From positions 1 to 64,000 of the forward strand of contig JBCCCR010000037.1 of NCBI GenBank assembly GCA_039033415.1: a stretch of DNA of 64,000 nucleotides. Reading direction: 5' to 3'. The position numbers and the translations under genes are program-made. The notes under the pieces were generated by a model. That model worked only from the letters and a program-made list of their open reading frames with translations, was not told where the DNA came from and made no database searches. The stretch comes from Pseudomonadota bacterium (GTDB lineage Bacteria > Pseudomonadota > Gammaproteobacteria > Xanthomonadales > SZUA-38). Positions 1 to 64,000 of this stretch are shown piece after piece; position 1 is the first letter of the stretch, and every line of letters begins with the position of its first letter.

Positions 1-302
1 CCGCAACTTCGGCGACCTCCGGCGTCTCTGAGATGGCGGCCTCAACTTCGGCACATGTCGGCATGAATTGGGTCAGCGCAGCGTCGCCGCCGTGGTGTGG
101 TCGGCAACGGACAGCTAGGAGAGTCGCATAACTCGTTTGCGGACAGCCGCACTGGCTCGAATAGTCGAACTACTGGAAAACAAAAATTTGGTGATAGCGG
201 CGAGGCATCCGAACCACACTGCCTGGGGCTCTGCGCGCTTAATCAGGTATTGGTTAGCCTGCCCGAGGGTAAGATATGTGCGAGCCGCCGGGCGGAAGAC
301 AA
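1..302. other. Window edge without a confident gene
   Basis: I find no convincing gene here. A short reading frame starts at an ATG on the minus strand at 64 and runs off the left edge after about 21 codons. It has no visible Shine-Dalgarno sequence and is too short to identify. A plus-strand frame also reads in from the edge and stops near 130. Either could be the end of a neighbouring gene. Confidence 0.3.
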
Positions 303-330
303 AAAAGTGGGATCCGAAGATCCCACTTTT
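303..330 (-). terminator. Rho-independent terminator of the cold-shock gene
   Basis: This is a perfect 12-bp inverted repeat, AAAAGTGGGATC at 303-314 and its complement at 319-330. Read on the minus strand, the loop is the very stable UUCG tetraloop closed by C-G, and the stem runs into six T residues. It lies about 40 bases beyond the stop of the cold-shock gene. The flanking A and T runs make it usable in both directions. Confidence 0.9.
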
Positions 331-372
331 GCTTTCTGGGAGTCTGGAACTCACGTTCCAGCCCGGATTTGA

Positions 373-579
373 TCAGCAGGGGGAAATATTCTCCGCCTGC
401 GGGCCTTTCTGGCCCTGCGTGACGGTGAATTGAACTCGCTGACCTTCTATGAGTGATCGGTGGCCTTCTCCGGCGATCGCCTTAAAGTGGGCGAATACGT
501 CAGGACCTGATTCTTGCTCGATAAAGCCATAGCCTTTTGCGTCGTTGAACCATTTAACGGTACCGGTAACGGTGGACAT
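373..579 (-). CDS. CspA-family cold-shock protein
   Basis: This 68-residue protein is a single cold-shock domain, an OB-fold that binds single-stranded RNA and DNA and typically melts mRNA structure. The two nucleic-acid-binding motifs are visible: RNP1 as KGYGFI (residues 15-20) and RNP2 as DVFAHF (27-32), after the usual N-terminal VKWFNDAKG. The length is standard for the family. The ATG at 579 is preceded by AGGA. A promoter is proposed at 735-762, which would give a leader of about 150 nt, like the cold-regulated leader of E. coli cspA. A strong terminator follows at 303-330, so the gene looks monocistronic. Which Csp paralogue this is, and whether it is cold-induced, cannot be told from the sequence. 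Confidence 0.96.
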
Positions 580-734
580 AGTGATGTTCCTATCTAAATA
601 AGTTTGAAAATAAAGCCCGAGTGGGCGGATTCGCGTGAAATGCTGAGACTACTTATGAAAACAGGACGAGGTACAACAGACGAGACTTCGAAACAGCGGG
701 CATAAATACTTCGGCAAAACTTCAAGCTACATGA

Positions 735-762
735 AGCATATAGGCCATGGCGCGTTTGTCAA
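735..762 (-). promoter_or_regulatory. Candidate sigma-70 promoter of the cold-shock gene
   Basis: On the minus strand there is an exact TTGACA -35 element (762 to 757), a 16-base spacer, and TATGCT as the -10 element (740 to 735, four of six consensus bases). Transcription would start near 728, leaving about 149 nt of 5' untranslated RNA before the ATG at 579. The predicted start is inferred from spacing only. Confidence 0.6.
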
Positions 763-960
763 TGCGTTTGTTTTACAGATCATGGAATTCGTCGGTGCCG
801 GAGTCATTCAGCAAATCGCTCGTTGCCTGATGGTAATGAGGGAGACTGAACCACCCCGGGTTTTCCGGAGACTGTTTCGTGAGAGATTGGCTAAATCGTG
901 TCCGAAAAAACGGCACCCCATTTCACAGCTAGGCAATCATGAGTCTGCAGTTCGCAACCA
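763..960. other. Intergenic region, nothing recognised
   Basis: Apart from the cold-shock promoter at its left edge, I see no gene, RNA fold or clear signal here. A short plus-strand frame at 731-967 has no ribosome binding site and no protein-like composition. Confidence 0.4.
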
Positions 961-1022
961 TTCGTAATCCCCTTGGGGACGCCATAAATAAACCCGCTTC
1001 CGCGGGTTTTTTTATGGCGTCC
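961..1022 (+). repeat. tRNA-Glu 3'-end-like fragment with long palindromic hairpin
   Basis: Bases 961-984 resemble the T-loop, T-stem, acceptor strand and CCA end of bacterial tRNA-Glu (compare TTCGAATCCCC and GGGGACGCCA), but no cloverleaf precedes them. The end overlaps a 21-bp hairpin, 977-997 paired with 1002-1022 around a TTCC loop, with one mismatch. The hairpin includes an AAACCCGC/GCGGGTTT stem and a T-run, so it can act as a terminator. On the minus strand the segment 1045-1015 again looks like a tRNA 3' end, giving two such ends facing each other. A tRNA 3' end followed by a terminator is typical of integration-site remnants, but no integrase is present. Confidence 0.6.
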
Positions 1023-1160
1023 GCAAGGGTCTTGGTTCGAACCCCAGGTTCGACAAGTTGCGCCAGCAACTTGGACGCCGTAGCGAAGCGAAGGCGCCCC
1101 GCAGGGGTGAGCAGGCGACACTTCGCCTGCTAATCAATCCCCTTGGGTCTCCCCTAAGAG
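1023..1160. repeat. Structured repeat, copy 1
   Basis: Three hairpins lie in a row: CAAGTTGC (1054-1061) with GCAACTTG (1066-1073), CCCC/GGGG around GCA (1097-1107), and GCAGGCGA (1111-1118) with TCGCCTGC (1123-1130). A T-arm-like segment precedes them (about 1031-1050), and the copy ends with the sequence CCCCTTGGGTCTCCC. The same order recurs at 1198-1345 and three times at 10919-11170, with base changes that keep the stems paired. Short frames reading through it look like artefacts. Confidence 0.75.
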
Positions 1161-1175
1161 AGTCTCCTAATTTGA

Positions 1176-1196
1176 CCGCTTCAGCGGGCTTTTTTA
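1176..1196 (+). terminator. Short GC hairpin with T-run between repeat copies
   Basis: CCGC (1176-1179) pairs with GCGG (1184-1187) around TTCA, followed by GC and seven T residues. It occupies the place of the longer palindrome at 977-1022 and looks like a decayed version of it. It may be a weak terminator or simply part of the repeat. Confidence 0.4.
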
Positions 1197-1197
1197 A

Positions 1198-1345
1198 TGG
1201 CGCCCGCAAGGGTCTTGATACGAACCCCACGGTTCGACAAATTGCCGGCAGGCAATTTGGACGCCGAGCAAAGCGAGGCGCCCCGCAGGGGTAAGCAAAC
1301 GATACTTCGTTTGCCAAACAATCCCCTTGGGTCTCCCTCAAGAGT
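1198..1345. repeat. Structured repeat, copy 2
   Basis: This copy has the same three-hairpin order as copy 1: CAAATTGCC (1238-1246) with GGCAATTTG (1251-1259), CCCC/GGGG around 1281-1291, and GCAAACGA (1295-1302) with TCGTTTGC (1307-1314). Relative to copy 1, stem 1 has a G-C to A-T pair exchange and stem 3 has two paired exchanges. It ends with CCCCTTGGGTCTCCC. A degenerate further fragment of the leading part lies at about 1387-1432. Confidence 0.75.
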
Positions 1346-1500
1346 AACCCCCTCAACCGACTGGGCAGCGGGCCTTTTTTATAGTGCCGCCAAGAGTCTT
1401 AGTTCCAACGCCTGGTTCGACACGTTGCGCTAACGCCTTTTTTCGACGACGCGCACCGAGTGCCTCTGCCGCGATCACAGCACGGTGATATATTTCGCGT
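1346..1500. repeat. Degenerate repeat fragment upstream of the sigma gene
   Basis: The stretch CAACCGACTGGGCAGCGGGC, followed by a T-run and a GCCGCCAAGAGTCTTAG segment, matches the right flank of the repeat cluster near 11,200 and the start of the other copies. It sits directly upstream of the sigma factor gene. I recognise no promoter in it. Confidence 0.4.
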
Positions 1501-2046
1501 ATGCATCGTGCGGATCTAACGATCACGGACATCCTAAATGAATCCGAGGACGGCGATGAAGCCGTGCGCGCCGCGTTTCCGCTCATTTACAAAGCGCTGG
1601 AGGATCTCGCGTCGGGATATCTGCGCAAAGAGCGCGAGGGGCACACGCTGCAAACCGCCGACTTGGTTCATGAAGTGTTCCTGAAGATGGCGGGCCGACC
1701 AAGGATGCAGTTAAGGGGGAGAAAACACTTCCTGGTCGTGGCAGCGGCCGCAATGCGCCGGTACCTCGTCGATTATGCGCGGAGAAAGAACGCTTCGAAA
1801 CGCGATGTTCGACACGCAGCGCTGTTCCTGAAGGATACGGAGGATGACCCTGTCGATCTGCTTGCGCTTGATGCGGCTCTGACGCGTCTCGGGAAGATTG
1901 ATCAGCGTCAGGCGCAGATGGTCGAGCTACGGTTTTTTGGGGGGGCAAAAGCCGAAGATATCGCGGAGATATTCGACATCTCGACGGCAACGCTGTCCCG
2001 GGAGTGGTGGGTCACCAAGCTTTGGCTTCGCAGGGAACTGTCTTGA
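1501..2046 (+). CDS. ECF-type RNA polymerase sigma factor (Sigma70_ECF/TIGR02999-like)
   Basis: This 181-residue protein is an ECF sigma factor of the group usually found beside Ser/Thr kinases. Region 2 spans about residues 22-100, with LQTADLVHEVFLKM at 50-63 and MRRYLVDYARRKNASKR at 85-101. Region 4 spans about 122-180, with a helix-turn-helix around DIAEIFDISTATLSRE and the ending WLRREL. No anti-sigma gene is adjacent. The next gene is a Ser/Thr kinase whose probable TTG start overlaps this stop by four bases, so the two are likely made together. By analogy with the family, the kinase may control sigma activity, but that is inference. The ATG at 1501 has no strong Shine-Dalgarno sequence. 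A second pair of the same type is at 61,204. Confidence 0.9.
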   Translation: MHRADLTITDILNESEDGDEAVRAAFPLIYKALEDLASGYLRKEREGHTLQTADLVHEVFLKMAGRPRMQLRGRKHFLVVAAAAMRRYLVDYARRKNASKRDVRHAALFLKDTEDDPVDLLALDAALTRLGKIDQRQAQMVELRFFGGAKAEDIAEIFDISTATLSREWWVTKLWLRRELS

Positions 2047-4937
2047 CGACAGACTCCGTCCTGTTTCAGCGAGCAAAGGCGATTCTGCTGGATCTTTATG
2101 ATGTGAGCGAGGCGGCACTGGAGCGAACAGCTGTCGATGCCTGTAACGGAGACTCGCAGCTGGAAGCGGAAGTCGTTTCACTACTTGCGGGGATAAATAC
2201 GAGCGATTCCGTTGTAGAAGGCTCGGTCCTGAGTGTCGTCAGGACCCTGAAGGAGGCGCACTCCGAGATCCCTCAGATCGAAGGTTTCACGGATCTCCGG
2301 GAGATCGGCCGGGGCGGCATGGGGGTCGTGTATCGCGGACGATCGACTGGACTGATTGAGCGGCCGGTTGCTATTAAGCGAATTGCCGGGCTGCAAAGCG
2401 AACGTGATCGGGTTCGTTTCGACGAAGAATGTGAGTCGCTCGCCCGCTTGAGTCATCCGCATATCGCAACGGTTTATCAGTCGGGAGTCGACGACAACCG
2501 CCACCCTTACGTGGCGATGGAGTGGGTCGATGGTGCTCCCATCACGGAGTACTGTGACGCTGAACAATTGACGGTTTCGCAGCGTATTCAGCTCGCCATT
2601 CAGGTATGTGATGCGATTTCTTATGCGCACGAACGCGGGATACTGCATCGGGATATCAAACCTCCGAATGTTCTGGTGACCGAGCAGAGCGGTAAGCCGC
2701 TGGTAAAAGTCATCGATTTTGGCATCGCATCTCGGCTGGATACCCCGGGTGGGCAAACCGCTTCTACCAGCCTGGGCACCCCCGGCTACGTAAGCCCCGA
2801 GTTGATAACCAGCAACGGCAGCCTCGTTCCCGACACGAGGAGCGACGTTTACTCGCTCGGTGTTCTGCTGTACGAGCTCGTTGCTGGAAGCCGCCCCTTC
2901 GGCGATGTGGACCCGAGCCAGGCCTGGGCTCAAATCACTTCGCAATCGCCGCCTTCACTCTACGCGTGTGTTTCTCGATGCGGTGCTCGTGGGCAGGAAC
3001 ATATCGCCGCGGCTCGCGGCGGTAGTACCGGAGAGCTAAGTAAGAGCACTCGGGGAGACATCAGCCTGATCGCCGAGAAGGCGGCGGCGCTAAATCCTGC
3101 CGACCGGTATGGAAGCGCGGATGCCTTGCGCCGAGATCTAATCGCGCACACCAAGCACATGCCTATTGCTGCCCGCGATTTGACAGGAACCTATGTCGCC
3201 GGACGGTTTCTCCGACGCCACTGGCCCGTGGCTGTCACCCTTGGACTATTCGTCTTAGCGTTGGCTGGCGGCGTCATAGCCGCATCGCTACAGGCGCAGA
3301 AAGCCAACCGTCAGGCAGAACTTGCCCGCTCGGCGAAAGCGGAATCCGACCGGGTGTCTCAGTTTCTGGTCGACGTGTTCCGCACTGCCGACCCACAAAC
3401 CACCAATCCGCGAAGTGTCAATGCCGCCGATATCCTCAGTGCCGGACGCGATAAGGCAGAAAGCGAATTGGCCGACAACCCTCGAGTATTGGCACGGGTA
3501 CTTCGTCTGGTCGGTAATATCTCTGCCAACCTTGGTGACCTTGAGGAGGCGCAATCGCTCCTAGAACAATCGGCCGACATTCAGCGCAAAAACGCATCCG
3601 TTGGCGATAGGCCCGGTAAGGACCTCGCCGATACGCTCTTCGCGCTGGGGCGAGTGCAGAGCCTCCGGGCTAAGGATTCAGCGGCGATTGCGACCCTGGA
3701 AGCGGCACGCGATATGTATTCAGCAGTCGTCCCGCAAGATCTTCCGGGGATCGCTAACGTCAACAATACGCTGGCGAATTTGTATTGGAAAAGGTGGGAT
3801 CTTGAGCGGGCGGCGCAGTTGCACCGTCGAACCCTATCGCTGCGTCAGGAGTTGCTGGGCAACCGGCATCTGGATGTGTCGGTTTCCATGATCAACCTGG
3901 CTGCGGTTTTGCTGACACAAAGCAGCCATGCGCCTTCTCAGGTCGAAGCACAAAACCTGCTGGAGGAAGCGCTCGTCATTATGCGCGAGCAGCTGCCTGA
4001 GGAGCATCTGTGGATCAAGCAGGCGCAAGCAAATCTCGCACTCACGCTGTTCCGGCAGGGTGATTCTGAGCGCGGTCTTGACGTGCTTCACTCGTTGCTG
4101 AATGAACAGGTGGAGCGGTTGGGTGAAACTCACCAGGACGTCATCCCGACGCTTACCAATATCGGTGACCATCTACTTACCTCGGGTCGGGCTGACGAGG
4201 CGCTAGTGTACTTTCGCCGGGCCAATGCCGCCGCAGGCGCGGTTTGGGACGAGCGGCACCCCGATTTTGCCCGGACGCTGTCCCGCCTCGGGGGCGCGCA
4301 TTTCCGGATGGGAAATCTGGAGGACGCCCGGCAACACTACGAAAAAACCCGGACCATTTACGCCAACCACTATGGCGTAGATCACCTCCAGACCATGCTC
4401 AGTGAGCAGCGACTGGCGCGACTGGAACTGGCACAAGGACAGTATGGAGAAGCGGAGGCTCGTCTCGAGCGCGCTCGTAAGTTCTTTGCGGAACAACCGG
4501 AATCCATTGTGTTTCGACTGCTCTCGGTCGATCGCGATCGGCTGGCGTTGCGGCTAGCAACGCAAACCGACACGACCGAATTTCGTGATCTGATAGATCG
4601 CCACCTCAAGGCGGATCTACATGACTGGCGTCACCTCTACAGCGCGTACCTTTTGTCCGCGCGAGCCGCCTACGCCAGCAATGATATCGAGCGGTTGAAG
4701 GAGCACGTGGCAGCGCTGCTGCGTGTGGAGGAGGGGCGACAGGTTCCGGACCACCTGAAGCTCGAGCGAGAATCCCTTCAGGCCGCGCTGAGTCAAAGGC
4801 GCGGCGATCTGGAAACGATGAATTCTGCCGTCGAAGCCATCAATAGCCAGTTGGAGAGAGCAGGATCGACGATTCCGTTCGCGACTCGTCAATCAGTCCA
4901 GTCACTGTTGGCGACCTTGAGAACCCGGCAACCTTGA
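2043..4937 (+). CDS. Membrane Ser/Thr protein kinase with C-terminal TPR domain
   Basis: This protein of about 964 residues (counted from a TTG at 2043) has a cytoplasmic PknB-type kinase domain, one membrane segment and a long TPR region. Kinase motifs are intact: glycine loop GRGGMG (about 89-94), VAIK lysine (about 111), HRDIKPPN (202-209), DFG (225-227) and GTPGYVSPE. A hydrophobic stretch at about 394-414 follows, then repeated helical pairs typical of TPR_10/TPR_12 to the C-terminus. I chose the TTG because AGGGA lies seven bases upstream and it gives a TTGA overlap with the sigma stop. An ATG at 2004 in the same frame is possible but would overlap the sigma gene by 43 bases. The kinase probably acts on, or with, the sigma factor; its TPR region may bind a partner. 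No substrate can be named. Confidence 0.92.
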   Translation: MTTDSVLFQRAKAILLDLYDVSEAALERTAVDACNGDSQLEAEVVSLLAGINTSDSVVEGSVLSVVRTLKEAHSEIPQIEGFTDLREIGRGGMGVVYRGRSTGLIERPVAIKRIAGLQSERDRVRFDEECESLARLSHPHIATVYQSGVDDNRHPYVAMEWVDGAPITEYCDAEQLTVSQRIQLAIQVCDAISYAHERGILHRDIKPPNVLVTEQSGKPLVKVIDFGIASRLDTPGGQTASTSLGTPGYVSPELITSNGSLVPDTRSDVYSLGVLLYELVAGSRPFGDVDPSQAWAQITSQSPPSLYACVSRCGARGQEHIAAARGGSTGELSKSTRGDISLIAEKAAALNPADRYGSADALRRDLIAHTKHMPIAARDLTGTYVAGRFLRRHWPVAVTLGLFVLALAGGVIAASLQAQKANRQAELARSAKAESDRVSQFLVDVFRTADPQTTNPRSVNAADILSAGRDKAESELADNPRVLARVLRLVGNISANLGDLEEAQSLLEQSADIQRKNASVGDRPGKDLADTLFALGRVQSLRAKDSAAIATLEAARDMYSAVVPQDLPGIANVNNTLANLYWKRWDLERAAQLHRRTLSLRQELLGNRHLDVSVSMINLAAVLLTQSSHAPSQVEAQNLLEEALVIMREQLPEEHLWIKQAQANLALTLFRQGDSERGLDVLHSLLNEQVERLGETHQDVIPTLTNIGDHLLTSGRADEALVYFRRANAAAGAVWDERHPDFARTLSRLGGAHFRMGNLEDARQHYEKTRTIYANHYGVDHLQTMLSEQRLARLELAQGQYGEAEARLERARKFFAEQPESIVFRLLSVDRDRLALRLATQTDTTEFRDLIDRHLKADLHDWRHLYSAYLLSARAAYASNDIERLKEHVAALLRVEEGRQVPDHLKLERESLQAALSQRRGDLETMNSAVEAINSQLERAGSTIPFATRQSVQSLLATLRTRQP

Positions 4938-5114
4938 GCACTCAGCAACCAAACTCCTGAGTCTGGATGGGTATATGCTCGCCCTAGATGTTCTCGATAC
5001 TCGCAAACTGCGGCTGTTCGAACCATTTCGTGAACCAGCTGAAGCATTTTTATCTTCGCTCTCGCCTCAACAGTTCGTTGTCCCCATCAAAAGTGTTGCG
5101 ACGAATCGGCGTCA

Positions 5115-8100
5115 TCACCAGCGAATCGTGACGTTGTCGCCATGCAGCGATTGCCATTCGCCCTTCGTAATCGCGCCGTCCTCGAATCGGACCAACTGAA
5201 TCTGTAGGCCCATGGCGGTTATTCGCCCATACGTCTCAACGTAAGCGGGCGTGGTGGGGTGCTTCGCGCGCATAACAAGCGTGGGTGCGGCTCTCTCAAG
5301 CGCTCGCTCCTCCAGAGAAGCCTTGCTGAGCACGATAGACCGGGACTTGAACGACCCGTTAATCACCGGTGTTTCAAATCCGTCGACGAACAGTACATCC
5401 GGATCCTGTCCAACGTTCACCCGGAAGGTTTGGCTGGCCGCTGTGTCGACACCGCCGTTTGCGGTGCCTCCGTTGTCCGTGACCGTGACGGCGAAAGTCG
5501 CCGATCCGTTGCTGCCCGAAAGCACTAAGGACAATCGCCCGTTGTCGTCGACGGTGATCAGATCGACAACGCCGTCGGGATCACTGACCGTGGCCACGTC
5601 GATACGCTGCACCAGTTGGTCTATTTCGTTTGGACCTAGGGTGGTGACGTTGACGAAGCCATCGACAACCTGCACACCTGCGGTTCCGGCGCTGAAGCTC
5701 TGATCGCCGAGCAGTGAAAACTCAGGTGGATCATTGACCGGTGTAACGGCTAGTCGAGCCGTCGCCATGGCGGGTGTCCCCGCATCATCCTCGATCGAGT
5801 AGCTGAGGCTGGCCTCTCCAAAGAAATCGTCCAGGGGCGTCACCCGAACGGTGTCGTCGGCCGGATTGCTTGTGCCCCCGTCATCGACGGTCGCCAGCAC
5901 TCCGGCAATGGCGCTGACTTGTGTGATGCGGATGCTATCCGTGGAATCACCCGCTCCCGCGCTATCGTTTGCAAGGAGCGAGCTTGCAGGAATGGCCTGC
6001 GTATCTGCACCCTCTAAGACCGGCGTTAACAGGTCGTCCGAGGCAGTGGGTGCATCGTCGATGTTGCTAACTGTGATGGTGATTGTTGCTGCGTCGGTGT
6101 TTCCGAACCCGTCCGTAACGGTGTAGAGCACGCTCGCGACGCCGCTGGTGTTTGCAGGCGGTGTGTAGTCGAACGAGCCGTCGGCGTTGAGCGTCATCAT
6201 GCCGCCGATGCCCTGGGCAACGAACGTTCCGGAAGAGTTGACGGAAAGTGGGTTGCTTTCAGGATCGGTATCGTTGTCGAGTACGCCGGGAGCGCTCACC
6301 GACAGCGCTCCATTCTCGTCGCTGGTGTAATCATCGTCGACGGCAACCGGGGGCTGATTGTCCAGTCCAACGCGAACGGTAACCGTGCCCGTCGCCTGCG
6401 CGGTACCGTCTGTGATGTCGTAAGTGAACACGTCCAGTCCACTCACATTGGCCGGTGGTGTGTAATTGAATGAACCATCACTATCTGCCGTCAAGGTGCC
6501 GCCCGGGCCGGAGACCGGCAACACGCTCGCAGCTACGACGGTAAGCGTATCGCTTGTATCAACGTCAGTATCGTTGGCGAGCAGGCCGGATACCGAATCG
6601 ACGACCAGGGCGGTGTTCTGATCCGTTGTGTAGCCATCGTCGTTAGCGAACGGGGCGTCGTTAGCGCCGTCAACGCGGATAAAGCCGGCACCTGTCGCCG
6701 TCAGTCCACCCGGATCCTCAACCTCATAGGAGAAGCTGACGGCCCGGATTTCGCCATCGTCCAGGTCCTCAAAGGCTCCTTGCGGGTCGAAGACGAACAC
6801 GTCCGACGGGGTCGCCTCAACCCGTCCGGAAACAGGCTGTTCCGTGATCCGAAATGTGAGAACAGAATCATCGATGTCGCTAGCGATGAAAGTACCTGAC
6901 GTGGTGGTGTCCTCGGCCGCGGAGAGCGCGGGCAGACCGGGTGTTGTTGGCGCATCGTTCACGCCTTCGACGTTAACCGTGATCGTATTGCTGGCGCTTG
7001 CGTTCTGTGCGTCCGTCGCGGTGAAGTCAGCCGTTACCATGGCAGATTCTCCTTCACCCAGCGACTGGAACTCAGGTTGCGCAGCGTCGAACGAAAAGGT
7101 CTGGTCGTTGTTATTCGTGAAGCGGGCATCGACCGCGTCGAAAACGACGGTCAAGGTATCGGTTGCGTCTGCATCGCTTACCGGGAACCCGAACGTCCCC
7201 GAGGCATCTTCGTCGATGGTCACGCTGAGTGGTGCCGCAACGGGATTATCGTTGGCGCCGAGCACATCGATGATGAGAGCCGTAGTCGCTTCTGCGAATC
7301 CATCCGTAGTGGTGTAATCCACAGCCTGCGAAGACGTTTCTCCGGCAGCCAAAAACTCAAAGTCGCCGGTGCCGTCGAAAAAGAAGGTGCCGTCCTGGTT
7401 GAGTGTCACTTCGGCCCCTGACGAGAAAATAAAGGACTCGCTGGTGTTGGTATCGGTGATTGGAGAACTCGCCAGTGCACTGACGGAAATCGCGCCGCCG
7501 TCTTCGTCATCAACGGCGTCCGTGTCGTTGGCGAGAACGCCGTTATCGTCCTCTGTCGCGGTAGCACCTCCGTCGCTATCCGTATTGGTTCGTGCGGCGG
7601 TATCTTCGCTGACGGAATAGCGATCACCCAGCGCCACGGGCGCGTCGTTGATGATCTCCACTGCACCGATATCGCAATCACCGCCCGCAGCACCATCTGC
7701 GTCCATCGGGCGCGCCATTCCGCGCTGATCGGTGCTCGTACAGCTAGCTGAGGCGTCTACAAGTACGGACCCACTCTGCGGAAGGATGGTGGGCGTATCG
7801 CCGCCGTTGTCGGCCAGCACGCCCAGGTTGATGGCCTCCAGCGTGGCGGTGGTTGCACCGCTGCAATTGGTGTCGGTCGAGATAACGTCGGTTAGCGTAC
7901 CCAATCCATTCAGATTGCAATCGCCGCCGTCGCCGGCGATCACGCTGTTGGTGATGGTCAGCGGAATTGGTCCCCCACCGAAGGCGTACGCGAAGATGCT
8001 TCCGCCCTGGGTCGCCGTATTGGAAAAGAAGGTCGCGTCGTTGATGCGCAGATCGCCGCCGTAAAAATATAAGGTGCCGCCGAAGTCAGCCGCCTGGTTT

Positions 8101-10283
8101 CCGGTAAGGGTTACATTGGACAACGACACCGTATCGCCGTCGTCCATGAAAGTAATCCCTCCAGCGAATGCAGAGTTGTCGTTAAACGTCGAGTTAGAGA
8201 CCGTGAGTTCATCGTTACTCACGTAGAGCACGCCGCTAGTGCGACCGTAGTTGTCGGAGAACTGGCTGCCGTCGACGCTGACCCGGGCTCCGCTATTGGC
8301 ACCGATTGCACCGCCCCGACGCCGAGCGTTGTTGTCCGTCATGGAGACGCCGCTTAAAGTGAGATACCCCCCAGAGACCATGACAGAGCCGCCGCGAGCG
8401 GCTGCACCTGTCCCGTCAGGCCCGTCCGCACAGCCGTTGGTCAATGTAAGGTTAGAGAGCGACACCGTCGCGCCCGAAACATTGAGATGTCGGAATTCAC
8501 CCGCGTCAGTGCTGTCGTTGAGATTGCAGGTCACCGAGGAATCCCGGGTGATCGTAACCTCGCTGCCGACGATGGTTGTGTCGGAGGCGAGATCCAAAGA
8601 CCCTTGCGTCAAGGTGATTGTGCCACCCTCATCGAACACACGCTGGTCGAACGTCACCGTCGACACGTCAGCGTTGGACTCGGCGGCGAGGACGGCATCG
8701 CGCAGCGTGCACCCGAACCCGGTGTTGCATACGCCGTCGCCATCGTCGGTGATTTCGTTGACCACGAAGTCGCTCCCGCTCTGGGCCGAATACTCGAACG
8801 CGCCTGCATCGCAGGCCGCGCCCGCCGGGCGTGCCACGCCGCGCTGGTCGGATTCACCCAGACAGCCGAAGCCAGCCGCGTCATGGGCGCTGGAGGCGGG
8901 GTTGATGGCGTGGGTCGGCGTCGGCCCGCCGTTGTCCTGCAGCGTGCCCAACGCCAGGTCGGTGGTCGTGGTGAGGGTTGCCGCGCCGCAGGTGCTGTCG
9001 GTGGCCACGTTGTTATCGACAACAAAGACCGTGTTTGCACGAAGGGTGCAAAGATCGCCGCTGCTGGCCGAAAACAGGTTTCCTGAGGCGGTGAAGGTCA
9101 CCACATTGGACGTGAAGGGAGAGCCTCTAAACGCCGATGCGTAGCTGCCGAAGTTTGCCGCAAACGTTGAGTCGGTCACGTCGATCGTTCCGACTCCGTA
9201 GGTAGAGATGGCCGCTCTGCCGCCAGAGTTACCGCTGACGGTAGATCGCGAAATGGTTAGCGGGAAATAGCTGCCCACTCCGTTGGTGTAGATCATGCCG
9301 TAGCCGCCACTACCGGTTGCCTGGTTGCCATTGAGCGTGCTGCCTTCAATGGTGACGCTGGAAGTTAGTGCGTATATCGCGCCGGCGTTGCCTGCGCGGT
9401 TATCCGAGAGCACGCTGTCTTCCAGCGTCATGGAGGTGCCCTCCAAAAACACTGCGCCTGCGTCCTTGTTCGCAGACGCGACGCTTCCGGTGACCTCGCT
9501 ATCCACCACTCGAATACTGCCACCAGTTGTAAAAATGCCGCCGGCGCCATCGCGGCCAGAAAGGTCGATACGATTGCCGGAAACGACCGAACCCTGGACC
9601 AGCAGATCGGCGTCTCGAGTGTAGATACCCGCCCCCGACTCTGATGTTGCGGCCGAGCTTTGAACCTGGTTGTTGGACACCGTGCTGCTTGAAACCGTGA
9701 GCGTTCCATCCCGAAGGGCAACCCCACCCGCCTGAGCGTTGTATCCTGAATTTTCCAGCAGGCGCACCGACTCCAGGGTTAGCGTGGTGTTGTCTGCGGC
9801 AATGGCGTGGGCGCTGACGCGCAGTCCGGCATTCGCATCGCTGTAGGTCTCGCAACCATAGCGCGCAGTCATTGACTGGAGCGTCACCGTGCTCGATGAG
9901 ATCGCCAGGAGCCCGAAGCGTCCCGAGTTCTGTGTTTCGGTGCAGTCTACGCTGATATCGCGCTCGATAATCGCGTCGTTACCGGCAAGGGTGATATCAG
10001 AACTGATCAACGGCAGCCGTTCTTGCAGAGTGATGGTCTGCGAGGGGGGCAACTCGACGGTGTCTGCGCCTGAGCCGGGTGCACAGTCCGCGTGCGTCGC
10101 GGTGTCGTCATTGGCGTTGTCGATGGCCTCGGCTAGCGAACACAGGCCGTCAGCCGCATCGGTTCCGGAGGCGTTGGTGGTCACCGTAATGGTTGCAGCC
10201 TGGGCCGCGGTGCCCACGGTGCCGAGAGCCGCCAAAATGCTCTGAGCGAGAAGGGATTGTCTAAGTGCTTTGCGCTGATTCAT
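5115..10283 (-). CDS. Giant exported protein: CSLREA/beta-helix and cadherin-like repeats
   Basis: This 1722-residue protein has a Sec signal peptide ending near AAQA (about residue 29). A CSLREA-type segment follows (GLCSLAEAIDNAN, about 46-58), then beta-helix repeats rich in S/T/N/G and a choice-of-anchor-Q-like end (SDQRGVARPAGAACDAGAFEY, about 475-500). A second CSLREA segment (GCTLRDAVLAA, about 524) and a second helix end with DQRGMARP at about 854. From about 880 to 1620 there are tandem cadherin/VCBS-like domains with DGSFDYTPPANTSG motifs. FVDGFE occurs at 1632-1637, followed by an 85-residue tail. Such proteins are large secreted or surface adhesins or binding proteins; the exact role is unknown. 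The ATG at 10283 has GGAGT upstream. The gene converges on the sigma-kinase pair. Confidence 0.9.
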   Translation of the reverse strand: MNQRKALRQSLLAQSILAALGTVGTAAQAATITVTTNASGTDAADGLCSLAEAIDNANDDTATHADCAPGSGADTVELPPSQTITLQERLPLISSDITLAGNDAIIERDISVDCTETQNSGRFGLLAISSSTVTLQSMTARYGCETYSDANAGLRVSAHAIAADNTTLTLESVRLLENSGYNAQAGGVALRDGTLTVSSSTVSNNQVQSSAATSESGAGIYTRDADLLVQGSVVSGNRIDLSGRDGAGGIFTTGGSIRVVDSEVTGSVASANKDAGAVFLEGTSMTLEDSVLSDNRAGNAGAIYALTSSVTIEGSTLNGNQATGSGGYGMIYTNGVGSYFPLTISRSTVSGNSGGRAAISTYGVGTIDVTDSTFAANFGSYASAFRGSPFTSNVVTFTASGNLFSASSGDLCTLRANTVFVVDNNVATDSTCGAATLTTTTDLALGTLQDNGGPTPTHAINPASSAHDAAGFGCLGESDQRGVARPAGAACDAGAFEYSAQSGSDFVVNEITDDGDGVCNTGFGCTLRDAVLAAESNADVSTVTFDQRVFDEGGTITLTQGSLDLASDTTIVGSEVTITRDSSVTCNLNDSTDAGEFRHLNVSGATVSLSNLTLTNGCADGPDGTGAAARGGSVMVSGGYLTLSGVSMTDNNARRRGGAIGANSGARVSVDGSQFSDNYGRTSGVLYVSNDELTVSNSTFNDNSAFAGGITFMDDGDTVSLSNVTLTGNQAADFGGTLYFYGGDLRINDATFFSNTATQGGSIFAYAFGGGPIPLTITNSVIAGDGGDCNLNGLGTLTDVISTDTNCSGATTATLEAINLGVLADNGGDTPTILPQSGSVLVDASASCTSTDQRGMARPMDADGAAGGDCDIGAVEIINDAPVALGDRYSVSEDTAARTNTDSDGGATATEDDNGVLANDTDAVDDEDGGAISVSALASSPITDTNTSESFIFSSGAEVTLNQDGTFFFDGTGDFEFLAAGETSSQAVDYTTTDGFAEATTALIIDVLGANDNPVAAPLSVTIDEDASGTFGFPVSDADATDTLTVVFDAVDARFTNNNDQTFSFDAAQPEFQSLGEGESAMVTADFTATDAQNASASNTITVNVEGVNDAPTTPGLPALSAAEDTTTSGTFIASDIDDSVLTFRITEQPVSGRVEATPSDVFVFDPQGAFEDLDDGEIRAVSFSYEVEDPGGLTATGAGFIRVDGANDAPFANDDGYTTDQNTALVVDSVSGLLANDTDVDTSDTLTVVAASVLPVSGPGGTLTADSDGSFNYTPPANVSGLDVFTYDITDGTAQATGTVTVRVGLDNQPPVAVDDDYTSDENGALSVSAPGVLDNDTDPESNPLSVNSSGTFVAQGIGGMMTLNADGSFDYTPPANTSGVASVLYTVTDGFGNTDAATITITVSNIDDAPTASDDLLTPVLEGADTQAIPASSLLANDSAGAGDSTDSIRITQVSAIAGVLATVDDGGTSNPADDTVRVTPLDDFFGEASLSYSIEDDAGTPAMATARLAVTPVNDPPEFSLLGDQSFSAGTAGVQVVDGFVNVTTLGPNEIDQLVQRIDVATVSDPDGVVDLITVDDNGRLSLVLSGSNGSATFAVTVTDNGGTANGGVDTAASQTFRVNVGQDPDVLFVDGFETPVINGSFKSRSIVLSKASLEERALERAAPTLVMRAKHPTTPAYVETYGRITAMGLQIQLVRFEDGAITKGEWQSLHGDNVTIRW

Positions 10284-10880
10284 TCAGTGTTACTCCGTCC
10301 GCGATTGACAGAGAGTCCGTTATCCGCAGAGGTTTCACTTGAGATCAGGCCTGATTGTGATGTCGTAGACCGGCTAGCAAGGCATGCTTTGGCAATCGTG
10401 ATCAAAACGCTCTTCATGAGTTTGTCCATTTCGTATGTGGATGTCCGCGCACCGGCTAGACTCTCCCATGGCGCGAAACCCCACTAAAAGTGAGTCCCAT
10501 GTCTATATGGCGAATTTCGCGAATTTTTTTGTCAACTTTCTTCCGCTACTCGACGACAACCAGGGTATCCCGAGTATCGCCTGAACCTCTGGCCTTATCT
10601 GTGGACTGCTGCTCATGGATTACCATCGGCAGCGATCGCTGTTTGCTGCAAGTCTCGCGTTGGTGCGATCCGCAAGATTAGAAGCAAAGGGAAACACTAG
10701 ATGTTGATCGAGGCCAATCAGAAATCCGCGAGGTGCGAGCTGTTATCCAACAAGGAAGTACATTGCTACGTAACGCCCAACGCACCCCGCTCGCCGAGGA
10801 ACTGCTGAAGCAGTCCGAAGCGTTGGCGCCGGGTTGGCCGCAAACCTACTCAATCACGAGAGAGCACTGCGTAACCATTC
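10284..10880. other. Non-coding stretch with two doubtful small frames
   Basis: No recognisable gene is present. Two small plus-strand frames are worth noting: 10468-10584 (38 codons, with the hydrophobic core MANFANFFVNFLPLL and no clear ribosome binding site) and 10701-10805 (35 codons, preceded by AAGGGA). Neither resembles a family I know. They may be chance frames or relics of decayed genes. The promoter of the giant surface protein should lie in 10,290-10,400, but I cannot single it out. Confidence 0.3.
10468..10584 (+). CDS. Doubtful small ORF, 38 aa
   Basis: This frame runs from the ATG at 10468 to the TGA at 10582-10584. The middle is hydrophobic and aromatic (ANFANFFVNFLPLL), and the ends are polar. 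There is no good Shine-Dalgarno sequence and no known family. It is listed only because the composition is more protein-like than the surroundings. Confidence 0.15.
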   Translation: MARNPTKSESHVYMANFANFFVNFLPLLDDNQGIPSIA

Positions 10881-11240
10881 GCAGTCCCCAAGGGTCTTGG
10901 TACGAATCCCAAGGTTGGACAAATTGCCGGCAGGCAATTTGGACGCCAAGCAAAGCGAGGCGCCCCGCAGGGGTGAGCAAACGATACTTCGTTTGCGAAT
11001 CACTAAGTTGCGCTAGCGACTTGGACGCCGGAGCGAAGCGCAGGCGCCCCGCAGGGGTAAGCAAACGATACTTCGTTTGCGAATAACTAAGTTGCGCTAG
11101 CGACTTGGACGCCGGAGCGAAGCGCAGGCGCCCCGCAGGGGTGAGCAAACGATACTTCGTTTGCGAATCAATCCCCTTGGGTCTCCCCTGAGAATAACCA
11201 CCTCAACCGACTGTGCAACGGGCTCTTTTAATGGCGCCGC
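10881..11240. repeat. Structured repeat cluster with three tandem 84-bp units
   Basis: After a T-arm-like segment (CTTGG, loop, CCAAG, about 10896-10915) come three units of exactly 84 bp: 10919-11002, 11003-11086 and 11087-11170. Units two and three are almost identical; unit one differs mainly in the first stem. Each holds the same three hairpins as the copies at 1023-1345: an inverted repeat around GCTA or GGCA, CCCC-GCA-GGGG, and GCAAACGA-TACT-TCGTTTGC. The cluster ends with CCCCTTGGGTCTCCC and the CAACCGACTG flank, as at 1321-1370. The tandem part looks like recent duplication. Confidence 0.85.
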
Positions 11241-11245
11241 ACGAA

Positions 11246-12619
11246 TCAACGCCCTTCAAACGAGTCCCCGAATACGCCAGCCGGCAAACGCTTGAATGCC
11301 GCGCGAGGCAACCAGCCAGGGTTTCCAGGAGCGGTTCTCTGGTATGCACCAGCGTCAAGGGTTTGCTGCGTTCGTTCTGTCGCATTGAAGTCGGCCCGCG
11401 CATAAGCCGAATCCCCCTCGGAAAGCAGCACGGATGCAGCGGAAGGCCAAAAATCAAGACGCCCAGGGTCCACAAAATCTCCGGACGCACTGACTCCAGA
11501 TGCAATGCCAGGTACAAGCCCTGCACCCAACCCCACGTTGCCGACGACGATGGCCGAGCCGTCACCGCCACTGAGACGAAATGCGCTTGCAGAGGGGCAG
11601 TAGAGCGCGTTGTTAGCTACGACCGTTGTGCTCAGGTCATCCATATCCCAACCGTTACCTCGGAGGCAGGCATCGCCGGCGTCGAATACCGTGTTGTGCA
11701 ATATTTGAAGATCCTTGGGGTCGAGACCCTGATCGGGTGCCGCTCGGATGCCGCTTTCTCCTGATGCGACGACCAGGTTGTTACTTACCAGGGCCTGTCC
11801 AACTAGCCGGATACCAGTACCGGAAATGCTCCAGATGAAGTTTCGCTCTATCGCGTTGTGTGTTCGCCCTGGTGCGTTTGTATAGCCACCAAGCGCAACG
11901 CCGGCGGCGTTTGCTCCAATGATGACATTGTCTTGGATGCGGTTACCCGATGAGCCGTTTTTGATGTCGATTCCCTCACCCTGAAACCCGCCCAGATCGT
12001 GGAGGAAATTCTGGGTGATCAACGAGTCGACCATTTCGCATGTCGCTCCATTGCAGCCAAAATACATCCCTTCACCCGTGCCGCCATCAACACCGGTGTT
12101 GAAAATCTCATTTCGACGAATGACTAGCCGATCACAAAGCCCACCCGGACGATTGCAAGAAATGCCGACGTCACCCACGTCTCTGATTACCAGATCTTCG
12201 AATGTTGCGTGGTCAACGCGATCGAGTTTTAGACCGTGGCTGCCACCGGTAATCTCTAGTCCCCGCAGCGTGAAGTGAGAACCAGATATTCTCATCACAT
12301 CCTGTGAGGGGATACCTGAAATCACGGGCCGGGCGCCGTCCGCTGCTTGGACCAAGATCGGCGCTAGCGGCGTCCCTTGCCAATTCACCGAGAGAAAAAA
12401 ACTGCCTCCGCCTTCGGCCTGCGTGGTGTAAGAACCCTCATTGATAATCAGTTCATCGCCAGGTCCTAGCCCAACTAACGCCGCATGAAGGTTGTCACCA
12501 GGGAAGATCTGGAGCGTTTCTGCTGCTTCCGCACGGACCCCGCCTGTAGCGAGTTGATCAGCGCTTACAGCGCCTACTGCAATTTGCAAGATGGCTAATA
12601 AGGCTGGATTAAGCCTCAT
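11246..12619 (-). CDS. Exported right-handed parallel beta-helix protein
   Basis: Counted from the ATG at 12619, this is a 457-residue protein with an N-terminal hydrophobic signal (LNPALLAILQIAVGAVSA). The body has many short beta-strand turns with Asn-rich corners (for example GNRIQDNVIIGANAAGVALGG), typical of pectate-lyase-like or NosD/C5-epimerase-like helices (Beta_helix family). Paired cysteines suggest an extracytoplasmic location. It ends in VFGDSFEGR, matching the F-x-x-(G/S)-F-E ending of two other proteins in this window. The frame stays open to an ATG at 12790, but that would bury the signal peptide 57 residues in, so I prefer 12619 even though its Shine-Dalgarno is poor. No catalytic residues can be assigned; it could bind or modify polysaccharide. 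Confidence 0.82.
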   Translation of the reverse strand: MRLNPALLAILQIAVGAVSADQLATGGVRAEAAETLQIFPGDNLHAALVGLGPGDELIINEGSYTTQAEGGGSFFLSVNWQGTPLAPILVQAADGARPVISGIPSQDVMRISGSHFTLRGLEITGGSHGLKLDRVDHATFEDLVIRDVGDVGISCNRPGGLCDRLVIRRNEIFNTGVDGGTGEGMYFGCNGATCEMVDSLITQNFLHDLGGFQGEGIDIKNGSSGNRIQDNVIIGANAAGVALGGYTNAPGRTHNAIERNFIWSISGTGIRLVGQALVSNNLVVASGESGIRAAPDQGLDPKDLQILHNTVFDAGDACLRGNGWDMDDLSTTVVANNALYCPSASAFRLSGGDGSAIVVGNVGLGAGLVPGIASGVSASGDFVDPGRLDFWPSAASVLLSEGDSAYARADFNATERTQQTLDAGAYQRTAPGNPGWLPRAAFKRLPAGVFGDSFEGR

Positions 12620-13010
12620 TTTATAAGCCGGTGATTCATACAGATGGGAAGTCAGCTTCAACGACCTAAGTGACAGTAGCGAGTTTGCCTTAGCGACTCC
12701 TGACAAACGGCCGAAAGACTCACGAAAGAACGGCGAAAACGGCCACACAAGCGTCTGCTGTCCATGGTCATCAACTGTCTTTGGCTTCAAGCTAGGGCCT
12801 AGCCTGCGTTCGACTCACATTGGGGCGTGTGCTTGAGCGTCAACTCCCTTTTTGTGAACATAGGGGAGATCGGCCGCGAATCGTAAAGCAAGCGCGGAAC
12901 GCTTCAGCCTGCTGGGACGGGCGGCAAACGGGGCTGTATCCGTCGACCCTGCTCGCCTGTCGCGTCTATACTCACACGGTGAGCGACTTAGATAGGCGGC
13001 CATTGGCTGT
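12620..13010. other. Divergent intergenic region
   Basis: This lies between the beta-helix gene (minus) and the winged-helix regulator gene (plus) and should hold promoters for both. An in-frame extension of the beta-helix gene runs to 12790 but looks non-coding. I cannot point to a specific promoter or operator. Confidence 0.35.
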
Positions 13011-15602
13011 ATGGGTGTATCGGATCTGATGGACCTTTCCCAACCCTTCACGATCGGCCCTGTCCGGGTCGACCCGGAGCGCCGTCTAGTCAGCAGCGGG
13101 CGAGACGAGGTTTCGCTCGAGCCAAAGGTGATGGCCGTGCTGATGGCGCTCGTTGAACAGCGCGGTCAGGTCGTAACGCGGGAGGCGCTGCTCGACAAGA
13201 TCTGGGCCCGGGAATTCGGTGGTGATGAGAGCCTGACACGGGCGGTTTCGCTGTTGCGCAAGGCTTTGGAAGACCGCAAGGCGATCGAAACTGTTACAAA
13301 GAAGGGCTATCGCTTTACGCGCGACATCTTAACTGAGGGGCAACCGAGAAACCTGAACGAAGGTAACCCGGGTGGCACGGTCGCAACTGATCGCTGGCGC
13401 CTGATCGGTTTCGGCGGAGTTATCAGGGAGCTTCAGCGACGCCGAACCTTTCGTACCGCCGGGGTTTACATCATCGGTTCCTGGCTGGTGATGCAGGCTG
13501 CCGACGTGTTTTTTCCGGCCTGGGGGCTGCCCGATTCGGCTATCAACATCCTGCTTACCACGGCCGTCTTCGGCTTCCCAGTGGTGATGGTCTTCGGATG
13601 GTTTTTTGACGTGACCGAACGCGGCATTGTGCGCACTCCGCCAGCGGACGCGAAAAGCCCCCGCGAGCCGCTGCCGCTGCACACCAAAGACTATGCCCTG
13701 CTGGTGGTTCTAGCGGGGGTGGTTGGTGTGATCGCCTACGGGGGGATTCAGGACTTGCGCGATCGGCCAGCACCAGCGCCTCAGCCATCAGTCGAGCAGA
13801 GCACGCTGCCAAAGCTGGAAAATGCGATTGCGGTCCTGCCGTTCGCGAACTCTACCGCCGATCCGAGCAACGAAGCTTTTTGCGACGGCATTTCCGAGGA
13901 GATTCTTCACAAACTTGCCCGCGTGAACGGTTTAAAGGTCATCGGACGCAACTCGTCGTTTGCCTTTAAAGGGAGCAGCTACCCGACGTCTCGCATCGCC
14001 AGCCTGCTTGGCGCCAGTTACCTGGTTCAGGGCAGCGTGCGTCGAGACGGTCAGCAGCTGCGCATCGTCGCCTCATTGGTCGACCAAAACGGTGAGCAGC
14101 GATGGAGCCAGGCCTTTGATCGGGAGCTGGATGGCATCTTTGCCATCCAGTCGGAAATCGCTGAGACCGTTACCGCCACGGTTGCGCCGACGATTGCGTT
14201 TACGGAACGGCCATCGCATGAGCCAGATTCGTATGCGTACGAAAACTTCCTGATTGGCCGAGAGCTTGTGAGAAAACGCGACGCTACGGGAGCTGCCGAG
14301 CGCCTTGAGCGAGCCATTGAGCTGGATCCACGGTTCGCCGAGGCGTATGCCGAGCTCGCGATTGCCCTCGCGCTTGGCACCCGGCCAAAAGGGCGGGACC
14401 TGCCCGGTGCGCGTGGGGCGATCAACACTGCTTTGGCGCTCGACCCGGGGCTTCCTCGGGCGTTGGCCGCACAGGGGCTTGTGCTGATTGAGGATGATCC
14501 GCCCGACTACAATCGTGCGCGGGAGCTCCTGGAGTCCGCGCTCATAAGCGAACCTAGCATGGTGGACGCCATGAACTGGCTGGGCGCGGCACTGACCGCG
14601 CAGGGCCAATTTGCCGAAGCGTTGGTGCTGCTGGAAAAGGCTCTGAGAATTGACCCGCTGCATCGCGTACTGGGCCTCAACTTGGCAACACGTTACGCAC
14701 AAAGTGGTCAGTATGATCGTGCCAACGAGATCTATCGTCGCCAGCTTGGTCTCCCGGAGCTTAGCCGGGAGATGATGGTTTCTGCTCGCGATTATTACCG
14801 GGCAACCGGCCAAATCAGCCAACTGATTGCATTAGGTAAGCTTAACGCTGAGCAGCAGTTGCATCATCACTTCGACCTTGCTGCAGGCTACTCGCTTCTC
14901 GGCCTTTGGGAGCGCGCCGAGTACTGGAGCAATCGCATCGTGCATGACTGGGCCGACCACCCGTCCGTCGGCATGGGCTGGTACTCGTCGTTGGTGATCT
15001 ATTATCAAGGCGATCTAGAACGTTCGCTCGAGCAGCTCGAAGAGGCCAATCGTCGCGCGCCAGAGAAGGTCCGGTACGCCTGGCGAATGAATAGCCAGAT
15101 TCTAGGGCTGCGCCAGGCACTCGTCGGTCGTTTTGACGAGGCGATTGCTACTCTTGAGCCCGGAGTTCGGCATCTGCAACAGTCAGATCGATTCGACTCA
15201 GATGGATTCTTGGCTTTGGCCTGGTCTTACCAAAACGTCGGGCGTGTGGAGGCAGCGGATTCCCTGATCAGGCAAATGACGGCTCACTACGAGCGCGCGG
15301 AACAGGCCGGGTTTTTGCACGAAAGCGGGCCGATCTATCGATATGCGCTGTTGGCATTACTCGAAGGCGTTACAGAGCAAGCCCTGGACCGGCTAGAGCG
15401 GGCGATTCAGGCAGGTTGGCGAGATTTGGTCTACATCCGCCACGACCCGCGCTGGGATGGGCTGCGGCAAAACCCGCGATTTCAAGCCGCGCTCGCCGTG
15501 GCAGAGGCGGACCTGGACCGGCAGCGCGAGGAGGTACTCATGATTGAAAGTCGTCGGGACTTTATTGCAGAGTACGAAGCGATACACGGGCCCCCGATGT
15601 AA
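13011..15602 (+). CDS. CadC-like winged-helix regulator with membrane segments, TolB-like and TPR domains
   Basis: This 863-residue protein begins with an OmpR/CadC-type winged helix (about 10-105, ending KKGYRFTRD). Hydrophobic segments follow at about 147-165, 176-199 and 228-244, then a TolB/FlgO-like domain (about 272-400: IAVLPFANST, EEILHKLARV, YLVQGSVRRDG) and TPR repeats to about 780. This architecture is known in membrane-integrated transcription regulators of proteobacteria in which DNA binding and periplasmic sensing sit in one chain. The stop lies 21 bases before the next gene, a TonB-dependent receptor, so the two are probably co-transcribed and the receptor is a likely target. 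ATGs at 13011 and 13029 are both possible starts. What it senses is unknown. Confidence 0.88.
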   Translation: MGVSDLMDLSQPFTIGPVRVDPERRLVSSGRDEVSLEPKVMAVLMALVEQRGQVVTREALLDKIWAREFGGDESLTRAVSLLRKALEDRKAIETVTKKGYRFTRDILTEGQPRNLNEGNPGGTVATDRWRLIGFGGVIRELQRRRTFRTAGVYIIGSWLVMQAADVFFPAWGLPDSAINILLTTAVFGFPVVMVFGWFFDVTERGIVRTPPADAKSPREPLPLHTKDYALLVVLAGVVGVIAYGGIQDLRDRPAPAPQPSVEQSTLPKLENAIAVLPFANSTADPSNEAFCDGISEEILHKLARVNGLKVIGRNSSFAFKGSSYPTSRIASLLGASYLVQGSVRRDGQQLRIVASLVDQNGEQRWSQAFDRELDGIFAIQSEIAETVTATVAPTIAFTERPSHEPDSYAYENFLIGRELVRKRDATGAAERLERAIELDPRFAEAYAELAIALALGTRPKGRDLPGARGAINTALALDPGLPRALAAQGLVLIEDDPPDYNRARELLESALISEPSMVDAMNWLGAALTAQGQFAEALVLLEKALRIDPLHRVLGLNLATRYAQSGQYDRANEIYRRQLGLPELSREMMVSARDYYRATGQISQLIALGKLNAEQQLHHHFDLAAGYSLLGLWERAEYWSNRIVHDWADHPSVGMGWYSSLVIYYQGDLERSLEQLEEANRRAPEKVRYAWRMNSQILGLRQALVGRFDEAIATLEPGVRHLQQSDRFDSDGFLALAWSYQNVGRVEAADSLIRQMTAHYERAEQAGFLHESGPIYRYALLALLEGVTEQALDRLERAIQAGWRDLVYIRHDPRWDGLRQNPRFQAALAVAEADLDRQREEVLMIESRRDFIAEYEAIHGPPM

Positions 15603-15659
15603 CTTCGAGGCCTCCGCACATCAATGACTGCTTCATTGTCGGAATCATGGGAGCGCGAC

Positions 15660-18539
15660 GTGGATAACTATTTTATCGGCGGGGATGTCTTCAGGTCTTG
15701 GCGACAAATCACCTTTGTCGTAACGCTAGGCTTGCTCTTTGGGTCTCCGTCCATCGCACAGCCTGAAGGCGGTGAAGTCGTCGAGTCTGCGGTGGTGGAG
15801 GAGGTTGTGGTCACGGGTTCGCGAATTCGTCGCCGTGATCTCAGCTCAGTCAGTCCGCTTATCACGATTGACCGCAGCGAGCTTCAATTCGCCGGGCGGC
15901 CGACCATCGAAGAGGTGCTCAATCGGATGCCGCAGGTGACACCCGACTTTGGCCGGACCTCCAATAATCCGGGAGATGGTACCGCCAGGGTCAATCTGCG
16001 CGGTCTCGGTGCTGGTCGCACGCTGGTGCTGCTCAACGGCCGACGCCTGGCGCCCTCTGGCGTTGGCAGCGCGGTGGACTTAAACAATCTGCCAACGGGA
16101 CTGATCGACCGGGTGGAAGTGATTACGGGCGGCGCGGCGGCGGTCTACGGGGCTGACGCCGTGGCCGGCGTAGTCAACTTTATTACTCGGGATGATTTTC
16201 AGGGCCTGACGATTGAAGGTCAGTACGGGGTTACCGATTCGGGTGATGCGGAAACGCGCGACGTGAGTGTCGCTTATGGGGTGGACCTGAGCGAGGGTCG
16301 CGGACACCTGACGCTGTTTGCCAACGCCATGGAGCGCGACACGCTGCTGGCGGGTGAGCGTGCCTTTACGCAAACAGACTTGGAGGATGATCTGATGGGA
16401 GGTGTCAGGCCCCGTGGGTCGTTTGCAGTTCCCGAGTTGTTACTTTTCGCGCCAGTTGATCTGGGAATTGGCCCGGTTTTCCCCATCTTTGAGCCGGATG
16501 GGAATTTTCGCGCATTCCAGAATCCGGACGATCGCTATAACTTTGCTCCGGTCAATTACCTGCAGACGCCCCTGACGCGGTTCAGCGCTGGTCTGTTTGC
16601 CAATTTTGCGCTAACCACATCCGCCGAAGTCTACGCGGAATTGAGCTTTGCCAACAATCAGTCCGAACAGCAGTTTGCGGCGATCCCTGCGACAGGGGTA
16701 CTGACAACCAATCTGGACAATCCGCTACTGACGCCCGCTACCCGAGCGCTGCTAGCCGAAAACTTCGCGACTGGCGACAATCGCGCCAGCGTTAACTTTG
16801 GGCGTCGGCTCATCGAGGTTGGACAACGGGCGGTCGATCGAGACCGTGACTACTGGCGGACCGTGTTCGGCGTGCGCGGAACAATCTGGGGCGACTGGGG
16901 CTATGACGCATGGTTGGGCTTCACTGATGCTACCGAGCGGGAACTCCTGTTAAACGACGCTTCCCGATCTCGCCTGGCGCAAGGGTTGCTGGTTGATCCG
17001 GCGACCGGCGGTTGCATCGATCCCAGCGGGGGCTGTGTGCCCGTCAACCCGTTTGGTGCCGGCAACATCTCGCCCGAGGCCGCAGACTTTTTGCGTGTCG
17101 GCAACGTGGTCAACACGACGGAACGAACCCAAACGCTGGCAGGGGCGTTCATCACCGGCTCATTGCTTGAAGGGTGGGCGGGGCCGCTTGAGGTGGCTGC
17201 GGGCCTGACCTACCGGCGAGACGAAGGTGACTTTCAAGCTGACGACGTGCTCTCAACCGGGGACACGCTCGGGTTTCGTGGGGAGTCGGCCATCAGCGGA
17301 TCCGAGGACGTGCTCGAGGTTTACGCGGAGGCGGTGCTTCCGCTGCTCGTGGACCAGCCCGGAGCGGATTATCTCGGGCTGGAAGCGGGCCTCCGGTATT
17401 CAGACTATGACCTCGCCGGTGGCCAAACAACGCATAAACTGGGTCTTGAATGGGCGCCGGGCCCAAACTTCCGGCTGCGCGCAATGCAGCAGCGCAGCGT
17501 GCGGGCCCCAAACCTGGCCGAGCTTTTTGCCGAGCAGTTTATCGAGCTGGGGTCTGCCACGAGTGTCAATCAGCCGGACCCCTGCTCCGCGTCCCTTGAT
17601 CCGGTGGGGAACGGGATCGACGACAAATGCCGGCTGCAGGGTCTCACGGATGCTCAGCTGGGCGTTTTTGAGGCGGCTGATATCACGCCGGCCACCTTCA
17701 TTCGCGGGGGTAATCCCGAACTTCAGCCCGAAACGGCCGATACGCTGACGGTAGGGTTCGTGCTGGAGCCTGAACGTTTCGCCGGCTGGTCGCTTGCGGT
17801 GGATTACTTCGAATTTGACGTCGAGGATGCCATTGGCCAAATTGATCCGTTCTCCATCTGCTTCGATTCAACTAATACGGGTAACGTATTTTGTGAAAAC
17901 ATTCAGCGCGGGCCTGACGGCAATATCCGCGTTGTAAGCGAACCGATCAGCAACCGAGGTCTGCTTGAAGTCAATGGGATCGATACCCAGCTTCGCGTTA
18001 GCAAGGAACTGCCTCGGTCGGCGGCGCTGGGGCAGGGCAGTGCGGATCTCACCCTGACTGCTTCCTGGTCTCATCTACTGGAATACCGGCAGCAGGAGAA
18101 CCCGGTTTCTCGAGTGCTGGATTGCGCTGGTCGTTTTGGCAGGCCCTGCTTCGATGGCGAGGTTTTCGACGGTGCGCAGACGTTTCCGGAAAACCGTGTA
18201 ACCACCCAGGCCCACTATCGTGCGGGGCCCTGGTCCGCTCATGTCACCTGGCAGTGGATCGAGGGTACCGACAACGCCGCGCCCTTACGGGTAGCCTTCC
18301 AGAACCTGTCCAATCCGATACAGGGCGTACCGGACGTTGGCAGTAAAAGCTATGTTGACGTCGGTATCGGCTATGCCTTTGGTCGAGGCGCTGAGGTTAG
18401 GCTGAACGTCAACAATCTGTTTGACACCAGCCCGCCGCTCATGGCGGACGCGGTTGTGCAAAACAACACCGATTCTGGTCTCTATGATGTACTAGGCCGT
18501 AGCTTTTTCGCTTCGTTCACGACGCGATTCGGTCAGTAG
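15660..18539 (+). CDS. TonB-dependent outer-membrane receptor
   Basis: This protein of about 959 residues has a signal peptide (hydrophobic core ITFVVTLGLLFGSPSIAQ), a TonB-box-like stretch before EEVVVTGSRIRRRD, a plug domain (NNPGDGTARVNLRGLG, LVLLNGRRLAPSG, DRVEVITGGAAAVYGADAVAG) and a 22-strand-type barrel ending in phenylalanine followed by GQ. The plug belongs to the same subfamily as the receptor at 51,955. I prefer the GTG at 15660, which puts the signal peptide near the N-terminus; an ATG at 15624 would add 12 residues. It imports an unknown substrate with energy from TonB-ExbBD. No TonB genes are nearby. The upstream winged-helix/TPR regulator suggests substrate-dependent control. 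No Fur-like site is seen upstream, which argues mildly against a siderophore role. Confidence 0.93.
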   Translation: MDNYFIGGDVFRSWRQITFVVTLGLLFGSPSIAQPEGGEVVESAVVEEVVVTGSRIRRRDLSSVSPLITIDRSELQFAGRPTIEEVLNRMPQVTPDFGRTSNNPGDGTARVNLRGLGAGRTLVLLNGRRLAPSGVGSAVDLNNLPTGLIDRVEVITGGAAAVYGADAVAGVVNFITRDDFQGLTIEGQYGVTDSGDAETRDVSVAYGVDLSEGRGHLTLFANAMERDTLLAGERAFTQTDLEDDLMGGVRPRGSFAVPELLLFAPVDLGIGPVFPIFEPDGNFRAFQNPDDRYNFAPVNYLQTPLTRFSAGLFANFALTTSAEVYAELSFANNQSEQQFAAIPATGVLTTNLDNPLLTPATRALLAENFATGDNRASVNFGRRLIEVGQRAVDRDRDYWRTVFGVRGTIWGDWGYDAWLGFTDATERELLLNDASRSRLAQGLLVDPATGGCIDPSGGCVPVNPFGAGNISPEAADFLRVGNVVNTTERTQTLAGAFITGSLLEGWAGPLEVAAGLTYRRDEGDFQADDVLSTGDTLGFRGESAISGSEDVLEVYAEAVLPLLVDQPGADYLGLEAGLRYSDYDLAGGQTTHKLGLEWAPGPNFRLRAMQQRSVRAPNLAELFAEQFIELGSATSVNQPDPCSASLDPVGNGIDDKCRLQGLTDAQLGVFEAADITPATFIRGGNPELQPETADTLTVGFVLEPERFAGWSLAVDYFEFDVEDAIGQIDPFSICFDSTNTGNVFCENIQRGPDGNIRVVSEPISNRGLLEVNGIDTQLRVSKELPRSAALGQGSADLTLTASWSHLLEYRQQENPVSRVLDCAGRFGRPCFDGEVFDGAQTFPENRVTTQAHYRAGPWSAHVTWQWIEGTDNAAPLRVAFQNLSNPIQGVPDVGSKSYVDVGIGYAFGRGAEVRLNVNNLFDTSPPLMADAVVQNNTDSGLYDVLGRSFFASFTTRFGQ

Positions 18540-18810
18540 TTCGCAGGATGATAAATCGGTAAAAAAGACCGAAATAGCCCCCCCGGCCTTCACTTCTCAA
18601 GACGCTCAAGCGTACGCTTCAACGTTCCTTCAGGTTTTCTTCAGATAGATTATTTATTTTTTTCAGGCACTTATGGTGCCGTCAGGCCAACCTAAGTCCA
18701 CGGTCGAATTTCGGCTGAACGCGCCGAACAAGCGGTCGGCGCGCAACTGGAACAGGGTCGCGGAAGCACCCGGCCGGGCCTCAACCGGTTCAATTTAGGA
18801 GGAAAGCCTG
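18540..18810. other. Intergenic region upstream of the UrcA-family gene
   Basis: A weak hairpin (TCGGT at 18556-18560 with ACCGA at 18568-18572) follows the receptor stop and may be a poor terminator. An AT-rich tract near 18648-18665 may belong to the promoter of the next gene. Nothing else is recognised. Confidence 0.3.
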
Positions 18811-19143
18811 ATGAAAAGAATTTCGAAGCTGTTGCTTGGAACCACTGTGGCGGTGATCGCGGGAACTGCAATGGCAGGCACGACCAGCGAGGAAATGTCA
18901 GTCAGCATCCGATACGAGCCCGGGATGTCGGTCCCTGAGCTCTACGAACGAATCAAGTTTAAGGCGGCGCAGGCTTGCAAAGTCAAAGGGGTCGAAGGCT
19001 ACTGGAGCCACGGTCACGAACGAACCTGTCGGCGCGAGGTGGCTACCAATGCCGTCAAGCATTTTGCGATCGACGAGCTGACGGCTATGCACGCCAAAAT
19101 GGGGCCGCAGGAGAGCTACACTCAACGGCAGCCTAACCCATGA
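18811..19143 (+). CDS. UrcA-family exported protein
   Basis: This 110-residue protein has a clear signal peptide (KRISKLLLGTTVAVIAGTAMAG). The mature part has the UrcA-family outline: a VSIRYEP strand, an LYERIKFKAAQACK helix with the first cysteine, and TCRREVATNAV with the second, likely a disulfide pair. The family was named from a uranium-responsive Caulobacter gene but is widespread, and its biochemical role is unknown. The ATG is preceded by a perfect AGGAGG. The stop overlaps the next start as ATGA, so the winged-helix regulator downstream is translationally coupled to it. That pairing suggests the regulator and this exported protein act in one response. Confidence 0.8.
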   Translation: MKRISKLLLGTTVAVIAGTAMAGTTSEEMSVSIRYEPGMSVPELYERIKFKAAQACKVKGVEGYWSHGHERTCRREVATNAVKHFAIDELTAMHAKMGPQESYTQRQPNP

Positions 19144-20165
19144 GTGAGGAGGTGGCCTTAGGTCGTGGTGCGCCGGGTGCTGGCCATCCGGCTTTGAGCA
19201 CCAGGTCTCTGTCTGTTGGCGGAGGCTTGGCGCATCTCCCGTCGGCCCGGCAAAAATCGCTTCCCCCCGCACACGCTCCAACTCGCGCTGCCGCTGAATT
19301 GCCGCCGGTCTATCGATTTGGTGTTTTCACGCTGGATGTTAAGGCTGGGATGTTGCGAAAGGGTAACTCGCAGGTTCATCTTCGGCCGAGGTCGTTTCGT
19401 TTACTCGAATATTTTGTGCGCAATCACGGCCAGGTGAAATCGAAATCGGAGATCATCGACGCAGTGTGGGGGCCGGTCGCAATTACAGACGATACGGTGA
19501 CCCAGAGCGTTGTCGACATTCGACGAGCACTGGGCGACACCGACCGCTCGATGGTCAAAACGTTGCCGCGCCGCGGCTACATGTTCAATGTTGAGGTGAG
19601 TCTTGAAGACTCTGAGTCCTCTGACCAACCGGCTAGGGTTAACCGACCGTTCGGACATTCGGCCGGACTGCTGACGCTTGGGGTGGCCGCGCTGCTAAGT
19701 GGCATCTTTGCATTGTTCTGGTATGAAAGAGAATCTGGCCCGCCATACTCGATCGCGGTTTTGTCTTTTGACGACCTAAGCCCAAATCGGAGCCTTCGAT
19801 ATTTTGCCGATGGCGTCTCGCAGGAAGTGCTACATGCGCTGGCGCAGCTCCCAAACCTTAGGGTGGTGGCCCATCGCGGGCCTGAGTTGCTGCCGGTCGC
19901 CGCCCCTGACGTAGCTGAATGTGGCAGCAGTGATCTGGAGACGACTTACGTCCTTGAGGGTAGTGTGCGCCAGTTTGGTGGGCACTTTCGGATTTCTGCT
20001 CAGTTGATCGAAACCAGAACCCGGGCTCAACTCTGGTCTGAGACATTTGCAGCGGACCGCAGCAAACTATTCGCGGCCCAAGACCAGCTCGCGTCAGCTG
20101 TGGCGCAGGTGCTGAAAATGAGGATGTCTCAGGGGTCAGCCCTACCCAATACCGGTGGCGCGTAA
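19140..20165 (+). CDS. Winged-helix regulator with one membrane segment and TolB-like domain
   Basis: This 341-residue CadC-like protein has a winged-helix domain at about residues 58-155 (YRFGVFTLDVKAGML through LPRRGYMFNVEV), a single membrane helix at about 176-195 (LLTLGVAALLSGIFALFWY) and a periplasmic TolB/FlgO-like domain (SIAVLSFDDLS, ADGVSQEVLHALAQL, YVLEGSVRQFGGHFRISAQL). Unlike its 863-residue relative at 13,011, it lacks the TPR region. The start ATG overlaps the UrcA-family stop by four bases. The first 55 residues are low-complexity and unlike the family, so translation could begin further in, but the ATGA junction supports the long form. It probably senses an envelope signal and regulates nearby genes; which ones is not shown. 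Confidence 0.85.
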   Translation: MSEEVALGRGAPGAGHPALSTRSLSVGGGLAHLPSARQKSLPPAHAPTRAAAELPPVYRFGVFTLDVKAGMLRKGNSQVHLRPRSFRLLEYFVRNHGQVKSKSEIIDAVWGPVAITDDTVTQSVVDIRRALGDTDRSMVKTLPRRGYMFNVEVSLEDSESSDQPARVNRPFGHSAGLLTLGVAALLSGIFALFWYERESGPPYSIAVLSFDDLSPNRSLRYFADGVSQEVLHALAQLPNLRVVAHRGPELLPVAAPDVAECGSSDLETTYVLEGSVRQFGGHFRISAQLIETRTRAQLWSETFAADRSKLFAAQDQLASAVAQVLKMRMSQGSALPNTGGA

Positions 20166-20237
20166 GATTGTGAGTTTCGGGCGCCTACACTTGTCGATTA
20201 TCGGAAAACGCCGCGCGGCCTTCCCGCGCCGGGTCCG

Positions 20238-20999
20238 CTAGGGCGCAAACCCCGCCGCTTCAATAAGGGCGACCATGTCCCTTGGAAGCGTCGCAAACCC
20301 AGGGGCTTCCTTTTCCATCCACAATCGCAACGATTCAGGCACGGTGTCCCAAGATGTCGCCCGGTAGCTGGTCAAACGGATCATGACCGGTCCGTTAGAG
20401 ATACCGGGATGGGGTGGCTCGGTTTCAGCAAACTCAGCCCTGGCGGCCGCTTCTGGAGCGGTTGCCGTTCGGTCTACGGTCCATCGGTATTCGAGGACGC
20501 TGCGTCCATCGTCGGCTTTATAGGAAGTGCCGCGAAGGCAGGACAAGACCGGCCCCTGGTTCTCGCAGGTGACCTCTCCGGGGATGGTGCGCGGCGGCGC
20601 TGAGTTGTTGGGACTGCCAAAGCGGTAAACAAAGCCGTCCTCGGTGAAGCTATAGGCGCTGACGACGGTCAGGGCAACGGGGTCGCTGCCGGGGTAGACC
20701 GTCAATACCGCATGGGTTTCGGGATGCCGATAGAGAAGCATCGCGCGGGCAATATGGTAGATCGTGCCGGGCTCTGATTTCGACGGTACCGCCTGCGCAA
20801 TCTCGTGACCCTCAAGTCTCGCCACGACCTCACCGCTGTCAGTGTCATAAGCTATCCCCGAAGAAACGCGATGGATGACCTCGCCATCCCCAGCGCGACC
20901 CCAGACATAGTCAGCAAAATGCTCCCGCTCCATGGCGGTAGCCGAAGATCCCAGCAGGACTAAGGTACAAACGGCCGCACAGAGTGGTCCAGTCGCCAT
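20238..20999 (-). CDS. Exported protein of unknown function, partner of the DUF1838-like gene
   Basis: This 253-residue protein has a signal peptide (CAAVCTLVLLGSSATAM). I do not recognise the mature domain with confidence. Parts (FADYVWGRAGDGEVIHRVSSGIAYD, then a beta-rich core and an ending with PESLRLWMEKEAPGF) have the flavour of a diverged DUF1838 protein. Two cysteines (in GEVTCENQGPVLSCLRG) may form a disulfide. The start lies 14 bases after the stop of the DUF1838-like gene on the same strand, so the two form one operon. It may have arisen from its neighbour by duplication; this would need profile comparison. Confidence 0.7.
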   Translation of the reverse strand: MATGPLCAAVCTLVLLGSSATAMEREHFADYVWGRAGDGEVIHRVSSGIAYDTDSGEVVARLEGHEIAQAVPSKSEPGTIYHIARAMLLYRHPETHAVLTVYPGSDPVALTVVSAYSFTEDGFVYRFGSPNNSAPPRTIPGEVTCENQGPVLSCLRGTSYKADDGRSVLEYRWTVDRTATAPEAAARAEFAETEPPHPGISNGPVMIRLTSYRATSWDTVPESLRLWMEKEAPGFATLPRDMVALIEAAGFAP

Positions 21000-21013
21000 A
21001 GAGTCAGGCCACG

Positions 21014-22000
21014 CTAGCCGGCGTTTCTTGGCGGCTGTGGTTTCATTTCCCGCTCATAGACTTCGTAGCTGGAAACGTTAGGCTCCTGCCATTCGCTCGG
21101 CGCCGCAAGGTAATCCGAGAAGTTTGCCTTCGTGTATTCCAATATGTGTGGTGGCAGTCCTTCCACGCCTTCTTTCATCCGACGGGTCACCGTCTTATAG
21201 AACAGGTGGCCCGGGGTTTGCCCCATCAACATCCAGGGCAGCCAGGGTGAAATGCGCTGCCATGATCCGGACGCCTGCACGGCGGTTTGTTTGGGATCCA
21301 TCAGATCCGAGAGCGTTGTGTGGATTTGGATGGCTTCCATTACCTGGGTGATCTCGCCATGCGACTCGCGAGGCCATTCGTCGGGCTGGAGCACCGCGGG
21401 GTGGGCGGTGTTGACGCCAAAATCGACCACCGCGTTGTCGCCCATGACCAGCCATGGAAAAACGAATGGAAAGGTGACCTTCTCCGGGCCCACGCCGAAC
21501 GAATAGGTGGGCGCCCAGGTGGAGTTCACAACGTCATTGTGCACCGGGACAACCTTGACCTTTTCATCGCTGAGCGGGTTGTGCCACTCGTCCATGACTT
21601 CGCCGGTTTTGAGGTCGGTGTAGTACGCCACTTCTTTGTGGAGCTTGCGCCAGGCGTATTCGCCCACCTGAATTGTGCGGGTCATGCCGAAGCCTTCAAA
21701 GCCAAACAGGGGCTCGAGCCGCTGCTTGGGGCCAACATAGGCGAGCACGTTGCCTTTGAAGTAGCCGCAGGACTCGACCCCATCCCGCGTGTCGGCCATC
21801 AATTTACAAAAGGCGAGGGTGTTATGTTCAGCGCGTTTTGGATCGAACGTGCCGTCAAAATCCAGAGCCGTGTTATAGCCGTTCGACCTGGCGGCGGCCG
21901 GGGCTGAGGAGAGGCCCGCGGCGGCGGCGGCTAAACCCAGGCCCACGCCTAAGGCTTGGCGTCGGTTCATGAGGATCTTGTCTACGGACGATACGATCAT
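21014..22000 (-). CDS. DUF1838 family protein with twin-arginine signal
   Basis: This 328-residue protein resembles the DUF1838 family, whose function is not established. The N-terminus carries a Tat-type signal, NRRQALGVG followed by a hydrophobic Ala/Gly/Leu stretch and AAARS, which suggests export in folded form, perhaps with a cofactor. The body is rich in Trp, Tyr and Pro (WHNPLSDEKVKVVPVHND, WLPWMLMGQTPGHLFYKT). The start at 22000 has GAGG nine bases upstream; an internal ATG at 21970 would begin right at the twin arginines. It is divergent from the NTF2-like gene and part of the metabolic cluster. A small-molecule binding or redox role is possible but not shown. Confidence 0.82.
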   Translation of the reverse strand: MIVSSVDKILMNRRQALGVGLGLAAAAAGLSSAPAAARSNGYNTALDFDGTFDPKRAEHNTLAFCKLMADTRDGVESCGYFKGNVLAYVGPKQRLEPLFGFEGFGMTRTIQVGEYAWRKLHKEVAYYTDLKTGEVMDEWHNPLSDEKVKVVPVHNDVVNSTWAPTYSFGVGPEKVTFPFVFPWLVMGDNAVVDFGVNTAHPAVLQPDEWPRESHGEITQVMEAIQIHTTLSDLMDPKQTAVQASGSWQRISPWLPWMLMGQTPGHLFYKTVTRRMKEGVEGLPPHILEYTKANFSDYLAAPSEWQEPNVSSYEVYEREMKPQPPRNAG

Positions 22001-22155
22001 GATGGTTTACCTCTTCGGAACGCCGCTGCTACGGAAGCTGATGCGTCGAGTATAGAATTCGCGCTATGACAGTGTCGAACGGGTGAATGTTGCCTACGGC
22101 CTAGCACGCCGGCATCCGAAGTACGGCGTTTCTTTTGACTTCGAAGGAGAATGTG

Positions 22156-22638
22156 ATGGCAGTAGAGCAGGATATCGAGTCCGCGCTCCTGGCTTATGCG
22201 GAAGCCTGGCGACTCAACAGCGCCAGCGCGCTGGTCGAGCACTGGTCGGAAAATCAGTTTGCGTACTACAAGGCTGAAGAGATTCGCACCTTCTACACCG
22301 ACTGGTCTCAGGTGCTCGCCTACTGGGCGCAAAACGAAGGTCTGCACGAGGACATTCGCCTGCAGCTTTCGGGCATGAAACACATTCCGCTGGAGCCCGA
22401 ACGTTGTATGGTGGCGATGGATATGAATTGGGATATTCGCTTCTCGACCGATGCCAGGCTTGCTGACGGAATGCCTTTTCATCATCGCGGCAAGGCCATG
22501 GGCGGCTTCAACCGGGTGCTGACGATGCTCGTGCTCAACGACGGCTACTGGAAGCTCGCGGGCTGGAGCGAAACCCCGGACGCCGCGATTACCTATATGA
22601 CCGATCTGTACTACCGAACGGCGGCAGAGGATTTTTGA
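22156..22638 (+). CDS. NTF2-like / SnoaL-like protein
   Basis: This 160-residue cytoplasmic protein has the alpha-helix-then-curved-sheet pattern of the NTF2-like superfamily (IESALLAYAEAWRLNSASALVEHW, then FNRVLTMLVLNDGYWKLAGWSE). Members include SnoaL-type cyclases, ketosteroid isomerases and simple binding proteins, so a reaction cannot be assigned from fold alone. I chose the ATG at 22156 because AGGAGA lies just upstream; the frame is open a little further. It is divergent from the DUF1838-like operon and followed by the cupin gene at 22,663 after 24 bases, probably in the same transcript. Its place in the cluster suggests it handles a pathway intermediate. Confidence 0.75.
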   Translation: MAVEQDIESALLAYAEAWRLNSASALVEHWSENQFAYYKAEEIRTFYTDWSQVLAYWAQNEGLHEDIRLQLSGMKHIPLEPERCMVAMDMNWDIRFSTDARLADGMPFHHRGKAMGGFNRVLTMLVLNDGYWKLAGWSETPDAAITYMTDLYYRTAAEDF

Positions 22639-22662
22639 TTCTTCACGATCTTGAGGTCTTGG

Positions 22663-23595
22663 ATGATGATTGATGGTGCTGCGCCCATGTCCCGCGATGC
22701 GAGAACGCCGGGCACAGTCAGCGCAACAGGCTCGCTGTGGGTGCGTTTGGCGATGCTTTTAGGGTTGCTTGTCCCGGCGGCTGGCCTCGCTGGCGACGTA
22801 ACGCCCCGGGCGGATGTGCAGTTTGTGCCGCTCAACCCACTTCGCGGCGACGCCAGTCCCCAAGCAGGCGCATTGTGGGGCAACATACGCAAAGACACGC
22901 CGACCGGGGCGATCATTGTTTTCAAACCCAACTTTTCCTCACCGCCCCACATTCACAACATTACTTATCGAGGCGTTGTGATTGAGGGCGTTGTCCACAA
23001 CGACGATCCGGGTGCGGAGAAGCTCTGGTTGGGGCCGGGTTCTTTTTGGGTCCAACCGGCCGGTGAACCCCATATCACCGCTGCGGGCGAAGACGGCGCG
23101 ACCATCTTTCTCGAGATTTTGAGCGGTCCCTACCTCGTGCGCCCGACGGATGAGGCGTTCGACTCTGGCGATCGTCCGCTCAACGTCGACGCAACCAATC
23201 TTGTCTGGCTGACGGGGTCCGACACCGCGTGGATCAAAACCCCCAGCGAACCGAAGGCTGGTGGCCCGGCGATAGCGCATCTTTGGGGTGGGCCGGGGCA
23301 GGGTGAGCAAAACGGCACGCTCTTAAGGCTGCCGTCCGGTTTTCGCGGCGAGCCTAAGAGCGCCAGCGACAGCATCAACGCGGTCGTGATCGTTGGGCGA
23401 CTTGCTCTCAGCGATATGCCGCCTAGCGCGTTACTTAAGCCTGGCGCCTTTCTACAATTTGAACAGGATGATCCTCAGCCACTGGCTTGCGAGGGTGAAG
23501 AAGCCTGTCAGCTTTATCTGTCGACCACCGGTCCCTACCGGCTCACCGAGACCGCGGAAGCGATGATGGAGGAAGCTGGCGGAAGCCGTCCTTAG
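22663..23595 (+). CDS. Exported cupin protein, DUF4437-like
   Basis: This 310-residue protein has a hydrophobic N-terminal signal (LWVRLAMLLGLLVPAAGLAG, about residues 25-44) and a two-part cupin body. The first half carries the metal-binding pattern PPHIHNITYRGVVIEGVVHN with a later PHI (in GEPHITAAGED). The second half repeats the fold (GGPAIAHLWGGPGQGEQNGTLLRLP) with fewer metal ligands. This matches DUF4437-type double cupins, whose reaction is unknown. Start: ATG at 22663 with GAGG seven bases upstream; nearby ATGs at 22666 and 22687 are alternatives. Export separates it from the three small cytoplasmic cupins of the same cluster. It may bind or oxidise the compound taken up by the TonB receptor. 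Confidence 0.78.
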   Translation: MMIDGAAPMSRDARTPGTVSATGSLWVRLAMLLGLLVPAAGLAGDVTPRADVQFVPLNPLRGDASPQAGALWGNIRKDTPTGAIIVFKPNFSSPPHIHNITYRGVVIEGVVHNDDPGAEKLWLGPGSFWVQPAGEPHITAAGEDGATIFLEILSGPYLVRPTDEAFDSGDRPLNVDATNLVWLTGSDTAWIKTPSEPKAGGPAIAHLWGGPGQGEQNGTLLRLPSGFRGEPKSASDSINAVVIVGRLALSDMPPSALLKPGAFLQFEQDDPQPLACEGEEACQLYLSTTGPYRLTETAEAMMEEAGGSRP

Positions 23596-23641
23596 GGTAG
23601 ACAGGCTGTTCATCAGCCCGGTATCGCGGCCGCAAAATAGC

Positions 23642-23663
23642 GTCAGTCATATTCATGGCTGAC
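23642..23663. promoter_or_regulatory. Inverted repeat upstream of the LuxR-type gene
   Basis: GTCAGTCAT (23642-23650) and ATGGCTGAC (23655-23663) form a nine-pair dyad with one G-T pair, about 80 bases before the regulator start. It has no T-run, so it is more like an operator than a terminator. Whether the adjacent regulator binds it is a guess. Confidence 0.3.
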
Positions 23664-23745
23664 CGTCTTCTCAATTTGCGGGTCAACTAGCCCCAACGGC
23701 GAACGTGATACGCTTTAGCTGGATTGGCAGCAACCGGGTGCACCC

Positions 23746-24810
23746 ATGTCACAGGCAGCTCGAGTAGATTCGCAGAGCGTTATCGAGTCACTGGCGCACG
23801 TATGTTCATGCCCCGAATTCTCGACGCTGGGTCCGGAAGCGTTGTCGCCGTTGATGCACTCCTTTAAGTCCAGCAGCCTGCTGCTGTTGTCCCAGGAAAA
23901 TCGATCAGACCCTGACGTTCGAGAGCTTAAGGTCGCCATCAATCAGCCCCAACAGGCGTTAGATCGGTACTATCTGCGCTATCGCAAAAGTGATCCGGTG
24001 CTGCGTCACAACGCCGATACAACGGAAAATCCCAAGTGCAGCGTTTTTCGCTACTCAGACCTAGCGGTGGATATCGATCCGGATTTTTCGGACTTCCTCT
24101 CGGGCACTAACGTGAAACATATGTTGGTTCTGGGCATTCCGCTCGATCACCAACGCAATAGCCGCTTACTGATGGCCATTCACCGAGACCATTCGTTGTC
24201 GGACTTTACCAGCGACGACTGCCAGCTTGGCGAACAGGTCGGCACCATTTTGCGGCAGTCGTTCCAGGGCATGCTGCTGAGAGAACAGGATCGTGAGATT
24301 CAGCATTTCACCCAGTCTTTTATCGGTGAGGTGTCTCGCCAGCCCCTGGTACTGGTCGACGGCAGTTGCCGTCCGATCGACGCCACCACCAGCGCCAAGA
24401 ACCACCCGCTGTTCGGCGCCATAGAGTCCCCGACACCTGCTTTGGCGGAACAACTGGCGACGTTTTTGGCGTCCGCGGACGACCTGGGGTCAATTGCTAT
24501 TCCCGGCCAAGAACCCGGGATTTCAGCTCGGGTTCGGCGGATTCAATCCGCGCGAAAACTGGCCCTGATTTCGCTTCCCGTCGGCTCCAGCAAAGAGGTG
24601 CCGGACTGGAAACTTCTAACGCCGCGTCAGCTGCAGGTCACCAGTCTCCTGGCCGGCGGGGCCAGGAATTGTCAGATTGCCGCGGAGCTAGGCGTGAGCG
24701 AAAACACTGTCGTTAACCACCTATGTGCGGTCTATGAAAAGCTGCAGATTCGCGGCCGCATGGAACTGGCGATTCAGTGGAACAATAACCCGCCAGACCC
24801 CTCAGCCTGA
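23746..24810 (+). CDS. LuxR-type transcriptional regulator
   Basis: This 354-residue protein has a C-terminal LuxR-type helix-turn-helix at about residues 285-345 (LTPRQLQVTSLLAGG, then IAAELGVSENTVVNHLCAVYEKLQI). The N-terminal 270 residues form a sensor region I cannot assign; it is not a receiver domain, since the usual Asp/Lys pattern is missing, and it is longer than a typical acyl-homoserine-lactone binder. It may be a GAF/PAS-like ligand-binding fold. It sits between the exported cupin and the small cupin (convergent, 18 bases apart) and is the only regulator gene in the 20-33 kb cluster, so it is the likely controller. A dyad at 23642-23663 could be its site. Confidence 0.88.
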   Translation: MSQAARVDSQSVIESLAHVCSCPEFSTLGPEALSPLMHSFKSSSLLLLSQENRSDPDVRELKVAINQPQQALDRYYLRYRKSDPVLRHNADTTENPKCSVFRYSDLAVDIDPDFSDFLSGTNVKHMLVLGIPLDHQRNSRLLMAIHRDHSLSDFTSDDCQLGEQVGTILRQSFQGMLLREQDREIQHFTQSFIGEVSRQPLVLVDGSCRPIDATTSAKNHPLFGAIESPTPALAEQLATFLASADDLGSIAIPGQEPGISARVRRIQSARKLALISLPVGSSKEVPDWKLLTPRQLQVTSLLAGGARNCQIAAELGVSENTVVNHLCAVYEKLQIRGRMELAIQWNNNPPDPSA

Positions 24811-24828
24811 TTCCATTCGCGAAGCCTT

Positions 24829-25314
24829 CTAGTTGATATCTGTCCAGTGCTCTGGCTGCGCCAGATGCTCGGCAGCGCCATTTTGCTTGGCCAGCGTAAA
24901 CATCATCTTTGCATCGACTACCGCGCCAACGCTGCCGTCGTCGTTGTAACCCACCAGCGGGGAGTGCGCGATTGCCAACATCTCCATCCCGTCTGGGCCG
25001 GTAGCGGGCATGTGGTTGATGCCGCCGCGCTCGAGTACATAGTTCCCCGCATAGCCGTGGTCGTCCTCATAGCTGAATCCACCTTTTAGGATCCATCCTT
25101 CCACGTCTCCGATGTGGCCATGGATCGGCGCTTCGTTGTTGGGGCTCACGCGAAGCAGCATGGTGAAGCCACCAACTTTTGGGTCAAAATTCAGCAGCTT
25201 GAACCAGGTTCCTTCCATGACCCAGGGCGACCAGTCGATGGTTTCGGGATCGACGAAAGCCGAATGTATTGTCGGGGTTATTTGCGCCGCCGCCGCGTGG
25301 GAAATGGTGCTCAT
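24829..25314 (-). CDS. Small cupin, acetylacetone / dihydroxyacetophenone dioxygenase-like (1 of 3)
   Basis: This 161-residue single cupin resembles ChrR-type cupins and the non-haem dioxygenases that cleave beta-diketones or 2,4'-dihydroxyacetophenone. The conserved lead-in SPWVMEGTWFKLLNFD is followed by the first metal motif PIHGHIGDVEGW (two His plus a Glu) and the second, GGINHMPATGPDG (His). So a three-His plus Glu site is possible. It has two paralogues at 29,425 and 29,949. It is divergent from the TonB receptor gene, and convergent with the LuxR-type gene. The family also includes the metal-binding domain of anti-sigma ChrR, but this protein lacks the zinc-binding anti-sigma domain. 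An Fe(II)-dependent C-C cleaving role is plausible, not proven. Confidence 0.78.
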   Translation of the reverse strand: MSTISHAAAAQITPTIHSAFVDPETIDWSPWVMEGTWFKLLNFDPKVGGFTMLLRVSPNNEAPIHGHIGDVEGWILKGGFSYEDDHGYAGNYVLERGGINHMPATGPDGMEMLAIAHSPLVGYNDDGSVGAVVDAKMMFTLAKQNGAAEHLAQPEHWTDIN

Positions 25315-25507
25315 CTCACTTTCTCTCCTGGGCTAGATACAAAAATGGCTAGCCCCGTGTTGAGCCTGGGGCTGAGTCTTGCGTTGAATCCAATGTATCG
25401 CGCCCAATTCCAAAACGCTCTAGTGGCAAAACACTATTGAGGCATTCTCGGAGCAGGAATTAGCATCCGGACGGACTGGCGTTGATGTCATCCTAAAGGA
25501 GTTCTCG
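25315..25507. promoter_or_regulatory. Divergent promoter region of cupin and TonB receptor
   Basis: This 193-base gap between the cupin gene (minus) and the receptor gene (plus) must hold control signals for both. One dyad is visible, AGCCCC (25351-25356) with GGGGCT (25368-25373), spaced like an operator. The receptor has a good AAGGAG just before its ATG. No Fur-like sequence is present. Confidence 0.35.
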
Positions 25508-27784
25508 ATGAGACAGTTCCGCTGTACGGCCTTAAGCGTTTGGTGGTTTGTTGGTGTCGGGGGGCTGGCTGCGTCACCGGCCGTCTTGGGGCAAGACTCC
25601 GCGGGCCGAGCGCTGGAAGAAGTGATTGTGACCGCAACCAGACGCGACGCGAGCATTCAGGACATTGGTGTCTCGGTGACTGCGCTGAACGGCGAGCAGC
25701 TTCGTCAGGCTGGTGTGGTGCAAACCGAGGAGCTCACGGCCATTACCCCGGGGCTGTCGATCATTCGACCCGGTGCGCCGCTCGCCGGGCTGGTGGCCAT
25801 TCGAGGGGTCGCGCAGAACGATTTTGCTTCACATCTGGAGTCGGCCAACATCTTTTATCAGGACGACGTCTATCGACCCTCCAACGGCGGCAACCTCACT
25901 CGCCTGTATGACGTTCAGCGGGTAGAGGTTTTGAAGGGGCCTCAGGGGACCCTCTTTGGCCGCAACGCAACCGGCGGTCTGATCCATGTCATCACCAATG
26001 ATCCCGGGGATGAGATTGAGGGTTACCTGGATCTTCAGGCTGCAGAGTTCAACACGCTGACGGCCGAGGGCGCGGTCAGCGTTCCGATCTCTGACACCCT
26101 GAAGCTTCGGGTCGCAGGCTTTATTTCGGACAACGATGGCTACGTAGAAAACGACATCGGCGCAGATCAGGGTGAGCTCCGGACCGAAGGTTTAAGAGCC
26201 AAACTGCTCTGGGAGCCCAGCGACAACTTTAGTGCTCGGCTGACGGCTGAGTTTTCCGACTACGAGTCTGACGCGATTGGCGGGACGTTTCCGACAGGAG
26301 GCTTCGCTGGTGCGGATACGTTGGGGCAGTTTCGACCGTCGCGAAACACCGATACGGGATACATCGATGCAGACGGTGATGTGTTTACCGGGTCGTTCAA
26401 TGAAGATGGTTCCTACATGCGCGATGAAAGCACCGTCTCGTTGGAGTTGACCTACGACGTTGCCGAATGGACGCTCAAATCCATCTCCGCTTTTAACGAT
26501 ATTGAGTTCAGCTACGACGAGGACAATGACTTAACGCCGTTTGACGTCGCCGAGTTTTACCAGACCACTGAGCAAGACTCCTTTTCGCAGGAGCTGAGAG
26601 CGAGCCGCGATTTCGACAAGACGCGGATCACTGCCGGGTTTTACTACCTGGATATCGACGGTGATTACACGCAGGGTTACCAGATCAACAACCTGGGTAA
26701 TTTCAACAACGCTTTAGGGGCACCCAGCGAATTTCTACCGGGCGGCGAGCCGGGCGCTGTACTTATTCCCCTGGGGCAAAACCAGTTCGGTGACTATGAA
26801 ATACAAACCGAGTCCTGGTCGGTATATCTACAGGGGGAGTATGACCTGAACGATGCGATGGTCCTGACGGCGGGCCTGCGTTACACCCAGGATGAGAAAG
26901 ACTATCGGTATCAAAACACCTGCGTCAGCCTCATTGGATCACCGCTGGCGTGTCCGCCGCAGAACCCCGCAACCATTGCCGGTGCGGGAGTTGTTACCGA
27001 CAGTCATGATGAAGATGGCATCTCCGCTCGGCTGCAGCTTGACTATCGGCTTACCGAAGATTGGTTGCTCTACGCCAGCTACAACCGAGGGTACAAAGCC
27101 TTTAACTACAACGCCGGCTTTGCCGGCGCAGCTCAGGTTGAGTTTGTGCGCTTCGACGGCGAACAGCTCAACGCTTACGAACTGGGTAGCAAGCTGGATT
27201 TCTTTAATCAGCAGGCCCGACTCAACTTTGCGCTGTTTTATTACGACTACGAGGACTACCAGGCGTTCGACCAACGCGGCGTGAGCTTCATCCTCTCCAA
27301 CACCGACGCAACCATCTACGGAGCGGAAGGAGAGTTCTCCTTTTCCGTCGGCAACGGCTGGGATGGTCGGTTGGGCCTGGTCTTCGTGGAAACCGACGTG
27401 GAAGACGTCGACATTGGCGGTGTTCCGCTGGACCGCGAAGCACCTCAGACGCCTGACCTGGAGTTCAACGTGTCTCTGTCGAAAGGATTTGAGATCGCGA
27501 GCGGTGAGGTCCGTGTCGGCGTCGACGCCACCTATGTGGGTGATTACTTCTCCCAGCTAACCAATGCCCCGGTAACCGCTGCGGGAGACTACTGGAACGT
27601 CAACACCCGGCTCTCCTACTTACCAGCCCAGGGCAACTGGGACATTGCGTTGTTCGCGAGAAATCTGCTGGATGAAGAGCAGCTCCAGTACGCGTTTGAT
27701 ATTACCTTTCCGGGAAATGGTTTGGTGGAACAGGTATACGGAAACCCCCGCGTCGCCGGCGCCCAGTTTCGGTTCAGGTTCTAA
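25508..27784 (+). CDS. TonB-dependent receptor of the catabolic cluster
   Basis: This 758-residue protein has a signal peptide ending near SPAVLGQ, a plug that begins EEVIVTATRRDASIQDIGVSV, the motif EVLKGPQGTLFGRNATGG, and a barrel ending in AQFRFRF with terminal Phe. This shorter type is common in sphingomonads and marine Gammaproteobacteria beside genes for degrading hydrophobic or aromatic compounds, and differs from the two longer receptors in the window. The AAGGAG ribosome site supports the ATG. Six bases downstream begins an SDR gene, followed by SDR, two cupins and an acyl-CoA synthetase, all on one strand with short gaps, so the receptor heads a likely operon. It would import the substrate of that pathway. 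Confidence 0.94.
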   Translation: MRQFRCTALSVWWFVGVGGLAASPAVLGQDSAGRALEEVIVTATRRDASIQDIGVSVTALNGEQLRQAGVVQTEELTAITPGLSIIRPGAPLAGLVAIRGVAQNDFASHLESANIFYQDDVYRPSNGGNLTRLYDVQRVEVLKGPQGTLFGRNATGGLIHVITNDPGDEIEGYLDLQAAEFNTLTAEGAVSVPISDTLKLRVAGFISDNDGYVENDIGADQGELRTEGLRAKLLWEPSDNFSARLTAEFSDYESDAIGGTFPTGGFAGADTLGQFRPSRNTDTGYIDADGDVFTGSFNEDGSYMRDESTVSLELTYDVAEWTLKSISAFNDIEFSYDEDNDLTPFDVAEFYQTTEQDSFSQELRASRDFDKTRITAGFYYLDIDGDYTQGYQINNLGNFNNALGAPSEFLPGGEPGAVLIPLGQNQFGDYEIQTESWSVYLQGEYDLNDAMVLTAGLRYTQDEKDYRYQNTCVSLIGSPLACPPQNPATIAGAGVVTDSHDEDGISARLQLDYRLTEDWLLYASYNRGYKAFNYNAGFAGAAQVEFVRFDGEQLNAYELGSKLDFFNQQARLNFALFYYDYEDYQAFDQRGVSFILSNTDATIYGAEGEFSFSVGNGWDGRLGLVFVETDVEDVDIGGVPLDREAPQTPDLEFNVSLSKGFEIASGEVRVGVDATYVGDYFSQLTNAPVTAAGDYWNVNTRLSYLPAQGNWDIALFARNLLDEEQLQYAFDITFPGNGLVEQVYGNPRVAGAQFRFRF

Positions 27785-27790
27785 GCGACG

Positions 27791-28597
27791 GTGGGGAGGC
27801 TCGCCGAGAAGGTTGCGCTGATTACCGGAGCCGGTTCTGGCATCGGTCGCGAAACGGTGCGGCGTTTTGTCGCTGAGGGGGCCAAGGTTGTTGCCGCCGA
27901 CATCGATCAGGACGGAATGAACCGAACGCTTGCGCTCTGCATGGATCACGAAACCCGGGACATCTCGCCCGTTGCCAGTTGCTTGCTGGATGTGCGGAAC
28001 CGAGAGGACTGGCAAGCGGGCCTCGCAATGGCTAGAGAACGCTTTTCGAAGGTTGATATCGTGGCGAATATTGCCGGCATCGGGGTTGCTGGCTCCATTG
28101 AAGAGTTGAAGCTGGAAGATTTCCAGCGAATGGTGGATGTAAACCTGACCGGCGTTGTCCTCGGATGCCAGGAAGGGATAAAAGCCATTAACGCGTCAGG
28201 CGGCGCCGGTGCCATCATCAATATGTCGTCGATTGGCGGTTTGGTTGGTCCGTCTGATATCACCGGGTATTGCGCAACCAAAGGTGGTGTCACGACCCTC
28301 ACAAAATCGGTTGCGATGCACTGCGCGGAGAAACGCTATCCGATCCGGTGCCTTTCCATTCACCCCACCTATGTTGACACCGAAATGCTGGACCCCGTGG
28401 CGAGCGAGCTGGGCATCGACCGTGTGGATCTGACGAAGGGTATGGCGGCTCACGTTCCGATGGGTCGAGTTGCGACCCCTCAAGATATTGCCAACGTCGT
28501 CGTCTTCGCGGCCTCCGACGAGGCAGCGATGGTCTCGGGGTCGTCGCTGATTGCAGACGGCGCGCAGCTCGCCGGACCTCGGTCCGCTCATAGCTAG
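27791..28597 (+). CDS. Short-chain dehydrogenase/reductase
   Basis: This 268-residue classical SDR has the cofactor motif TGAGSGIG near residue 13, N(I)AG, an SSIGG serine and the catalytic YCATK. An acidic residue after strand 2 (AADID) favours NAD(H) over NADP(H). It uses a GTG start six bases after the receptor stop; the ribosome site is weak, so translation may depend on the upstream gene. It probably oxidises a hydroxyl to a ketone, or the reverse, on the imported compound. The motif NIAG instead of NNAG is a minor deviation. The next gene is another SDR. Confidence 0.9.
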   Translation: MGRLAEKVALITGAGSGIGRETVRRFVAEGAKVVAADIDQDGMNRTLALCMDHETRDISPVASCLLDVRNREDWQAGLAMARERFSKVDIVANIAGIGVAGSIEELKLEDFQRMVDVNLTGVVLGCQEGIKAINASGGAGAIINMSSIGGLVGPSDITGYCATKGGVTTLTKSVAMHCAEKRYPIRCLSIHPTYVDTEMLDPVASELGIDRVDLTKGMAAHVPMGRVATPQDIANVVVFAASDEAAMVSGSSLIADGAQLAGPRSAHS

Positions 28598-28627
28598 GAC
28601 GGTTAGTCTGCCCAGAGGGAGTATTCG

Positions 28628-29410
28628 ATGGAACTCGACCAAAAGGTAGCTCTCATCACCGGTGGTGCCCAAGGACTTGGCGCCGCGGTGGCGCGGCGCT
28701 TTGCGCAAGCGGGGGCAACGCTTTTTATCTCGGACGTCAACGAAGTAGATGGCCGTGCCGTGGCCGACGAGGTGGGCGGCCGATTTCTGGTGCTGGATGT
28801 GTCCGACGAGGCGGCCTGGCGTGGGGTCGTTGAGCGAGTCGCTCACGAGCAGGGCCGCCTGGACTTACTGGTCAACAACGCGGGTATTGAGGGAGATGCT
28901 GCGGCACCCAAAGACCCCGAACATAGCCCACTGGCCGACTGGGAAGCCATATTCCGGGTCAACATGATGGGTACCTTCCTTGGCTGTAAGCATGCACTGC
29001 CGCTGCTGGCGAAGGATGACGGTGGGGCGATCGTGAACTTTTCTTCGGTCGCTTCGCTGCTGCCGACACCGTTCATCACGGCCTACGGTGCGTCGAAGGC
29101 CGCCGTCGAGCACTTCACCAAATCGTTGGCCCTTTACGTCGCACAGCAAGGCTACCGGATTCGGTGCAACACGGTACACCCGGGGCAGGTGCTGACGCCC
29201 ATGCTCCATGGGCTATTTGATCGTATGGCCACCGAGGCAGGAACCACGTCGGATGAATTCGCTGCCCAGTTCAAACAGGAGATTCCGCTGGGTGAGTTTC
29301 AGGAACCCAAAGACATCGCCAATGCCGTGCTGTTTCTTGCCTCTGAGTCGGCACGATTCATCACCGGCCAATCGTTGGCGATCGACGGCGGATTTACGCT
29401 TTCACACTAG
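28628..29410 (+). CDS. Short-chain dehydrogenase/reductase
   Basis: This 260-residue classical SDR has TGGAQGLG near the N-terminus, NNAG, SSVASL and the catalytic YGASK. The acidic ISDVNE segment after strand 2 suggests NAD(H). A GAGGGAG sequence lies just before the ATG. It is similar in outline to the gene 30 bases upstream but is not a recent copy, since the loops and the substrate lid (GLFDRMATEAGTTSDEFAAQF) differ. Two dehydrogenases in a row suggest two different oxidation steps in the pathway. Related enzymes act on cyclic alcohols, steroids and terpenoids; substrate is not predictable here. Confidence 0.9.
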   Translation: MELDQKVALITGGAQGLGAAVARRFAQAGATLFISDVNEVDGRAVADEVGGRFLVLDVSDEAAWRGVVERVAHEQGRLDLLVNNAGIEGDAAAPKDPEHSPLADWEAIFRVNMMGTFLGCKHALPLLAKDDGGAIVNFSSVASLLPTPFITAYGASKAAVEHFTKSLALYVAQQGYRIRCNTVHPGQVLTPMLHGLFDRMATEAGTTSDEFAAQFKQEIPLGEFQEPKDIANAVLFLASESARFITGQSLAIDGGFTLSH

Positions 29411-29424
29411 TTGAGGACAGTTAA

Positions 29425-29901
29425 ATGAATAGAGTTCTGGAAATGACTGCGGCTGACGCGCCGGTCAACGCGATGATTACCAAACCTTACCCCGAGTTCA
29501 CGAAGCTTGGCGCTATTCCATACAAACCCTGGGTCATGGAGGGCGTGCACTTTAAGCTGCTGAGCGTCGACAGTCGGAGCGGTGGTTTTACCTGTATGTT
29601 GAAGGTGGATCCGGGGACCAAAGCGCCCGTCCACCAGCACATGGGGGGCATCGAAGTTTTTGTGGTGTCGGGAAACATCTTTTATACCGAGGCAGATATT
29701 GGCGAGGCCGGCGACTACATCTTTGAGCCGGCCGGAGATATTCACGAACCCATATCCCCCGAAGGGTGCGAGTTGTTTTGCGTGTTCTTTGGCCCTATCG
29801 GCGGGCTCAACGACGATGGCGTGATTGAAGGGGTTGTCGATGCCAAGCTCATGCTGTCGATGGCCCAGGAATATGGTGTCGCTGACCATGTGCGGCAGTA
29901 G
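29425..29901 (+). CDS. Small cupin, dioxygenase-like (2 of 3)
   Basis: This 158-residue paralogue of the cupin at 24,829 has the lead-in KPWVMEGVHFKLLSVD, metal motif one PVHQHMGGIEVF (two His and Glu) and motif two GDIHEPISPEG (His). All four likely ligands are kept. It lies 14 bases after the second SDR gene and 47 bases before the third cupin, in the same transcript. The Glu residue is the usual fourth ligand in many cupin enzymes, so this copy and the first look like the active forms. Dioxygenase cleavage of a diketone or hydroxyketone is plausible by family. Confidence 0.78.
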   Translation: MNRVLEMTAADAPVNAMITKPYPEFTKLGAIPYKPWVMEGVHFKLLSVDSRSGGFTCMLKVDPGTKAPVHQHMGGIEVFVVSGNIFYTEADIGEAGDYIFEPAGDIHEPISPEGCELFCVFFGPIGGLNDDGVIEGVVDAKLMLSMAQEYGVADHVRQ

Positions 29902-29948
29902 CGCTGCACAACCCATCACCCTAAGGGTCAAACTCATGGAGCAGCTAT

Positions 29949-30443
29949 ATGGGCGTTAGCGGAGCGAGCGAATCAAAAACGTATCCGGGTCGCGACTCCC
30001 ATGAACACTGGGAAGATGGGTCCCTGATCGTCCGGGCAAGTCAGATTCCGTGGACGCCGTGGGCGTTGGAAGGCACCTACTTCAAGCTGCTCGATTACAG
30101 TCGGAACCATTCTTACTTCGTGTTCTTGCTGAAGATTGACGCCAGCGCACCCAAAGCGGTCCACAAACACATCGGTGCCGCTAACGCGTACATTCTGCAA
30201 GGCGGCTTCGGCTATGAAAAAGGTGGCGTTAGAGCAGGCGATTTTTTTGTCGAGGCCGGCGGCATCGATCACGCTCCCGAGACGGACGAAGACGGCTGTA
30301 TCCTTCTAGGGTTTACCAACGGCGCGGTGGCTGGGTACAACGACGACGGTTCCATCGCGGGCATCATCGATGTGGACTGGATGGTTGAACAGGCGAAAGC
30401 TCATGGCGCCTTTGACCATCTTTCGAAGGTCCCGCGAAGCTAG
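29949..30443 (+). CDS. Small cupin, dioxygenase-like (3 of 3), altered metal motif
   Basis: This 164-residue paralogue has the lead-in TPWALEGTYFKLLDYS, and keeps two His in AVHKHIGAANAY and one in GGIDHAPETDEDG, but the Glu of the first motif is replaced by Ala. In cupin families with a three-His site (such as the acetylacetone dioxygenase Dke1) Glu is not required, so the change need not abolish activity; it may alter substrate or metal. An N-terminal extension (residues 1-30) is absent from the other two. It lies between the second cupin and the acyl-CoA synthetase in the same operon. Confidence 0.76.
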   Translation: MGVSGASESKTYPGRDSHEHWEDGSLIVRASQIPWTPWALEGTYFKLLDYSRNHSYFVFLLKIDASAPKAVHKHIGAANAYILQGGFGYEKGGVRAGDFFVEAGGIDHAPETDEDGCILLGFTNGAVAGYNDDGSIAGIIDVDWMVEQAKAHGAFDHLSKVPRS

Positions 30444-30522
30444 TGGAAGAACGGTCGCGGTTGGTTGAGTGCTAGGGTGACCCTTGGCCAGACTCTCGAT
30501 TTAGCCAGAGCAAGGTGAGGAT

Positions 30523-32214
30523 ATGGCGCGACTAACTCAAAGCTATGCATGCGGCTCATCGACCCATCCGATTATCTATGAAACGATTGGCAACTACCTG
30601 GATCGTTTAGCGGAGCAGCACCCGGACAACGAAGCGCTGGTTGTTTGCCACCAGAAAATCCGCTGGACCTACGCGGAGTTTAATGCCCGCGTCAACGCAC
30701 TGGCCGCGGGCTTTCTGAAGCTGGGTATTCGGACGGGGGATCGGGTTGGCATCTGGGGCCCCAATAGCCACGAGTGGGTTTTGACGCAGATGGCGACCGC
30801 CAAGATCGGCGCCATCTTGGTATGCGTGAACCCGGCCTATCGCCTGTCGGAGCTTCGGTACGCGCTGAACAAATCGGGCTGTAAAGCGATTGTGAGCGCG
30901 GAGCATTTCAAGAGCAGTCACTATCTGGAGATGCTCAACGAGCTGCTGCCGGAACTGGCTGCAAGCGACCCCGGAAACCTCCACGCTGAGGAGCTGCCAG
31001 AACTCCGAAGTGTCATTCGTATGGGGGACGACGCGACCCCGGGCATGTATCGCTTTCCAGAGATCTTTTGCGAGGAGGACGACGAGTATCACTCGGAGAT
31101 TCAGCGGCTCAAAGAGGTCCTTCGACCCGATGATCCCATCAATATCCAGTTCACCTCCGGTACCACCGGAAGCCCCAAAGGCGCAACGCTCACCCATTGC
31201 AACATTCTCAACAACGGCTATCTGACTGGGGCCGGTATGCGGCTTACACCGGAGGATCGGTTATGTATTCCAGTGCCGCTCTATCACTGTTTCGGAATGG
31301 TGCTGGGAAATCTGGCGTGTTTTGCTCATGGTGCAACCGCCGTTTATCCAGACGAAGCGTTCGACCCGCAAACGACGCTCGAGGCCGTTCAGATTGAGCG
31401 CTGCACGGGTTTGCATGGTGTGCCCACGATGTTCGTGAATGAGCTGGAGCATCCGGAGTTTGACCGGTTTGACTTGTCATCGCTACGGACCGGCATTATG
31501 GCCGGTGCCCCTTGCCCGGTTGACGTCATGAACCGGGTTATCTCCGACATGAACATGAACCATATTCTGATTGGCTATGGCCAGACAGAGGTGAGCCCGC
31601 TGAACCATCTCACGTTGCCTGATGACCCGATTGAGAAGCGGGTGGAAACCGTTGGCAGGGCAGTGCCGTGGGTTGAAATCAAGCTGGTCGACGACCTGGG
31701 CCGGGTGGTCCCGATCGGCGAAAAGGGTGAGGTCTGCACGCGCGGATACTCCGTGATGTTGGGATACTGGAACGACGAAGAGCAGACGCGTGCAACCATC
31801 GATGCCGCCCGTTGGCTCCATTCGGGTGATCTCGGCGTCATGGACGATGAAGGCTATCTGCGCATTGTGGGTCGCATCAAAGACATGATCATTCGAGGCG
31901 GCGAGAACATTTATCCGCGCGAGGTTGAGGAGTTTCTCTACACACACCCCGCCATCGCCGAAGTCCAGGTCTTCGGGATTCCTGACGCAAAAATGGGAGA
32001 AGAAGTCTGTGCCTGGATTCAGCTTCGCCCAGGTGAGCTACTGGCGGAAGACGACATCAAGGCGTTCTGTCGCGGCCAAATCACCCACTTCAAGATTCCG
32101 AAATACGTTCGTTTTGTCGATGAATTTCCCATGACGGTCACGGGCAAAATCCAGAAATACAAGATGAGCGAGATGATGGCTAAGGACCTTTCTGTCGCCA
32201 CCGACGCCGGCTAG
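30523..32214 (+). CDS. Acyl-CoA synthetase (AMP-binding enzyme)
   Basis: This 563-residue member of the ANL superfamily activates a carboxylic acid to its CoA thioester by way of an acyl-adenylate. The ATP motif FTSGTTGSPKG is at 210-220. YGQTEVSP, the W-x-x-(S/T)-GD motif (WLHSGDLG), and the hinge GRIKDMIIRGGENIYPREVEE are all present, and the catalytic lysine of TVTGKIQK is near the end. The overall form is close to medium/long-chain and FadD3/cyclohexanecarboxylate-type ligases. It is the last gene of the receptor-SDR-cupin unit, with 80 bases before its start. In the pathway it would act on the acid left after cupin cleavage and feed it to beta-oxidation; no beta-oxidation genes are in the window. 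Confidence 0.94.
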   Translation: MARLTQSYACGSSTHPIIYETIGNYLDRLAEQHPDNEALVVCHQKIRWTYAEFNARVNALAAGFLKLGIRTGDRVGIWGPNSHEWVLTQMATAKIGAILVCVNPAYRLSELRYALNKSGCKAIVSAEHFKSSHYLEMLNELLPELAASDPGNLHAEELPELRSVIRMGDDATPGMYRFPEIFCEEDDEYHSEIQRLKEVLRPDDPINIQFTSGTTGSPKGATLTHCNILNNGYLTGAGMRLTPEDRLCIPVPLYHCFGMVLGNLACFAHGATAVYPDEAFDPQTTLEAVQIERCTGLHGVPTMFVNELEHPEFDRFDLSSLRTGIMAGAPCPVDVMNRVISDMNMNHILIGYGQTEVSPLNHLTLPDDPIEKRVETVGRAVPWVEIKLVDDLGRVVPIGEKGEVCTRGYSVMLGYWNDEEQTRATIDAARWLHSGDLGVMDDEGYLRIVGRIKDMIIRGGENIYPREVEEFLYTHPAIAEVQVFGIPDAKMGEEVCAWIQLRPGELLAEDDIKAFCRGQITHFKIPKYVRFVDEFPMTVTGKIQKYKMSEMMAKDLSVATDAG

Positions 32215-32586
32215 CTGAGCTGGCCTCCCAACCCATCGGTTGGTTCTTTTGAATCCCCAATCTGGCCCACCGCTGAGCCTAGCGGGCTGCGTGCTGGGCC
32301 GGCGGAGCAAGGTGAGGTTGGCCGTGCCGCCCGCCACACTGGGCGGCACGACCAGTGGGCAGTTAAACGGTCAAGAAGACATAAGGGGTAGGCTTCTCAT
32401 CCAAGTGCAAAACAACTGCCTGGCGAGATAATAATGAGTGGCATTCACACTGGCAAACGGGATTTTTCGCGTTTCCGCTGACCTTTAACCCCTGAAATGA
32501 GCCCGATGCTGTCCCGGCAAGAATAGTTTTGGTCGTCGAGCAACGTGCGACCATAGGAGAAATCAACTCCGCGGTCGGTGAAGCCC
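32215..32586. other. Intergenic region with a strong hairpin
   Basis: CGTGCCGCCC (32323-32332) pairs perfectly with GGGCGGCACG (32341-32350). There is no T-run, so this may be a factor-assisted stop for the operon upstream or a repeat of another kind. The rest shows nothing I recognise. Confidence 0.45.
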
Positions 32587-33465
32587 ATGCAAGATCTTAA
32601 TCTTTCAGAAAAGACTGTCATTGTTACCGGCGCCGGCCGGGGCATTGGCCGCTTAATGGTGTTGGGGCTGGTGGCGTCCGGCGCCAATGTGCTGGGAACG
32701 GTCGGGCGAAATAAGGCGGAACTGGATCAAACCGCGGCGCTAGCGGCAGAGCAGGGCCCGGGTGAATTTCGCGGCATCGTGTCGGACGTCAGCCGCTACG
32801 AGGACTGCGAGCGCTGCGCGTTTGAGGCGGTTCGAGCATTCGGCCAGATCGACGGCCTGATCAATAACGCGGCACGTGGCCCCCTCGAGGCAAACGATGA
32901 CTATTTCAGCGCAAAGCCGCCATTCTGGTCAGCACCACCCGAGGCGTATGCGCGGATCGTTGAGACCAACCTGGTTGGCGCCTTCTTTATGACGAAGGCC
33001 GCGGTGCCAACCATGCTGGAACAGGGTTTCGGCAGGATCATCAACATCTCGACGTCCCGGCCGACCATGGTGATGCAGGGGCTCGCCGCGTACGGTTCGA
33101 CCAAAGCGGGGCTTGAGGCCGCCACGGTTCAGTGGGCCAAGGATCTGGACGGAAGCGGCCTCACGGCGAACGTGCTGCTGCCTGGGGGAGCGGCTGACAC
33201 CGCACTCATTCCCGGCGGCGAGATCGGTTCTCGGGCCATAAAAGATTTTCAGGCCGGCAAAGGGGCGGGCGGGGAAGAAGGGCGGACGGCGGGACTCCTG
33301 CCGGCGGACATTATGGTGCCGCCCACCCTTTGGCTGTGCTCCGATGAGTCCGCCGCCTACAACGGCCGGCGGATTGTCGCCAAAGATTGGGATCCTGACC
33401 TGCCGCCTGCGAAGGCGGCAGAGGAGGCCACTGACCCACCGGCCGATTCACCGCGAATCATGTAG
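32587..33465 (+). CDS. Short-chain dehydrogenase/reductase
   Basis: This 292-residue classical SDR has TGAGRGIG, NNAARG (in place of NNAG), ISTSRP and the catalytic YGSTK. The GTVGRN segment after strand 2 has an arginine, suggesting NADP(H). It has a longer C-terminal tail than usual (about 40 residues beyond the last core strand, rich in Pro, Ala and Asp). The ATG at 32587 follows GGTGAAG; a GTG three codons earlier is possible. It is separated from the acyl-CoA synthetase by about 370 bases with a hairpin, so it is probably its own unit, though it likely belongs to the same pathway. Confidence 0.88.
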   Translation: MQDLNLSEKTVIVTGAGRGIGRLMVLGLVASGANVLGTVGRNKAELDQTAALAAEQGPGEFRGIVSDVSRYEDCERCAFEAVRAFGQIDGLINNAARGPLEANDDYFSAKPPFWSAPPEAYARIVETNLVGAFFMTKAAVPTMLEQGFGRIINISTSRPTMVMQGLAAYGSTKAGLEAATVQWAKDLDGSGLTANVLLPGGAADTALIPGGEIGSRAIKDFQAGKGAGGEEGRTAGLLPADIMVPPTLWLCSDESAAYNGRRIVAKDWDPDLPPAKAAEEATDPPADSPRIM

Positions 33466-33499
33466 GTGACGTCCTGGCGCCGCGCCGCAGCAAGCGTAT

Positions 33500-34672
33500 T
33501 CAATAAGCGGCTGCCTGTGCCGGCTTGGCGGTTTCGCTCGGGTCGACCCACTTTGCCAAGGTGTTGCGGACGAAGGTCAAGCTTGCTTCTGCGTCGTAGG
33601 GAGCATCCGCGCTGATGCCGCCCGCGTACTGAAACATCACCATAAACAGCGACTGGTCATCGAGCTTTTTAGGCACGTGGAAGCTTTCGTGTTGTTCGAA
33701 CAACTCATTCCATACCTGGCGCACGTCGGCCCAAAACGGCCCGGTCGTTTTCCAGTACTCGTCGCCCGACGAGAAGTCGTGATCGACGATCCGCTCGTAG
33801 CGTGCCATGCCCTGCTCGCGAGCGAGATAGGGTTGCTCCGGGTTGGGTGAGCCGTCTTCGGTCAGCACCAGCTTGAGATTGTTTTCTTCCTGGACCCAGC
33901 CGTTGCGCGTGATGGTGTGCCGGTTAGTGCCTTCGAGCACGTGGTAATCATCGCGGACGCTGAATTCGCGACGGGGCAGGGGGCGCCAGGTTTTGCTGCT
34001 CAGCCAGCTGGAGTAGCTGGGCGTGTGCTCCCATCGGCCGTAAGCCTGATAGCGGGGAGAGTCGTCAACCTGATACACCGACTGTGACCAGGTGCCGGCC
34101 GCTTCCTCGGCCGTAAGCGTTGTTTTTCGAAAACGTTGGTGGCCGTCGTAAACGTGCAGCGCCCGATCCTCGTACTGCCAGTCCTGACGCCAGTGCTTGA
34201 CGACGGCGGGTCCCTGGACGGCACCTTCCTGATCGACAAAAAACATCACGATGATGTGCTGGAGGCTCACAAATTCGGGCTTATCCTCGACGACATAAAC
34301 GTATTCGGTACCCCAGGACTGATAGGGACGCTTGGGCTGGTAGCCGGCGGTATATCCGACAGTCTCGAGGAAATCAAACGAGGTGCGGTAAGGACCCGCC
34401 ATCGCCAATATGGCCCGGCGATCGCGTTCCTTTTTTGTGATGCCCGGAGCCTGAAGGTTTTCCCAGGCCTCCGAGGACTCGGTGTCCAGGGTCACTGCCG
34501 GCCCTTTCGTGGTGCCACCGCGTGGCGCCATGGTGCTTTGATCCACGAAGTTCCAGGAAAAGGTGTACTGTCGGTCGATGGGTTCAACGTTTTCTTCCTC
34601 CGCACTGTTAGCAAATACGGAGGCGGCTAAAAATGTGAGCGGCAGAGCGAGGAATAAGCTTTTGGATGTCAT
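33500..34672 (-). CDS. DUF6607-like exported protein, Fur-box neighbour
   Basis: This 390-residue protein has a signal peptide (LALPLTFLAASVFANSA). The body is rich in Trp and Tyr with the pattern WNFVDQSTMAPRGGTTKGP, KERDRRAILAMAGPYRTSFDFLETVGY and SWGTEYVYVVED, which fits the DUF6607 family as I remember it; the function of that family is not established. I chose the ATG at 34672 since it starts just before the signal peptide; the frame is open to 34729. A Fur-like site lies about 70 bases upstream, shared with the divergent helix-hairpin-helix gene, so iron control is likely. A periplasmic or envelope role in iron or haem handling is inference from that context. Confidence 0.75.
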   Translation of the reverse strand: MTSKSLFLALPLTFLAASVFANSAEEENVEPIDRQYTFSWNFVDQSTMAPRGGTTKGPAVTLDTESSEAWENLQAPGITKKERDRRAILAMAGPYRTSFDFLETVGYTAGYQPKRPYQSWGTEYVYVVEDKPEFVSLQHIIVMFFVDQEGAVQGPAVVKHWRQDWQYEDRALHVYDGHQRFRKTTLTAEEAAGTWSQSVYQVDDSPRYQAYGRWEHTPSYSSWLSSKTWRPLPRREFSVRDDYHVLEGTNRHTITRNGWVQEENNLKLVLTEDGSPNPEQPYLAREQGMARYERIVDHDFSSGDEYWKTTGPFWADVRQVWNELFEQHESFHVPKKLDDQSLFMVMFQYAGGISADAPYDAEASLTFVRNTLAKWVDPSETAKPAQAAAY

Positions 34673-34737
34673 GATCGGATCGTCAGGGCGAAAAAGACTG
34701 AGTGTAAATTGCCTTCTTGGCGTTCGCAATTGCTAAT

Positions 34738-34756
34738 ACAAATGATTATCGTTATT
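34738..34756. promoter_or_regulatory. Candidate Fur box between divergent genes
   Basis: The 19 bases ACAAATGATTATCGTTATT match the Fur consensus GATAATGATAATCATTATC at 13 of 19 positions, with a nearly unbroken central match. The surrounding AT-rich sequence extends the hexamer array. The site lies 66 bases before the DUF6607-like start and 111 bases before the helix-hairpin-helix start, so repression of both units is possible under iron-replete conditions. Confidence 0.65.
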
Positions 34757-34867
34757 ATTGGATGATACGAACAGAGGTGGTTGAACTGCTGAAGCTTGCC
34801 TCACGGGCATTGCGACTGTATGACGTCGTCTCAAAGCACATCACTGCCCCATGTTAAGGAACCATTA

Positions 34868-35509
34868 ATGAACACCCAGACTGTTCTCCGTGCGGGTTTG
34901 CTCACCGCCGCGCTTTCCCTGGTCAGCGCCGGGGCAATCGCCCAGGTCGGCAACAACCAAAAACTCCTCAACCCCAATCTCGCCTCAGAGTCGGAGCTCG
35001 CTGCGCTTCCCAACGTGTCGGCGGAGTTAGCGAACCAAATTGTGGCCGGTCGGCCCTTCCTCAGTGGCGACGACCTGCACACACTGGTTGCTGCCGAACT
35101 CAGCGAAGCCCAGCTTGAGGAACTCTACGGAGCGATGTTTCTGCCCCTGAACCTCAACACCGCCAGCCGCGCGGTGATCATGCGGGTCGGGGGCATGAGC
35201 CGAAAAATGGCCCACGAGTTCGAGGAGTATCGCCCCTACACCAGTATCGAACAGTTCCGTCGAGAAATGGGGAAATACGTGGATGACGCGGAGGTCGCCA
35301 GGCTCGAGCAGTATGTCTTTGTCCCCATGAATCTCAACGAGTCATCGGACGATCACTTCAAAACAATTCCAGGCATGAGCCGAAAGATGGTCCACGAGTT
35401 TGAGGAGTATCAACCCTATGCGGACATGGGTGAGTTTCGGCGCGAAATCGGCAAGTACGTCGACGAGGCTGAGGTCGCCCGACTCGAGCGGTACGTCACC
35501 TTAGATTGA
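34868..35509 (+). CDS. Exported ComEA-like protein with repeated helix-hairpin-helix modules
   Basis: This 214-residue protein has a signal peptide ending GAIAQ (about residue 26). Three helix-hairpin-helix-like modules follow, the first diverged (NPNLASESELAALPNVSAEL) and the other two clear repeats of each other: NLNTASRAVIMRVGGMSRKM and NLNESSDDHFKTIPGMSRKM, each followed by HEFEEY and (M/I)GKYVD(D/E)AEVARLE. ComEA-type modules bind DNA in competence systems, but no competence genes are nearby and the repeats here are acidic. The ATG at 34868 follows AAGGAA. It shares a Fur-like site with the divergent gene and is followed after 10 bases by a MsrQ-like membrane protein. Role in iron response is inference. 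Confidence 0.83.
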   Translation: MNTQTVLRAGLLTAALSLVSAGAIAQVGNNQKLLNPNLASESELAALPNVSAELANQIVAGRPFLSGDDLHTLVAAELSEAQLEELYGAMFLPLNLNTASRAVIMRVGGMSRKMAHEFEEYRPYTSIEQFRREMGKYVDDAEVARLEQYVFVPMNLNESSDDHFKTIPGMSRKMVHEFEEYQPYADMGEFRREIGKYVDEAEVARLERYVTLD

Positions 35510-35519
35510 CCCACCTGAG

Positions 35520-36101
35520 TTGTCGCTTTTCACCCGGCCCTGGGTATTGTGGTGCACGCTGGCCGCGCCGGGCGTCTGGTGGCTCTATGGCTATCTTGCG
35601 GAGTGGATATTCTACGGTCAGCTGATTCAGCTGACCGGCGATTTTTCGGTTCAGCTCCTCATCGTGACCTTGGCGGTCACGCCGCTGAGCCGTCTTTTTC
35701 CCGGTGCAGGTCTCTCGCGCTGGCTTAAGGCGAGACGCCGCAACCTCGGCGTCGCAAGCTTCGCTTATGCCACCTTTCACACCGTGGTCTATCTCGACCG
35801 GAAGGCCTCGCTGTCTCGCATCGTGGACGAGGCGCTGGAGTGGTCAATGTTCACCGGCTGGCTGGCGCTGCTGATTTTTCTGGCGCTGGCGCTCACCAGC
35901 AACAACCGAGCCGTGCGCAGCCTCAAGCGCCGCTGGCAGCAGCTTCATTGGTGGGTTTATCCCGCAGCGGCGCTGACGTTTCTCCACTGGTGGCTCGGCG
36001 CTTTTGATCCTACGTCGGCACTTATCCATCTGGCGATTTTGCTGGTGGTTTTATCGTCCCGTTTTCTGCTTCGATGGGGTAGGTCAAACCGCGGCCGCTG
36101 A
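35520..36101 (+). CDS. MsrQ/YedZ-like ferric-reductase-type membrane protein
   Basis: This 193-residue inner-membrane protein has about five helices and the histidines expected to hold haem b (FAYATFHTVVYLDRK, then LHWWVYPAAALTFLHWW). It resembles MsrQ, which passes electrons from the quinone pool or NADH to the periplasmic methionine sulfoxide reductase MsrP. No msrP gene is present here. Instead it follows the helix-hairpin-helix gene by 10 bases and lies in a Fur-box unit. It may reduce a different periplasmic partner, or iron itself. The start is a TTG at 35520 with no strong ribosome site, so translation may be coupled to the gene upstream. Confidence 0.85.
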   Translation: MSLFTRPWVLWCTLAAPGVWWLYGYLAEWIFYGQLIQLTGDFSVQLLIVTLAVTPLSRLFPGAGLSRWLKARRRNLGVASFAYATFHTVVYLDRKASLSRIVDEALEWSMFTGWLALLIFLALALTSNNRAVRSLKRRWQQLHWWVYPAAALTFLHWWLGAFDPTSALIHLAILLVVLSSRFLLRWGRSNRGR

Positions 36102-36190
36102 TTCGCTGCGCGTCATAGTTTTCCAGGTAAACCCGATGCGGGTGGCGGGCGTCAAAACCTAATACCTGTCGTTTCTTCTGGAGTAACACG

Positions 36191-38242
36191 ATGCACAAAG
36201 CCGGCCTCTGCGCCCTGGTTTCCCTGGTCATTTCTCAAGCCGCCATTGCGGATAACGGGCAGATCGCCCACGCCCACCCGGTATCGGGCATCAAGATTGA
36301 TGGCAATCCGGCCGACTGGCCGAAATCCCTTCCGTCCTATCCCATACAGCGGTCCGGCGACGGCGATCTGGTGCCCGCCAACGAGGCCTTCGACGCCCGC
36401 TTTCGCGCGGCCTACGTGCCCGGCGGACGGAGCGTGTTTTTCGCGGTGGAAGTGAAAGACGACGCACATTCGGTGACCGCCGATGCGGACCCTGATTGGT
36501 CCGCGCACGACAGCGTCATCGCCTATCTGGACTTTAACCACACCAAGAACGGGTCTGCTTCGGCCCTCTATCTCGCGCTCGGCGACCATCGAGACATGCT
36601 CAGCGGCGAGGGAAGCTGGGACGCAGACGTGGCCAAAGCTACGTGGGATCAAGCGGAAGCGGTGGTCAAAAGGCATGAGGGCAAGACGGTGTATGAGTGG
36701 CGTATCGACGCTCACAAAAACCTGGCGGCTAACTCGGTCGTTGGCCTCGACTTTTTGATTGCTGACAACGACAAGCCCGGCGAAGACAGTCCGTCGACGC
36801 TCTACGTCTGGGGCCCGGGCTTCGGGAAAAGCCAGGCGGGCGGCACCACCGGTGACCTGCTGTTGCTGCCGGCAGACGCTCAGCTCACAACGTTGTCGGG
36901 CAAGATCGGCATGGTGTCACCGGCCGGCGGCGTGGTGCCCGCCGACAGCAAGCTGAGAGTCCAGGTGAGTTCGGAAGATCAGCCCGAACTGTGGCTGCAG
37001 ACGCGCTCTGATGAAACCGGGAATTATCAGCTGGACCTGCCACGCGGGAAGTACACCATCACCAGCGCCAGCAGCATGGTTCGTAAGGACGACGAAATTC
37101 CGCAGGTGGTCGGACCGAGCAAGCCCATCACGGTGGAGGTTTCCGGTAAGGCCGAAGTTAAAGCTCCGACGCTAGGGCTTAACACGATGGAATTACCAAT
37201 CCGGCTGTCGGAACGCGGAGCTTTGTTTACCTTCGGCCAAGACAGTGAAGCGGCTCTTGATGAGACGGTCGAGGCGCTGATGAAACACTTTGACGTCCCG
37301 GGTCTTTCGCTCGCCCTGGTGAAAGACGGCGAGCTCCGATTCAACAAGCGTTACGGCGTCCGCAACGCGTACAGTGGCGATCCCGTGCTCGAGGACACGC
37401 TGTTTGAGGCAGCCTCAATCACCAAAGCGGTTTTTGCCTTTGCCGTGAATCGGCTGGCGGAGCGGGGTGTGATCGATCTGGATAAGCCGCTCTATGAATA
37501 TCTGCCGTTTGAGGATATCGCGCACGACAAGCGATACCAGAAAATCACCGGGCGTATGGCGCTGTCTCACCAGACGGGTTTTCCCAACTGGCGCTGGGCC
37601 AACGATGACGGCAAGATCGACATCAAGTTCTACCCCGGCATCAAATACGGCTACTCGGGCGAGGGCTTTGAATACCTTGGGCGTGTGGTGTCCCACCTGA
37701 CGGGCAAGCCGCTTGAGCAGGTGCTGCTGGAAGAGGCGCTGCAGCCGATGGATTTTGCCGGCAATACCTATTTCTCCGACCGCCCTGAGCTACATCGTCA
37801 GGCGTCGCGTGGCCATCTGGCGGGCATGACCGGACCGCACGATTTTCCCGGCGAGGTCGGCGTTGCGCACAGCATGTACACCGAAGCCAAAACGTTTTCC
37901 GGGTTTATGGTCTCGCTGCTGGCGCGCAAGGGGCTGTCAGCCGAGGGCTACGAGAAAATGCTGGAGCCCCAGGTGGAAGTGCCGCTGGATCCCGAGGAGC
38001 AGCCGCAGTGGCCGAGTCGCTATGGGCTGGGCTTCCACCTGATGAACACCCCGTACGGACTGGCTTATGGTCACGGTGGCAACAACGGCAATTTCACCTG
38101 CCAGTTCGAGCTTTATCCGGAACAGGATATGGGTTTTGCGATCTTCACCAACGCGGATACCGGCTCGCTGCTGGTTAACGCGCTTCGCGAATATCTGGTG
38201 ATTGGTAGCGCTGAACCACAGGCGCTCAGCAGTATCGATTGA
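36191..38242 (+). CDS. Exported serine hydrolase (beta-lactamase/class C-like) with N-terminal beta-sandwich region
   Basis: This 683-residue protein has a signal peptide (GLCALVSLVISQAAIA). Residues about 25-215 resemble a CBM9/DOMON-type beta sandwich (IKIDGNPADWPKS, RAAYVPGGRSVFFAVEVKDDAH). A carboxypeptidase-regulatory-like strand region lies at about 230-320. The C-terminal 340 residues are a PF00144-type serine hydrolase: nucleophile motif S409-I-T-K412, Tyr488 in YSG, and HGG at 628-630. Family members include esterases, D-amino peptidases and beta-lactamases. The N-terminal region suggests binding to a carbohydrate or other surface before hydrolysis. GGAG precedes the ATG. It ends at a hairpin (38260-38283) facing the convergent exported SDR. 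Confidence 0.87.
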   Translation: MHKAGLCALVSLVISQAAIADNGQIAHAHPVSGIKIDGNPADWPKSLPSYPIQRSGDGDLVPANEAFDARFRAAYVPGGRSVFFAVEVKDDAHSVTADADPDWSAHDSVIAYLDFNHTKNGSASALYLALGDHRDMLSGEGSWDADVAKATWDQAEAVVKRHEGKTVYEWRIDAHKNLAANSVVGLDFLIADNDKPGEDSPSTLYVWGPGFGKSQAGGTTGDLLLLPADAQLTTLSGKIGMVSPAGGVVPADSKLRVQVSSEDQPELWLQTRSDETGNYQLDLPRGKYTITSASSMVRKDDEIPQVVGPSKPITVEVSGKAEVKAPTLGLNTMELPIRLSERGALFTFGQDSEAALDETVEALMKHFDVPGLSLALVKDGELRFNKRYGVRNAYSGDPVLEDTLFEAASITKAVFAFAVNRLAERGVIDLDKPLYEYLPFEDIAHDKRYQKITGRMALSHQTGFPNWRWANDDGKIDIKFYPGIKYGYSGEGFEYLGRVVSHLTGKPLEQVLLEEALQPMDFAGNTYFSDRPELHRQASRGHLAGMTGPHDFPGEVGVAHSMYTEAKTFSGFMVSLLARKGLSAEGYEKMLEPQVEVPLDPEEQPQWPSRYGLGFHLMNTPYGLAYGHGGNNGNFTCQFELYPEQDMGFAIFTNADTGSLLVNALREYLVIGSAEPQALSSID

Positions 38243-38259
38243 GCTTTGAGGCGACGACG

Positions 38260-38283
38260 GTGAGGGCTCAGGCGAGCCCTCAC
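38260..38283. terminator. Hairpin between convergent genes
   Basis: GTGAGGGCT (38260-38268) and AGCCCTCAC (38275-38283) form a perfect nine-pair stem with loop CAGGCG. It lies between two converging stops (38242 and 38296) and lacks a T-run on either side, so it is a possible two-way stop or a blocker of converging polymerases. Confidence 0.4.
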
Positions 38284-38295
38284 GCTGGCCGGGCC

Positions 38296-39324
38296 TTACG
38301 GCTGTTCGTCGTAGAACCCCGGCATCGTTCTTGGCTGTTTACCTTGGGCAATGCGGGCCTCATTCCGGTAGATCTCGAGCAGTTCGTCGTCGCTTAAGCT
38401 GTGGTCAGCGTCCACGTTGAGCCCGGCGATCTCCTCCAGCAACTTGGCGATGGTAATGCGCGCTTCGTCCGACTCACCGGGAACAAGATAGTGCTCGCGA
38501 GGTGACTCGGAAAACAGCGCCTGTTCAATCGCGAGCGCAACGGGCATTGGCGAGGGCCCGATGTTCATGGGTTCGCCGGACATACGACGCTTACAGCTGT
38601 CGATGTAGCTCTCCATGCTCTTGCCAAAGTAGCGATAGGTTTTTTTCGCCTGGTTCTGCAGCATTCGTTTGCATCGCGATTTGCCAATGTCTGACGCAAA
38701 GCCGCCGGGGAGGATTGAACTAACCGCCACGCCCAACGGACCAAGCTCCCAGGCCATCTGATCGGTAAGTCCTTCCAGGGCGTGTTTGCTTGCCACGTAC
38801 ATGCCGTAGCCGTCGAATCCGCCGGCGAGGACGCCCGAAATCGAGCTGATGTTGACGATTCGCCCCTTTGACTCGATCACCAGGGGCGCAAAAGCTTTGC
38901 TCACCCGAAATACACCGAAGACGTTCACGTCAAAAATGAACTGAAAGTCCTTAAAGTCTGCTTCGATCAAGGGGTCGACGACATTGACGCCGGCGTTGTT
39001 CACTAGCCCCCAGAGTCCACGGCCTTCTTTTTCGATGAGCTCGACCGCCGCGTCGATGTCGCTTTGGATCGTGACGTCGAGCCGAACGGCCTTGATATTC
39101 TCAATCTCGTTCAGCTCGTCGATATCGTTTTGCTTCCTCGCCCCGGCGTAAACGAAGTAACCAGCTTTAGCCAGGTGCTCAGCGGTCAGTCTGCCGATGC
39201 CGGTGGTGGCGCCGGTGATCAACACCGCCTTCGGGGTTTTGGTCTCTTGTGCCGGGGCAGCGTTAGCCCAGGCGAGGAGCACAACCGCAACAATACCAAT
39301 TGTTCGAGTTACGCTTCGCATCAA
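38296..39324 (-). CDS. Short-chain dehydrogenase with an apparent secretion signal
   Basis: This 342-residue protein has a classical SDR core: TGATTGIG (G38, G42, G44), NNAG at 109-112, SSISG at about 160-164 and the catalytic Y176-V-A-S-K180. It is preceded by what reads as a Sec signal peptide (residues 1-25, TIGIVAVVLLAWANAAPA). Classical SDRs need NAD(P), which is thought to be absent from the periplasm, so either the leader is an anchor facing the cytoplasm or the enzyme works with a bound cofactor. It also has a C-terminal extension of about 60 residues beyond the fold (ISDDELLEIYRNEARI-like helix). The gene stands alone, convergent with the serine hydrolase. AGGAG is seen upstream of the ATG. 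Confidence 0.88.
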   Translation of the reverse strand: MMRSVTRTIGIVAVVLLAWANAAPAQETKTPKAVLITGATTGIGRLTAEHLAKAGYFVYAGARKQNDIDELNEIENIKAVRLDVTIQSDIDAAVELIEKEGRGLWGLVNNAGVNVVDPLIEADFKDFQFIFDVNVFGVFRVSKAFAPLVIESKGRIVNISSISGVLAGGFDGYGMYVASKHALEGLTDQMAWELGPLGVAVSSILPGGFASDIGKSRCKRMLQNQAKKTYRYFGKSMESYIDSCKRRMSGEPMNIGPSPMPVALAIEQALFSESPREHYLVPGESDEARITIAKLLEEIAGLNVDADHSLSDDELLEIYRNEARIAQGKQPRTMPGFYDEQP

Positions 39325-39525
39325 TTTCTCCTCTTAGAAAGTTTTCTCAGAGCACAAAGTTTTCGACATTGACGCGCGAGAACTTCGATGGCGCAAAAGG
39401 TTGTGCTCTGGATAGTAGCGGATTCGTCGCTGTCGGAAAGCTCAGCACCATCAGGCGCCGGGCACCGCGTTGACAGAAATCTGAACATACTGCGTAATCG
39501 CGACCGTGATCTTTCCGGAGTTGCC
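39325..39525. other. Divergent intergenic region
   Basis: This 200-base gap separates the exported SDR (minus) from the LEA14-like lipoprotein (plus). An in-frame extension of the lipoprotein gene back to 39388 has no lipoprotein signal. No operator or promoter is clear. Confidence 0.3.
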
Positions 39526-40011
39526 ATGCTGAGTCATTGCTGTACGAAGCCAAGACCCGGGCTGCTGAGTGCCGTTTTGCTGCTGGCTATTTCTCTCAGC
39601 GGCTGCGCCGGACTTCGTCCCGGCTATGAGCGGCCGACGGTGGCAGTCAGTTCTTTTCGCGCACTGCCGGGGAGCGGCGCTCTGCCCGAATTTGAAATCG
39701 GGCTGCAGGTCATCAACCCAAACCCAGAGCCCCTCGAGCTGCGGGGTGTTTCCTATTCGATTCGCCTTGAGGGCCATGAGCTGATCAAGGGCGTGGCTAA
39801 CAACCTGCCGGTCGTAGAGGGTTACGGCCAGGAGGCCGTTACGCTGACGGCGTCCGCGAATCTGCTCGCTGGGATCAGGCTGCTCACAGACCTGATGAGC
39901 GGGCCGCGCGACAGTTTTCGCTATGAATTTCGCGCTAAGTTGGATCCGGGTGCACTGGTGCCATCGATACGCATTACGGATGCGGGCGAAATCAATCTAA
40001 GGAGTAACTAA
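39526..40011 (+). CDS. LEA14-like (WHy domain) lipoprotein
   Basis: This 161-residue protein has a lipoprotein signal with lipobox LSGC (cysteine near residue 27). The mature part is one WHy/LEA type-2 domain, an immunoglobulin-like sandwich (FEIGLQVINPNPEPLELRGVSYSI, then NNLPVVEGYGQEAVTL). Such proteins occur in desiccation or envelope-stress responses, though bacterial members have no established role. I chose the ATG at 39526, preceded by CCGGAG, because it places the signal at the N-terminus. The stop is two bases from the start of the transporter gene, so the two are co-translated or at least co-transcribed. Confidence 0.88.
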   Translation: MLSHCCTKPRPGLLSAVLLLAISLSGCAGLRPGYERPTVAVSSFRALPGSGALPEFEIGLQVINPNPEPLELRGVSYSIRLEGHELIKGVANNLPVVEGYGQEAVTLTASANLLAGIRLLTDLMSGPRDSFRYEFRAKLDPGALVPSIRITDAGEINLRSN

Positions 40012-40012
40012 T

Positions 40013-41392
40013 ATGGCAGCAGGCGGCGCACAAACGGAGATGTGGTCCTCGCGGAGCGGGTTTCTGCTCGCGAGCATCGGTTTTGCTGTAGGGCTCGGGA
40101 ATATCTGGCGCTTCCCTTACGTAACCGGCGAATACGGCGGCAGCGCGTTTTTGTTTGTCTATCTCGCCTGCGTGGTGTGTATCGGCATTCCGCTGTTGAT
40201 GACAGAGCTGGCGATCGGCCGACGCGGTCGCAGCAGTCCCGCGGGAAGCTTCCGTGAGGTGGCTTATGAAGCTGGCGCAAGCCCCGCCTGGCGTCATGTC
40301 GGGACGCTCGGCGTACTCTGCGTGTTTACGATTTTGTCGTATTACACCGTCTTGTCAGGCTGGACCTTCGACTACCTTGTGCGATCGGTTGGCGGCGCCT
40401 TTGGCGGCATAACCAGCGAGCAGTCCGGCGCCATGTTTGGAGACTTGATGAACAACCCCGGGCGGCTGCTGTTTTGGCATACGGTGGTTAACGTCCTCAT
40501 CGTCGTTGTGGTGCGCCGGGGTGTCCAGGGCGGTATCGAAAAGGCGGTGAAGCTGCTCATGCCGGCCCTGTTTGCGGCGCTGCTAGTCATGGTGGGCTAC
40601 GGCGTTGTCGCCGGCGATTTCGCGGCGGCGCTGAAATTTATGTTCGAACCGGACTTCAGCAAAATCACGTTCGAGACGCTGATGGTGGCAATCGGTCAGG
40701 CCTTCTTTTCCATCGGTATCGGGCTGGCGGCGATGATCACCTTTGGTGCTTACCTGCCGAAGCAGGTGTCGATTCCCGGTTCTGCGGTGACCGTGGCGTT
40801 GGCTGATACCGGGGTCGCGGTGATCGCGGGGCTCGTCATCTTTCCGCTGGTGTTTCAGTTTGGCCTGGAACCCTCCGGCGGACCGGGCCTGATCTTTACC
40901 ACCTTGCCGATCGCCTTTGGGCAGATGCCGGGCGGGCAGGTGTTCGGTGCCATCTTTTTTGTGCTGCTGATCGCCGCGGCGCTCTCGTCGTGTATCGGCT
41001 GCGCTGAGGCTGTCGTCTCCTGGGTGGATGAGCACTGGGGCGTTTCGCGGCAGAAAGGTGTGCTGATGGTGGCCGGTGGAGCCTGGCTGCTGGGATTTCT
41101 GTCGATTGCGTCGCTGGGTCGCTGGTCGGGCTACTACCCGCTGGACTTCATCCCGGTGTTTGCGGGCAAAACGATTTTCGACACGCTCGACTTCCTGGCC
41201 GCGAACATTCTCCTGCTGATCGGTGGCTTGTTGACGTCGCTGTTCTTTGGGTGGGTGGTGCCCCGCTCGCTAAAGCAGGACGAGCTGGGCCTGGGCGACG
41301 GCGTGCTGTTTGGCTTTTGGCGCGTAATGCTGAGATTTGTGATCCCGCCGATCCTCCTGATCGCCCTGGTTTTGGGATTGACCCAGTCCTAG
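40013..41392 (+). CDS. Sodium-dependent transporter (NSS/SNF family)
   Basis: This 459-residue membrane protein has about 11-12 helices. The first carries the family hallmark FAVGLGNIWRFPYVTGEYGGSAF (here split over residues 23-46), which forms the sodium and substrate site in LeuT-type transporters. NSS proteins import amino acids or related compounds with sodium. The AAGGAG before the ATG overlaps the end of the lipoprotein gene. Downstream a class III aminotransferase converges; the two may act on the same amine or amino acid. The substrate cannot be read from the sequence. Confidence 0.95.
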   Translation: MAAGGAQTEMWSSRSGFLLASIGFAVGLGNIWRFPYVTGEYGGSAFLFVYLACVVCIGIPLLMTELAIGRRGRSSPAGSFREVAYEAGASPAWRHVGTLGVLCVFTILSYYTVLSGWTFDYLVRSVGGAFGGITSEQSGAMFGDLMNNPGRLLFWHTVVNVLIVVVVRRGVQGGIEKAVKLLMPALFAALLVMVGYGVVAGDFAAALKFMFEPDFSKITFETLMVAIGQAFFSIGIGLAAMITFGAYLPKQVSIPGSAVTVALADTGVAVIAGLVIFPLVFQFGLEPSGGPGLIFTTLPIAFGQMPGGQVFGAIFFVLLIAAALSSCIGCAEAVVSWVDEHWGVSRQKGVLMVAGGAWLLGFLSIASLGRWSGYYPLDFIPVFAGKTIFDTLDFLAANILLLIGGLLTSLFFGWVVPRSLKQDELGLGDGVLFGFWRVMLRFVIPPILLIALVLGLTQS

Positions 41393-41417
41393 CTTCCAGC
41401 GCGGTCAGGATTGCGGG

Positions 41418-42926
41418 CTACAACGCCTCGGCCAGCGGCAACTCGCGACGAGGACCGTTTTCCAGCGCGTCCGCCACGGCGTTGACCACCAGCGAGAGCT
41501 CCTCTCCATCAATCGCGAAGTGGGGCGTAAAGCGCAGCGAATTCTCACCGCCGTGAATCACGCCAATCCCGTGCAGCCGCAGGTACTCTTCCAGGCTGCT
41601 GGCACCGTAGGCCCGAAACTCGCTGCTGACCTCGCAGCTGAACAGCAGCCCGGTGCCCTGAACCTTGGTGATCCGCCCAGGCATGCGGTCGGCGAGTTCC
41701 TTGAGTGCGGCAACAAACTCAGCGCCACGGTCGCGGATGTTTTGACGTAGCGCCGGGGTCAGCTGCCGCAGGACGGTGGCGGCGATATCCATGGCGCGCG
41801 GATTGGCGGTCATCGTGTTGCCGTAAATACCGGCACGGTAGAGCTCAGCGGCTCGATGGTTCATCGCGAGAACCGACATTGGGTACTGGCCCGCGTTGAG
41901 GGCCTTGGAATAGGTTTCCATGTCGGGTGCCGGCAGTTTTTCAAAGCCGGGATAGTCCACAATCGACAGACAGCCGTGGGCGCGCAGCCCGGCCTGAATC
42001 GAATCCACCAGCAGCAGCGAGCCGTGCTGTTCGGTGAGCTGGCGGGCGGCGGCGTAAAACTGCGGCGTGATCGCTTCACCGGGGTTGCCTTCGCCCATCA
42101 CCGGTTCCATGAAGAACGCTTCAATGAAAACCCCGCTTGCCTCCGCGTCGGAAAAGATCTGGTGTAGCGCGGCGACATCGTTGGGTTCGACGGTGATCAG
42201 GTGGTCGCGGTCTCGGAAGCTGGCCAGGTGCCGCCGATAGTTCTTGCGCGATGAATCAGAAAACTGGGCCGGTCGGTCCGTCCGACCATGAAATCCGCCC
42301 TTGAGCGACAGTATGCGAATCTCGCGGCCCGCCGCCTTGCCGCCCGGATCGGTCATCTGTTTGGCGTTGACGTCCGACAGGCGAGCGGCAGCGGTGACCG
42401 ACTCCGACCCGCTGTTGAGAAACAGAAAGTGTTCAAACACCGGGTTTTCTTCGCCGCGGGCATGTCCGATTTCCCGCTGCAGAGCGTCCATCAGGCGTCG
42501 CTGCGCGAAATTGCCGGTCATGATGTTGGCCATGACCTGATGGCGACCCAGCGTATCGTCCAGCGCCGACGGGTTGTGTCCAAACCCAAGCATGCCGTAG
42601 CCGCCGGAGTCGTGAATCACAGCACCCTTGGTGGTCACGACCCAGGGCCCGCGGGCAGCGAGCGCAACGTATGGATTGACCGCGTCGTGGGCGTAGAAAT
42701 TCACAACGCCCTCCTGGATCTTTTCGCGCTGTTCGATTTCGTCCAGATCCACGAGGTCCGGATACTCCTCGCGGATACAGCACCAGACACTCAAAGCATC
42801 TTCTACCGCCTGTCGCAGCTCGGGATGAGAGTGAGAAAACTGCTCGATGACCGCGTCTTCCAGACCGCGGGTGTGTGTCTTCCCGCCGCAGGAGCGTAAC
42901 TGCCCCAGTTGCTCTAAGATGTTCAT
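41418..42926 (-). CDS. Class III pyridoxal-phosphate aminotransferase
   Basis: This 502-residue fold-type I enzyme has its PLP lysine at K341 in YSKALNAG, and an Asp pair motif VDSIQAGLRAHG in place of the usual DEVQTG. FLNSGSESV and GGFHGRT bind phosphate and ring. This places it among omega-amino acid or lysine epsilon-type aminotransferases, with a more diverged active site. The N-terminal about 50 residues are longer than usual. It converges on the sodium transporter (25 bases apart), which suggests a shared amine substrate, but nothing shows which. The start ATG at 42926 is accepted because it gives the expected N-terminal helices; ribosome site is weak. Confidence 0.9.
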   Translation of the reverse strand: MNILEQLGQLRSCGGKTHTRGLEDAVIEQFSHSHPELRQAVEDALSVWCCIREEYPDLVDLDEIEQREKIQEGVVNFYAHDAVNPYVALAARGPWVVTTKGAVIHDSGGYGMLGFGHNPSALDDTLGRHQVMANIMTGNFAQRRLMDALQREIGHARGEENPVFEHFLFLNSGSESVTAAARLSDVNAKQMTDPGGKAAGREIRILSLKGGFHGRTDRPAQFSDSSRKNYRRHLASFRDRDHLITVEPNDVAALHQIFSDAEASGVFIEAFFMEPVMGEGNPGEAITPQFYAAARQLTEQHGSLLLVDSIQAGLRAHGCLSIVDYPGFEKLPAPDMETYSKALNAGQYPMSVLAMNHRAAELYRAGIYGNTMTANPRAMDIAATVLRQLTPALRQNIRDRGAEFVAALKELADRMPGRITKVQGTGLLFSCEVSSEFRAYGASSLEEYLRLHGIGVIHGGENSLRFTPHFAIDGEELSLVVNAVADALENGPRRELPLAEAL

Positions 42927-43033
42927 CAGGCGTGTCCTTTCATCTGTTGGTTCGGGCCGCCGCCGCGAGCGCCAGGGCGCTCAGCGTGGCCTGCTTCAGG
43001 CCCCACAATTAACGCGGATTTTAGCACAACCCC

Positions 43034-46033
43034 ATGTATGCCCTTTGCCAAGGGAATCGCCTGGAAACGCTCGCCGACCGACTCACCGAGGCGCTCAGCG
43101 GGCCTCGAGACAATCCGCTGGCCGCGCCCTGGGTGCTGACACCACACCCCGAAATGGGCCAGTGGCTGGCGCGCCGGCTGGCTCAGGCCAACGGGGTCAG
43201 CGCGAACATCCATTTCACCCCCGCAGCCGCGGCCGTGTGGCGGCTGCTCGAAGCGGCAAACCCCGAGATCAAACCGGGTGGCGAGTTTTCGCCCGCGCAG
43301 CTCACGCCGCGGATCTTTGGGCTGTTTGCGCAGCTCCCAACGGAGCCTGCCTTTGCGCCGCTGCGTCGCTATCTGGAGTGGCAGGACTCCGCTTCTCAGA
43401 TGGCGTTTGCGCGGCGCCTGGCCGACGTCTTCGATCAATACCTTGCCTTCCGGCCCGACTGGCTTCTGGAGTGGGAACAAGGCCGGGGAGGGCAATGGCA
43501 GGGCTGGCTCTGGCGCCAGTTAACGCAAGATCAACCGTGGCATTGGGCACGGGCCATTCAGTGGCTGGGGGCGACAGACAGGGTCGACCTGTCCTCGCTC
43601 GCGTTGCCGTCGATTCATGTGTTTGGGCTCACCACGCTGTCGCCGGGTTTGCTGCTGGCGATCAGGCGGTTCTCTGAGGCGATTCCCACGCAGGTTTATC
43701 ACTGGACGCCAACCGAAGCCTACTGGACCGATGTGCCCAGCCCACGCTCGCCCAAAGCGGTCAGCCAGGAGCAGGAGCCTTACGTGTCGCAGCTGCTCGC
43801 ATCCCTGGGACAGCCTTTGAAAGAAGTGGCAGACCAGCTGTTCCAGTGGGAGCCCAACGAGGTTGACCTGTTCGATGCCGACTTGCCGGCCTCGCTGCTC
43901 GGAACCCTTCAGCGTGAATTGCTGAGCTTTGATTACGCTGCAGACTCGCGCGATGTTGTCGCTGACCCAAGTTTCGGTATCCGGCGGTGCGCCAGCCGCC
44001 AGCGTGAGGTGGAGGTGTGCCGGGACGAGCTGCAGCGCCGATTTGACGAGGACCCGACGCTCGCACCGGACGATGTGCTGGTGATCTGTCCGGACTTAGA
44101 TGCCTACCTGCCGGCGATTCGGGCGGAGTTTGGTCGCGCCGGTTCCGACCAGTGGCCCTGGCGGGTACTCGGAGGGCAGGCTGCCCGAACGTTTGACGCT
44201 GGCAGCGCTTTACTGCAGCTGCTGAGGCTGCTTAGTCAGCCGCCACTGGATCGTTTGTTTCTGGACCTCCTGCAATATCCGTCGATTCAGCGTCGCTTTG
44301 GCCTGGGCCCGGGTCAGGTCTCGAGCGTCCACCGCTGGGTCCAGGCAAGCGGTTTGTTCGTCGACGTGCCGGAAGGCAAGTTTTCCTGGCAAACGGCGCT
44401 CGATCGCTTGGTTTCGGCGCTGACCGAAAGGTCGGAAGACGGGATGCTCCACAGCGCGGAGTTGGCACACCCGTCGGAAGCCGAGGAGATGGGTCGGCTT
44501 TTCGATCTGCTCAAGTTGCTGCAGACGTTTCATGAACGGCTGAGTCGACCGCAGACGTTGCGACGCTGGTCCACGCTGATCAATCAGCTTGGTGATGCGG
44601 CGCTGAATCCCGACCTTGCAGATCTGGGCGCGCTGGCCGAACTGTACAAAGCCCTGGCGGAGGTCACGTCGCACGAGGAGGTTGTTGTTGACCTGTCGGC
44701 ACTGGTGACGCTGCTGAATCAGGTTCGTCCGCCAGGGCATCTGGCAGGCGGCGGCCCCGGCGCGCTGACCGTCGCCACGCCGGCGGCCGTGCGGCTTCTG
44801 CCGGCGAGGATCATTTATGTGCTCGGAGTCACCGACGGCGAGTTCCCGGCGCCGGTGCTGCGCTCTGAGCTGAACCGGATGGACCTGTCTGCGCCACGAA
44901 CCGGTGACCGCGTCCGCCTGCTCGAAGATCGATTGCTGGTCCTTGAGTGGATCAGCTCCGCACGGGACGCGCTGCTGCTGAGTGGCCGGTCGAGAAACCC
45001 TGTCACGGCGGAGCTCGAGTCGCTGTCCAGCGTGCTCGAGGAGCTGACTGCCTGGTGCCAGAGTCGTTACGGGATAGCGCCCGACAGGCTCGCGCGAACG
45101 GTCCCGCTCCATGGCTTTTCGGCGCAATACGGTTCGGGGGAGACCGGTTACAGCACCCATTTCAACGTGGCAGCGGCCGCGCCGGTTGAACGCTTTTTGA
45201 CCGACCCGCTCCCAATGGCAAGGATCGATACCATCGCGCTGGACGATCTGTGCCGTTTTTGGCGGAACCCTGCACGGTGGTTTGTCGAACAGGTCTTAGG
45301 CGTTTGGCTCGAGCTGCCGGAAGGCGTTTTGGCTCAGCTCCCACCGGCGTCGATCGATGGGCTGACCCGCTACCAGCTGCTGGAGCAGGCTCTTTCGGGT
45401 GACGAAGATCTGTTGGGCTCAACGCTCACGGCAGCATTGGCCGACAGCGTGGCGCTTCCGGACGGCAAGCTCGGCCTGGCGCTTGCTGCCGGCATGACCA
45501 GCCAGGCGCAGCAGCTGCGGGAGCGTGAACAGCGGTTTACCCTGGCAGGCCGTCCAGCTGACCTCTCGGTGAGCATTTCCCTGGGGGGCGTGGTGCTTGA
45601 GGGCACGGTGGACGGCGTGATTGCCGAGCGGCGCATGACCAGCAGCCACAGCCGCCTCGAAGGGGCCCGCGAGCTCGATTGCTGGATCAGGCACCTGGCG
45701 CTTTGCACCCGGCAACCCGAGGCGAGCAGTCTGCTGGTGGGTACCGCCGGCGCGCTGCGTTTTCGATCGGTCGAGGACCCGGAGGTTGTGCTGACCACAC
45801 TCGTCGAGGGTTTTGTGGCCGGGCAGCAGGCTCCGCTGCGCTTTTACCCGGGCCCGTCGAGGCGCCAGGCAGCCGGGAAAGCCGCGGATTTTGAGCTCGA
45901 CTACGCCGGCGCATCGAATCCGTATGTCGAACTGGCCATGCGGGGCCGCGATCCGCTGGGTCCCGAGTTTGAGGCGCTGGCGGCGACAGTCTGGCAACCT
46001 CTTTTCGAGCATGAGTCCGATGCAGCACTTTGA
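43034..46033 (+). CDS. recC: RecC, exodeoxyribonuclease V gamma subunit
   Basis: This 999-residue protein is RecC, the subunit of RecBCD that holds the complex together and recognises Chi. The SF1-helicase-like but inactive fold is seen from the N-terminus (YALCQGNRLETLADRLTEAL, TPHPEMGQWLARRLAQANGVSANIHF) to the C-terminal nuclease-like region. E. coli RecC is 1122 residues, so this one is somewhat short. No Shine-Dalgarno is obvious before the ATG at 43034. It overlaps the recB start by about 20 bases. The order recC-recB is unusual relative to E. coli recC-ptrA-recB-recD, and no recD follows. The gene is divergent from the aminotransferase. Confidence 0.93.
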   Translation: MYALCQGNRLETLADRLTEALSGPRDNPLAAPWVLTPHPEMGQWLARRLAQANGVSANIHFTPAAAAVWRLLEAANPEIKPGGEFSPAQLTPRIFGLFAQLPTEPAFAPLRRYLEWQDSASQMAFARRLADVFDQYLAFRPDWLLEWEQGRGGQWQGWLWRQLTQDQPWHWARAIQWLGATDRVDLSSLALPSIHVFGLTTLSPGLLLAIRRFSEAIPTQVYHWTPTEAYWTDVPSPRSPKAVSQEQEPYVSQLLASLGQPLKEVADQLFQWEPNEVDLFDADLPASLLGTLQRELLSFDYAADSRDVVADPSFGIRRCASRQREVEVCRDELQRRFDEDPTLAPDDVLVICPDLDAYLPAIRAEFGRAGSDQWPWRVLGGQAARTFDAGSALLQLLRLLSQPPLDRLFLDLLQYPSIQRRFGLGPGQVSSVHRWVQASGLFVDVPEGKFSWQTALDRLVSALTERSEDGMLHSAELAHPSEAEEMGRLFDLLKLLQTFHERLSRPQTLRRWSTLINQLGDAALNPDLADLGALAELYKALAEVTSHEEVVVDLSALVTLLNQVRPPGHLAGGGPGALTVATPAAVRLLPARIIYVLGVTDGEFPAPVLRSELNRMDLSAPRTGDRVRLLEDRLLVLEWISSARDALLLSGRSRNPVTAELESLSSVLEELTAWCQSRYGIAPDRLARTVPLHGFSAQYGSGETGYSTHFNVAAAAPVERFLTDPLPMARIDTIALDDLCRFWRNPARWFVEQVLGVWLELPEGVLAQLPPASIDGLTRYQLLEQALSGDEDLLGSTLTAALADSVALPDGKLGLALAAGMTSQAQQLREREQRFTLAGRPADLSVSISLGGVVLEGTVDGVIAERRMTSSHSRLEGARELDCWIRHLALCTRQPEASSLLVGTAGALRFRSVEDPEVVLTTLVEGFVAGQQAPLRFYPGPSRRQAAGKAADFELDYAGASNPYVELAMRGRDPLGPEFEALAATVWQPLFEHESDAAL

Positions 46034-49000
46034 TCTGGTAAACGTGCCGCTGGACGGCTGGAATCTGCTGGAAGCGAACGCCGGAACCGGGAAGACCTAC
46101 AGCATGTGCGGCCTGTTTCTCCGGCTCATGCTCGAACGCGGCTTAAGCCACGATCAGATTGTTACCATCACCTTTACGCGAGCGGCCACGGGCGAACTCC
46201 GAACGCGCCTGCTGCAAACGCTCCTCGCCGCGCGCGGCCACCTGACTGAAGCTGAGGACGCGGTCAGCAACGCTGACAGCGCTGACGATCCCGTGCGGCA
46301 AATCTGCCGGCCGTTTCGTGGCGATGACCAGGCGCTGCGGCGTATCGATCGTGCGCTGCGGAGTTTCGATCTGGCGCCGGTGCTGACCATTCACAGCCTT
46401 TGTCAGCGAGTGCTGACCGAATCGAGTCTCACCAGCGGCTTCAACGTCGATGCGACTGTGGTCGACCAGCAGCGAGAGGTTCTAGGTGATATTGTCGAGC
46501 AGGCCTGGGTCGATCATCTGGCGACACTCTCAGGCCCGCTGGTGGCGCAGCTTCAATCGATGGACCACCAGAAGCTGTCGAGTGACGTGGATCGCCTGCT
46601 TGCGCGCCCCTACGCTGTTATCCAGGCACCCGAACTGTCCGATCCCGGCGAGCTGGCGGAAGCCCTCCTGGTAGCGCGGAAAAAGGCCGCCGACATCTGG
46701 GAGGCCGATCGCGAGGCAATCGTTTACGTACTGCGCGACGCGGCGGAGACCTTCAAAAAGACCAGCCACAGCCCTGAGCGTGTCGACCATTCGCTCAGCG
46801 TTATGCCGGCCTACCTGCGGTTCGGTCTGGGCGGAGCCGAGCTACGCGACGTCAGCCGACTCAGCCAGGAGAAGATCAGCAGCGGGACGCTGCAGAAAGC
46901 CGAGTCGGTTCCCGAGCACCCGTTTTTTACGGCGTTGGATCGCTGCGTTGCGCTGGAAACGACGTTTGTGGAAGCGGCCGATTTGTACCGCAAGAACCTG
47001 CCGCGGCTGCTGCTGGATGACGTTCGCCGGCGCTTGGACGACTGGAAACGGGCCAATCATGCCCTGACGTTTGACGACCTGGTGCAGCAGCTCCACGGCG
47101 CTCTTAAGGACGATGGCGTGGCGAAGGCGCTGGTGGCGCAGGCCGACGGCCGCTATGGCGCGCTGCTGGTGGATGAATATCAGGACACTGACCCGCTGCA
47201 GGCCGAGATTTTTGAGCGGCTGTTTGGTCCCATGAATGTGCCGGTATGGCGGGTAGGGGATCCGAAGCAGTCGCTTTATGGCTTTCGCGGGGCTGACCTT
47301 CACGCGTATCTCGCGACCCGAGCCAAGACGCCTAACTGCTATCGCCTGGTCCAGGACTGGCGGGCACAGCCAGCGCTGATCGACGCGGTCAACGCGCTTT
47401 TCAGCTCGACGGAGCAACCGTTTTTGCTGCCGGCGATTGAGTTCGCGAGCGCCGTCGCCGCGCCCCGAACGCCTCTGCTGCTGGAAATCGACGATGAGCC
47501 GCAGTCCGCGCTGACGGTCTGGTCTGTGGACACACCAGGAGGCAGCAGCCGTGCCGCCCAGTCCTGCGCCAGTGAAATTGCCCGGTTGCTCAGCCTCGCG
47601 GATAAGGGCCGGGCCAAGCTGCGTGAGGGAGACGAGCTTCATAACCTGGAAGCTCAGCATTTGGCGGTGCTGGTTCGGTCGAACGCGCAGGCGGCAACCA
47701 TGGCAGAGGCACTGGCCGCGCTCGGGATTGCCTCCTCACGGGCGGGAGTAGAAAGCGTCTTTGAATCGGCTGAATCGGTTGAGCTCGAGCGCTTGCTGCA
47801 TGCTGTCTCACAGCCCGCTCGTCGCGAACGGGTCGCAGGCGCGCTGACCACCCGCCTGCTGGGTTTCACGGCCCAGGACCTTTATCGCTGGCGCAACGAC
47901 GAAGCCGAGCAGGATCGCTGGGCGGATCGACTCCGCGACTGGCGACAGATCTGGAGCGACCAGGGGGTTTACCCGCTGCTGCTGGCGGTGCTGCGACAGG
48001 TGGAGGTCGCAGACCGGATTTTGCCGCTGCCCAATGGTGCTGCGGTGATGTCGAACCTTCTGCAGCTGGCAGACCTGATGGAAAGTGAGACCGGCGGTGG
48101 CAGCCACACGCTTGATGATCAGTTGCGTTGGCTCAGCGCTGAGCGGCAGCACCCCAGCCGGTCCGAAGAACGTATCGTTCGGCTGGATCGCGACTCTCAG
48201 GTGGTGCCGATCGCGACCGTTCACCGAGCCAAAGGGGCGGAATACCCGGTGGTGTTCTGTCCGTTTCTCTGGCGCAGCAGCAGACACCCGCAGAGTTTTG
48301 TTGAGGTGCACGAAGACGGACAGCTGGTGTTCGATTTCGGAACCGACCAGGCAGAAGTGCGCGGAGCGGAGCAGCGACGCGAGCGGATCAGCGAAAACGC
48401 GAGGGTGGCGTACGTGGCGCTCACTCGCGCCCAGGCCGCCTGCTATCTGCCGTGGTCGGTTGACGCCCGCAGCGGAACGCCGGAGAGCGGGTTGAGCCAT
48501 CTGCTGATTCCGGAACATGCCGACACGTTTGGTATGCCGCCAGGTAAGCGCAATTACGCGGCGTTGCTCGAGCGGTATCTGGCAGGGTTTCAGCGGGCGG
48601 GCGCACGAATGGTGGAAGAACCGGAACGTCCCATGGCTCGGGCTCCGGCGCCGGCTTATCCGACCCACCGGGAGCCCGCTACCCGGCCGACGCGACGCTG
48701 GCTGGTCAGCAGCTACTCCAGACTGTTCAGCGGCGCAGCTCAAGACCGCGATATCGATGAACAGATCACCACGGCCGCGGCGCCGCTGGAACCTGCGGAG
48801 GGCTCGATTGCGGCGCTGCCCGCCGGGGCTCAAACGGGCCTGATGATGCACGATCTGCTCGAAAACCTGCCCGGTTTTAACGCTGGGCCCGAGGAGGTTC
48901 AGCGTCTGGCCGCGCAGTACCTTCAGCGTTATTCGCTGCCGCTCACTTACCTCGACGCCCTGGCTTCGACCGTCAGCCTGCTGCTGACGACTCCGCTGGG

Positions 49001-49496
49001 TCCTGACAACATGGTGCTGCAGCAGATCGCACACCACGAGGAGCTGCGGGAGATGGAGTTCCACCTGCATACCCCGCAGCTAGAGCCAGGAGCCTTGTGG
49101 CAGGTGATCCGGGGTTCCGAGCCCCCCGCGTACTTCAATTCGCAGACCGTGCGGGGGTACGTCCATGGATACGTTGATCTGATTGTTTGCTGGCAGGGCC
49201 GCTACTGGGTAATCGACTACAAGAGCTCTCGGCTCGGGGTTACACCCGCCGACTACGGCGCTCCGCAGCTTGCGGCGGATGTGGCCCTCCACGACTATGA
49301 CTTCCAATATCACCTCTATCTGCTGGCGCTCGATCGACACCTCAATCGTTGCCTGCCTGAGTATCGCTATGAAGAGCACATCGGGGGCGTGCTGTACCTG
49401 TACTTACGGGGGATTGATTCCGCAGGCCATGGCGTTCACTATGCAAGGCCAGACAAGGAAGTTGTCGCGCGTCTCCGGGAGCTACTCCTCAAGTAG
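46011..49496 (+). CDS. recB: RecB, exodeoxyribonuclease V beta subunit (helicase-nuclease)
   Basis: This 1161-residue SF1A helicase with a C-terminal nuclease (E. coli RecB: 1180) has the Walker A ANAGTGKT at 22-29, a DEYQDTD helicase motif II, the GDPKQSLYGFRGAD motif III region, and HRAKGAEYPVV (motif V). The nuclease centre is intact: D1056 in GYVDLIV, D1069 and K1071 in DYKSSR. It unwinds and digests DNA from double-strand ends. The ATG at 46011 overlaps recC by 23 bases; an ATG at 46020 is an alternative. With no recD downstream, the complex might work as RecBC alone or use a RecD encoded elsewhere. Confidence 0.97.
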   Translation: MSPMQHFDLVNVPLDGWNLLEANAGTGKTYSMCGLFLRLMLERGLSHDQIVTITFTRAATGELRTRLLQTLLAARGHLTEAEDAVSNADSADDPVRQICRPFRGDDQALRRIDRALRSFDLAPVLTIHSLCQRVLTESSLTSGFNVDATVVDQQREVLGDIVEQAWVDHLATLSGPLVAQLQSMDHQKLSSDVDRLLARPYAVIQAPELSDPGELAEALLVARKKAADIWEADREAIVYVLRDAAETFKKTSHSPERVDHSLSVMPAYLRFGLGGAELRDVSRLSQEKISSGTLQKAESVPEHPFFTALDRCVALETTFVEAADLYRKNLPRLLLDDVRRRLDDWKRANHALTFDDLVQQLHGALKDDGVAKALVAQADGRYGALLVDEYQDTDPLQAEIFERLFGPMNVPVWRVGDPKQSLYGFRGADLHAYLATRAKTPNCYRLVQDWRAQPALIDAVNALFSSTEQPFLLPAIEFASAVAAPRTPLLLEIDDEPQSALTVWSVDTPGGSSRAAQSCASEIARLLSLADKGRAKLREGDELHNLEAQHLAVLVRSNAQAATMAEALAALGIASSRAGVESVFESAESVELERLLHAVSQPARRERVAGALTTRLLGFTAQDLYRWRNDEAEQDRWADRLRDWRQIWSDQGVYPLLLAVLRQVEVADRILPLPNGAAVMSNLLQLADLMESETGGGSHTLDDQLRWLSAERQHPSRSEERIVRLDRDSQVVPIATVHRAKGAEYPVVFCPFLWRSSRHPQSFVEVHEDGQLVFDFGTDQAEVRGAEQRRERISENARVAYVALTRAQAACYLPWSVDARSGTPESGLSHLLIPEHADTFGMPPGKRNYAALLERYLAGFQRAGARMVEEPERPMARAPAPAYPTHREPATRPTRRWLVSSYSRLFSGAAQDRDIDEQITTAAAPLEPAEGSIAALPAGAQTGLMMHDLLENLPGFNAGPEEVQRLAAQYLQRYSLPLTYLDALASTVSLLLTTPLGPDNMVLQQIAHHEELREMEFHLHTPQLEPGALWQVIRGSEPPAYFNSQTVRGYVHGYVDLIVCWQGRYWVIDYKSSRLGVTPADYGAPQLAADVALHDYDFQYHLYLLALDRHLNRCLPEYRYEEHIGGVLYLYLRGIDSAGHGVHYARPDKEVVARLRELLLK

Positions 49497-49987
49497 ATTC
49501 TAGCTTTCGTTCGTAGGTCTTTGATTTTCGTATATCGTTGATTAGTTTACGGTTTTTGACTTCCAATTTCGAGCCCGCGACGGTAATATTTGCCCATAGT
49601 TCGATGCAGGGCATTGGGAGCCCCTTCGAGCTGGGGAGTTAACCAAACGATTTTAAGTTTCAAACCGGTTCGCGGGTTGCGTCAGACGGTAGATGCCATG
49701 CAGGCCGTCCTGGGCCGCACCTCCCCCAAAATCGGTGTCTACGGTTAGCTGGAGATCGGCCACTGCTAGGGATGTGGGGTCGACGATTTTGCCAGCGTTG
49801 CTGTGGCTCGCGGACCGTGTTTGATTTGACGTCGAATTCATCCGACGCTCCGAAAACGCCGCTGATTGCGGCGTTTTCTTTGGGCGTACCATTCCCGAAA
49901 CGCTTTTTTCACGGCGCTGCCAGTCCTCATTAGTTAATGCGCAAGTTTTGCGCGGTGAGCGGTTGCTGTCGCTGAAATAATGCCGTT
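49497..49987. other. Intergenic region with a strong terminator but no gene recognised
   Basis: This 490-base stretch has no convincing gene. It ends with a strong terminator at 49852-49878, which sits 360 bases beyond recB. That distance hints at an unrecognised small RNA or a decayed gene upstream of it. A 79-codon minus-strand frame at 49653-49892 overlaps the terminator and has no ribosome site. No cloverleaf could be drawn. Confidence 0.35.
49852..49880. terminator. Bidirectional terminator
   Basis: GAAAACGCCGC (49852-49862) pairs perfectly with GCGGCGTTTTC (49868-49878) around TGATT, followed by TT. The A and T runs on both flanks allow function in either direction. Confidence 0.8.
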
Positions 49988-51694
49988 ATGGGCAAAACCA
50001 TAACGCCGAGCGCATCTGCCTTGCTGCAGATGCCGCCCAACACAACACCCGATCACCCGCAGGCCTGGCTGAAGCTGGGCCGCGCGCTGGCCGCCGAGGG
50101 GCGCGCCGCTGAAGCCGAGCGCGCGTACCGCGAAGCGCTCAAGACTCAGCCCGGCCTGCGCGCCGCCAGGCTGGCGCTTGCGCAGCTCCTCATCAGACAT
50201 GGGTTTCCTCAGGTGGCGATCGTTGAGGTGCAAACGCTGCTGGACCACGATCCCCTCGATGCCGACGCCTGGCTTACCGCCGGGCAGGCTTTTCGTGCGA
50301 ACTATCAGCCAAAAGAAGCACACATGGCGTTCTCGCAGGCGCTCAGCGCGCGCTCCAGCTTCGCTGCAGCCAGCTACGCGCTCGCCAGCCTGTTGTTGGA
50401 TAAGGGGGAACCGGAAAACGCCCTGGCCGTGCTGGCGGACACCCAGACAACCGACCCCCAGGCGGCGGAGCAATTTCAGCAGCTCCAGGCTCGGGCCACC
50501 GCCCAGGCTGACGGGCCGGGGCTCGGGCCGGCAGCGGCCGAAGGGCTTCTGCTGTCGAGCCTTGAGCGCTGGCCGGCCAGCGAGGGCCTGCATACGCTGC
50601 TAGCGCGACTTCGTTACCTGCGCGGTGACCCAGGCTGGTCGGATCTGCTGCAAAAGGCCGTCGATCAACAACCACAAAATTTGAGCCTCGTTCGATCGTG
50701 CGCGGCCGCCTTGCGCAACGGGCGTCAGGTCCAGCAGGCGCTTTCGCTGCTGGAAGAGACCCTGAACGCAACAGAATGCTCGCCTTCTGACGGGCGTGCC
50801 AAGCCGACGAGCGCCAGCCGACTAATCACCGACCTGCTGCTGGAACGGGCCGACTGCTACCTCAGCTTGGGTGACCCGGAGTCGGCGCTGGCAGTCGCCC
50901 AGACGGCGTGCGCCAGGGATCCGGAGCGAGTGAGACTCTCACGACAGCTGCTGGACGCGCAGCTCAGTGCGGGATGCGCACAGGACGTGCTGCCGGTTAT
51001 CGAGGAAGCCCGGGAGCGCCTGCCGGACCATCCGCGCTTGCTGGGAGCCCACATCACGGCGTTGAGGGCCGTTGGGGATCCGCTCGGTGATCAGATGTTG
51101 GATCTCGAGCGGCTGGTTCAGGTGCACGATATGCCCTCCGATCTGTGGCGCTCGATCTGCCGCCCGCTGGCGCAAGAGCTGGCAGCTCTGCACGGAGAGG
51201 GCTGGGCGCCGCTGGACCTGAGTGTTCGCGGCGGGTCGCAAACGCTCCGCAGCCTGCTCAACTGCGCCACGCCTGCACTGGTCCGCCTGCGCCAATTTTT
51301 CTCCGAAGCGCTGACGGCGTATCAGGCCAGCCAGCTGGCTGAGCCCGGGCGCTGGCTCGGAGGTTCTCTCAAGGGTGAGCCTATCCTGGTCGGGTGCTGG
51401 TCCGTCCGGCTCGAACCCGGCGGTTTTCACGTGAACCATCTTCACTCGGAAGGGGTGGTCAGCTCCGCCTTTTATGTTTCGGTGCCTGAGCTGATTGATC
51501 CCGACGATCCCCATGCAGGAGAACTCGGCTTCGGAGCGCCGCGCTTTGCGGTGCCGGGGGTAGGCGTTAAGCGCTGGGTTCGACCTCAACCGGGACGGCT
51601 GGTCCTGTTTCCGTCCTGGCTTTGGCACGGCACGCGCTCCTTTAAAGGTAAGGCCCTGCGTCTCACCGTCGCTTTTGACGCTCGTTTTCGCTGA
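49988..51694 (+). CDS. TPR protein fused to a 2-oxoglutarate/Fe(II) oxygenase domain
   Basis: This 568-residue protein has TPR repeats at about 15-380 (helical pairs such as AWLKLGRALAAEGRAAEAERAYREAL) and a C-terminal putative 2OG-Fe(II) oxygenase (PF13759-like) at about 450-568. The metal ligands are visible: H484 and H486 in VNHLHSEG, and a distal H547 in LWHGTRSF, with a following Arg for 2-oxoglutarate. Such oxygenases hydroxylate peptides or small molecules. No signal peptide is present, so it is cytoplasmic. The next gene is a TonB-dependent receptor and the one after that a second, Sel1-fused prolyl-hydroxylase-type protein. The ATG has no clear Shine-Dalgarno sequence. Substrate unknown. 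Confidence 0.86.
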   Translation: MGKTITPSASALLQMPPNTTPDHPQAWLKLGRALAAEGRAAEAERAYREALKTQPGLRAARLALAQLLIRHGFPQVAIVEVQTLLDHDPLDADAWLTAGQAFRANYQPKEAHMAFSQALSARSSFAAASYALASLLLDKGEPENALAVLADTQTTDPQAAEQFQQLQARATAQADGPGLGPAAAEGLLLSSLERWPASEGLHTLLARLRYLRGDPGWSDLLQKAVDQQPQNLSLVRSCAAALRNGRQVQQALSLLEETLNATECSPSDGRAKPTSASRLITDLLLERADCYLSLGDPESALAVAQTACARDPERVRLSRQLLDAQLSAGCAQDVLPVIEEARERLPDHPRLLGAHITALRAVGDPLGDQMLDLERLVQVHDMPSDLWRSICRPLAQELAALHGEGWAPLDLSVRGGSQTLRSLLNCATPALVRLRQFFSEALTAYQASQLAEPGRWLGGSLKGEPILVGCWSVRLEPGGFHVNHLHSEGVVSSAFYVSVPELIDPDDPHAGELGFGAPRFAVPGVGVKRWVRPQPGRLVLFPSWLWHGTRSFKGKALRLTVAFDARFR

Positions 51695-51954
51695 TCTGAT
51701 CGCTCGTCCCTGACCGTCGACCGGAGTCCGCTGCGGACCGTCCGTGGTCATTTGTTGCGCTGATTTACCGATTTACTGACCTTCCGCCTTCATCTGATCA
51801 AAAAGCGCAACCCGCGTATCAGTCTCCGCAACGGTCGGTCGCTTTCATTTCGTTAAGTTCCCGTTAAGCGCTGGACGGACCTGGCGCGGCAAGGCACGGC
51901 TTACTTTTCTGCACGCTGACCCTTGTGTGCTTAACCGAAAAAGGTGGAACACTG

Positions 51955-54777
51955 ATGAAAGTACTGAAACGTCGAGAACTGAGCGCAGCGGTGGTGGGGG
52001 CACTGGCCACGATGGCCACCGCCGGCGCCCAGCAGCTGAACGAAGAACCCAACTCGCTCGAGGAGGTGGTCGTTACCGGTTCCCGCATTCCGCGCCCCGA
52101 CCTGGTTGCCAACAGCCCGGTGGCGGTGGTGGACTCGGCGGAGTTTGAACTCGCCGCCACGGTAGAGACGGAGTCGCTGCTTAATACGCTCCCGCAGGTT
52201 GTGCCTTCTTTTGGTGCCACCACCAACAACCCCGGAACCGGTACCGCAACCGTCGACCTCAGAAATCTGGGTACGGTTCGGACCCTTGTCATGATGAACG
52301 GCCGGCGGATCGTCGGGTCGGGAACCAACGGGGTTGTGGATATCAACAACATCCCGCCGGCGCTGATCGACCGGGTTGAGGTCGCCACCGGCGGCGCCTC
52401 GGCGGTCTATGGCTCTGACGCTATGGCCGGTGTCGTGAACTTCATCCTGAAGAAAAACTACGAAGGCTTTGGCATCAACGCCCAGTTTGGTATGTCTGAG
52501 GAAAGCGACTCGGACCGCACCAACGTCGATATGATCTGGGGCACCAACTCCTCTGACGGTCGAGGCAACGTGGTGCTGTACGCCAACTACTTCGAGCGGG
52601 AACAGACGTTTGCATCCGCGCGTGACTTCTCGGCGATCGAACTCGACGAGGATACGGACGACAACGGGAATCCGATCTTGTCTCCCGGCGGCTCGTCCCG
52701 GATTCCCCAGGGGCGCATCTTTGGTGCCGCGTTTAACGGCCTGACCGACACGCGCGGCGACACCATCGGCGGCAGCGGGTTTTTTGTCGACGACAACGGC
52801 AATCCGGACGACTACACCTCGCCGGACGACACGTTCAACTTTGCGCCGTTCAACAATCTGCAGCTGCCGCTCGAGCGATTCACGACCACCGCGTTGGGCA
52901 ACTACGAGGTGAGCGATAACATCAACCTGTTTGGTGAATTCACCTACGCCAACAACCGGATCAACCGGACGCTTGCGCCAACGCCTTATAACGAGTCCTC
53001 GGTCGACTTCGATCTGAATAACCCGTTTATCCCGGCCGGCGTGCTGGCCCTGTTCCAGGAAGCGGATACCGACGGTGACGGCATCGTTACCGGTGGCTTA
53101 AGCCGCCGGATGCTGGAAGCTGGCGGCCGCACAAGCGACGACAGTCGGAACCTTTTCCGATCGGTTATTGGCCTGGAGGGTAACCTCAACGGCTGGGACT
53201 GGGAGGTCTACTACAACTACGGTCGGATGGAGAACACGCAGCGACAGGGCGGCAACATCGTGCTGTCGAAGTTCCAGCAGGGCCTGCTGGTGGATCCGAA
53301 CGACCCGACCCAGTGCGCCAGCGGTATTGCCGGCTGTGTGGTGCTCAATCCGTTTGGTGAAGGTGTCATGACGCCGGAGATGATCAATTGGGTCCGCGCC
53401 GCGGCAACCAACATCACCAACGTTGAGCAGCGCACGATTGCGGCCAACATTGCGGGCAGCCTGTTTGATCTGCCCGGCGGAACGGTGGGTTTTGCGGCCG
53501 GTCTGGAGCAGCGCGACGAGGAGGCAGAGTTTCTGCCCGATACGTTCCTCGCTTCAGGTGACGTCGACGGCTTTAACGCCGGCCTGCCCACCGCGGGGGA
53601 GTACGACGTAACCGAGTTCTATATGGAGTCGATCATTCCGCTGGTCTCCGGTGCCCCCATGGCCGAATACGCGGCCCTAGAAGTGGGCTATCGGTACTCC
53701 GACTACTCCAACGTCGGTGGCGTTGACACCTACAAGTTCGGCGGTGAATGGCGTCCCACGGACACGCTGAAGCTGCGCGGCCTGTATCAGCGTGCGGTAC
53801 GAGCACCCAACGTTCTCGAACTGTTCCGTGGATCGTCCAACAGCTTCCCGGGCGGTGAAGACTTCTGTAACGCCGGTGCCGGCCGAACGGCGGAAGAGGA
53901 GGCATTCTGTCTGCAGCTTGGCGTTCCCGAGGGACTGCTGGGTAACTTCCAGCAGCCTGATGACCAGATTGAGGTGATCCTGAGCGGCAACCCGGATCTG
54001 GACGTGGAAAGCTCCGACACCTACTCGGTGGGTTTTGTTTACCAGCCCAGCTTTATCGAAAACCTCCAGCTCTCGGCGGACTACTACTCCATCGAAATCG
54101 AGGGGGCGATCGCCCAGTTTGGTGGCGGCCTGCAGAGCACCATCGATGCGTGTAATCAGAACCTGAGCCTGGACAACGTGTTCTGCCAGCCGCTGACGGC
54201 GCGTAACGCCGCCGGTGAGCTCGAGTTTGTGCCGCTGCCGAACCAGAACATCGCCCAGCTCAACACCGAAGGTGTGGACTTGAGCGGTAAGTACACGACG
54301 GAAGTTGGCAACGGCTACCTGCTGGATCTCAACCTTGCTGCTACCTACGTGATCAAAAACGAGCAGCAGTCCAGCCCGGTTACCGACGTGGTCGACTGCG
54401 CCGGATCGGTTGGCGTCCGGGGTACCTGCGGCAATGCCGATCCCGAATGGCGGGTTGTCGGCCGGGCCACGCTCCAGACCGGCAAACTGCGTTCGAGCCT
54501 GCGTTACCGGTTTGTCGGCGAGGTGGAGAATGAGCTGATCGCTTTGGGTACTGACCCAAGCACGCTGGCGGTGACGGACGTGGACTCCGAGCATTACTTC
54601 GACTTCGGCATGACCTACGCCTACAGCGACAACATCGATCTGATTCTCAATATCGACAATCTGCTCGACAACGATCCGCCGGTTCTGGCGGACGCCGGTG
54701 GGCAGTTCAATACCGATGCTTCGGTTTACGACGTGTTGGGTCGACGCTTCACGACAGGCTTCAGGATCCGTTTCTAA
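51955..54777 (+). CDS. TonB-dependent outer-membrane receptor
   Basis: This 940-residue protein has a signal peptide (AAVVGALATMATAGAQ), then EEVVVTGSRIPRPD, plug motifs NNPGTGTATVDLRNLG and VATGGASAVYGSDAMAG, and a barrel ending RFTTGFRIRF with terminal Phe. It belongs to the same long subfamily as the receptor at 15,660. AAGGTGGA precedes the ATG at 51955, a better start than the one upstream. It has its own terminator at 54802-54829. It lies between two different 2OG/Fe(II) oxygenase genes, which suggests that all three serve one substrate or that the receptor is affected by hydroxylation. No Fur-like site is seen in the 260-base gap before it. Confidence 0.95.
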   Translation: MKVLKRRELSAAVVGALATMATAGAQQLNEEPNSLEEVVVTGSRIPRPDLVANSPVAVVDSAEFELAATVETESLLNTLPQVVPSFGATTNNPGTGTATVDLRNLGTVRTLVMMNGRRIVGSGTNGVVDINNIPPALIDRVEVATGGASAVYGSDAMAGVVNFILKKNYEGFGINAQFGMSEESDSDRTNVDMIWGTNSSDGRGNVVLYANYFEREQTFASARDFSAIELDEDTDDNGNPILSPGGSSRIPQGRIFGAAFNGLTDTRGDTIGGSGFFVDDNGNPDDYTSPDDTFNFAPFNNLQLPLERFTTTALGNYEVSDNINLFGEFTYANNRINRTLAPTPYNESSVDFDLNNPFIPAGVLALFQEADTDGDGIVTGGLSRRMLEAGGRTSDDSRNLFRSVIGLEGNLNGWDWEVYYNYGRMENTQRQGGNIVLSKFQQGLLVDPNDPTQCASGIAGCVVLNPFGEGVMTPEMINWVRAAATNITNVEQRTIAANIAGSLFDLPGGTVGFAAGLEQRDEEAEFLPDTFLASGDVDGFNAGLPTAGEYDVTEFYMESIIPLVSGAPMAEYAALEVGYRYSDYSNVGGVDTYKFGGEWRPTDTLKLRGLYQRAVRAPNVLELFRGSSNSFPGGEDFCNAGAGRTAEEEAFCLQLGVPEGLLGNFQQPDDQIEVILSGNPDLDVESSDTYSVGFVYQPSFIENLQLSADYYSIEIEGAIAQFGGGLQSTIDACNQNLSLDNVFCQPLTARNAAGELEFVPLPNQNIAQLNTEGVDLSGKYTTEVGNGYLLDLNLAATYVIKNEQQSSPVTDVVDCAGSVGVRGTCGNADPEWRVVGRATLQTGKLRSSLRYRFVGEVENELIALGTDPSTLAVTDVDSEHYFDFGMTYAYSDNIDLILNIDNLLDNDPPVLADAGGQFNTDASVYDVLGRRFTTGFRIRF

Positions 54778-54801
54778 GCGGAGCCAAAGCTGCAGCAATT
54801 G

Positions 54802-54829
54802 GCCGGGGCGAACTTTCGCCCCGGCTTTT
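54802..54829 (+). terminator. Terminator after the TonB receptor
   Basis: GCCGGGGCGAA (54802-54812) pairs with TTCGCCCCGGC (54815-54825), followed by four T residues. It lies 25 bases after the receptor stop and just before the next ATG at 54838, so the downstream gene needs its own promoter or read-through. Confidence 0.85.
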
Positions 54830-54837
54830 GCCGTCTT

Positions 54838-56004
54838 ATGACACCGAAAGCTCAGTACCAGCGAGGGCTAGCGCTCAACGGCGCCGGTGAAAGCGCCGCG
54901 GCGCTGGAACAGGTAGCGGGGGCCGCCGGCCGCGGCCACGCGGAAGCCCAGCTGCAGCTGGCGCTGTGGCTGCTCGCCGGACACAACACGCCGGCGCGAC
55001 CGCGCGAAGGGTTCCAGCTGGTGCAAAGCCTGGCGGTCCAAGGAGACCCATTCTCTCAGGGGTTTTGCGCAGCGCTCGTCGCCGGGGGGGCGGGAACCCG
55101 ACAGTCCTGGGCGAAGGCGATCAGCTGGCTGCTGCTCGCCGCAAAAGGTGGCCTGGCCCGAGCGGTCACCCAGCTTGCAATGCTCCTGCTCGACAGCGGC
55201 ACCGACCAACGCGAAGACGCGAGATTTTGGCTGGGGCTGGCCGCGTCCGCCGGCGATGCGCCGGCACAGCGAGTCCTTGGGCGCCCGGTAGAGGCCACCA
55301 TCCCGTGGCCGGAGGACTCCCGATGGGCCGAGCTTGAGGGCGCGCTGGCAACCGGTCCAGTGCTTGCTCGTACCGAGGGCAGGGTGCTCAACGCTGGGAT
55401 CAACCTCCAGTTCTTTTCGCAGGCAATTTCACCAAACGTCTGCGCCTATCTTTGCGCTGCGGCCCAGCCGTTTCTGCGCCACGCGCGGGTGAATGATGCC
55501 GCCGCGGGTGAGCGCGTGGATCACAGCCGTACCAATGAGGCGATGGGGTTTTACCCGCTGGAGGCTGACGTCATTTCGCAGCTGATTCGCTGGCGGATGG
55601 CGACCGCGGCCGGACGGGAGCCAGCATGCGCGGAGGTCCTGTCGGTGCTTCGCTATCAGCCTGATCAGCGATATCTGCCGCACTTTGATTTCTTTGACCC
55701 CGCGTTTCCATCGCACCGGCCACACCTCGCGCAGCAGGGCCAGCGTGTCAGCACCGCGCTGCTCTATCTAAATGACGCTTACACCGGCGGGCAGACTCGC
55801 TTTGTGGAGCTGGAGCGGGAAGTGCAGGGCGGCTGTGGAGACGTGCTGACCTTTGATAACGTGACGCCAGACGGGTCCGTCAATCGAATGACGCTCCACG
55901 AGGGCAAAGCGCCCGAGCGGGGTCAAAAATGGCTCGCCAGCCTCTGGATTCGCAAACGGACACAGCCAGATGACGATTGGCACATGCAGCCTCTGGCGGA
56001 TTGA
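54838..56004 (+). CDS. Sel1-repeat protein with a prolyl 4-hydroxylase-type domain
   Basis: This 388-residue protein has Sel1-like repeats at about 5-150 (GHAEAQLQLALWLLAG, GGLARAVTQLAMLLLDSG) and a P4Hc-type 2OG/Fe(II) oxygenase at about 180-380. The metal triad is H282-x-D284 (in LPHFDF) and H354 (in TLHEG), with K364 as the likely 2-oxoglutarate contact. Related enzymes hydroxylate proline or other residues in proteins. I start at the ATG 54838 because it lies past the terminator hairpin; a TTG at 54799 is in frame but sits within it. No signal peptide is seen. Together with the TPR-oxygenase at 49,988 it flanks the receptor. Confidence 0.88.
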   Translation: MTPKAQYQRGLALNGAGESAAALEQVAGAAGRGHAEAQLQLALWLLAGHNTPARPREGFQLVQSLAVQGDPFSQGFCAALVAGGAGTRQSWAKAISWLLLAAKGGLARAVTQLAMLLLDSGTDQREDARFWLGLAASAGDAPAQRVLGRPVEATIPWPEDSRWAELEGALATGPVLARTEGRVLNAGINLQFFSQAISPNVCAYLCAAAQPFLRHARVNDAAAGERVDHSRTNEAMGFYPLEADVISQLIRWRMATAAGREPACAEVLSVLRYQPDQRYLPHFDFFDPAFPSHRPHLAQQGQRVSTALLYLNDAYTGGQTRFVELEREVQGGCGDVLTFDNVTPDGSVNRMTLHEGKAPERGQKWLASLWIRKRTQPDDDWHMQPLAD

Positions 56005-56078
56005 TTAGGCTCCGGGCACTTTCCGCCCGTCCTGAATTCAGTAAACTGCAGGGCCGCCGCAACGTCTGGAGACCTTCA

Positions 56079-58298
56079 ATGCGCAAATTCACCCTAAAAT
56101 TGGCGCCAGCCCAGCTGCTCATGACGCTTGTGCTGGCCCTAATCGTCATAACGGCCGGCTGTTCCGGCGACAACAGCGAGCCGACGGCGGAGGCGCCGGC
56201 GGACTCTGCCGAGAGCAAGGCGATGGCGGAGACTCCCGCTGATGATCTGACCGGCAACCCGTTCATGGCCGAATGGGAAACGCCGTTTGGCGTGCCGCCT
56301 TTCGATCAGATCGAAGAATCTCACTTCATGCCGGCCTTCCAGGAGGGCATGCGGGTCCACAACGAGGAAATCGACGCCATCGTCAATAACGCCGAGTCAG
56401 CCACGTTTGACAACACGATCGTGGCGCTGGATCGGACCGCTCCGCTGCTGAGCAAGGTTGCCCGGGTGTTTTCCAACCTGGTCTCCTCACATACCAACGA
56501 TGATCTTCAGGCGGTGGCGAAAGAGATTTCACCACTGCTGGCCAAACATTCCGGTGACATCAATCTGAATCCGAAGCTGTTTGCCCGCGTCAAAGCGGTC
56601 TATGACAGCCGGGAGTCGCTCGACCTGACCGATGAGCAGGCCTATATGCTCGAACGTACGTACGACGGTTTTGTGCGCTCCGGCGCGGCGCTTGACGACG
56701 CCTCGAAGCAGCGGCTGAACGAAATTGGCCAGGAGATCTCCAGCCTGACAACCGAATTCGGTCAAAACCTGCTGAAGGAAAACAACGCGTTTGAGCTGGT
56801 GCTCGAGACAGAGGAAGAGCTGGCGGGCCTGCCCGACTTTCTGCGCGCTCAGGCGGCTGAGGCAGCCAAGCAGCGCGATCACGACGGCAAATATGTGTTC
56901 ACGCTCACCCGGTCCTCGATGACCCCGTTTCTTCAATACTCCACGCGGCGGGATCTGCGCGAACAGATCCACAACGCCTGGACCAGCCGCGGCAGCAACA
57001 GCAACGACAGCGACAACAGCAGCGCCGTGGCCAAGATTGCCTCGCTGCGGGTTGAGCGGGCGAACATACTCGGCTTCGACAATCACGCCGAATGGGTGCT
57101 CGAAGACCGGATGGCAGAAACGCCGGAAAAGGCCTACGCATTCCTGCAGCAGGTCTGGCAGCCGGCGCTGGAGCGCGCCAAAGAGGAGCGTGCTGACCTG
57201 CAGGCTATGGCGAACGCTGAAGGTGGCGACTTCGAGATTGCCGCCTGGGACTGGTTCCATTATTCCGAGAAAGTCCGCAAAGAGCGCTATGCGATCGACG
57301 ACAGCGTTCTGAAGCCCTACTTTGAGCTAAACAACGTGCGCGACGGCGCCTTTATGGTGGCCAACCGGCTGTTCGGCATCACCTTTACCGAGCTGCCCGA
57401 TCTGCCGAAGTACCATCCGGACGTGCAGGCGTTTGAGGTAAAAGATGGCGACGGATCTCACCTGGGCGTCTTTTACTTTGACTTCCATCCGCGTCCCAGC
57501 AAGCGCGGCGGGGCCTGGATGAACTCCTTCAGGCTGCAGTCCAACGTCGACGGTCGGGTTCGTCCGGTCATCGTCAACAACTGCAACTTCCCCAAGGGTT
57601 CCGGCGGCATTCCGACGCTGCTGAGCTTCAACGACGCGTCCACCCTGTTTCATGAGTTTGGTCACGGGCTGCACGGGATTCTGTCGGACGTCACCTACAG
57701 TGGCCTGGCGGGTACGTCCGGTCCGCGCGACTACACGGAGTTCCCGGCCCAGATGATGGAGCACTGGATCTCGAGCCCCGAGGTGCTGCGCGAAACGGCT
57801 CGCCACTATGAAACCGGAGAGCCGATCTCCGAAGAGCTGATCGAGAAGCTCGACGCCTCATCGAAGTTCAATCAGGGCTTCAAAACCGTTGAGTATCTCT
57901 CGGCGTCGATCCTGGACATGGACTGGCACACGCTCGAAACCACCGACCTGCAGGAAGTGGCGTCATTTGAGCGCGAGTCGCTGGAGAAAATGGGTCTGAT
58001 TCCGGAGATTGTGGTGCGCTACCGCAGCACGTACTTCGGCCATATCTTCTCCAGCACCGTGGGCTACTCATCGGGCTACTACAGCTACATCTGGTCGGAG
58101 ATCCTGGACTCGGACGGTTTTGACGCCTTTCGCGAGGCGGGTGACATCTATGACCAGGAGCTGGCCGGTCGGCTGCGAGAAAACATCTACTCGGCCGGCG
58201 GCACCGCGCCGGCTATGGATCTCTACGTGCGCTTCCGCGGTAAAGAGCCCAGCATCGACCCGCTGCTGCGCAACCGCGGCTTTATCCCGGCGCCCTGA
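56079..58298 (+). CDS. dcp: Dipeptidyl carboxypeptidase, M3 metallopeptidase, lipoprotein form
   Basis: This 740-residue protein is close in sequence to Dcp (family M3), which releases dipeptides from the C-terminus of short peptides. The zinc motif HEFGH is at 525-529 (FHEFGHGLHG), and a third ligand Glu lies near 554 (TEFPAQMMEHW). Unlike the cytoplasmic E. coli enzyme, it has a lipoprotein signal with lipobox ITAGC near residue 27 and a low-complexity linker (residues 30-55), so it is probably attached to an envelope membrane. The ATG at 56079 is chosen because it starts the signal; the frame is open to 55977. It is followed by its own terminator at 58326. It may process peptides brought in near the TonB receptor, but that is speculation. 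Confidence 0.95.
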   Translation: MRKFTLKLAPAQLLMTLVLALIVITAGCSGDNSEPTAEAPADSAESKAMAETPADDLTGNPFMAEWETPFGVPPFDQIEESHFMPAFQEGMRVHNEEIDAIVNNAESATFDNTIVALDRTAPLLSKVARVFSNLVSSHTNDDLQAVAKEISPLLAKHSGDINLNPKLFARVKAVYDSRESLDLTDEQAYMLERTYDGFVRSGAALDDASKQRLNEIGQEISSLTTEFGQNLLKENNAFELVLETEEELAGLPDFLRAQAAEAAKQRDHDGKYVFTLTRSSMTPFLQYSTRRDLREQIHNAWTSRGSNSNDSDNSSAVAKIASLRVERANILGFDNHAEWVLEDRMAETPEKAYAFLQQVWQPALERAKEERADLQAMANAEGGDFEIAAWDWFHYSEKVRKERYAIDDSVLKPYFELNNVRDGAFMVANRLFGITFTELPDLPKYHPDVQAFEVKDGDGSHLGVFYFDFHPRPSKRGGAWMNSFRLQSNVDGRVRPVIVNNCNFPKGSGGIPTLLSFNDASTLFHEFGHGLHGILSDVTYSGLAGTSGPRDYTEFPAQMMEHWISSPEVLRETARHYETGEPISEELIEKLDASSKFNQGFKTVEYLSASILDMDWHTLETTDLQEVASFERESLEKMGLIPEIVVRYRSTYFGHIFSSTVGYSSGYYSYIWSEILDSDGFDAFREAGDIYDQELAGRLRENIYSAGGTAPAMDLYVRFRGKEPSIDPLLRNRGFIPAP

Positions 58299-58325
58299 AG
58301 ACCCCAAACCACAATTGTGCGTTAG

Positions 58326-58357
58326 AAAAACGCGGCGTTCTTCGCCGCGTTTTTTTT
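58326..58357 (+). terminator. Terminator of the M3 peptidase gene
   Basis: AAAAACGCGGCG (58326-58337) pairs with CGCCGCGTTTTT (58343-58354), ending in a run of eight T residues. It lies 28 bases after the dcp stop and overlaps the upstream open frame of the next gene. Confidence 0.9.
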
Positions 58358-58378
58358 CTGCTGCTGCCAGCCATCTTT

Positions 58379-59062
58379 GTGGTGAGCGGTGCGGCCGCGC
58401 ATCCGATGGACGAGGTGTGTGATCCAGCGGAACTGCCGACGCCGTTTTGTCTGGCGCTGAGCGGGCAGCTGGAAATTGAAGAGCCACCGACGCTCGGGGA
58501 GACGCTGACCGAGTATCTCGGGCTGGGGTATGTCCATATCCTGCCGGCCGGCATGGATCACATCCTGTTTGTGCTGGCGCTGTTTCTGGCCGCGCAGACC
58601 TGGGGTGTGCTGCTCTGGCAGGTCACAACCTTTACCGTCGCGCATTCCGTTACGCTCGGGCTCGCCGCCGTTGGGCTCACCTCTCCCGGAGGCACGCTCG
58701 TGGAGGTGCTCATCGCCGCGTCGATTGCGTTTGTCGCGGTGGAGAATCTGTGGCTGCGCGGCCGCCCGGTACCCTCTTGGCGTTACCTGGTGGTATTTGC
58801 CTTCGGACTGCTACACGGTCTGGGCTTTGCCGGCGTCCTGCTGGAGCTGGGCATGCCCGATGAGCAGCTCGTCGCGGCGCTGGTGGCGTTTAACGTGGGC
58901 GTGGAGCTGGGCCAGCTGACTGTTGTGGCCGCAGCTCTTCTGCTGGGCTGGGTCCTGCTGCGCAAGCAGCTGGGCCAGGAGCGTTATGTGCGCTGGTTTA
59001 CGCTTCCCTCAAGCGTCGTGATTGGACTGATCGGCGCCTACTGGGCCGTTACTCGCCTGTAA
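58379..59062 (+). CDS. HupE/UreJ-like membrane protein
   Basis: This protein of at least 227 residues has six or so membrane helices and the HupE/UreJ_2 signature: GYVHILPAGMDHILFVLALFLA, TTFTVAHSVTLGLAA and FGLLHGLGFAGVL, with conserved His/Asp that bind metal. HupE members import nickel or cobalt or support hydrogenase and urease; no such enzyme is here, so the metal is open. The start is unclear. GTG at 58379 is the first plain start, but the frame reads back through FFLLLPAIFVV, which looks like the core of a signal peptide, and overlaps the terminator. No ATG, GTG or TTG lies further up in frame. Translation might begin at a CTG near 58358. Confidence 0.85.
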   Translation: MVSGAAAHPMDEVCDPAELPTPFCLALSGQLEIEEPPTLGETLTEYLGLGYVHILPAGMDHILFVLALFLAAQTWGVLLWQVTTFTVAHSVTLGLAAVGLTSPGGTLVEVLIAASIAFVAVENLWLRGRPVPSWRYLVVFAFGLLHGLGFAGVLLELGMPDEQLVAALVAFNVGVELGQLTVVAAALLLGWVLLRKQLGQERYVRWFTLPSSVVIGLIGAYWAVTRL

Positions 59063-59101
59063 AAAAATGCCGGCTGCCGCCCCCGATCCCCAGTGATCCC
59101 A

Positions 59102-59367
59102 AGTGGGCCACCTGGCAACCAAGGCTACTTCAGCGAGCGTGTCAGGCGTCAGGCCAAGGCGATTCGTCGGGGTCATAGCCGTAGCTATGGCCTCGGCGGA
59201 TCAACGCCGGCATGGCGCCTGACGGGCTCGCCCTACGGGTCGTCACCTGGGCCAGCCTGGCGGCGTTGCGAACCTTGCCAAGGGCAACGGCCATTGGCTA
59301 CGGCTCGCGCCTTGCCAGCCAGGCCCAGGTGGCGACTGAAGTAGTCTTGGTTGCCAGGCGGCCCACT
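59102..59367. repeat. 266-bp imperfect palindrome with 32-bp inverted ends
   Basis: The ends, 59102-59133 and 59336-59367, are inverted copies with two mismatches in 32 positions. Inside lie further nested inverted segments: GTCATAGC (59178 region) with GCTATGGC around CGTA, and CACCTGGGCC (about 59248) with GGCCCAGGTG (about 59322). There is no coding potential that follows codon bias and no clear direct target repeat at the ends. It sits between the converging HupE-like and beta-helix genes. It could be a miniature inverted-repeat element (no transposase visible) or a large structured non-coding element. Confidence 0.8.
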
Positions 59368-59425
59368 ATTCCCCTTCACTCCGGGGCGGCAGCCAGCAAA
59401 CCGCTAGCTGTTGTTTCCCATCTTG

Positions 59426-61042
59426 CTACTCTTCGAAGCCATTGGTGAAGATGACCTCCGGCAGGATCGGCACAAACAGCTCCGAGGGTTCCGAGGTGGT
59501 TCCGGCGAGCGTGCCTGGGATTACGTTGTCAGCCTGGCTGGTGCTGGTGGTTCGAATGCCTTGGCCTCCGCCGATGTTCGACGGCAGCGTGAAGGTGAAA
59601 TCCCCGCTCCCGTTCGCTGTGGCGCTGCCGAGATAGGCAAGCGCCTCGGCATTGGTGTCGGTGTCGTCCAGGTAGAAGTCGATGATGCAGTTCGGGCAGG
59701 GGCTGCCGGCGCCCGCGCCGCCGGTGACGTTGAGACCATTGATTGTGAGGATCTCTGCCGCTTCGAAGGTTCGTATGACCGTGCCGATCTGCGGCCCCAT
59801 CTCGTAAAGCTTTTCCGGGCCGTCAATAGAGAGATTGCGGCGGACGGTGTTGCCGCCTTCGTCGGTAAAGGTGTCGTCGGTCCACAGCAGCGCGCCGTCC
59901 GTATTCTCAAAGCCAGCCCGCACCCGAACCATCATATTGTCGACAATCTGGTGTGAGTCGCCGGAGAACTTGATGCCCTGACCGCAGGTACCCGCGGGGC
60001 TGTTGGCGCTGTCCTCCCCGACGATATTCATCTGGACGGTATGCGACGCACCAAAGATCTCGACGGCAATCGGCGGCGTGTCATTGGTCGACCGTAGATT
60101 TTGCATTCCGGCAAGCGTATTGCCTTCGATGACCGCGCCGGTGCCGGCCAGCGAAATCCCCCAGCCGCCGTACCAGTCCTGCGGATCAGGCGGGACGTTA
60201 AACGGGCCGATCGCCTGGCACTCGACGGCGGGTGGTCGGGCCGGCACGGTGCCGTCGCGGCGCGTGCCGATGAAGTTGTTGAGAATCTGCGCGCCGCTGG
60301 CCATGGAGTTCACCTCGATGGCACGGGTGGAGGCTCCGGACAGCACGTTATTGCGAATGGTGGCGTTATTGCCGTCGCGGGTGACGTTCACGCCCTGGGC
60401 CCCAGCCAGGTTGTCCGCGTTGCCCACCGGATCAGCAAACATGATGCTGTTGCCGTCCTGGCTCAGGCCCCAGGTGTTGTCTTCGAAGATATTCCCGCTT
60501 TCCTTCAGCTGGATACTGCCGCCGCCAAAAAAACCCATTCGCCGGATCGTGTTGTTTTGCTTCTCGATTTCGATCGGAAACTCGGTGTCGACGAAGATTG
60601 CCGGGCCGCCGTTCACCTGAGGGCCGCCGTCGATGGTGACGTTGCCAGAGACATCCAGGATGCTCTGACCCTCAATCGCCAGCCGAGACTGGGAAGCGGA
60701 GTCGCTCATCTCCAGGGTCCAGACGCCGAGGGTGCCGTCGAAGCTGCCGTCGTCGCCGTCACCGTTCACCTCAAGGCCGGTGAACACGATGGAAATCGGC
60801 TGATCGCTGGTCGGTCGCGCCCCGGCCTCTCGCAATGCCCGCCGGAAGGTGCAGCGCCCCGCGCCGGGGCCGGTGGTGTCGGGTTGAAACAGGCCGCCCT
60901 GTGCGTAGGTGCAGGTGTGAGTATTGCTGCCAGGCTCTTCATCAATGGCCCAATCGACCACGATGGTGGTGCCGCCGCTCAGGGCGGCCGTAGGCAAGGC
61001 AATAGCCGAGATGACAGCCAGTACGGATAAGTCCTTTTTCAT
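59426..61042 (-). CDS. Exported CSLREA/beta-helix protein with C-terminal GFE motif
   Basis: This 538-residue protein has a signal peptide (LSVLAVISAIALPTAALSGG) and a CSLREA-like segment (CTFRRALREAGARP at about residue 64). Parallel beta-helix repeats follow with Asn-rich turns (NNTIRRMGFFGGGSIQL, GAQILNNFIGTRRDGT). It ends in ILPEVIFTNGFEE. The last motif matches FVDGFE in the giant protein (5,115-10,283) and FGDSFE in the beta-helix protein (11,246). The gene is divergent from the second sigma-kinase pair, 161 bases away. The role is unknown; such helices often bind or cleave polysaccharides. Confidence 0.88.
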   Translation of the reverse strand: MKKDLSVLAVISAIALPTAALSGGTTIVVDWAIDEEPGSNTHTCTYAQGGLFQPDTTGPGAGRCTFRRALREAGARPTSDQPISIVFTGLEVNGDGDDGSFDGTLGVWTLEMSDSASQSRLAIEGQSILDVSGNVTIDGGPQVNGGPAIFVDTEFPIEIEKQNNTIRRMGFFGGGSIQLKESGNIFEDNTWGLSQDGNSIMFADPVGNADNLAGAQGVNVTRDGNNATIRNNVLSGASTRAIEVNSMASGAQILNNFIGTRRDGTVPARPPAVECQAIGPFNVPPDPQDWYGGWGISLAGTGAVIEGNTLAGMQNLRSTNDTPPIAVEIFGASHTVQMNIVGEDSANSPAGTCGQGIKFSGDSHQIVDNMMVRVRAGFENTDGALLWTDDTFTDEGGNTVRRNLSIDGPEKLYEMGPQIGTVIRTFEAAEILTINGLNVTGGAGAGSPCPNCIIDFYLDDTDTNAEALAYLGSATANGSGDFTFTLPSNIGGGQGIRTTSTSQADNVIPGTLAGTTSEPSELFVPILPEVIFTNGFEE

Positions 61043-61203
61043 CGTATGCTCGCTTTATTCCAATGGGTCTACCGATACATCGCGTGAGCGGTCGGCAAAA
61101 CTGGACAAGGTTTTTTTCCAGACCCGCCGATCGGGCCGGGCTGGGTTAAACTCAGGGTTCGACGGACATACCATGCGGTTAGGCAAGGCAGGGAGACCGG
61201 CCC
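61043..61203. promoter_or_regulatory. Divergent promoter region of the beta-helix gene and sigma factor
   Basis: This 161-base gap includes a dyad (CTGGA and TCCAG around a T-run, about 61101-61121, set within an outer CGGC/GCCG pair). It could serve as a regulatory site or a terminator. No standard promoter is clear, which would fit use of an alternative sigma factor. Confidence 0.4.
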
Positions 61204-61788
61204 ATGCAGGGCGATGACAGGGACATCACAAGCTGGATTCAGTCGGTAGCAAGCAATCGTACCGGCGCGTTGGAGCACCTGCTGCCGATGATTTATGGCG
61301 AGCTCCGGACGCTGGCTCGAAGCCGCCTGCGCTCGGAGCGGGAGGCACATACGCTGTCGACAACCGGGCTGGTGCACGAGGCCTATCTGCGCTTCAGCCA
61401 GCAAAATCAGCTCAACATCAACACCCGTGCCGAGTTTTTTGCCTTTGCCAGCGAGTGTATGCGTCGCGTGCTGGTGGATTACGCCCGGGCCCATCGCGCC
61501 AGCAAACGCGGCAGCGGCAAACAGCCAGTGCCGCTGGATCAGGTGGACCACATGTTGTCCGACCGGCAGGCGCAGGAGGTCACAGACATCGACCTGGCGC
61601 TGGATAAGCTGGGTGCGGCGAACCCCCGCGGGGTTCAGGTGCTCATGTGTCGTCTCTTCGGCGGACTGAGTCTCGAAGAGACGGCTGCGGCGCTCGAGGT
61701 GTCCATGAAAACCGTGCAGCGGGATTGGACTGCCGCCATCGCCTGGCTGCGAAAAGAGGTGGACGTCAACAGCTTTGTCTTCGACTGA
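61204..61788 (+). CDS. ECF-type sigma factor, second copy
   Basis: This 194-residue protein is of the same group as the one at 1501. Region 2 includes EAHTLSTTGLVHEAYLRF (47-64) and MRRVLVDYARAHRASKRG (86-103). Region 4 (about 127-186) has RLFGGLSLEETAAALEVSMKTVQRDW and WLRKEV. The region 4 helix-turn-helix is more canonical than in the first copy. It overlaps the next gene, a Ser/Thr kinase, by 14 bases if the kinase starts at the TTG 61775. It is divergent from a CSLREA/beta-helix protein, the same kind that faces the first copy, and may direct transcription of that gene. Confidence 0.92.
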   Translation: MQGDDRDITSWIQSVASNRTGALEHLLPMIYGELRTLARSRLRSEREAHTLSTTGLVHEAYLRFSQQNQLNINTRAEFFAFASECMRRVLVDYARAHRASKRGSGKQPVPLDQVDHMLSDRQAQEVTDIDLALDKLGAANPRGVQVLMCRLFGGLSLEETAAALEVSMKTVQRDWTAAIAWLRKEVDVNSFVFD

Positions 61789-64000
61789 AACCAATCCTCA
61801 GGAGCGCTGGCAGCTCCTGCAGGACTCGTTTGAGGCGGCGCTCGAAATCGCGCCGGATTCACGCGCCGGTTGGCTCGCCAAGCAGGCGCTCCCCGCTGAT
61901 GTGCTTGAGGAGGTGACCGAGATGCTGGCGGCGCACGACGGCCCGGCGTTGGCGCTTGAGGCTGGCGTGGGCGCGGACCAGCCCCCGGAAAACATCGGTG
62001 TGTACGAGGTGCTGCGAAGCATCGGCCAGGGCGGCATGGGTGAGGTTTTTCTGGCCCGCCGCAGCGACGGGAGCTTCGACCGGGAGGTGGCGATCAAAAC
62101 GCTCAGCGGATGGGTCTCAACGCCCGCCGCCCGATCGCGCTTCCTGCAGGAACGGCGCATCCATGCGCGCCTGGAACACCCGAACATCACCCGACTGCTC
62201 GACGCCGGCCTGACTGACCAGGGGCTGCCTTATCTGGTTATGGACTATGTTGATGGGGTCGACATTGTCACCTACTCAACCCGAGCCGAGCTTTCGCCCC
62301 GCCAGCGTGTTCGGCTCCTGCTGGCGGCCTGTGACGCCGTCGCTTTTGCTCACAGCCGGCTGGTGCTGCACCGTGACATCAAACCGACCAATATTCTGGT
62401 GACTGAAGCCGGCGAGGTTCGGCTCCTGGACTTCGGCATCGCCAAGCTGCTGGTGGATGAGGAGAGTGCAGGCGGCGAGGATGCGCTGACCCGTCCCGGG
62501 GAGCACCTGATGACCCTGCGCTACGCCAGCCCCGAGCAGGTTCGCGGTGAAGCGCTGGACGTGACCTGCGACGTCTATTCTCTCGGCGTGGTGCTGTTTG
62601 AGCTGCTGACTGGCAGCGCGCCGTTCGACGCCAAGTCGCAGTGGGAGCTGAGCGAGCAGATTGTGCATCAGCCACCGCGCTTTTCGACCCCGACCGGCAC
62701 GGCTCGGCAGGTGGAGGACGACCTCAAGGCGGTCTGTCTCAAGGCGATGGAGAAGGAGACCGCGCAGCGCTACGCCAGCGCTGCCGAGCTGGCGGAAGAC
62801 CTCCGACGATACCTCAGCTACCGCTCGATCTCGGCGCGCAGACCGGGCGTTTGGGTGAGGCTGCAGCGCCTGTTTCAACGTCATCCGGTGGCGACCCCGC
62901 TCAGCGCTATGGCGGTGATTGCAACCCTCAGCGGCGGTCTGACGGCAGCCTGGCAGGCCCAGCAGGCGCAGCGCGAACGAGACGAGGCGCGGGCCCAGCG
63001 CGACCGGGCGGAACAGGTGACCGAGGTGCTGGTTGATCTGTTTGACAGCGACCCTTATGCCGAAGCCGATCGCCGCCGAGACGACATCACGCTGCGCGAC
63101 TTTTTGGTCCGGCGGGCCGCTGACGTCGGCGATGAGCTAGCGGATCAGCCGCTGCTAAGAGCTCAGCTGCAGGATCTGCTGGCTAACCTGCTTACCAATC
63201 TGAGCCTGATCGAAGATGCTGAACCCCTGGCCCTCAACGCGCTGGCGATTAGGCGCTCCGAGGCTGCGGGTAATGACAGCCTTCCCCTGGCCCGCAGCGT
63301 CGCCACGCTGGGCAACCTGCGGCAGGCGCAGGGTCGCTTCATCGAGGCTGAACAGCTGCATCGTGAGGCGCTGGCCATGCGCCAAAGCCTGCTCCTTCCT
63401 AGCGACCCGCTCGTTGTCACGAGTCTGAACGACCTGAGCGTCGTCTTATACAGTCAGCGCACCGACGCGAAGGAGGCTGAAGCGCTGGAGCTTGACCGTC
63501 AGGTGCTGCAGATCAACATCGATCGATTCGGGCCGCAATCGCTACAAGCCGCGCAAAGTTACAACAACCTGGGGGCGCTTTTTGTACAGCGGGGGCTGGA
63601 TGGCGACCGTGAGTTGGCTGCCCCCCTCCTGCGCAAGGCGCTGGAGATTCGTCGGAAGCGGCTTGGCTCCGATCATCCCAATACGGCCAACAGCGCGGCC
63701 AATCTGGCCAACCTGCTCCACGACATGGGCCAGCTGGAGGCGGCCGGGGAGCTGTTTGACGAGGCGATTGAGAGTACGCGCCGGTCAATGGGGGAAGGCA
63801 GCACGCGTGTCGCAGATCTGGTCTACGGCTTTGGCTTTCTGCTGATGGAGCTTGAGCGCTGGCAGGAAGCGTCTGATCGTTTTTCTGAAGCGGTAAACAT
63901 CTACGAGGCGTCGCTACCCCCGGACCATCCGTATATCGCTGACGCTCGCTTCGTTCGGGGACAAGCAGTCGAAAAAGCCGGACGAGTTGAGAGTGCAAGC
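61775..64000 (+). CDS. Ser/Thr protein kinase with TPR region, cut by window end
   Basis: At least 742 residues are seen; the 3' end lies outside the window. The likely TTG start at 61775 puts the glycine loop GQGGMG at about 84-89, VAIK lysine at 108, HRDIKPTN at 199-206, DFG at 219-221 and TLRYASPEQV as the activation end. A hydrophobic segment near 380-400 (LSAMAVIATLSGGLTAAW) is followed by a coiled region and TPR units. The design is the same as the kinase at 2043. The pair is translationally linked to the sigma factor by overlap, again with a TTG. Catalytic residues are intact. Confidence 0.92.
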   Translation, partial: MSSTETNPQERWQLLQDSFEAALEIAPDSRAGWLAKQALPADVLEEVTEMLAAHDGPALALEAGVGADQPPENIGVYEVLRSIGQGGMGEVFLARRSDGSFDREVAIKTLSGWVSTPAARSRFLQERRIHARLEHPNITRLLDAGLTDQGLPYLVMDYVDGVDIVTYSTRAELSPRQRVRLLLAACDAVAFAHSRLVLHRDIKPTNILVTEAGEVRLLDFGIAKLLVDEESAGGEDALTRPGEHLMTLRYASPEQVRGEALDVTCDVYSLGVVLFELLTGSAPFDAKSQWELSEQIVHQPPRFSTPTGTARQVEDDLKAVCLKAMEKETAQRYASAAELAEDLRRYLSYRSISARRPGVWVRLQRLFQRHPVATPLSAMAVIATLSGGLTAAWQAQQAQRERDEARAQRDRAEQVTEVLVDLFDSDPYAEADRRRDDITLRDFLVRRAADVGDELADQPLLRAQLQDLLANLLTNLSLIEDAEPLALNALAIRRSEAAGNDSLPLARSVATLGNLRQAQGRFIEAEQLHREALAMRQSLLLPSDPLVVTSLNDLSVVLYSQRTDAKEAEALELDRQVLQINIDRFGPQSLQAAQSYNNLGALFVQRGLDGDRELAAPLLRKALEIRRKRLGSDHPNTANSAANLANLLHDMGQLEAAGELFDEAIESTRRSMGEGSTRVADLVYGFGFLLMELERWQEASDRFSEAVNIYEASLPPDHPYIADARFVRGQAVEKAGRVESAS

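Follow-up and report, generated by a model that had tools for sequence, protein, structure and literature searches.

The hairpin-rich repeats in the 64,000-nucleotide stretch of DNA analyzed here (the window) share a maintained fold, and by architecture and homology we assign them to the tRNA-linked repeats (TLRs). This identity, and the position of the copies in tRNA T-loop or 3'-end copies, go beyond the first-pass annotation of the window, which had described a repeat family with compensatory base changes. Passages of PMC8144298, in which the family is named "tRNA-linked repeats," count 22 of them in E. coli, date their first description to 1978, state that 18 to 19 bp of each are identical to the upstream gene's 3' end, and give their function as unknown. 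According to the same passages, transcription that passes the first terminator yields RrA, RrB, and RrF, which undergo processing, are enriched on Hfq, and have GGA motifs through which CsrA binds them, and the effects of deleting rrA, rrB, and rrF are only modest and partly counterintuitive. The 3'-end copy is suggested there as an RNase E site, 19 E. coli tRNA-type TLRs score below 0.01 for CsrA binding, and an earlier starvation-recovery claim for rtT is reported as retracted. Part of PMC4986893 describes RtT RNAs on Northern blots in Actinobacillus pleuropneumoniae.

The window contains five full copies of a four-hairpin element and one truncated copy; three of the full cores form a tandem at 10913-11172 with an 84-nt period. 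The features are listed below, where G000 is the 6.4-Mb genome of the window (G000:C37:1-64000), G001 is a sister genome from the same genus (with its tRNA-Glu locus, L010, on contig C18), and R1 is a covariance model described further on.

1-960, no strand assigned: putative integrated island end, between the array and its tRNA-Glu gene (match to the G001:C18 locus)
961-984, + strand: tRNA-Glu 3'-end remnant, ~23 nt common to both sides, attR-like (sequence match)
988-1013, + strand: terminator hairpin with T run (sequence)
1014-1045, + strand: left arm of TLR 1, an inverted tRNA-Glu 3'-end copy (by eye, against the tRNA-Glu of L010)
1048-1138, + strand: TLR 1 core, four hairpins, nearest to the G001 tRNA-Glu copy (91% to L010; 113 bits with R1, a model built with that very core)
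1136-1153, + strand: degenerate tRNA-Glu 3'-end copy, AATCCCCTTGGG retained, ~12 nt (sequence)
1174-1195, + strand: second terminator hairpin with T run (sequence, by eye)
1196-1230, + strand: TLR 2 inverted arm (direct repeats D4 and D5)
1231-1322, + strand: TLR 2 core (94.6 bits with R1)
1353-1380, + strand: terminator-like stretch 3' of TLR 2 (sequence, by eye)
about 1381-1440, + strand: TLR 3, truncated after the arm, GGTTCGA, and the start of hairpin 1 (repeats D4, D5, and D8)
10886-10912, + strand: inverted arm of the second array (repeat comparison)
10913-11001, + strand: TLR core, tandem unit 1 of three (94.6 bits with R1)
11001-11084, + strand: TLR core, tandem unit 2 (aligned row w4; 93.8 bits)
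11085-11172, + strand: TLR core, tandem unit 3, followed by AATCCCCTTGGG (96.4 bits with R1)

Each core opens with GGTTCGA, except that tandem units after the first start differently. Four hairpins follow, of which the second has an inner stem and the third is CCCC-GNA-GGGG, and the core closes with GAATCA (in some cores a variant) and then ATCC. The first-pass annotation had placed the copies correctly and had miscounted their hairpins, of which there are four per core, rather than three, plus the outer arm. The paired changes that it had noticed in one stem are genuine: this stem is formed by GCAGGCGA/TCGCCTGC in the first window copy, while the remaining four have GCAAACGA/TCGTTTGC. Compared with their own dinucleotide shuffles, three stretches of the window have folding z values of -4.80, -5.71, and -3.78, and the shuffles that fold as well number 0, 0, and 2 per 200, respectively. 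A protein-coding reading of the repeats was rejected, since the frames at 1012-1356 (minus strand) and 10733-11086 (plus strand) match no Pfam family at an E value of 0.01, which fits the earlier view that such short frames are artefacts. ARAGORN detected no tRNA in the window, Rfam searches at gathering thresholds gave no match in the window and only tRNAs at eight loci, and a blastn search of plasmid and phage collections (E value of 1e-5) gave no match. The window also holds other repeats, at 35192-35497 (126 nt at 77%) and at 16074-16183 and 52336-52445 (110 nt at 75%).

The finding is real and the fold is maintained, as the covariance models, the relatives, and the comparison of covariation with shuffles all support. 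The first alignment comprises 14 copies taken from G000, G001, G003, and G041 and has changes on both sides in 10 of 26 pairs, so the copies are not merely recent duplicates, a concern that had been raised with the original claim. Covariance model R1, built from those 14 copies, recovers matches (E value of ≤0.01) in 96 of the 250 order-level genomes, and the resulting set (128 matches from 95 sources, with 122 distinct rows) is paired in 96.9% of cells and changes on both sides in 25 of 26 pairs. Structures slid along this set are only 36 to 43% paired. A second model, R2, was built from matches within the window's own order and contains no E. coli sequence; it gave 102 further matches, outside its training, in 68 class-level sources (94 distinct), in which 24 of 24 pairs are changed on both sides and 97.0% of cells are paired. 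Although both alignments are fitted to a model, which leans toward structure, and although kin sequences surpass shuffles easily, the margin is very large, with 697 both-side-change cells in the R1 set versus a shuffled mean of 189 and 0 of 500 shuffles as high. The scan of relatives with a covariance model that the annotation had proposed thus finds covariation far above chance. At the level of the class, the model has matches in 167 of 369 genomes, with at most the best 11 or the best 17 candidates scored per genome search.

The relationship to the E. coli TLRs was examined in three K-12 stretches. With R2, RrB (the rrnB repeat) scores 55.8 bits (E value of 2.9e-12), the four tyrT RtT repeats score 26 to 30 bits, and there are three weak argVYZQ matches of 13 to 17 bits; R1 ranks the four tyrT repeats first in their stretch (12.9 to 16.8 bits). 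The core is thus homologous to E. coli TLRs, namely, those of rrnB and tyrT. The Rfam model of RtT (RF00391) aligns at full length, below its threshold, with three units behind tRNA-Tyr at locus L031 (36.2, 36.2, and 33.0 bits), with L011 (38.2 bits), and with L196 (25.4 bits). It gives no match at window positions 940-1400 even at an E value of 10, none in the whole window at its cutoff of 45 bits, and none at an E value of 0.5 in L264 (G000:C42:300-1100), where a TLR whose end loops are without GGA lies behind tRNA-Tyr in the window's genome, the position of E. coli RtT. At the level of the family, the repeats are found behind a tRNA or rRNA gene and on its strand; some lie before an intact tRNA, in a truncated copy, and the window's tRNA-Glu is itself on another contig. 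The 18- to 19-bp identity with the 3' end of the tRNA is seen, by eye, in relatives such as L011, L040, and L043, and only AATCCCCTTGGG of it is kept in the window.

Placement at tRNA genes is a property of most matches. The flanking stretch contains a tRNA gene for 193 of 230 matches, on the strand of the match in 191 of the 193. In the 128-match set, a tRNA is present for 106 matches and absent for 22, the nearest tRNA is on the same strand in 105 of the 106, and it is both on that strand and within 350 nt in 99 of the 106; in the 102-match set, 87 have a tRNA and 15 do not, with 86 of the 87 on the same strand and 82 on the same strand within 350 nt. A TTCGA T-loop stands 5' of the core in 172 of 230 matches (91/128 and 81/102). 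Two arrangements are seen. The first consists of an intact tRNA, a terminator, the inverted tRNA 3' end, GGTTCGA, the core, ATCC, and a direct and often partial copy of the tRNA 3' end. The second has the core in a loop of a truncated tRNA, followed by an intact copy of the same tRNA. Loops other than the T-loop are also occupied: six matches in the 128-match set are in the D-loop of tRNA-Ser (GGCTGA), and 4/128 and 2/102 have CTTGA or TCCGA, as in anticodon loops, the clear cases by eye being L060 (tRNA-Ser) and L040:1114 (tRNA-Arg). No T-, D-, or anticodon-loop pattern was found for 27/128 and 19/102 matches, several of which are T-loop or D-loop variants by eye. The csrA gene adjoins tRNA-Ser(gct) and its TLR at G001:C52, G055:C56, G041:C59, and G131:C25; in G055 and G131 the core is in the D-loop of a truncated tRNA-Ser, between csrA and the intact tRNA, and E. 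coli has a csrA-serV neighborhood likewise.

The nearest relative of a core is often behind another tRNA in another genome, as for L078 (tRNA-Gln) and L089 (tRNA-Ser), which are 92% identical, and for L051 (tRNA-Ser) and L023 (half a tRNA-Lys, by eye), at 93%; the first window copy and L010, by contrast, share a tRNA-Glu locus. Strong clustering of cores by genome is not seen, with the nearest neighbor outside the core's own locus in the same genome for 9 of 73 cores (shuffled mean, 1.6; maximum, 7; L077, which overlaps L046, was excluded). In 20 regions chosen because their copies looked dispersed or unusual, cores lie away from a tRNA T-loop in all six regions of G621, four of G671, four of G589, and three of G805; one of the G621 stretches has a tRNA-Met 182 nt upstream of the core. 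The copies dispersed off tRNA are near identical in G621, G671, and G589. The 10 frames in the short flanks of the dispersed loci include no common transposase; one has a weak IS110 match (E value of 0.0031, below the cutoff) and one is the end of a glycerol-3-phosphate dehydrogenase. In G621 (L247 to L252), the TLR cores are within a dispersed hairpin-rich repeat, and a weak IS110-like frame lies beside one of the copies scanned. Arms pair with their own partners at -18.7 kcal/mol versus -15.8 kcal/mol for swapped partners, a modest difference, and in 44 of 110 cases the own arm does better than 90% or more of the swaps.

The tRNA-Glu locus of the window can be compared with its intact arrangement in G001, in which the array follows tRNA-Ala and tRNA-Glu. 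Positions 1 to 342 of the G001:C18 query match G000:C15:2548-2889, which carries tRNA-Ala and tRNA-Glu, and positions 320 to 500 match window positions 961-1141, with the last 23 nt of tRNA-Glu common to both G000 pieces. A serine recombinase (PF00239) and an integrase (PF12834/PF12835) lie beside tRNA-Glu on G000:C15 (L242, G000:C15:1-4000). By these matches, the array of the window belongs to tRNA-Glu, from which an island would have split it off. Based on the splitting of the G001-like locus and the recombinase and integrase at tRNA-Glu, window positions 1-960 are most likely the far end of this island, across a contig break, and the window repeats are most likely the old tRNA-Glu trailer region. 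Because positions 10803-10894 resemble 889-977, at the end of the island, the second array may likewise be preceded by an island end. The inverted repeat of the terminator at 988-1013 spans 970-1029 (inverted pair I1, 93% complementary), and a 68-amino-acid frame named by eye as cold-shock-like is at 373-579 on the minus strand. Between the two TLR arrays (1501-10283) are genes for an ECF sigma factor, a kinase-TPR protein, and a 1,722-amino-acid cadherin/Ig-domain protein, possibly cargo between two island ends.

Insertions are also present at two tRNA-Ser genes, ~59.5 kb at tRNA-Ser(gga) in G000 (G000:C15:15840-75632) and ~10 kb at tRNA-Ser(tga) in G001 (G001:C8:20181-30414). In each case the partner genome, which supplied the query, carries a truncated copy with a TLR and a 3' flank without interruption, but a clean reciprocal pattern is contradicted by the TLR-like tail that G001 tRNA-Ser(tga) also has upstream (L195). 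A second tRNA-Glu fragment in G001 (C18, L213:1-420) is broken right after GGTTCGA and is followed by unrelated DNA.

GGA, the motif bound by CsrA, is concentrated in the two end hairpins of the core. By free folding, the 122 distinct cores have GGA in the first apical loop in 89 cases, in the last in 92, and in both in 81, versus 10 of 186 middle loops; the 94 further cores have it in the first loop in 72 cases, in the last in 69, and in both in 64, versus 10 of 158 middle loops. When counted by model positions, GGA is present in hairpin 1 of 98 of the 122 cores and in the last hairpin of 60, and in the two middle hairpins of 1 and 13. Because 13 of the 14 copies used to train R1 are without GGA in their end loops (L012 by eye), this signal is not built into the model. 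The GGA-bearing apical loops expected of a CsrA-sequestering RNA are not found in G000 and G001, where none of the 13 tested copies carries GGA in an end loop; the two G003 copies differ, with GGA in both end loops of one and in neither of the other. We rejected the absence of CsrA as an explanation for the missing GGA, since CsrA is present in all 12 of the genomes tested, G000 included. Across 398 genomes of the phylum, with the TLR and CsrA search sets taken as the same, TLR matches are found in 95 and CsrA in 220: CsrA is in 87 of the 95 TLR genomes and in 133 of the 303 others, which is an odds ratio of 13.9 (Fisher P value of 5e-18, kinship ignored). The eight TLR genomes without a CsrA match (G261, G670, G692, G760, G792, G821, G851, and G872) include three that are <75% complete and five that are ≥93% complete, and the TLR match in G792 is weak (E value of 4.8e-4). 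As judged from the copies compared, the window's branch has kept the fold and lost the GGA. With the GGA lost and the island having apparently cut the array off from its tRNA, the window copies would either be orphaned or serve a purpose other than CsrA, and the latter would have to hold for the E. coli tyrT copies too.

Putting these observations together with the published work on E. coli, we propose the following mechanism for the family. The TLR lies behind the terminator of a tRNA (or 5S) gene and comprises an inverted tRNA 3' end, a T-loop (GGTTCGA) with the four-hairpin core, and a direct copy. RNA polymerase would read through the first terminator into the TLR, as published for E. coli rrnB, and the arms and core, the latter with the covariation observed here, would fold to a compact RNA. 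The copy of the tRNA or 5S 3' end would act as a processing site, as suggested in print for RrB, so that RNA would be released in step with tRNA or rRNA output. In most lineages examined, CsrA would then bind the GGA that the first and last hairpins have in their apical loops, and the TLR RNA would titrate CsrA according to growth rate; CsrA binding is published for RrB, and GGA conservation and CsrA co-occurrence come from this analysis. We lean slightly toward this account of the TLR as a read-through RNA that is released at the tRNA 3'-end copy and titrates CsrA. For the family as a whole, the CsrA decoy has more support than any other mechanism considered; in the window's branch it is unproven. 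The first-pass annotation had not chosen between RNA and DNA. We favor RNA, since the strand is constant with respect to tRNA genes and a related RNA is transcribed in E. coli.

Several other readings of the repeats were weighed against the read-through decoy RNA. A mobile core is possible, if rather doubtful: it would be a small DNA element that targets hairpin loops, especially those of tRNAs, and goes in 3' of (T/C)GA. Its structure would be conserved because a recombinase or transposase acts on the folded strand, and any RNA role would be secondary. The presence of the same core in the T-loop, the tRNA-Ser D-loop, and anticodon loops, the truncated tRNA with a core beside an intact tRNA copy (L012, L014, and L018), the frequent finding of nearest relatives at another kind of tRNA in another genome, the copies dispersed off tRNA, and the tandem of 84-nt cores would all be consistent with such an element. 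However, the 10 flanking frames scanned share no transposase, CsrA explains the end-loop GGA more simply, G000 and G001 retain a core at the same tRNA-Glu locus, and the empty-site comparison found islands and no clean, true empty site. That TLRs serve the termination or 3' processing of tRNA operons (transcript buffering, or RNase E or Rho sites) and not CsrA is unlikely. Such a role would suit the TLR that lies between terminator hairpins, by eye, at window positions 988-1195 and, in passages of PMC8144298, in E. coli rrnB, and it would suit the persistence of GGA-free branches, but it explains neither the restriction of GGA to the end loops nor the truncated-tRNA copies upstream of intact tRNAs. 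We consider it improbable that TLRs are by-products of integrases acting at the tRNA T-loop or 3' end, with the direct repeats as att sites, the arms made by template switching, and the hairpins functionless. This would account for the direct repeats of the tRNA 3' end, for islands at the same tRNA genes in G000 and G001, for the integrase or recombinase genes that adjoin two G000 tRNA genes, tRNA-Glu and tRNA-Ser(gga), and for the G001 tRNA-Glu fragment broken directly after TTCGA; a class-wide homologous core with GGA end loops and the covariation of nearly all pairs are left unexplained by it. The low G-U content of the stems also points toward by-products, but terminator stems are likewise low in G-U.

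The G-U counts bear on the question of RNA or DNA as well. With the outermost pair of helix 4 omitted, the cores have 52 G-U and 24 A-C cells (25 and 27 G-U in the two sets, or 1.0 and 1.4%, with 11 and 13 A-C); with that pair included, they have 142 and 29 (81 and 61 G-U, or 3.1 and 3.0%, with 14 and 15 A-C). The tRNA stems at the same loci have 53 G-U versus 0 A-C; in these 85 tRNAs, G-U makes up 3.7% of acceptor stems and 7.3% of T-stems. By free folding, G-U is 1.7 to 1.9% in the end hairpins of the cores and 2.9 to 3.3% in terminators (38 and 32). On these counts, folded DNA or hairpin-templated correction may be an alternative to RNA. Tentatively, movement and decoy function can be combined: TLR cores could be small, class-wide structured elements that move as units into tRNA T-, D-, and anticodon loops 3' of (T/C)GA, where they disrupt one tRNA copy next to another that stays intact, or that settle behind the terminator, and that have been domesticated in parallel as CsrA decoys following tRNA and rRNA transcription, with the window's branch having lost its CsrA sites and spreading without them. 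The spread of cores may reflect either a moving core or recombination.

The TLRs become, with these results, a class-wide family with a covariation-supported core, and, if tRNA output is indeed linked to CsrA, a global regulator would receive a general input from growth rate. As far as we have searched, the class-wide breadth, the three kinds of tRNA loop, the end-loop GGA, and the co-occurrence with CsrA are new; literature passages drawn mostly from outside subscription papers report TLRs neither in tRNA D- or anticodon loops nor beyond enterics and Pasteurellaceae.

Among known systems, REP/BIME, attC, and other mobile hairpins are repeated hairpins and possible recombinase substrates; unlike REP/BIME and attC, TLRs have a fixed strand and a tRNA context. 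The Aggregatibacter small RNA AaHKsRNA22 (RF02902) aligns along the whole core at window positions 1227-1331 and at full length with L016, a likeness that is only a lead at 21.7 bits (E value of 0.072) and 30.5 bits (E value of 0.051), respectively, versus a threshold of 39.8 bits. The CsrB, CsrC, and RsmX/Y/Z decoys resemble TLRs in having hairpins with GGA apical loops, and L028 scores 37.9 bits against rsmX (threshold, 56), but the TLR unit differs from them in having two GGA hairpins and a tRNA context. RrA, RrB, and RrF, which lie between the dual terminators of E. coli rRNA operons, share with the window copies the core, as detected by R2, and the interterminator position, and RrB, like most relatives of the window copies, has GGA in both end loops (by eye); they differ in lying behind 5S rRNA, and the window copies have no GGA in their end loops. 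The E. coli TLRs, including RtT/rtT of the tyrT operon, have the same position behind a tRNA, inverted arm, GGTTCGA, hairpin core, direct tRNA 3'-end copy, and tandem repetition. Compared with E. coli RtT, the window copies are those of tRNA-Glu, are split off by an island, have a degenerate 3' copy, and form a tandem of 84-nt units that consist of the core only.
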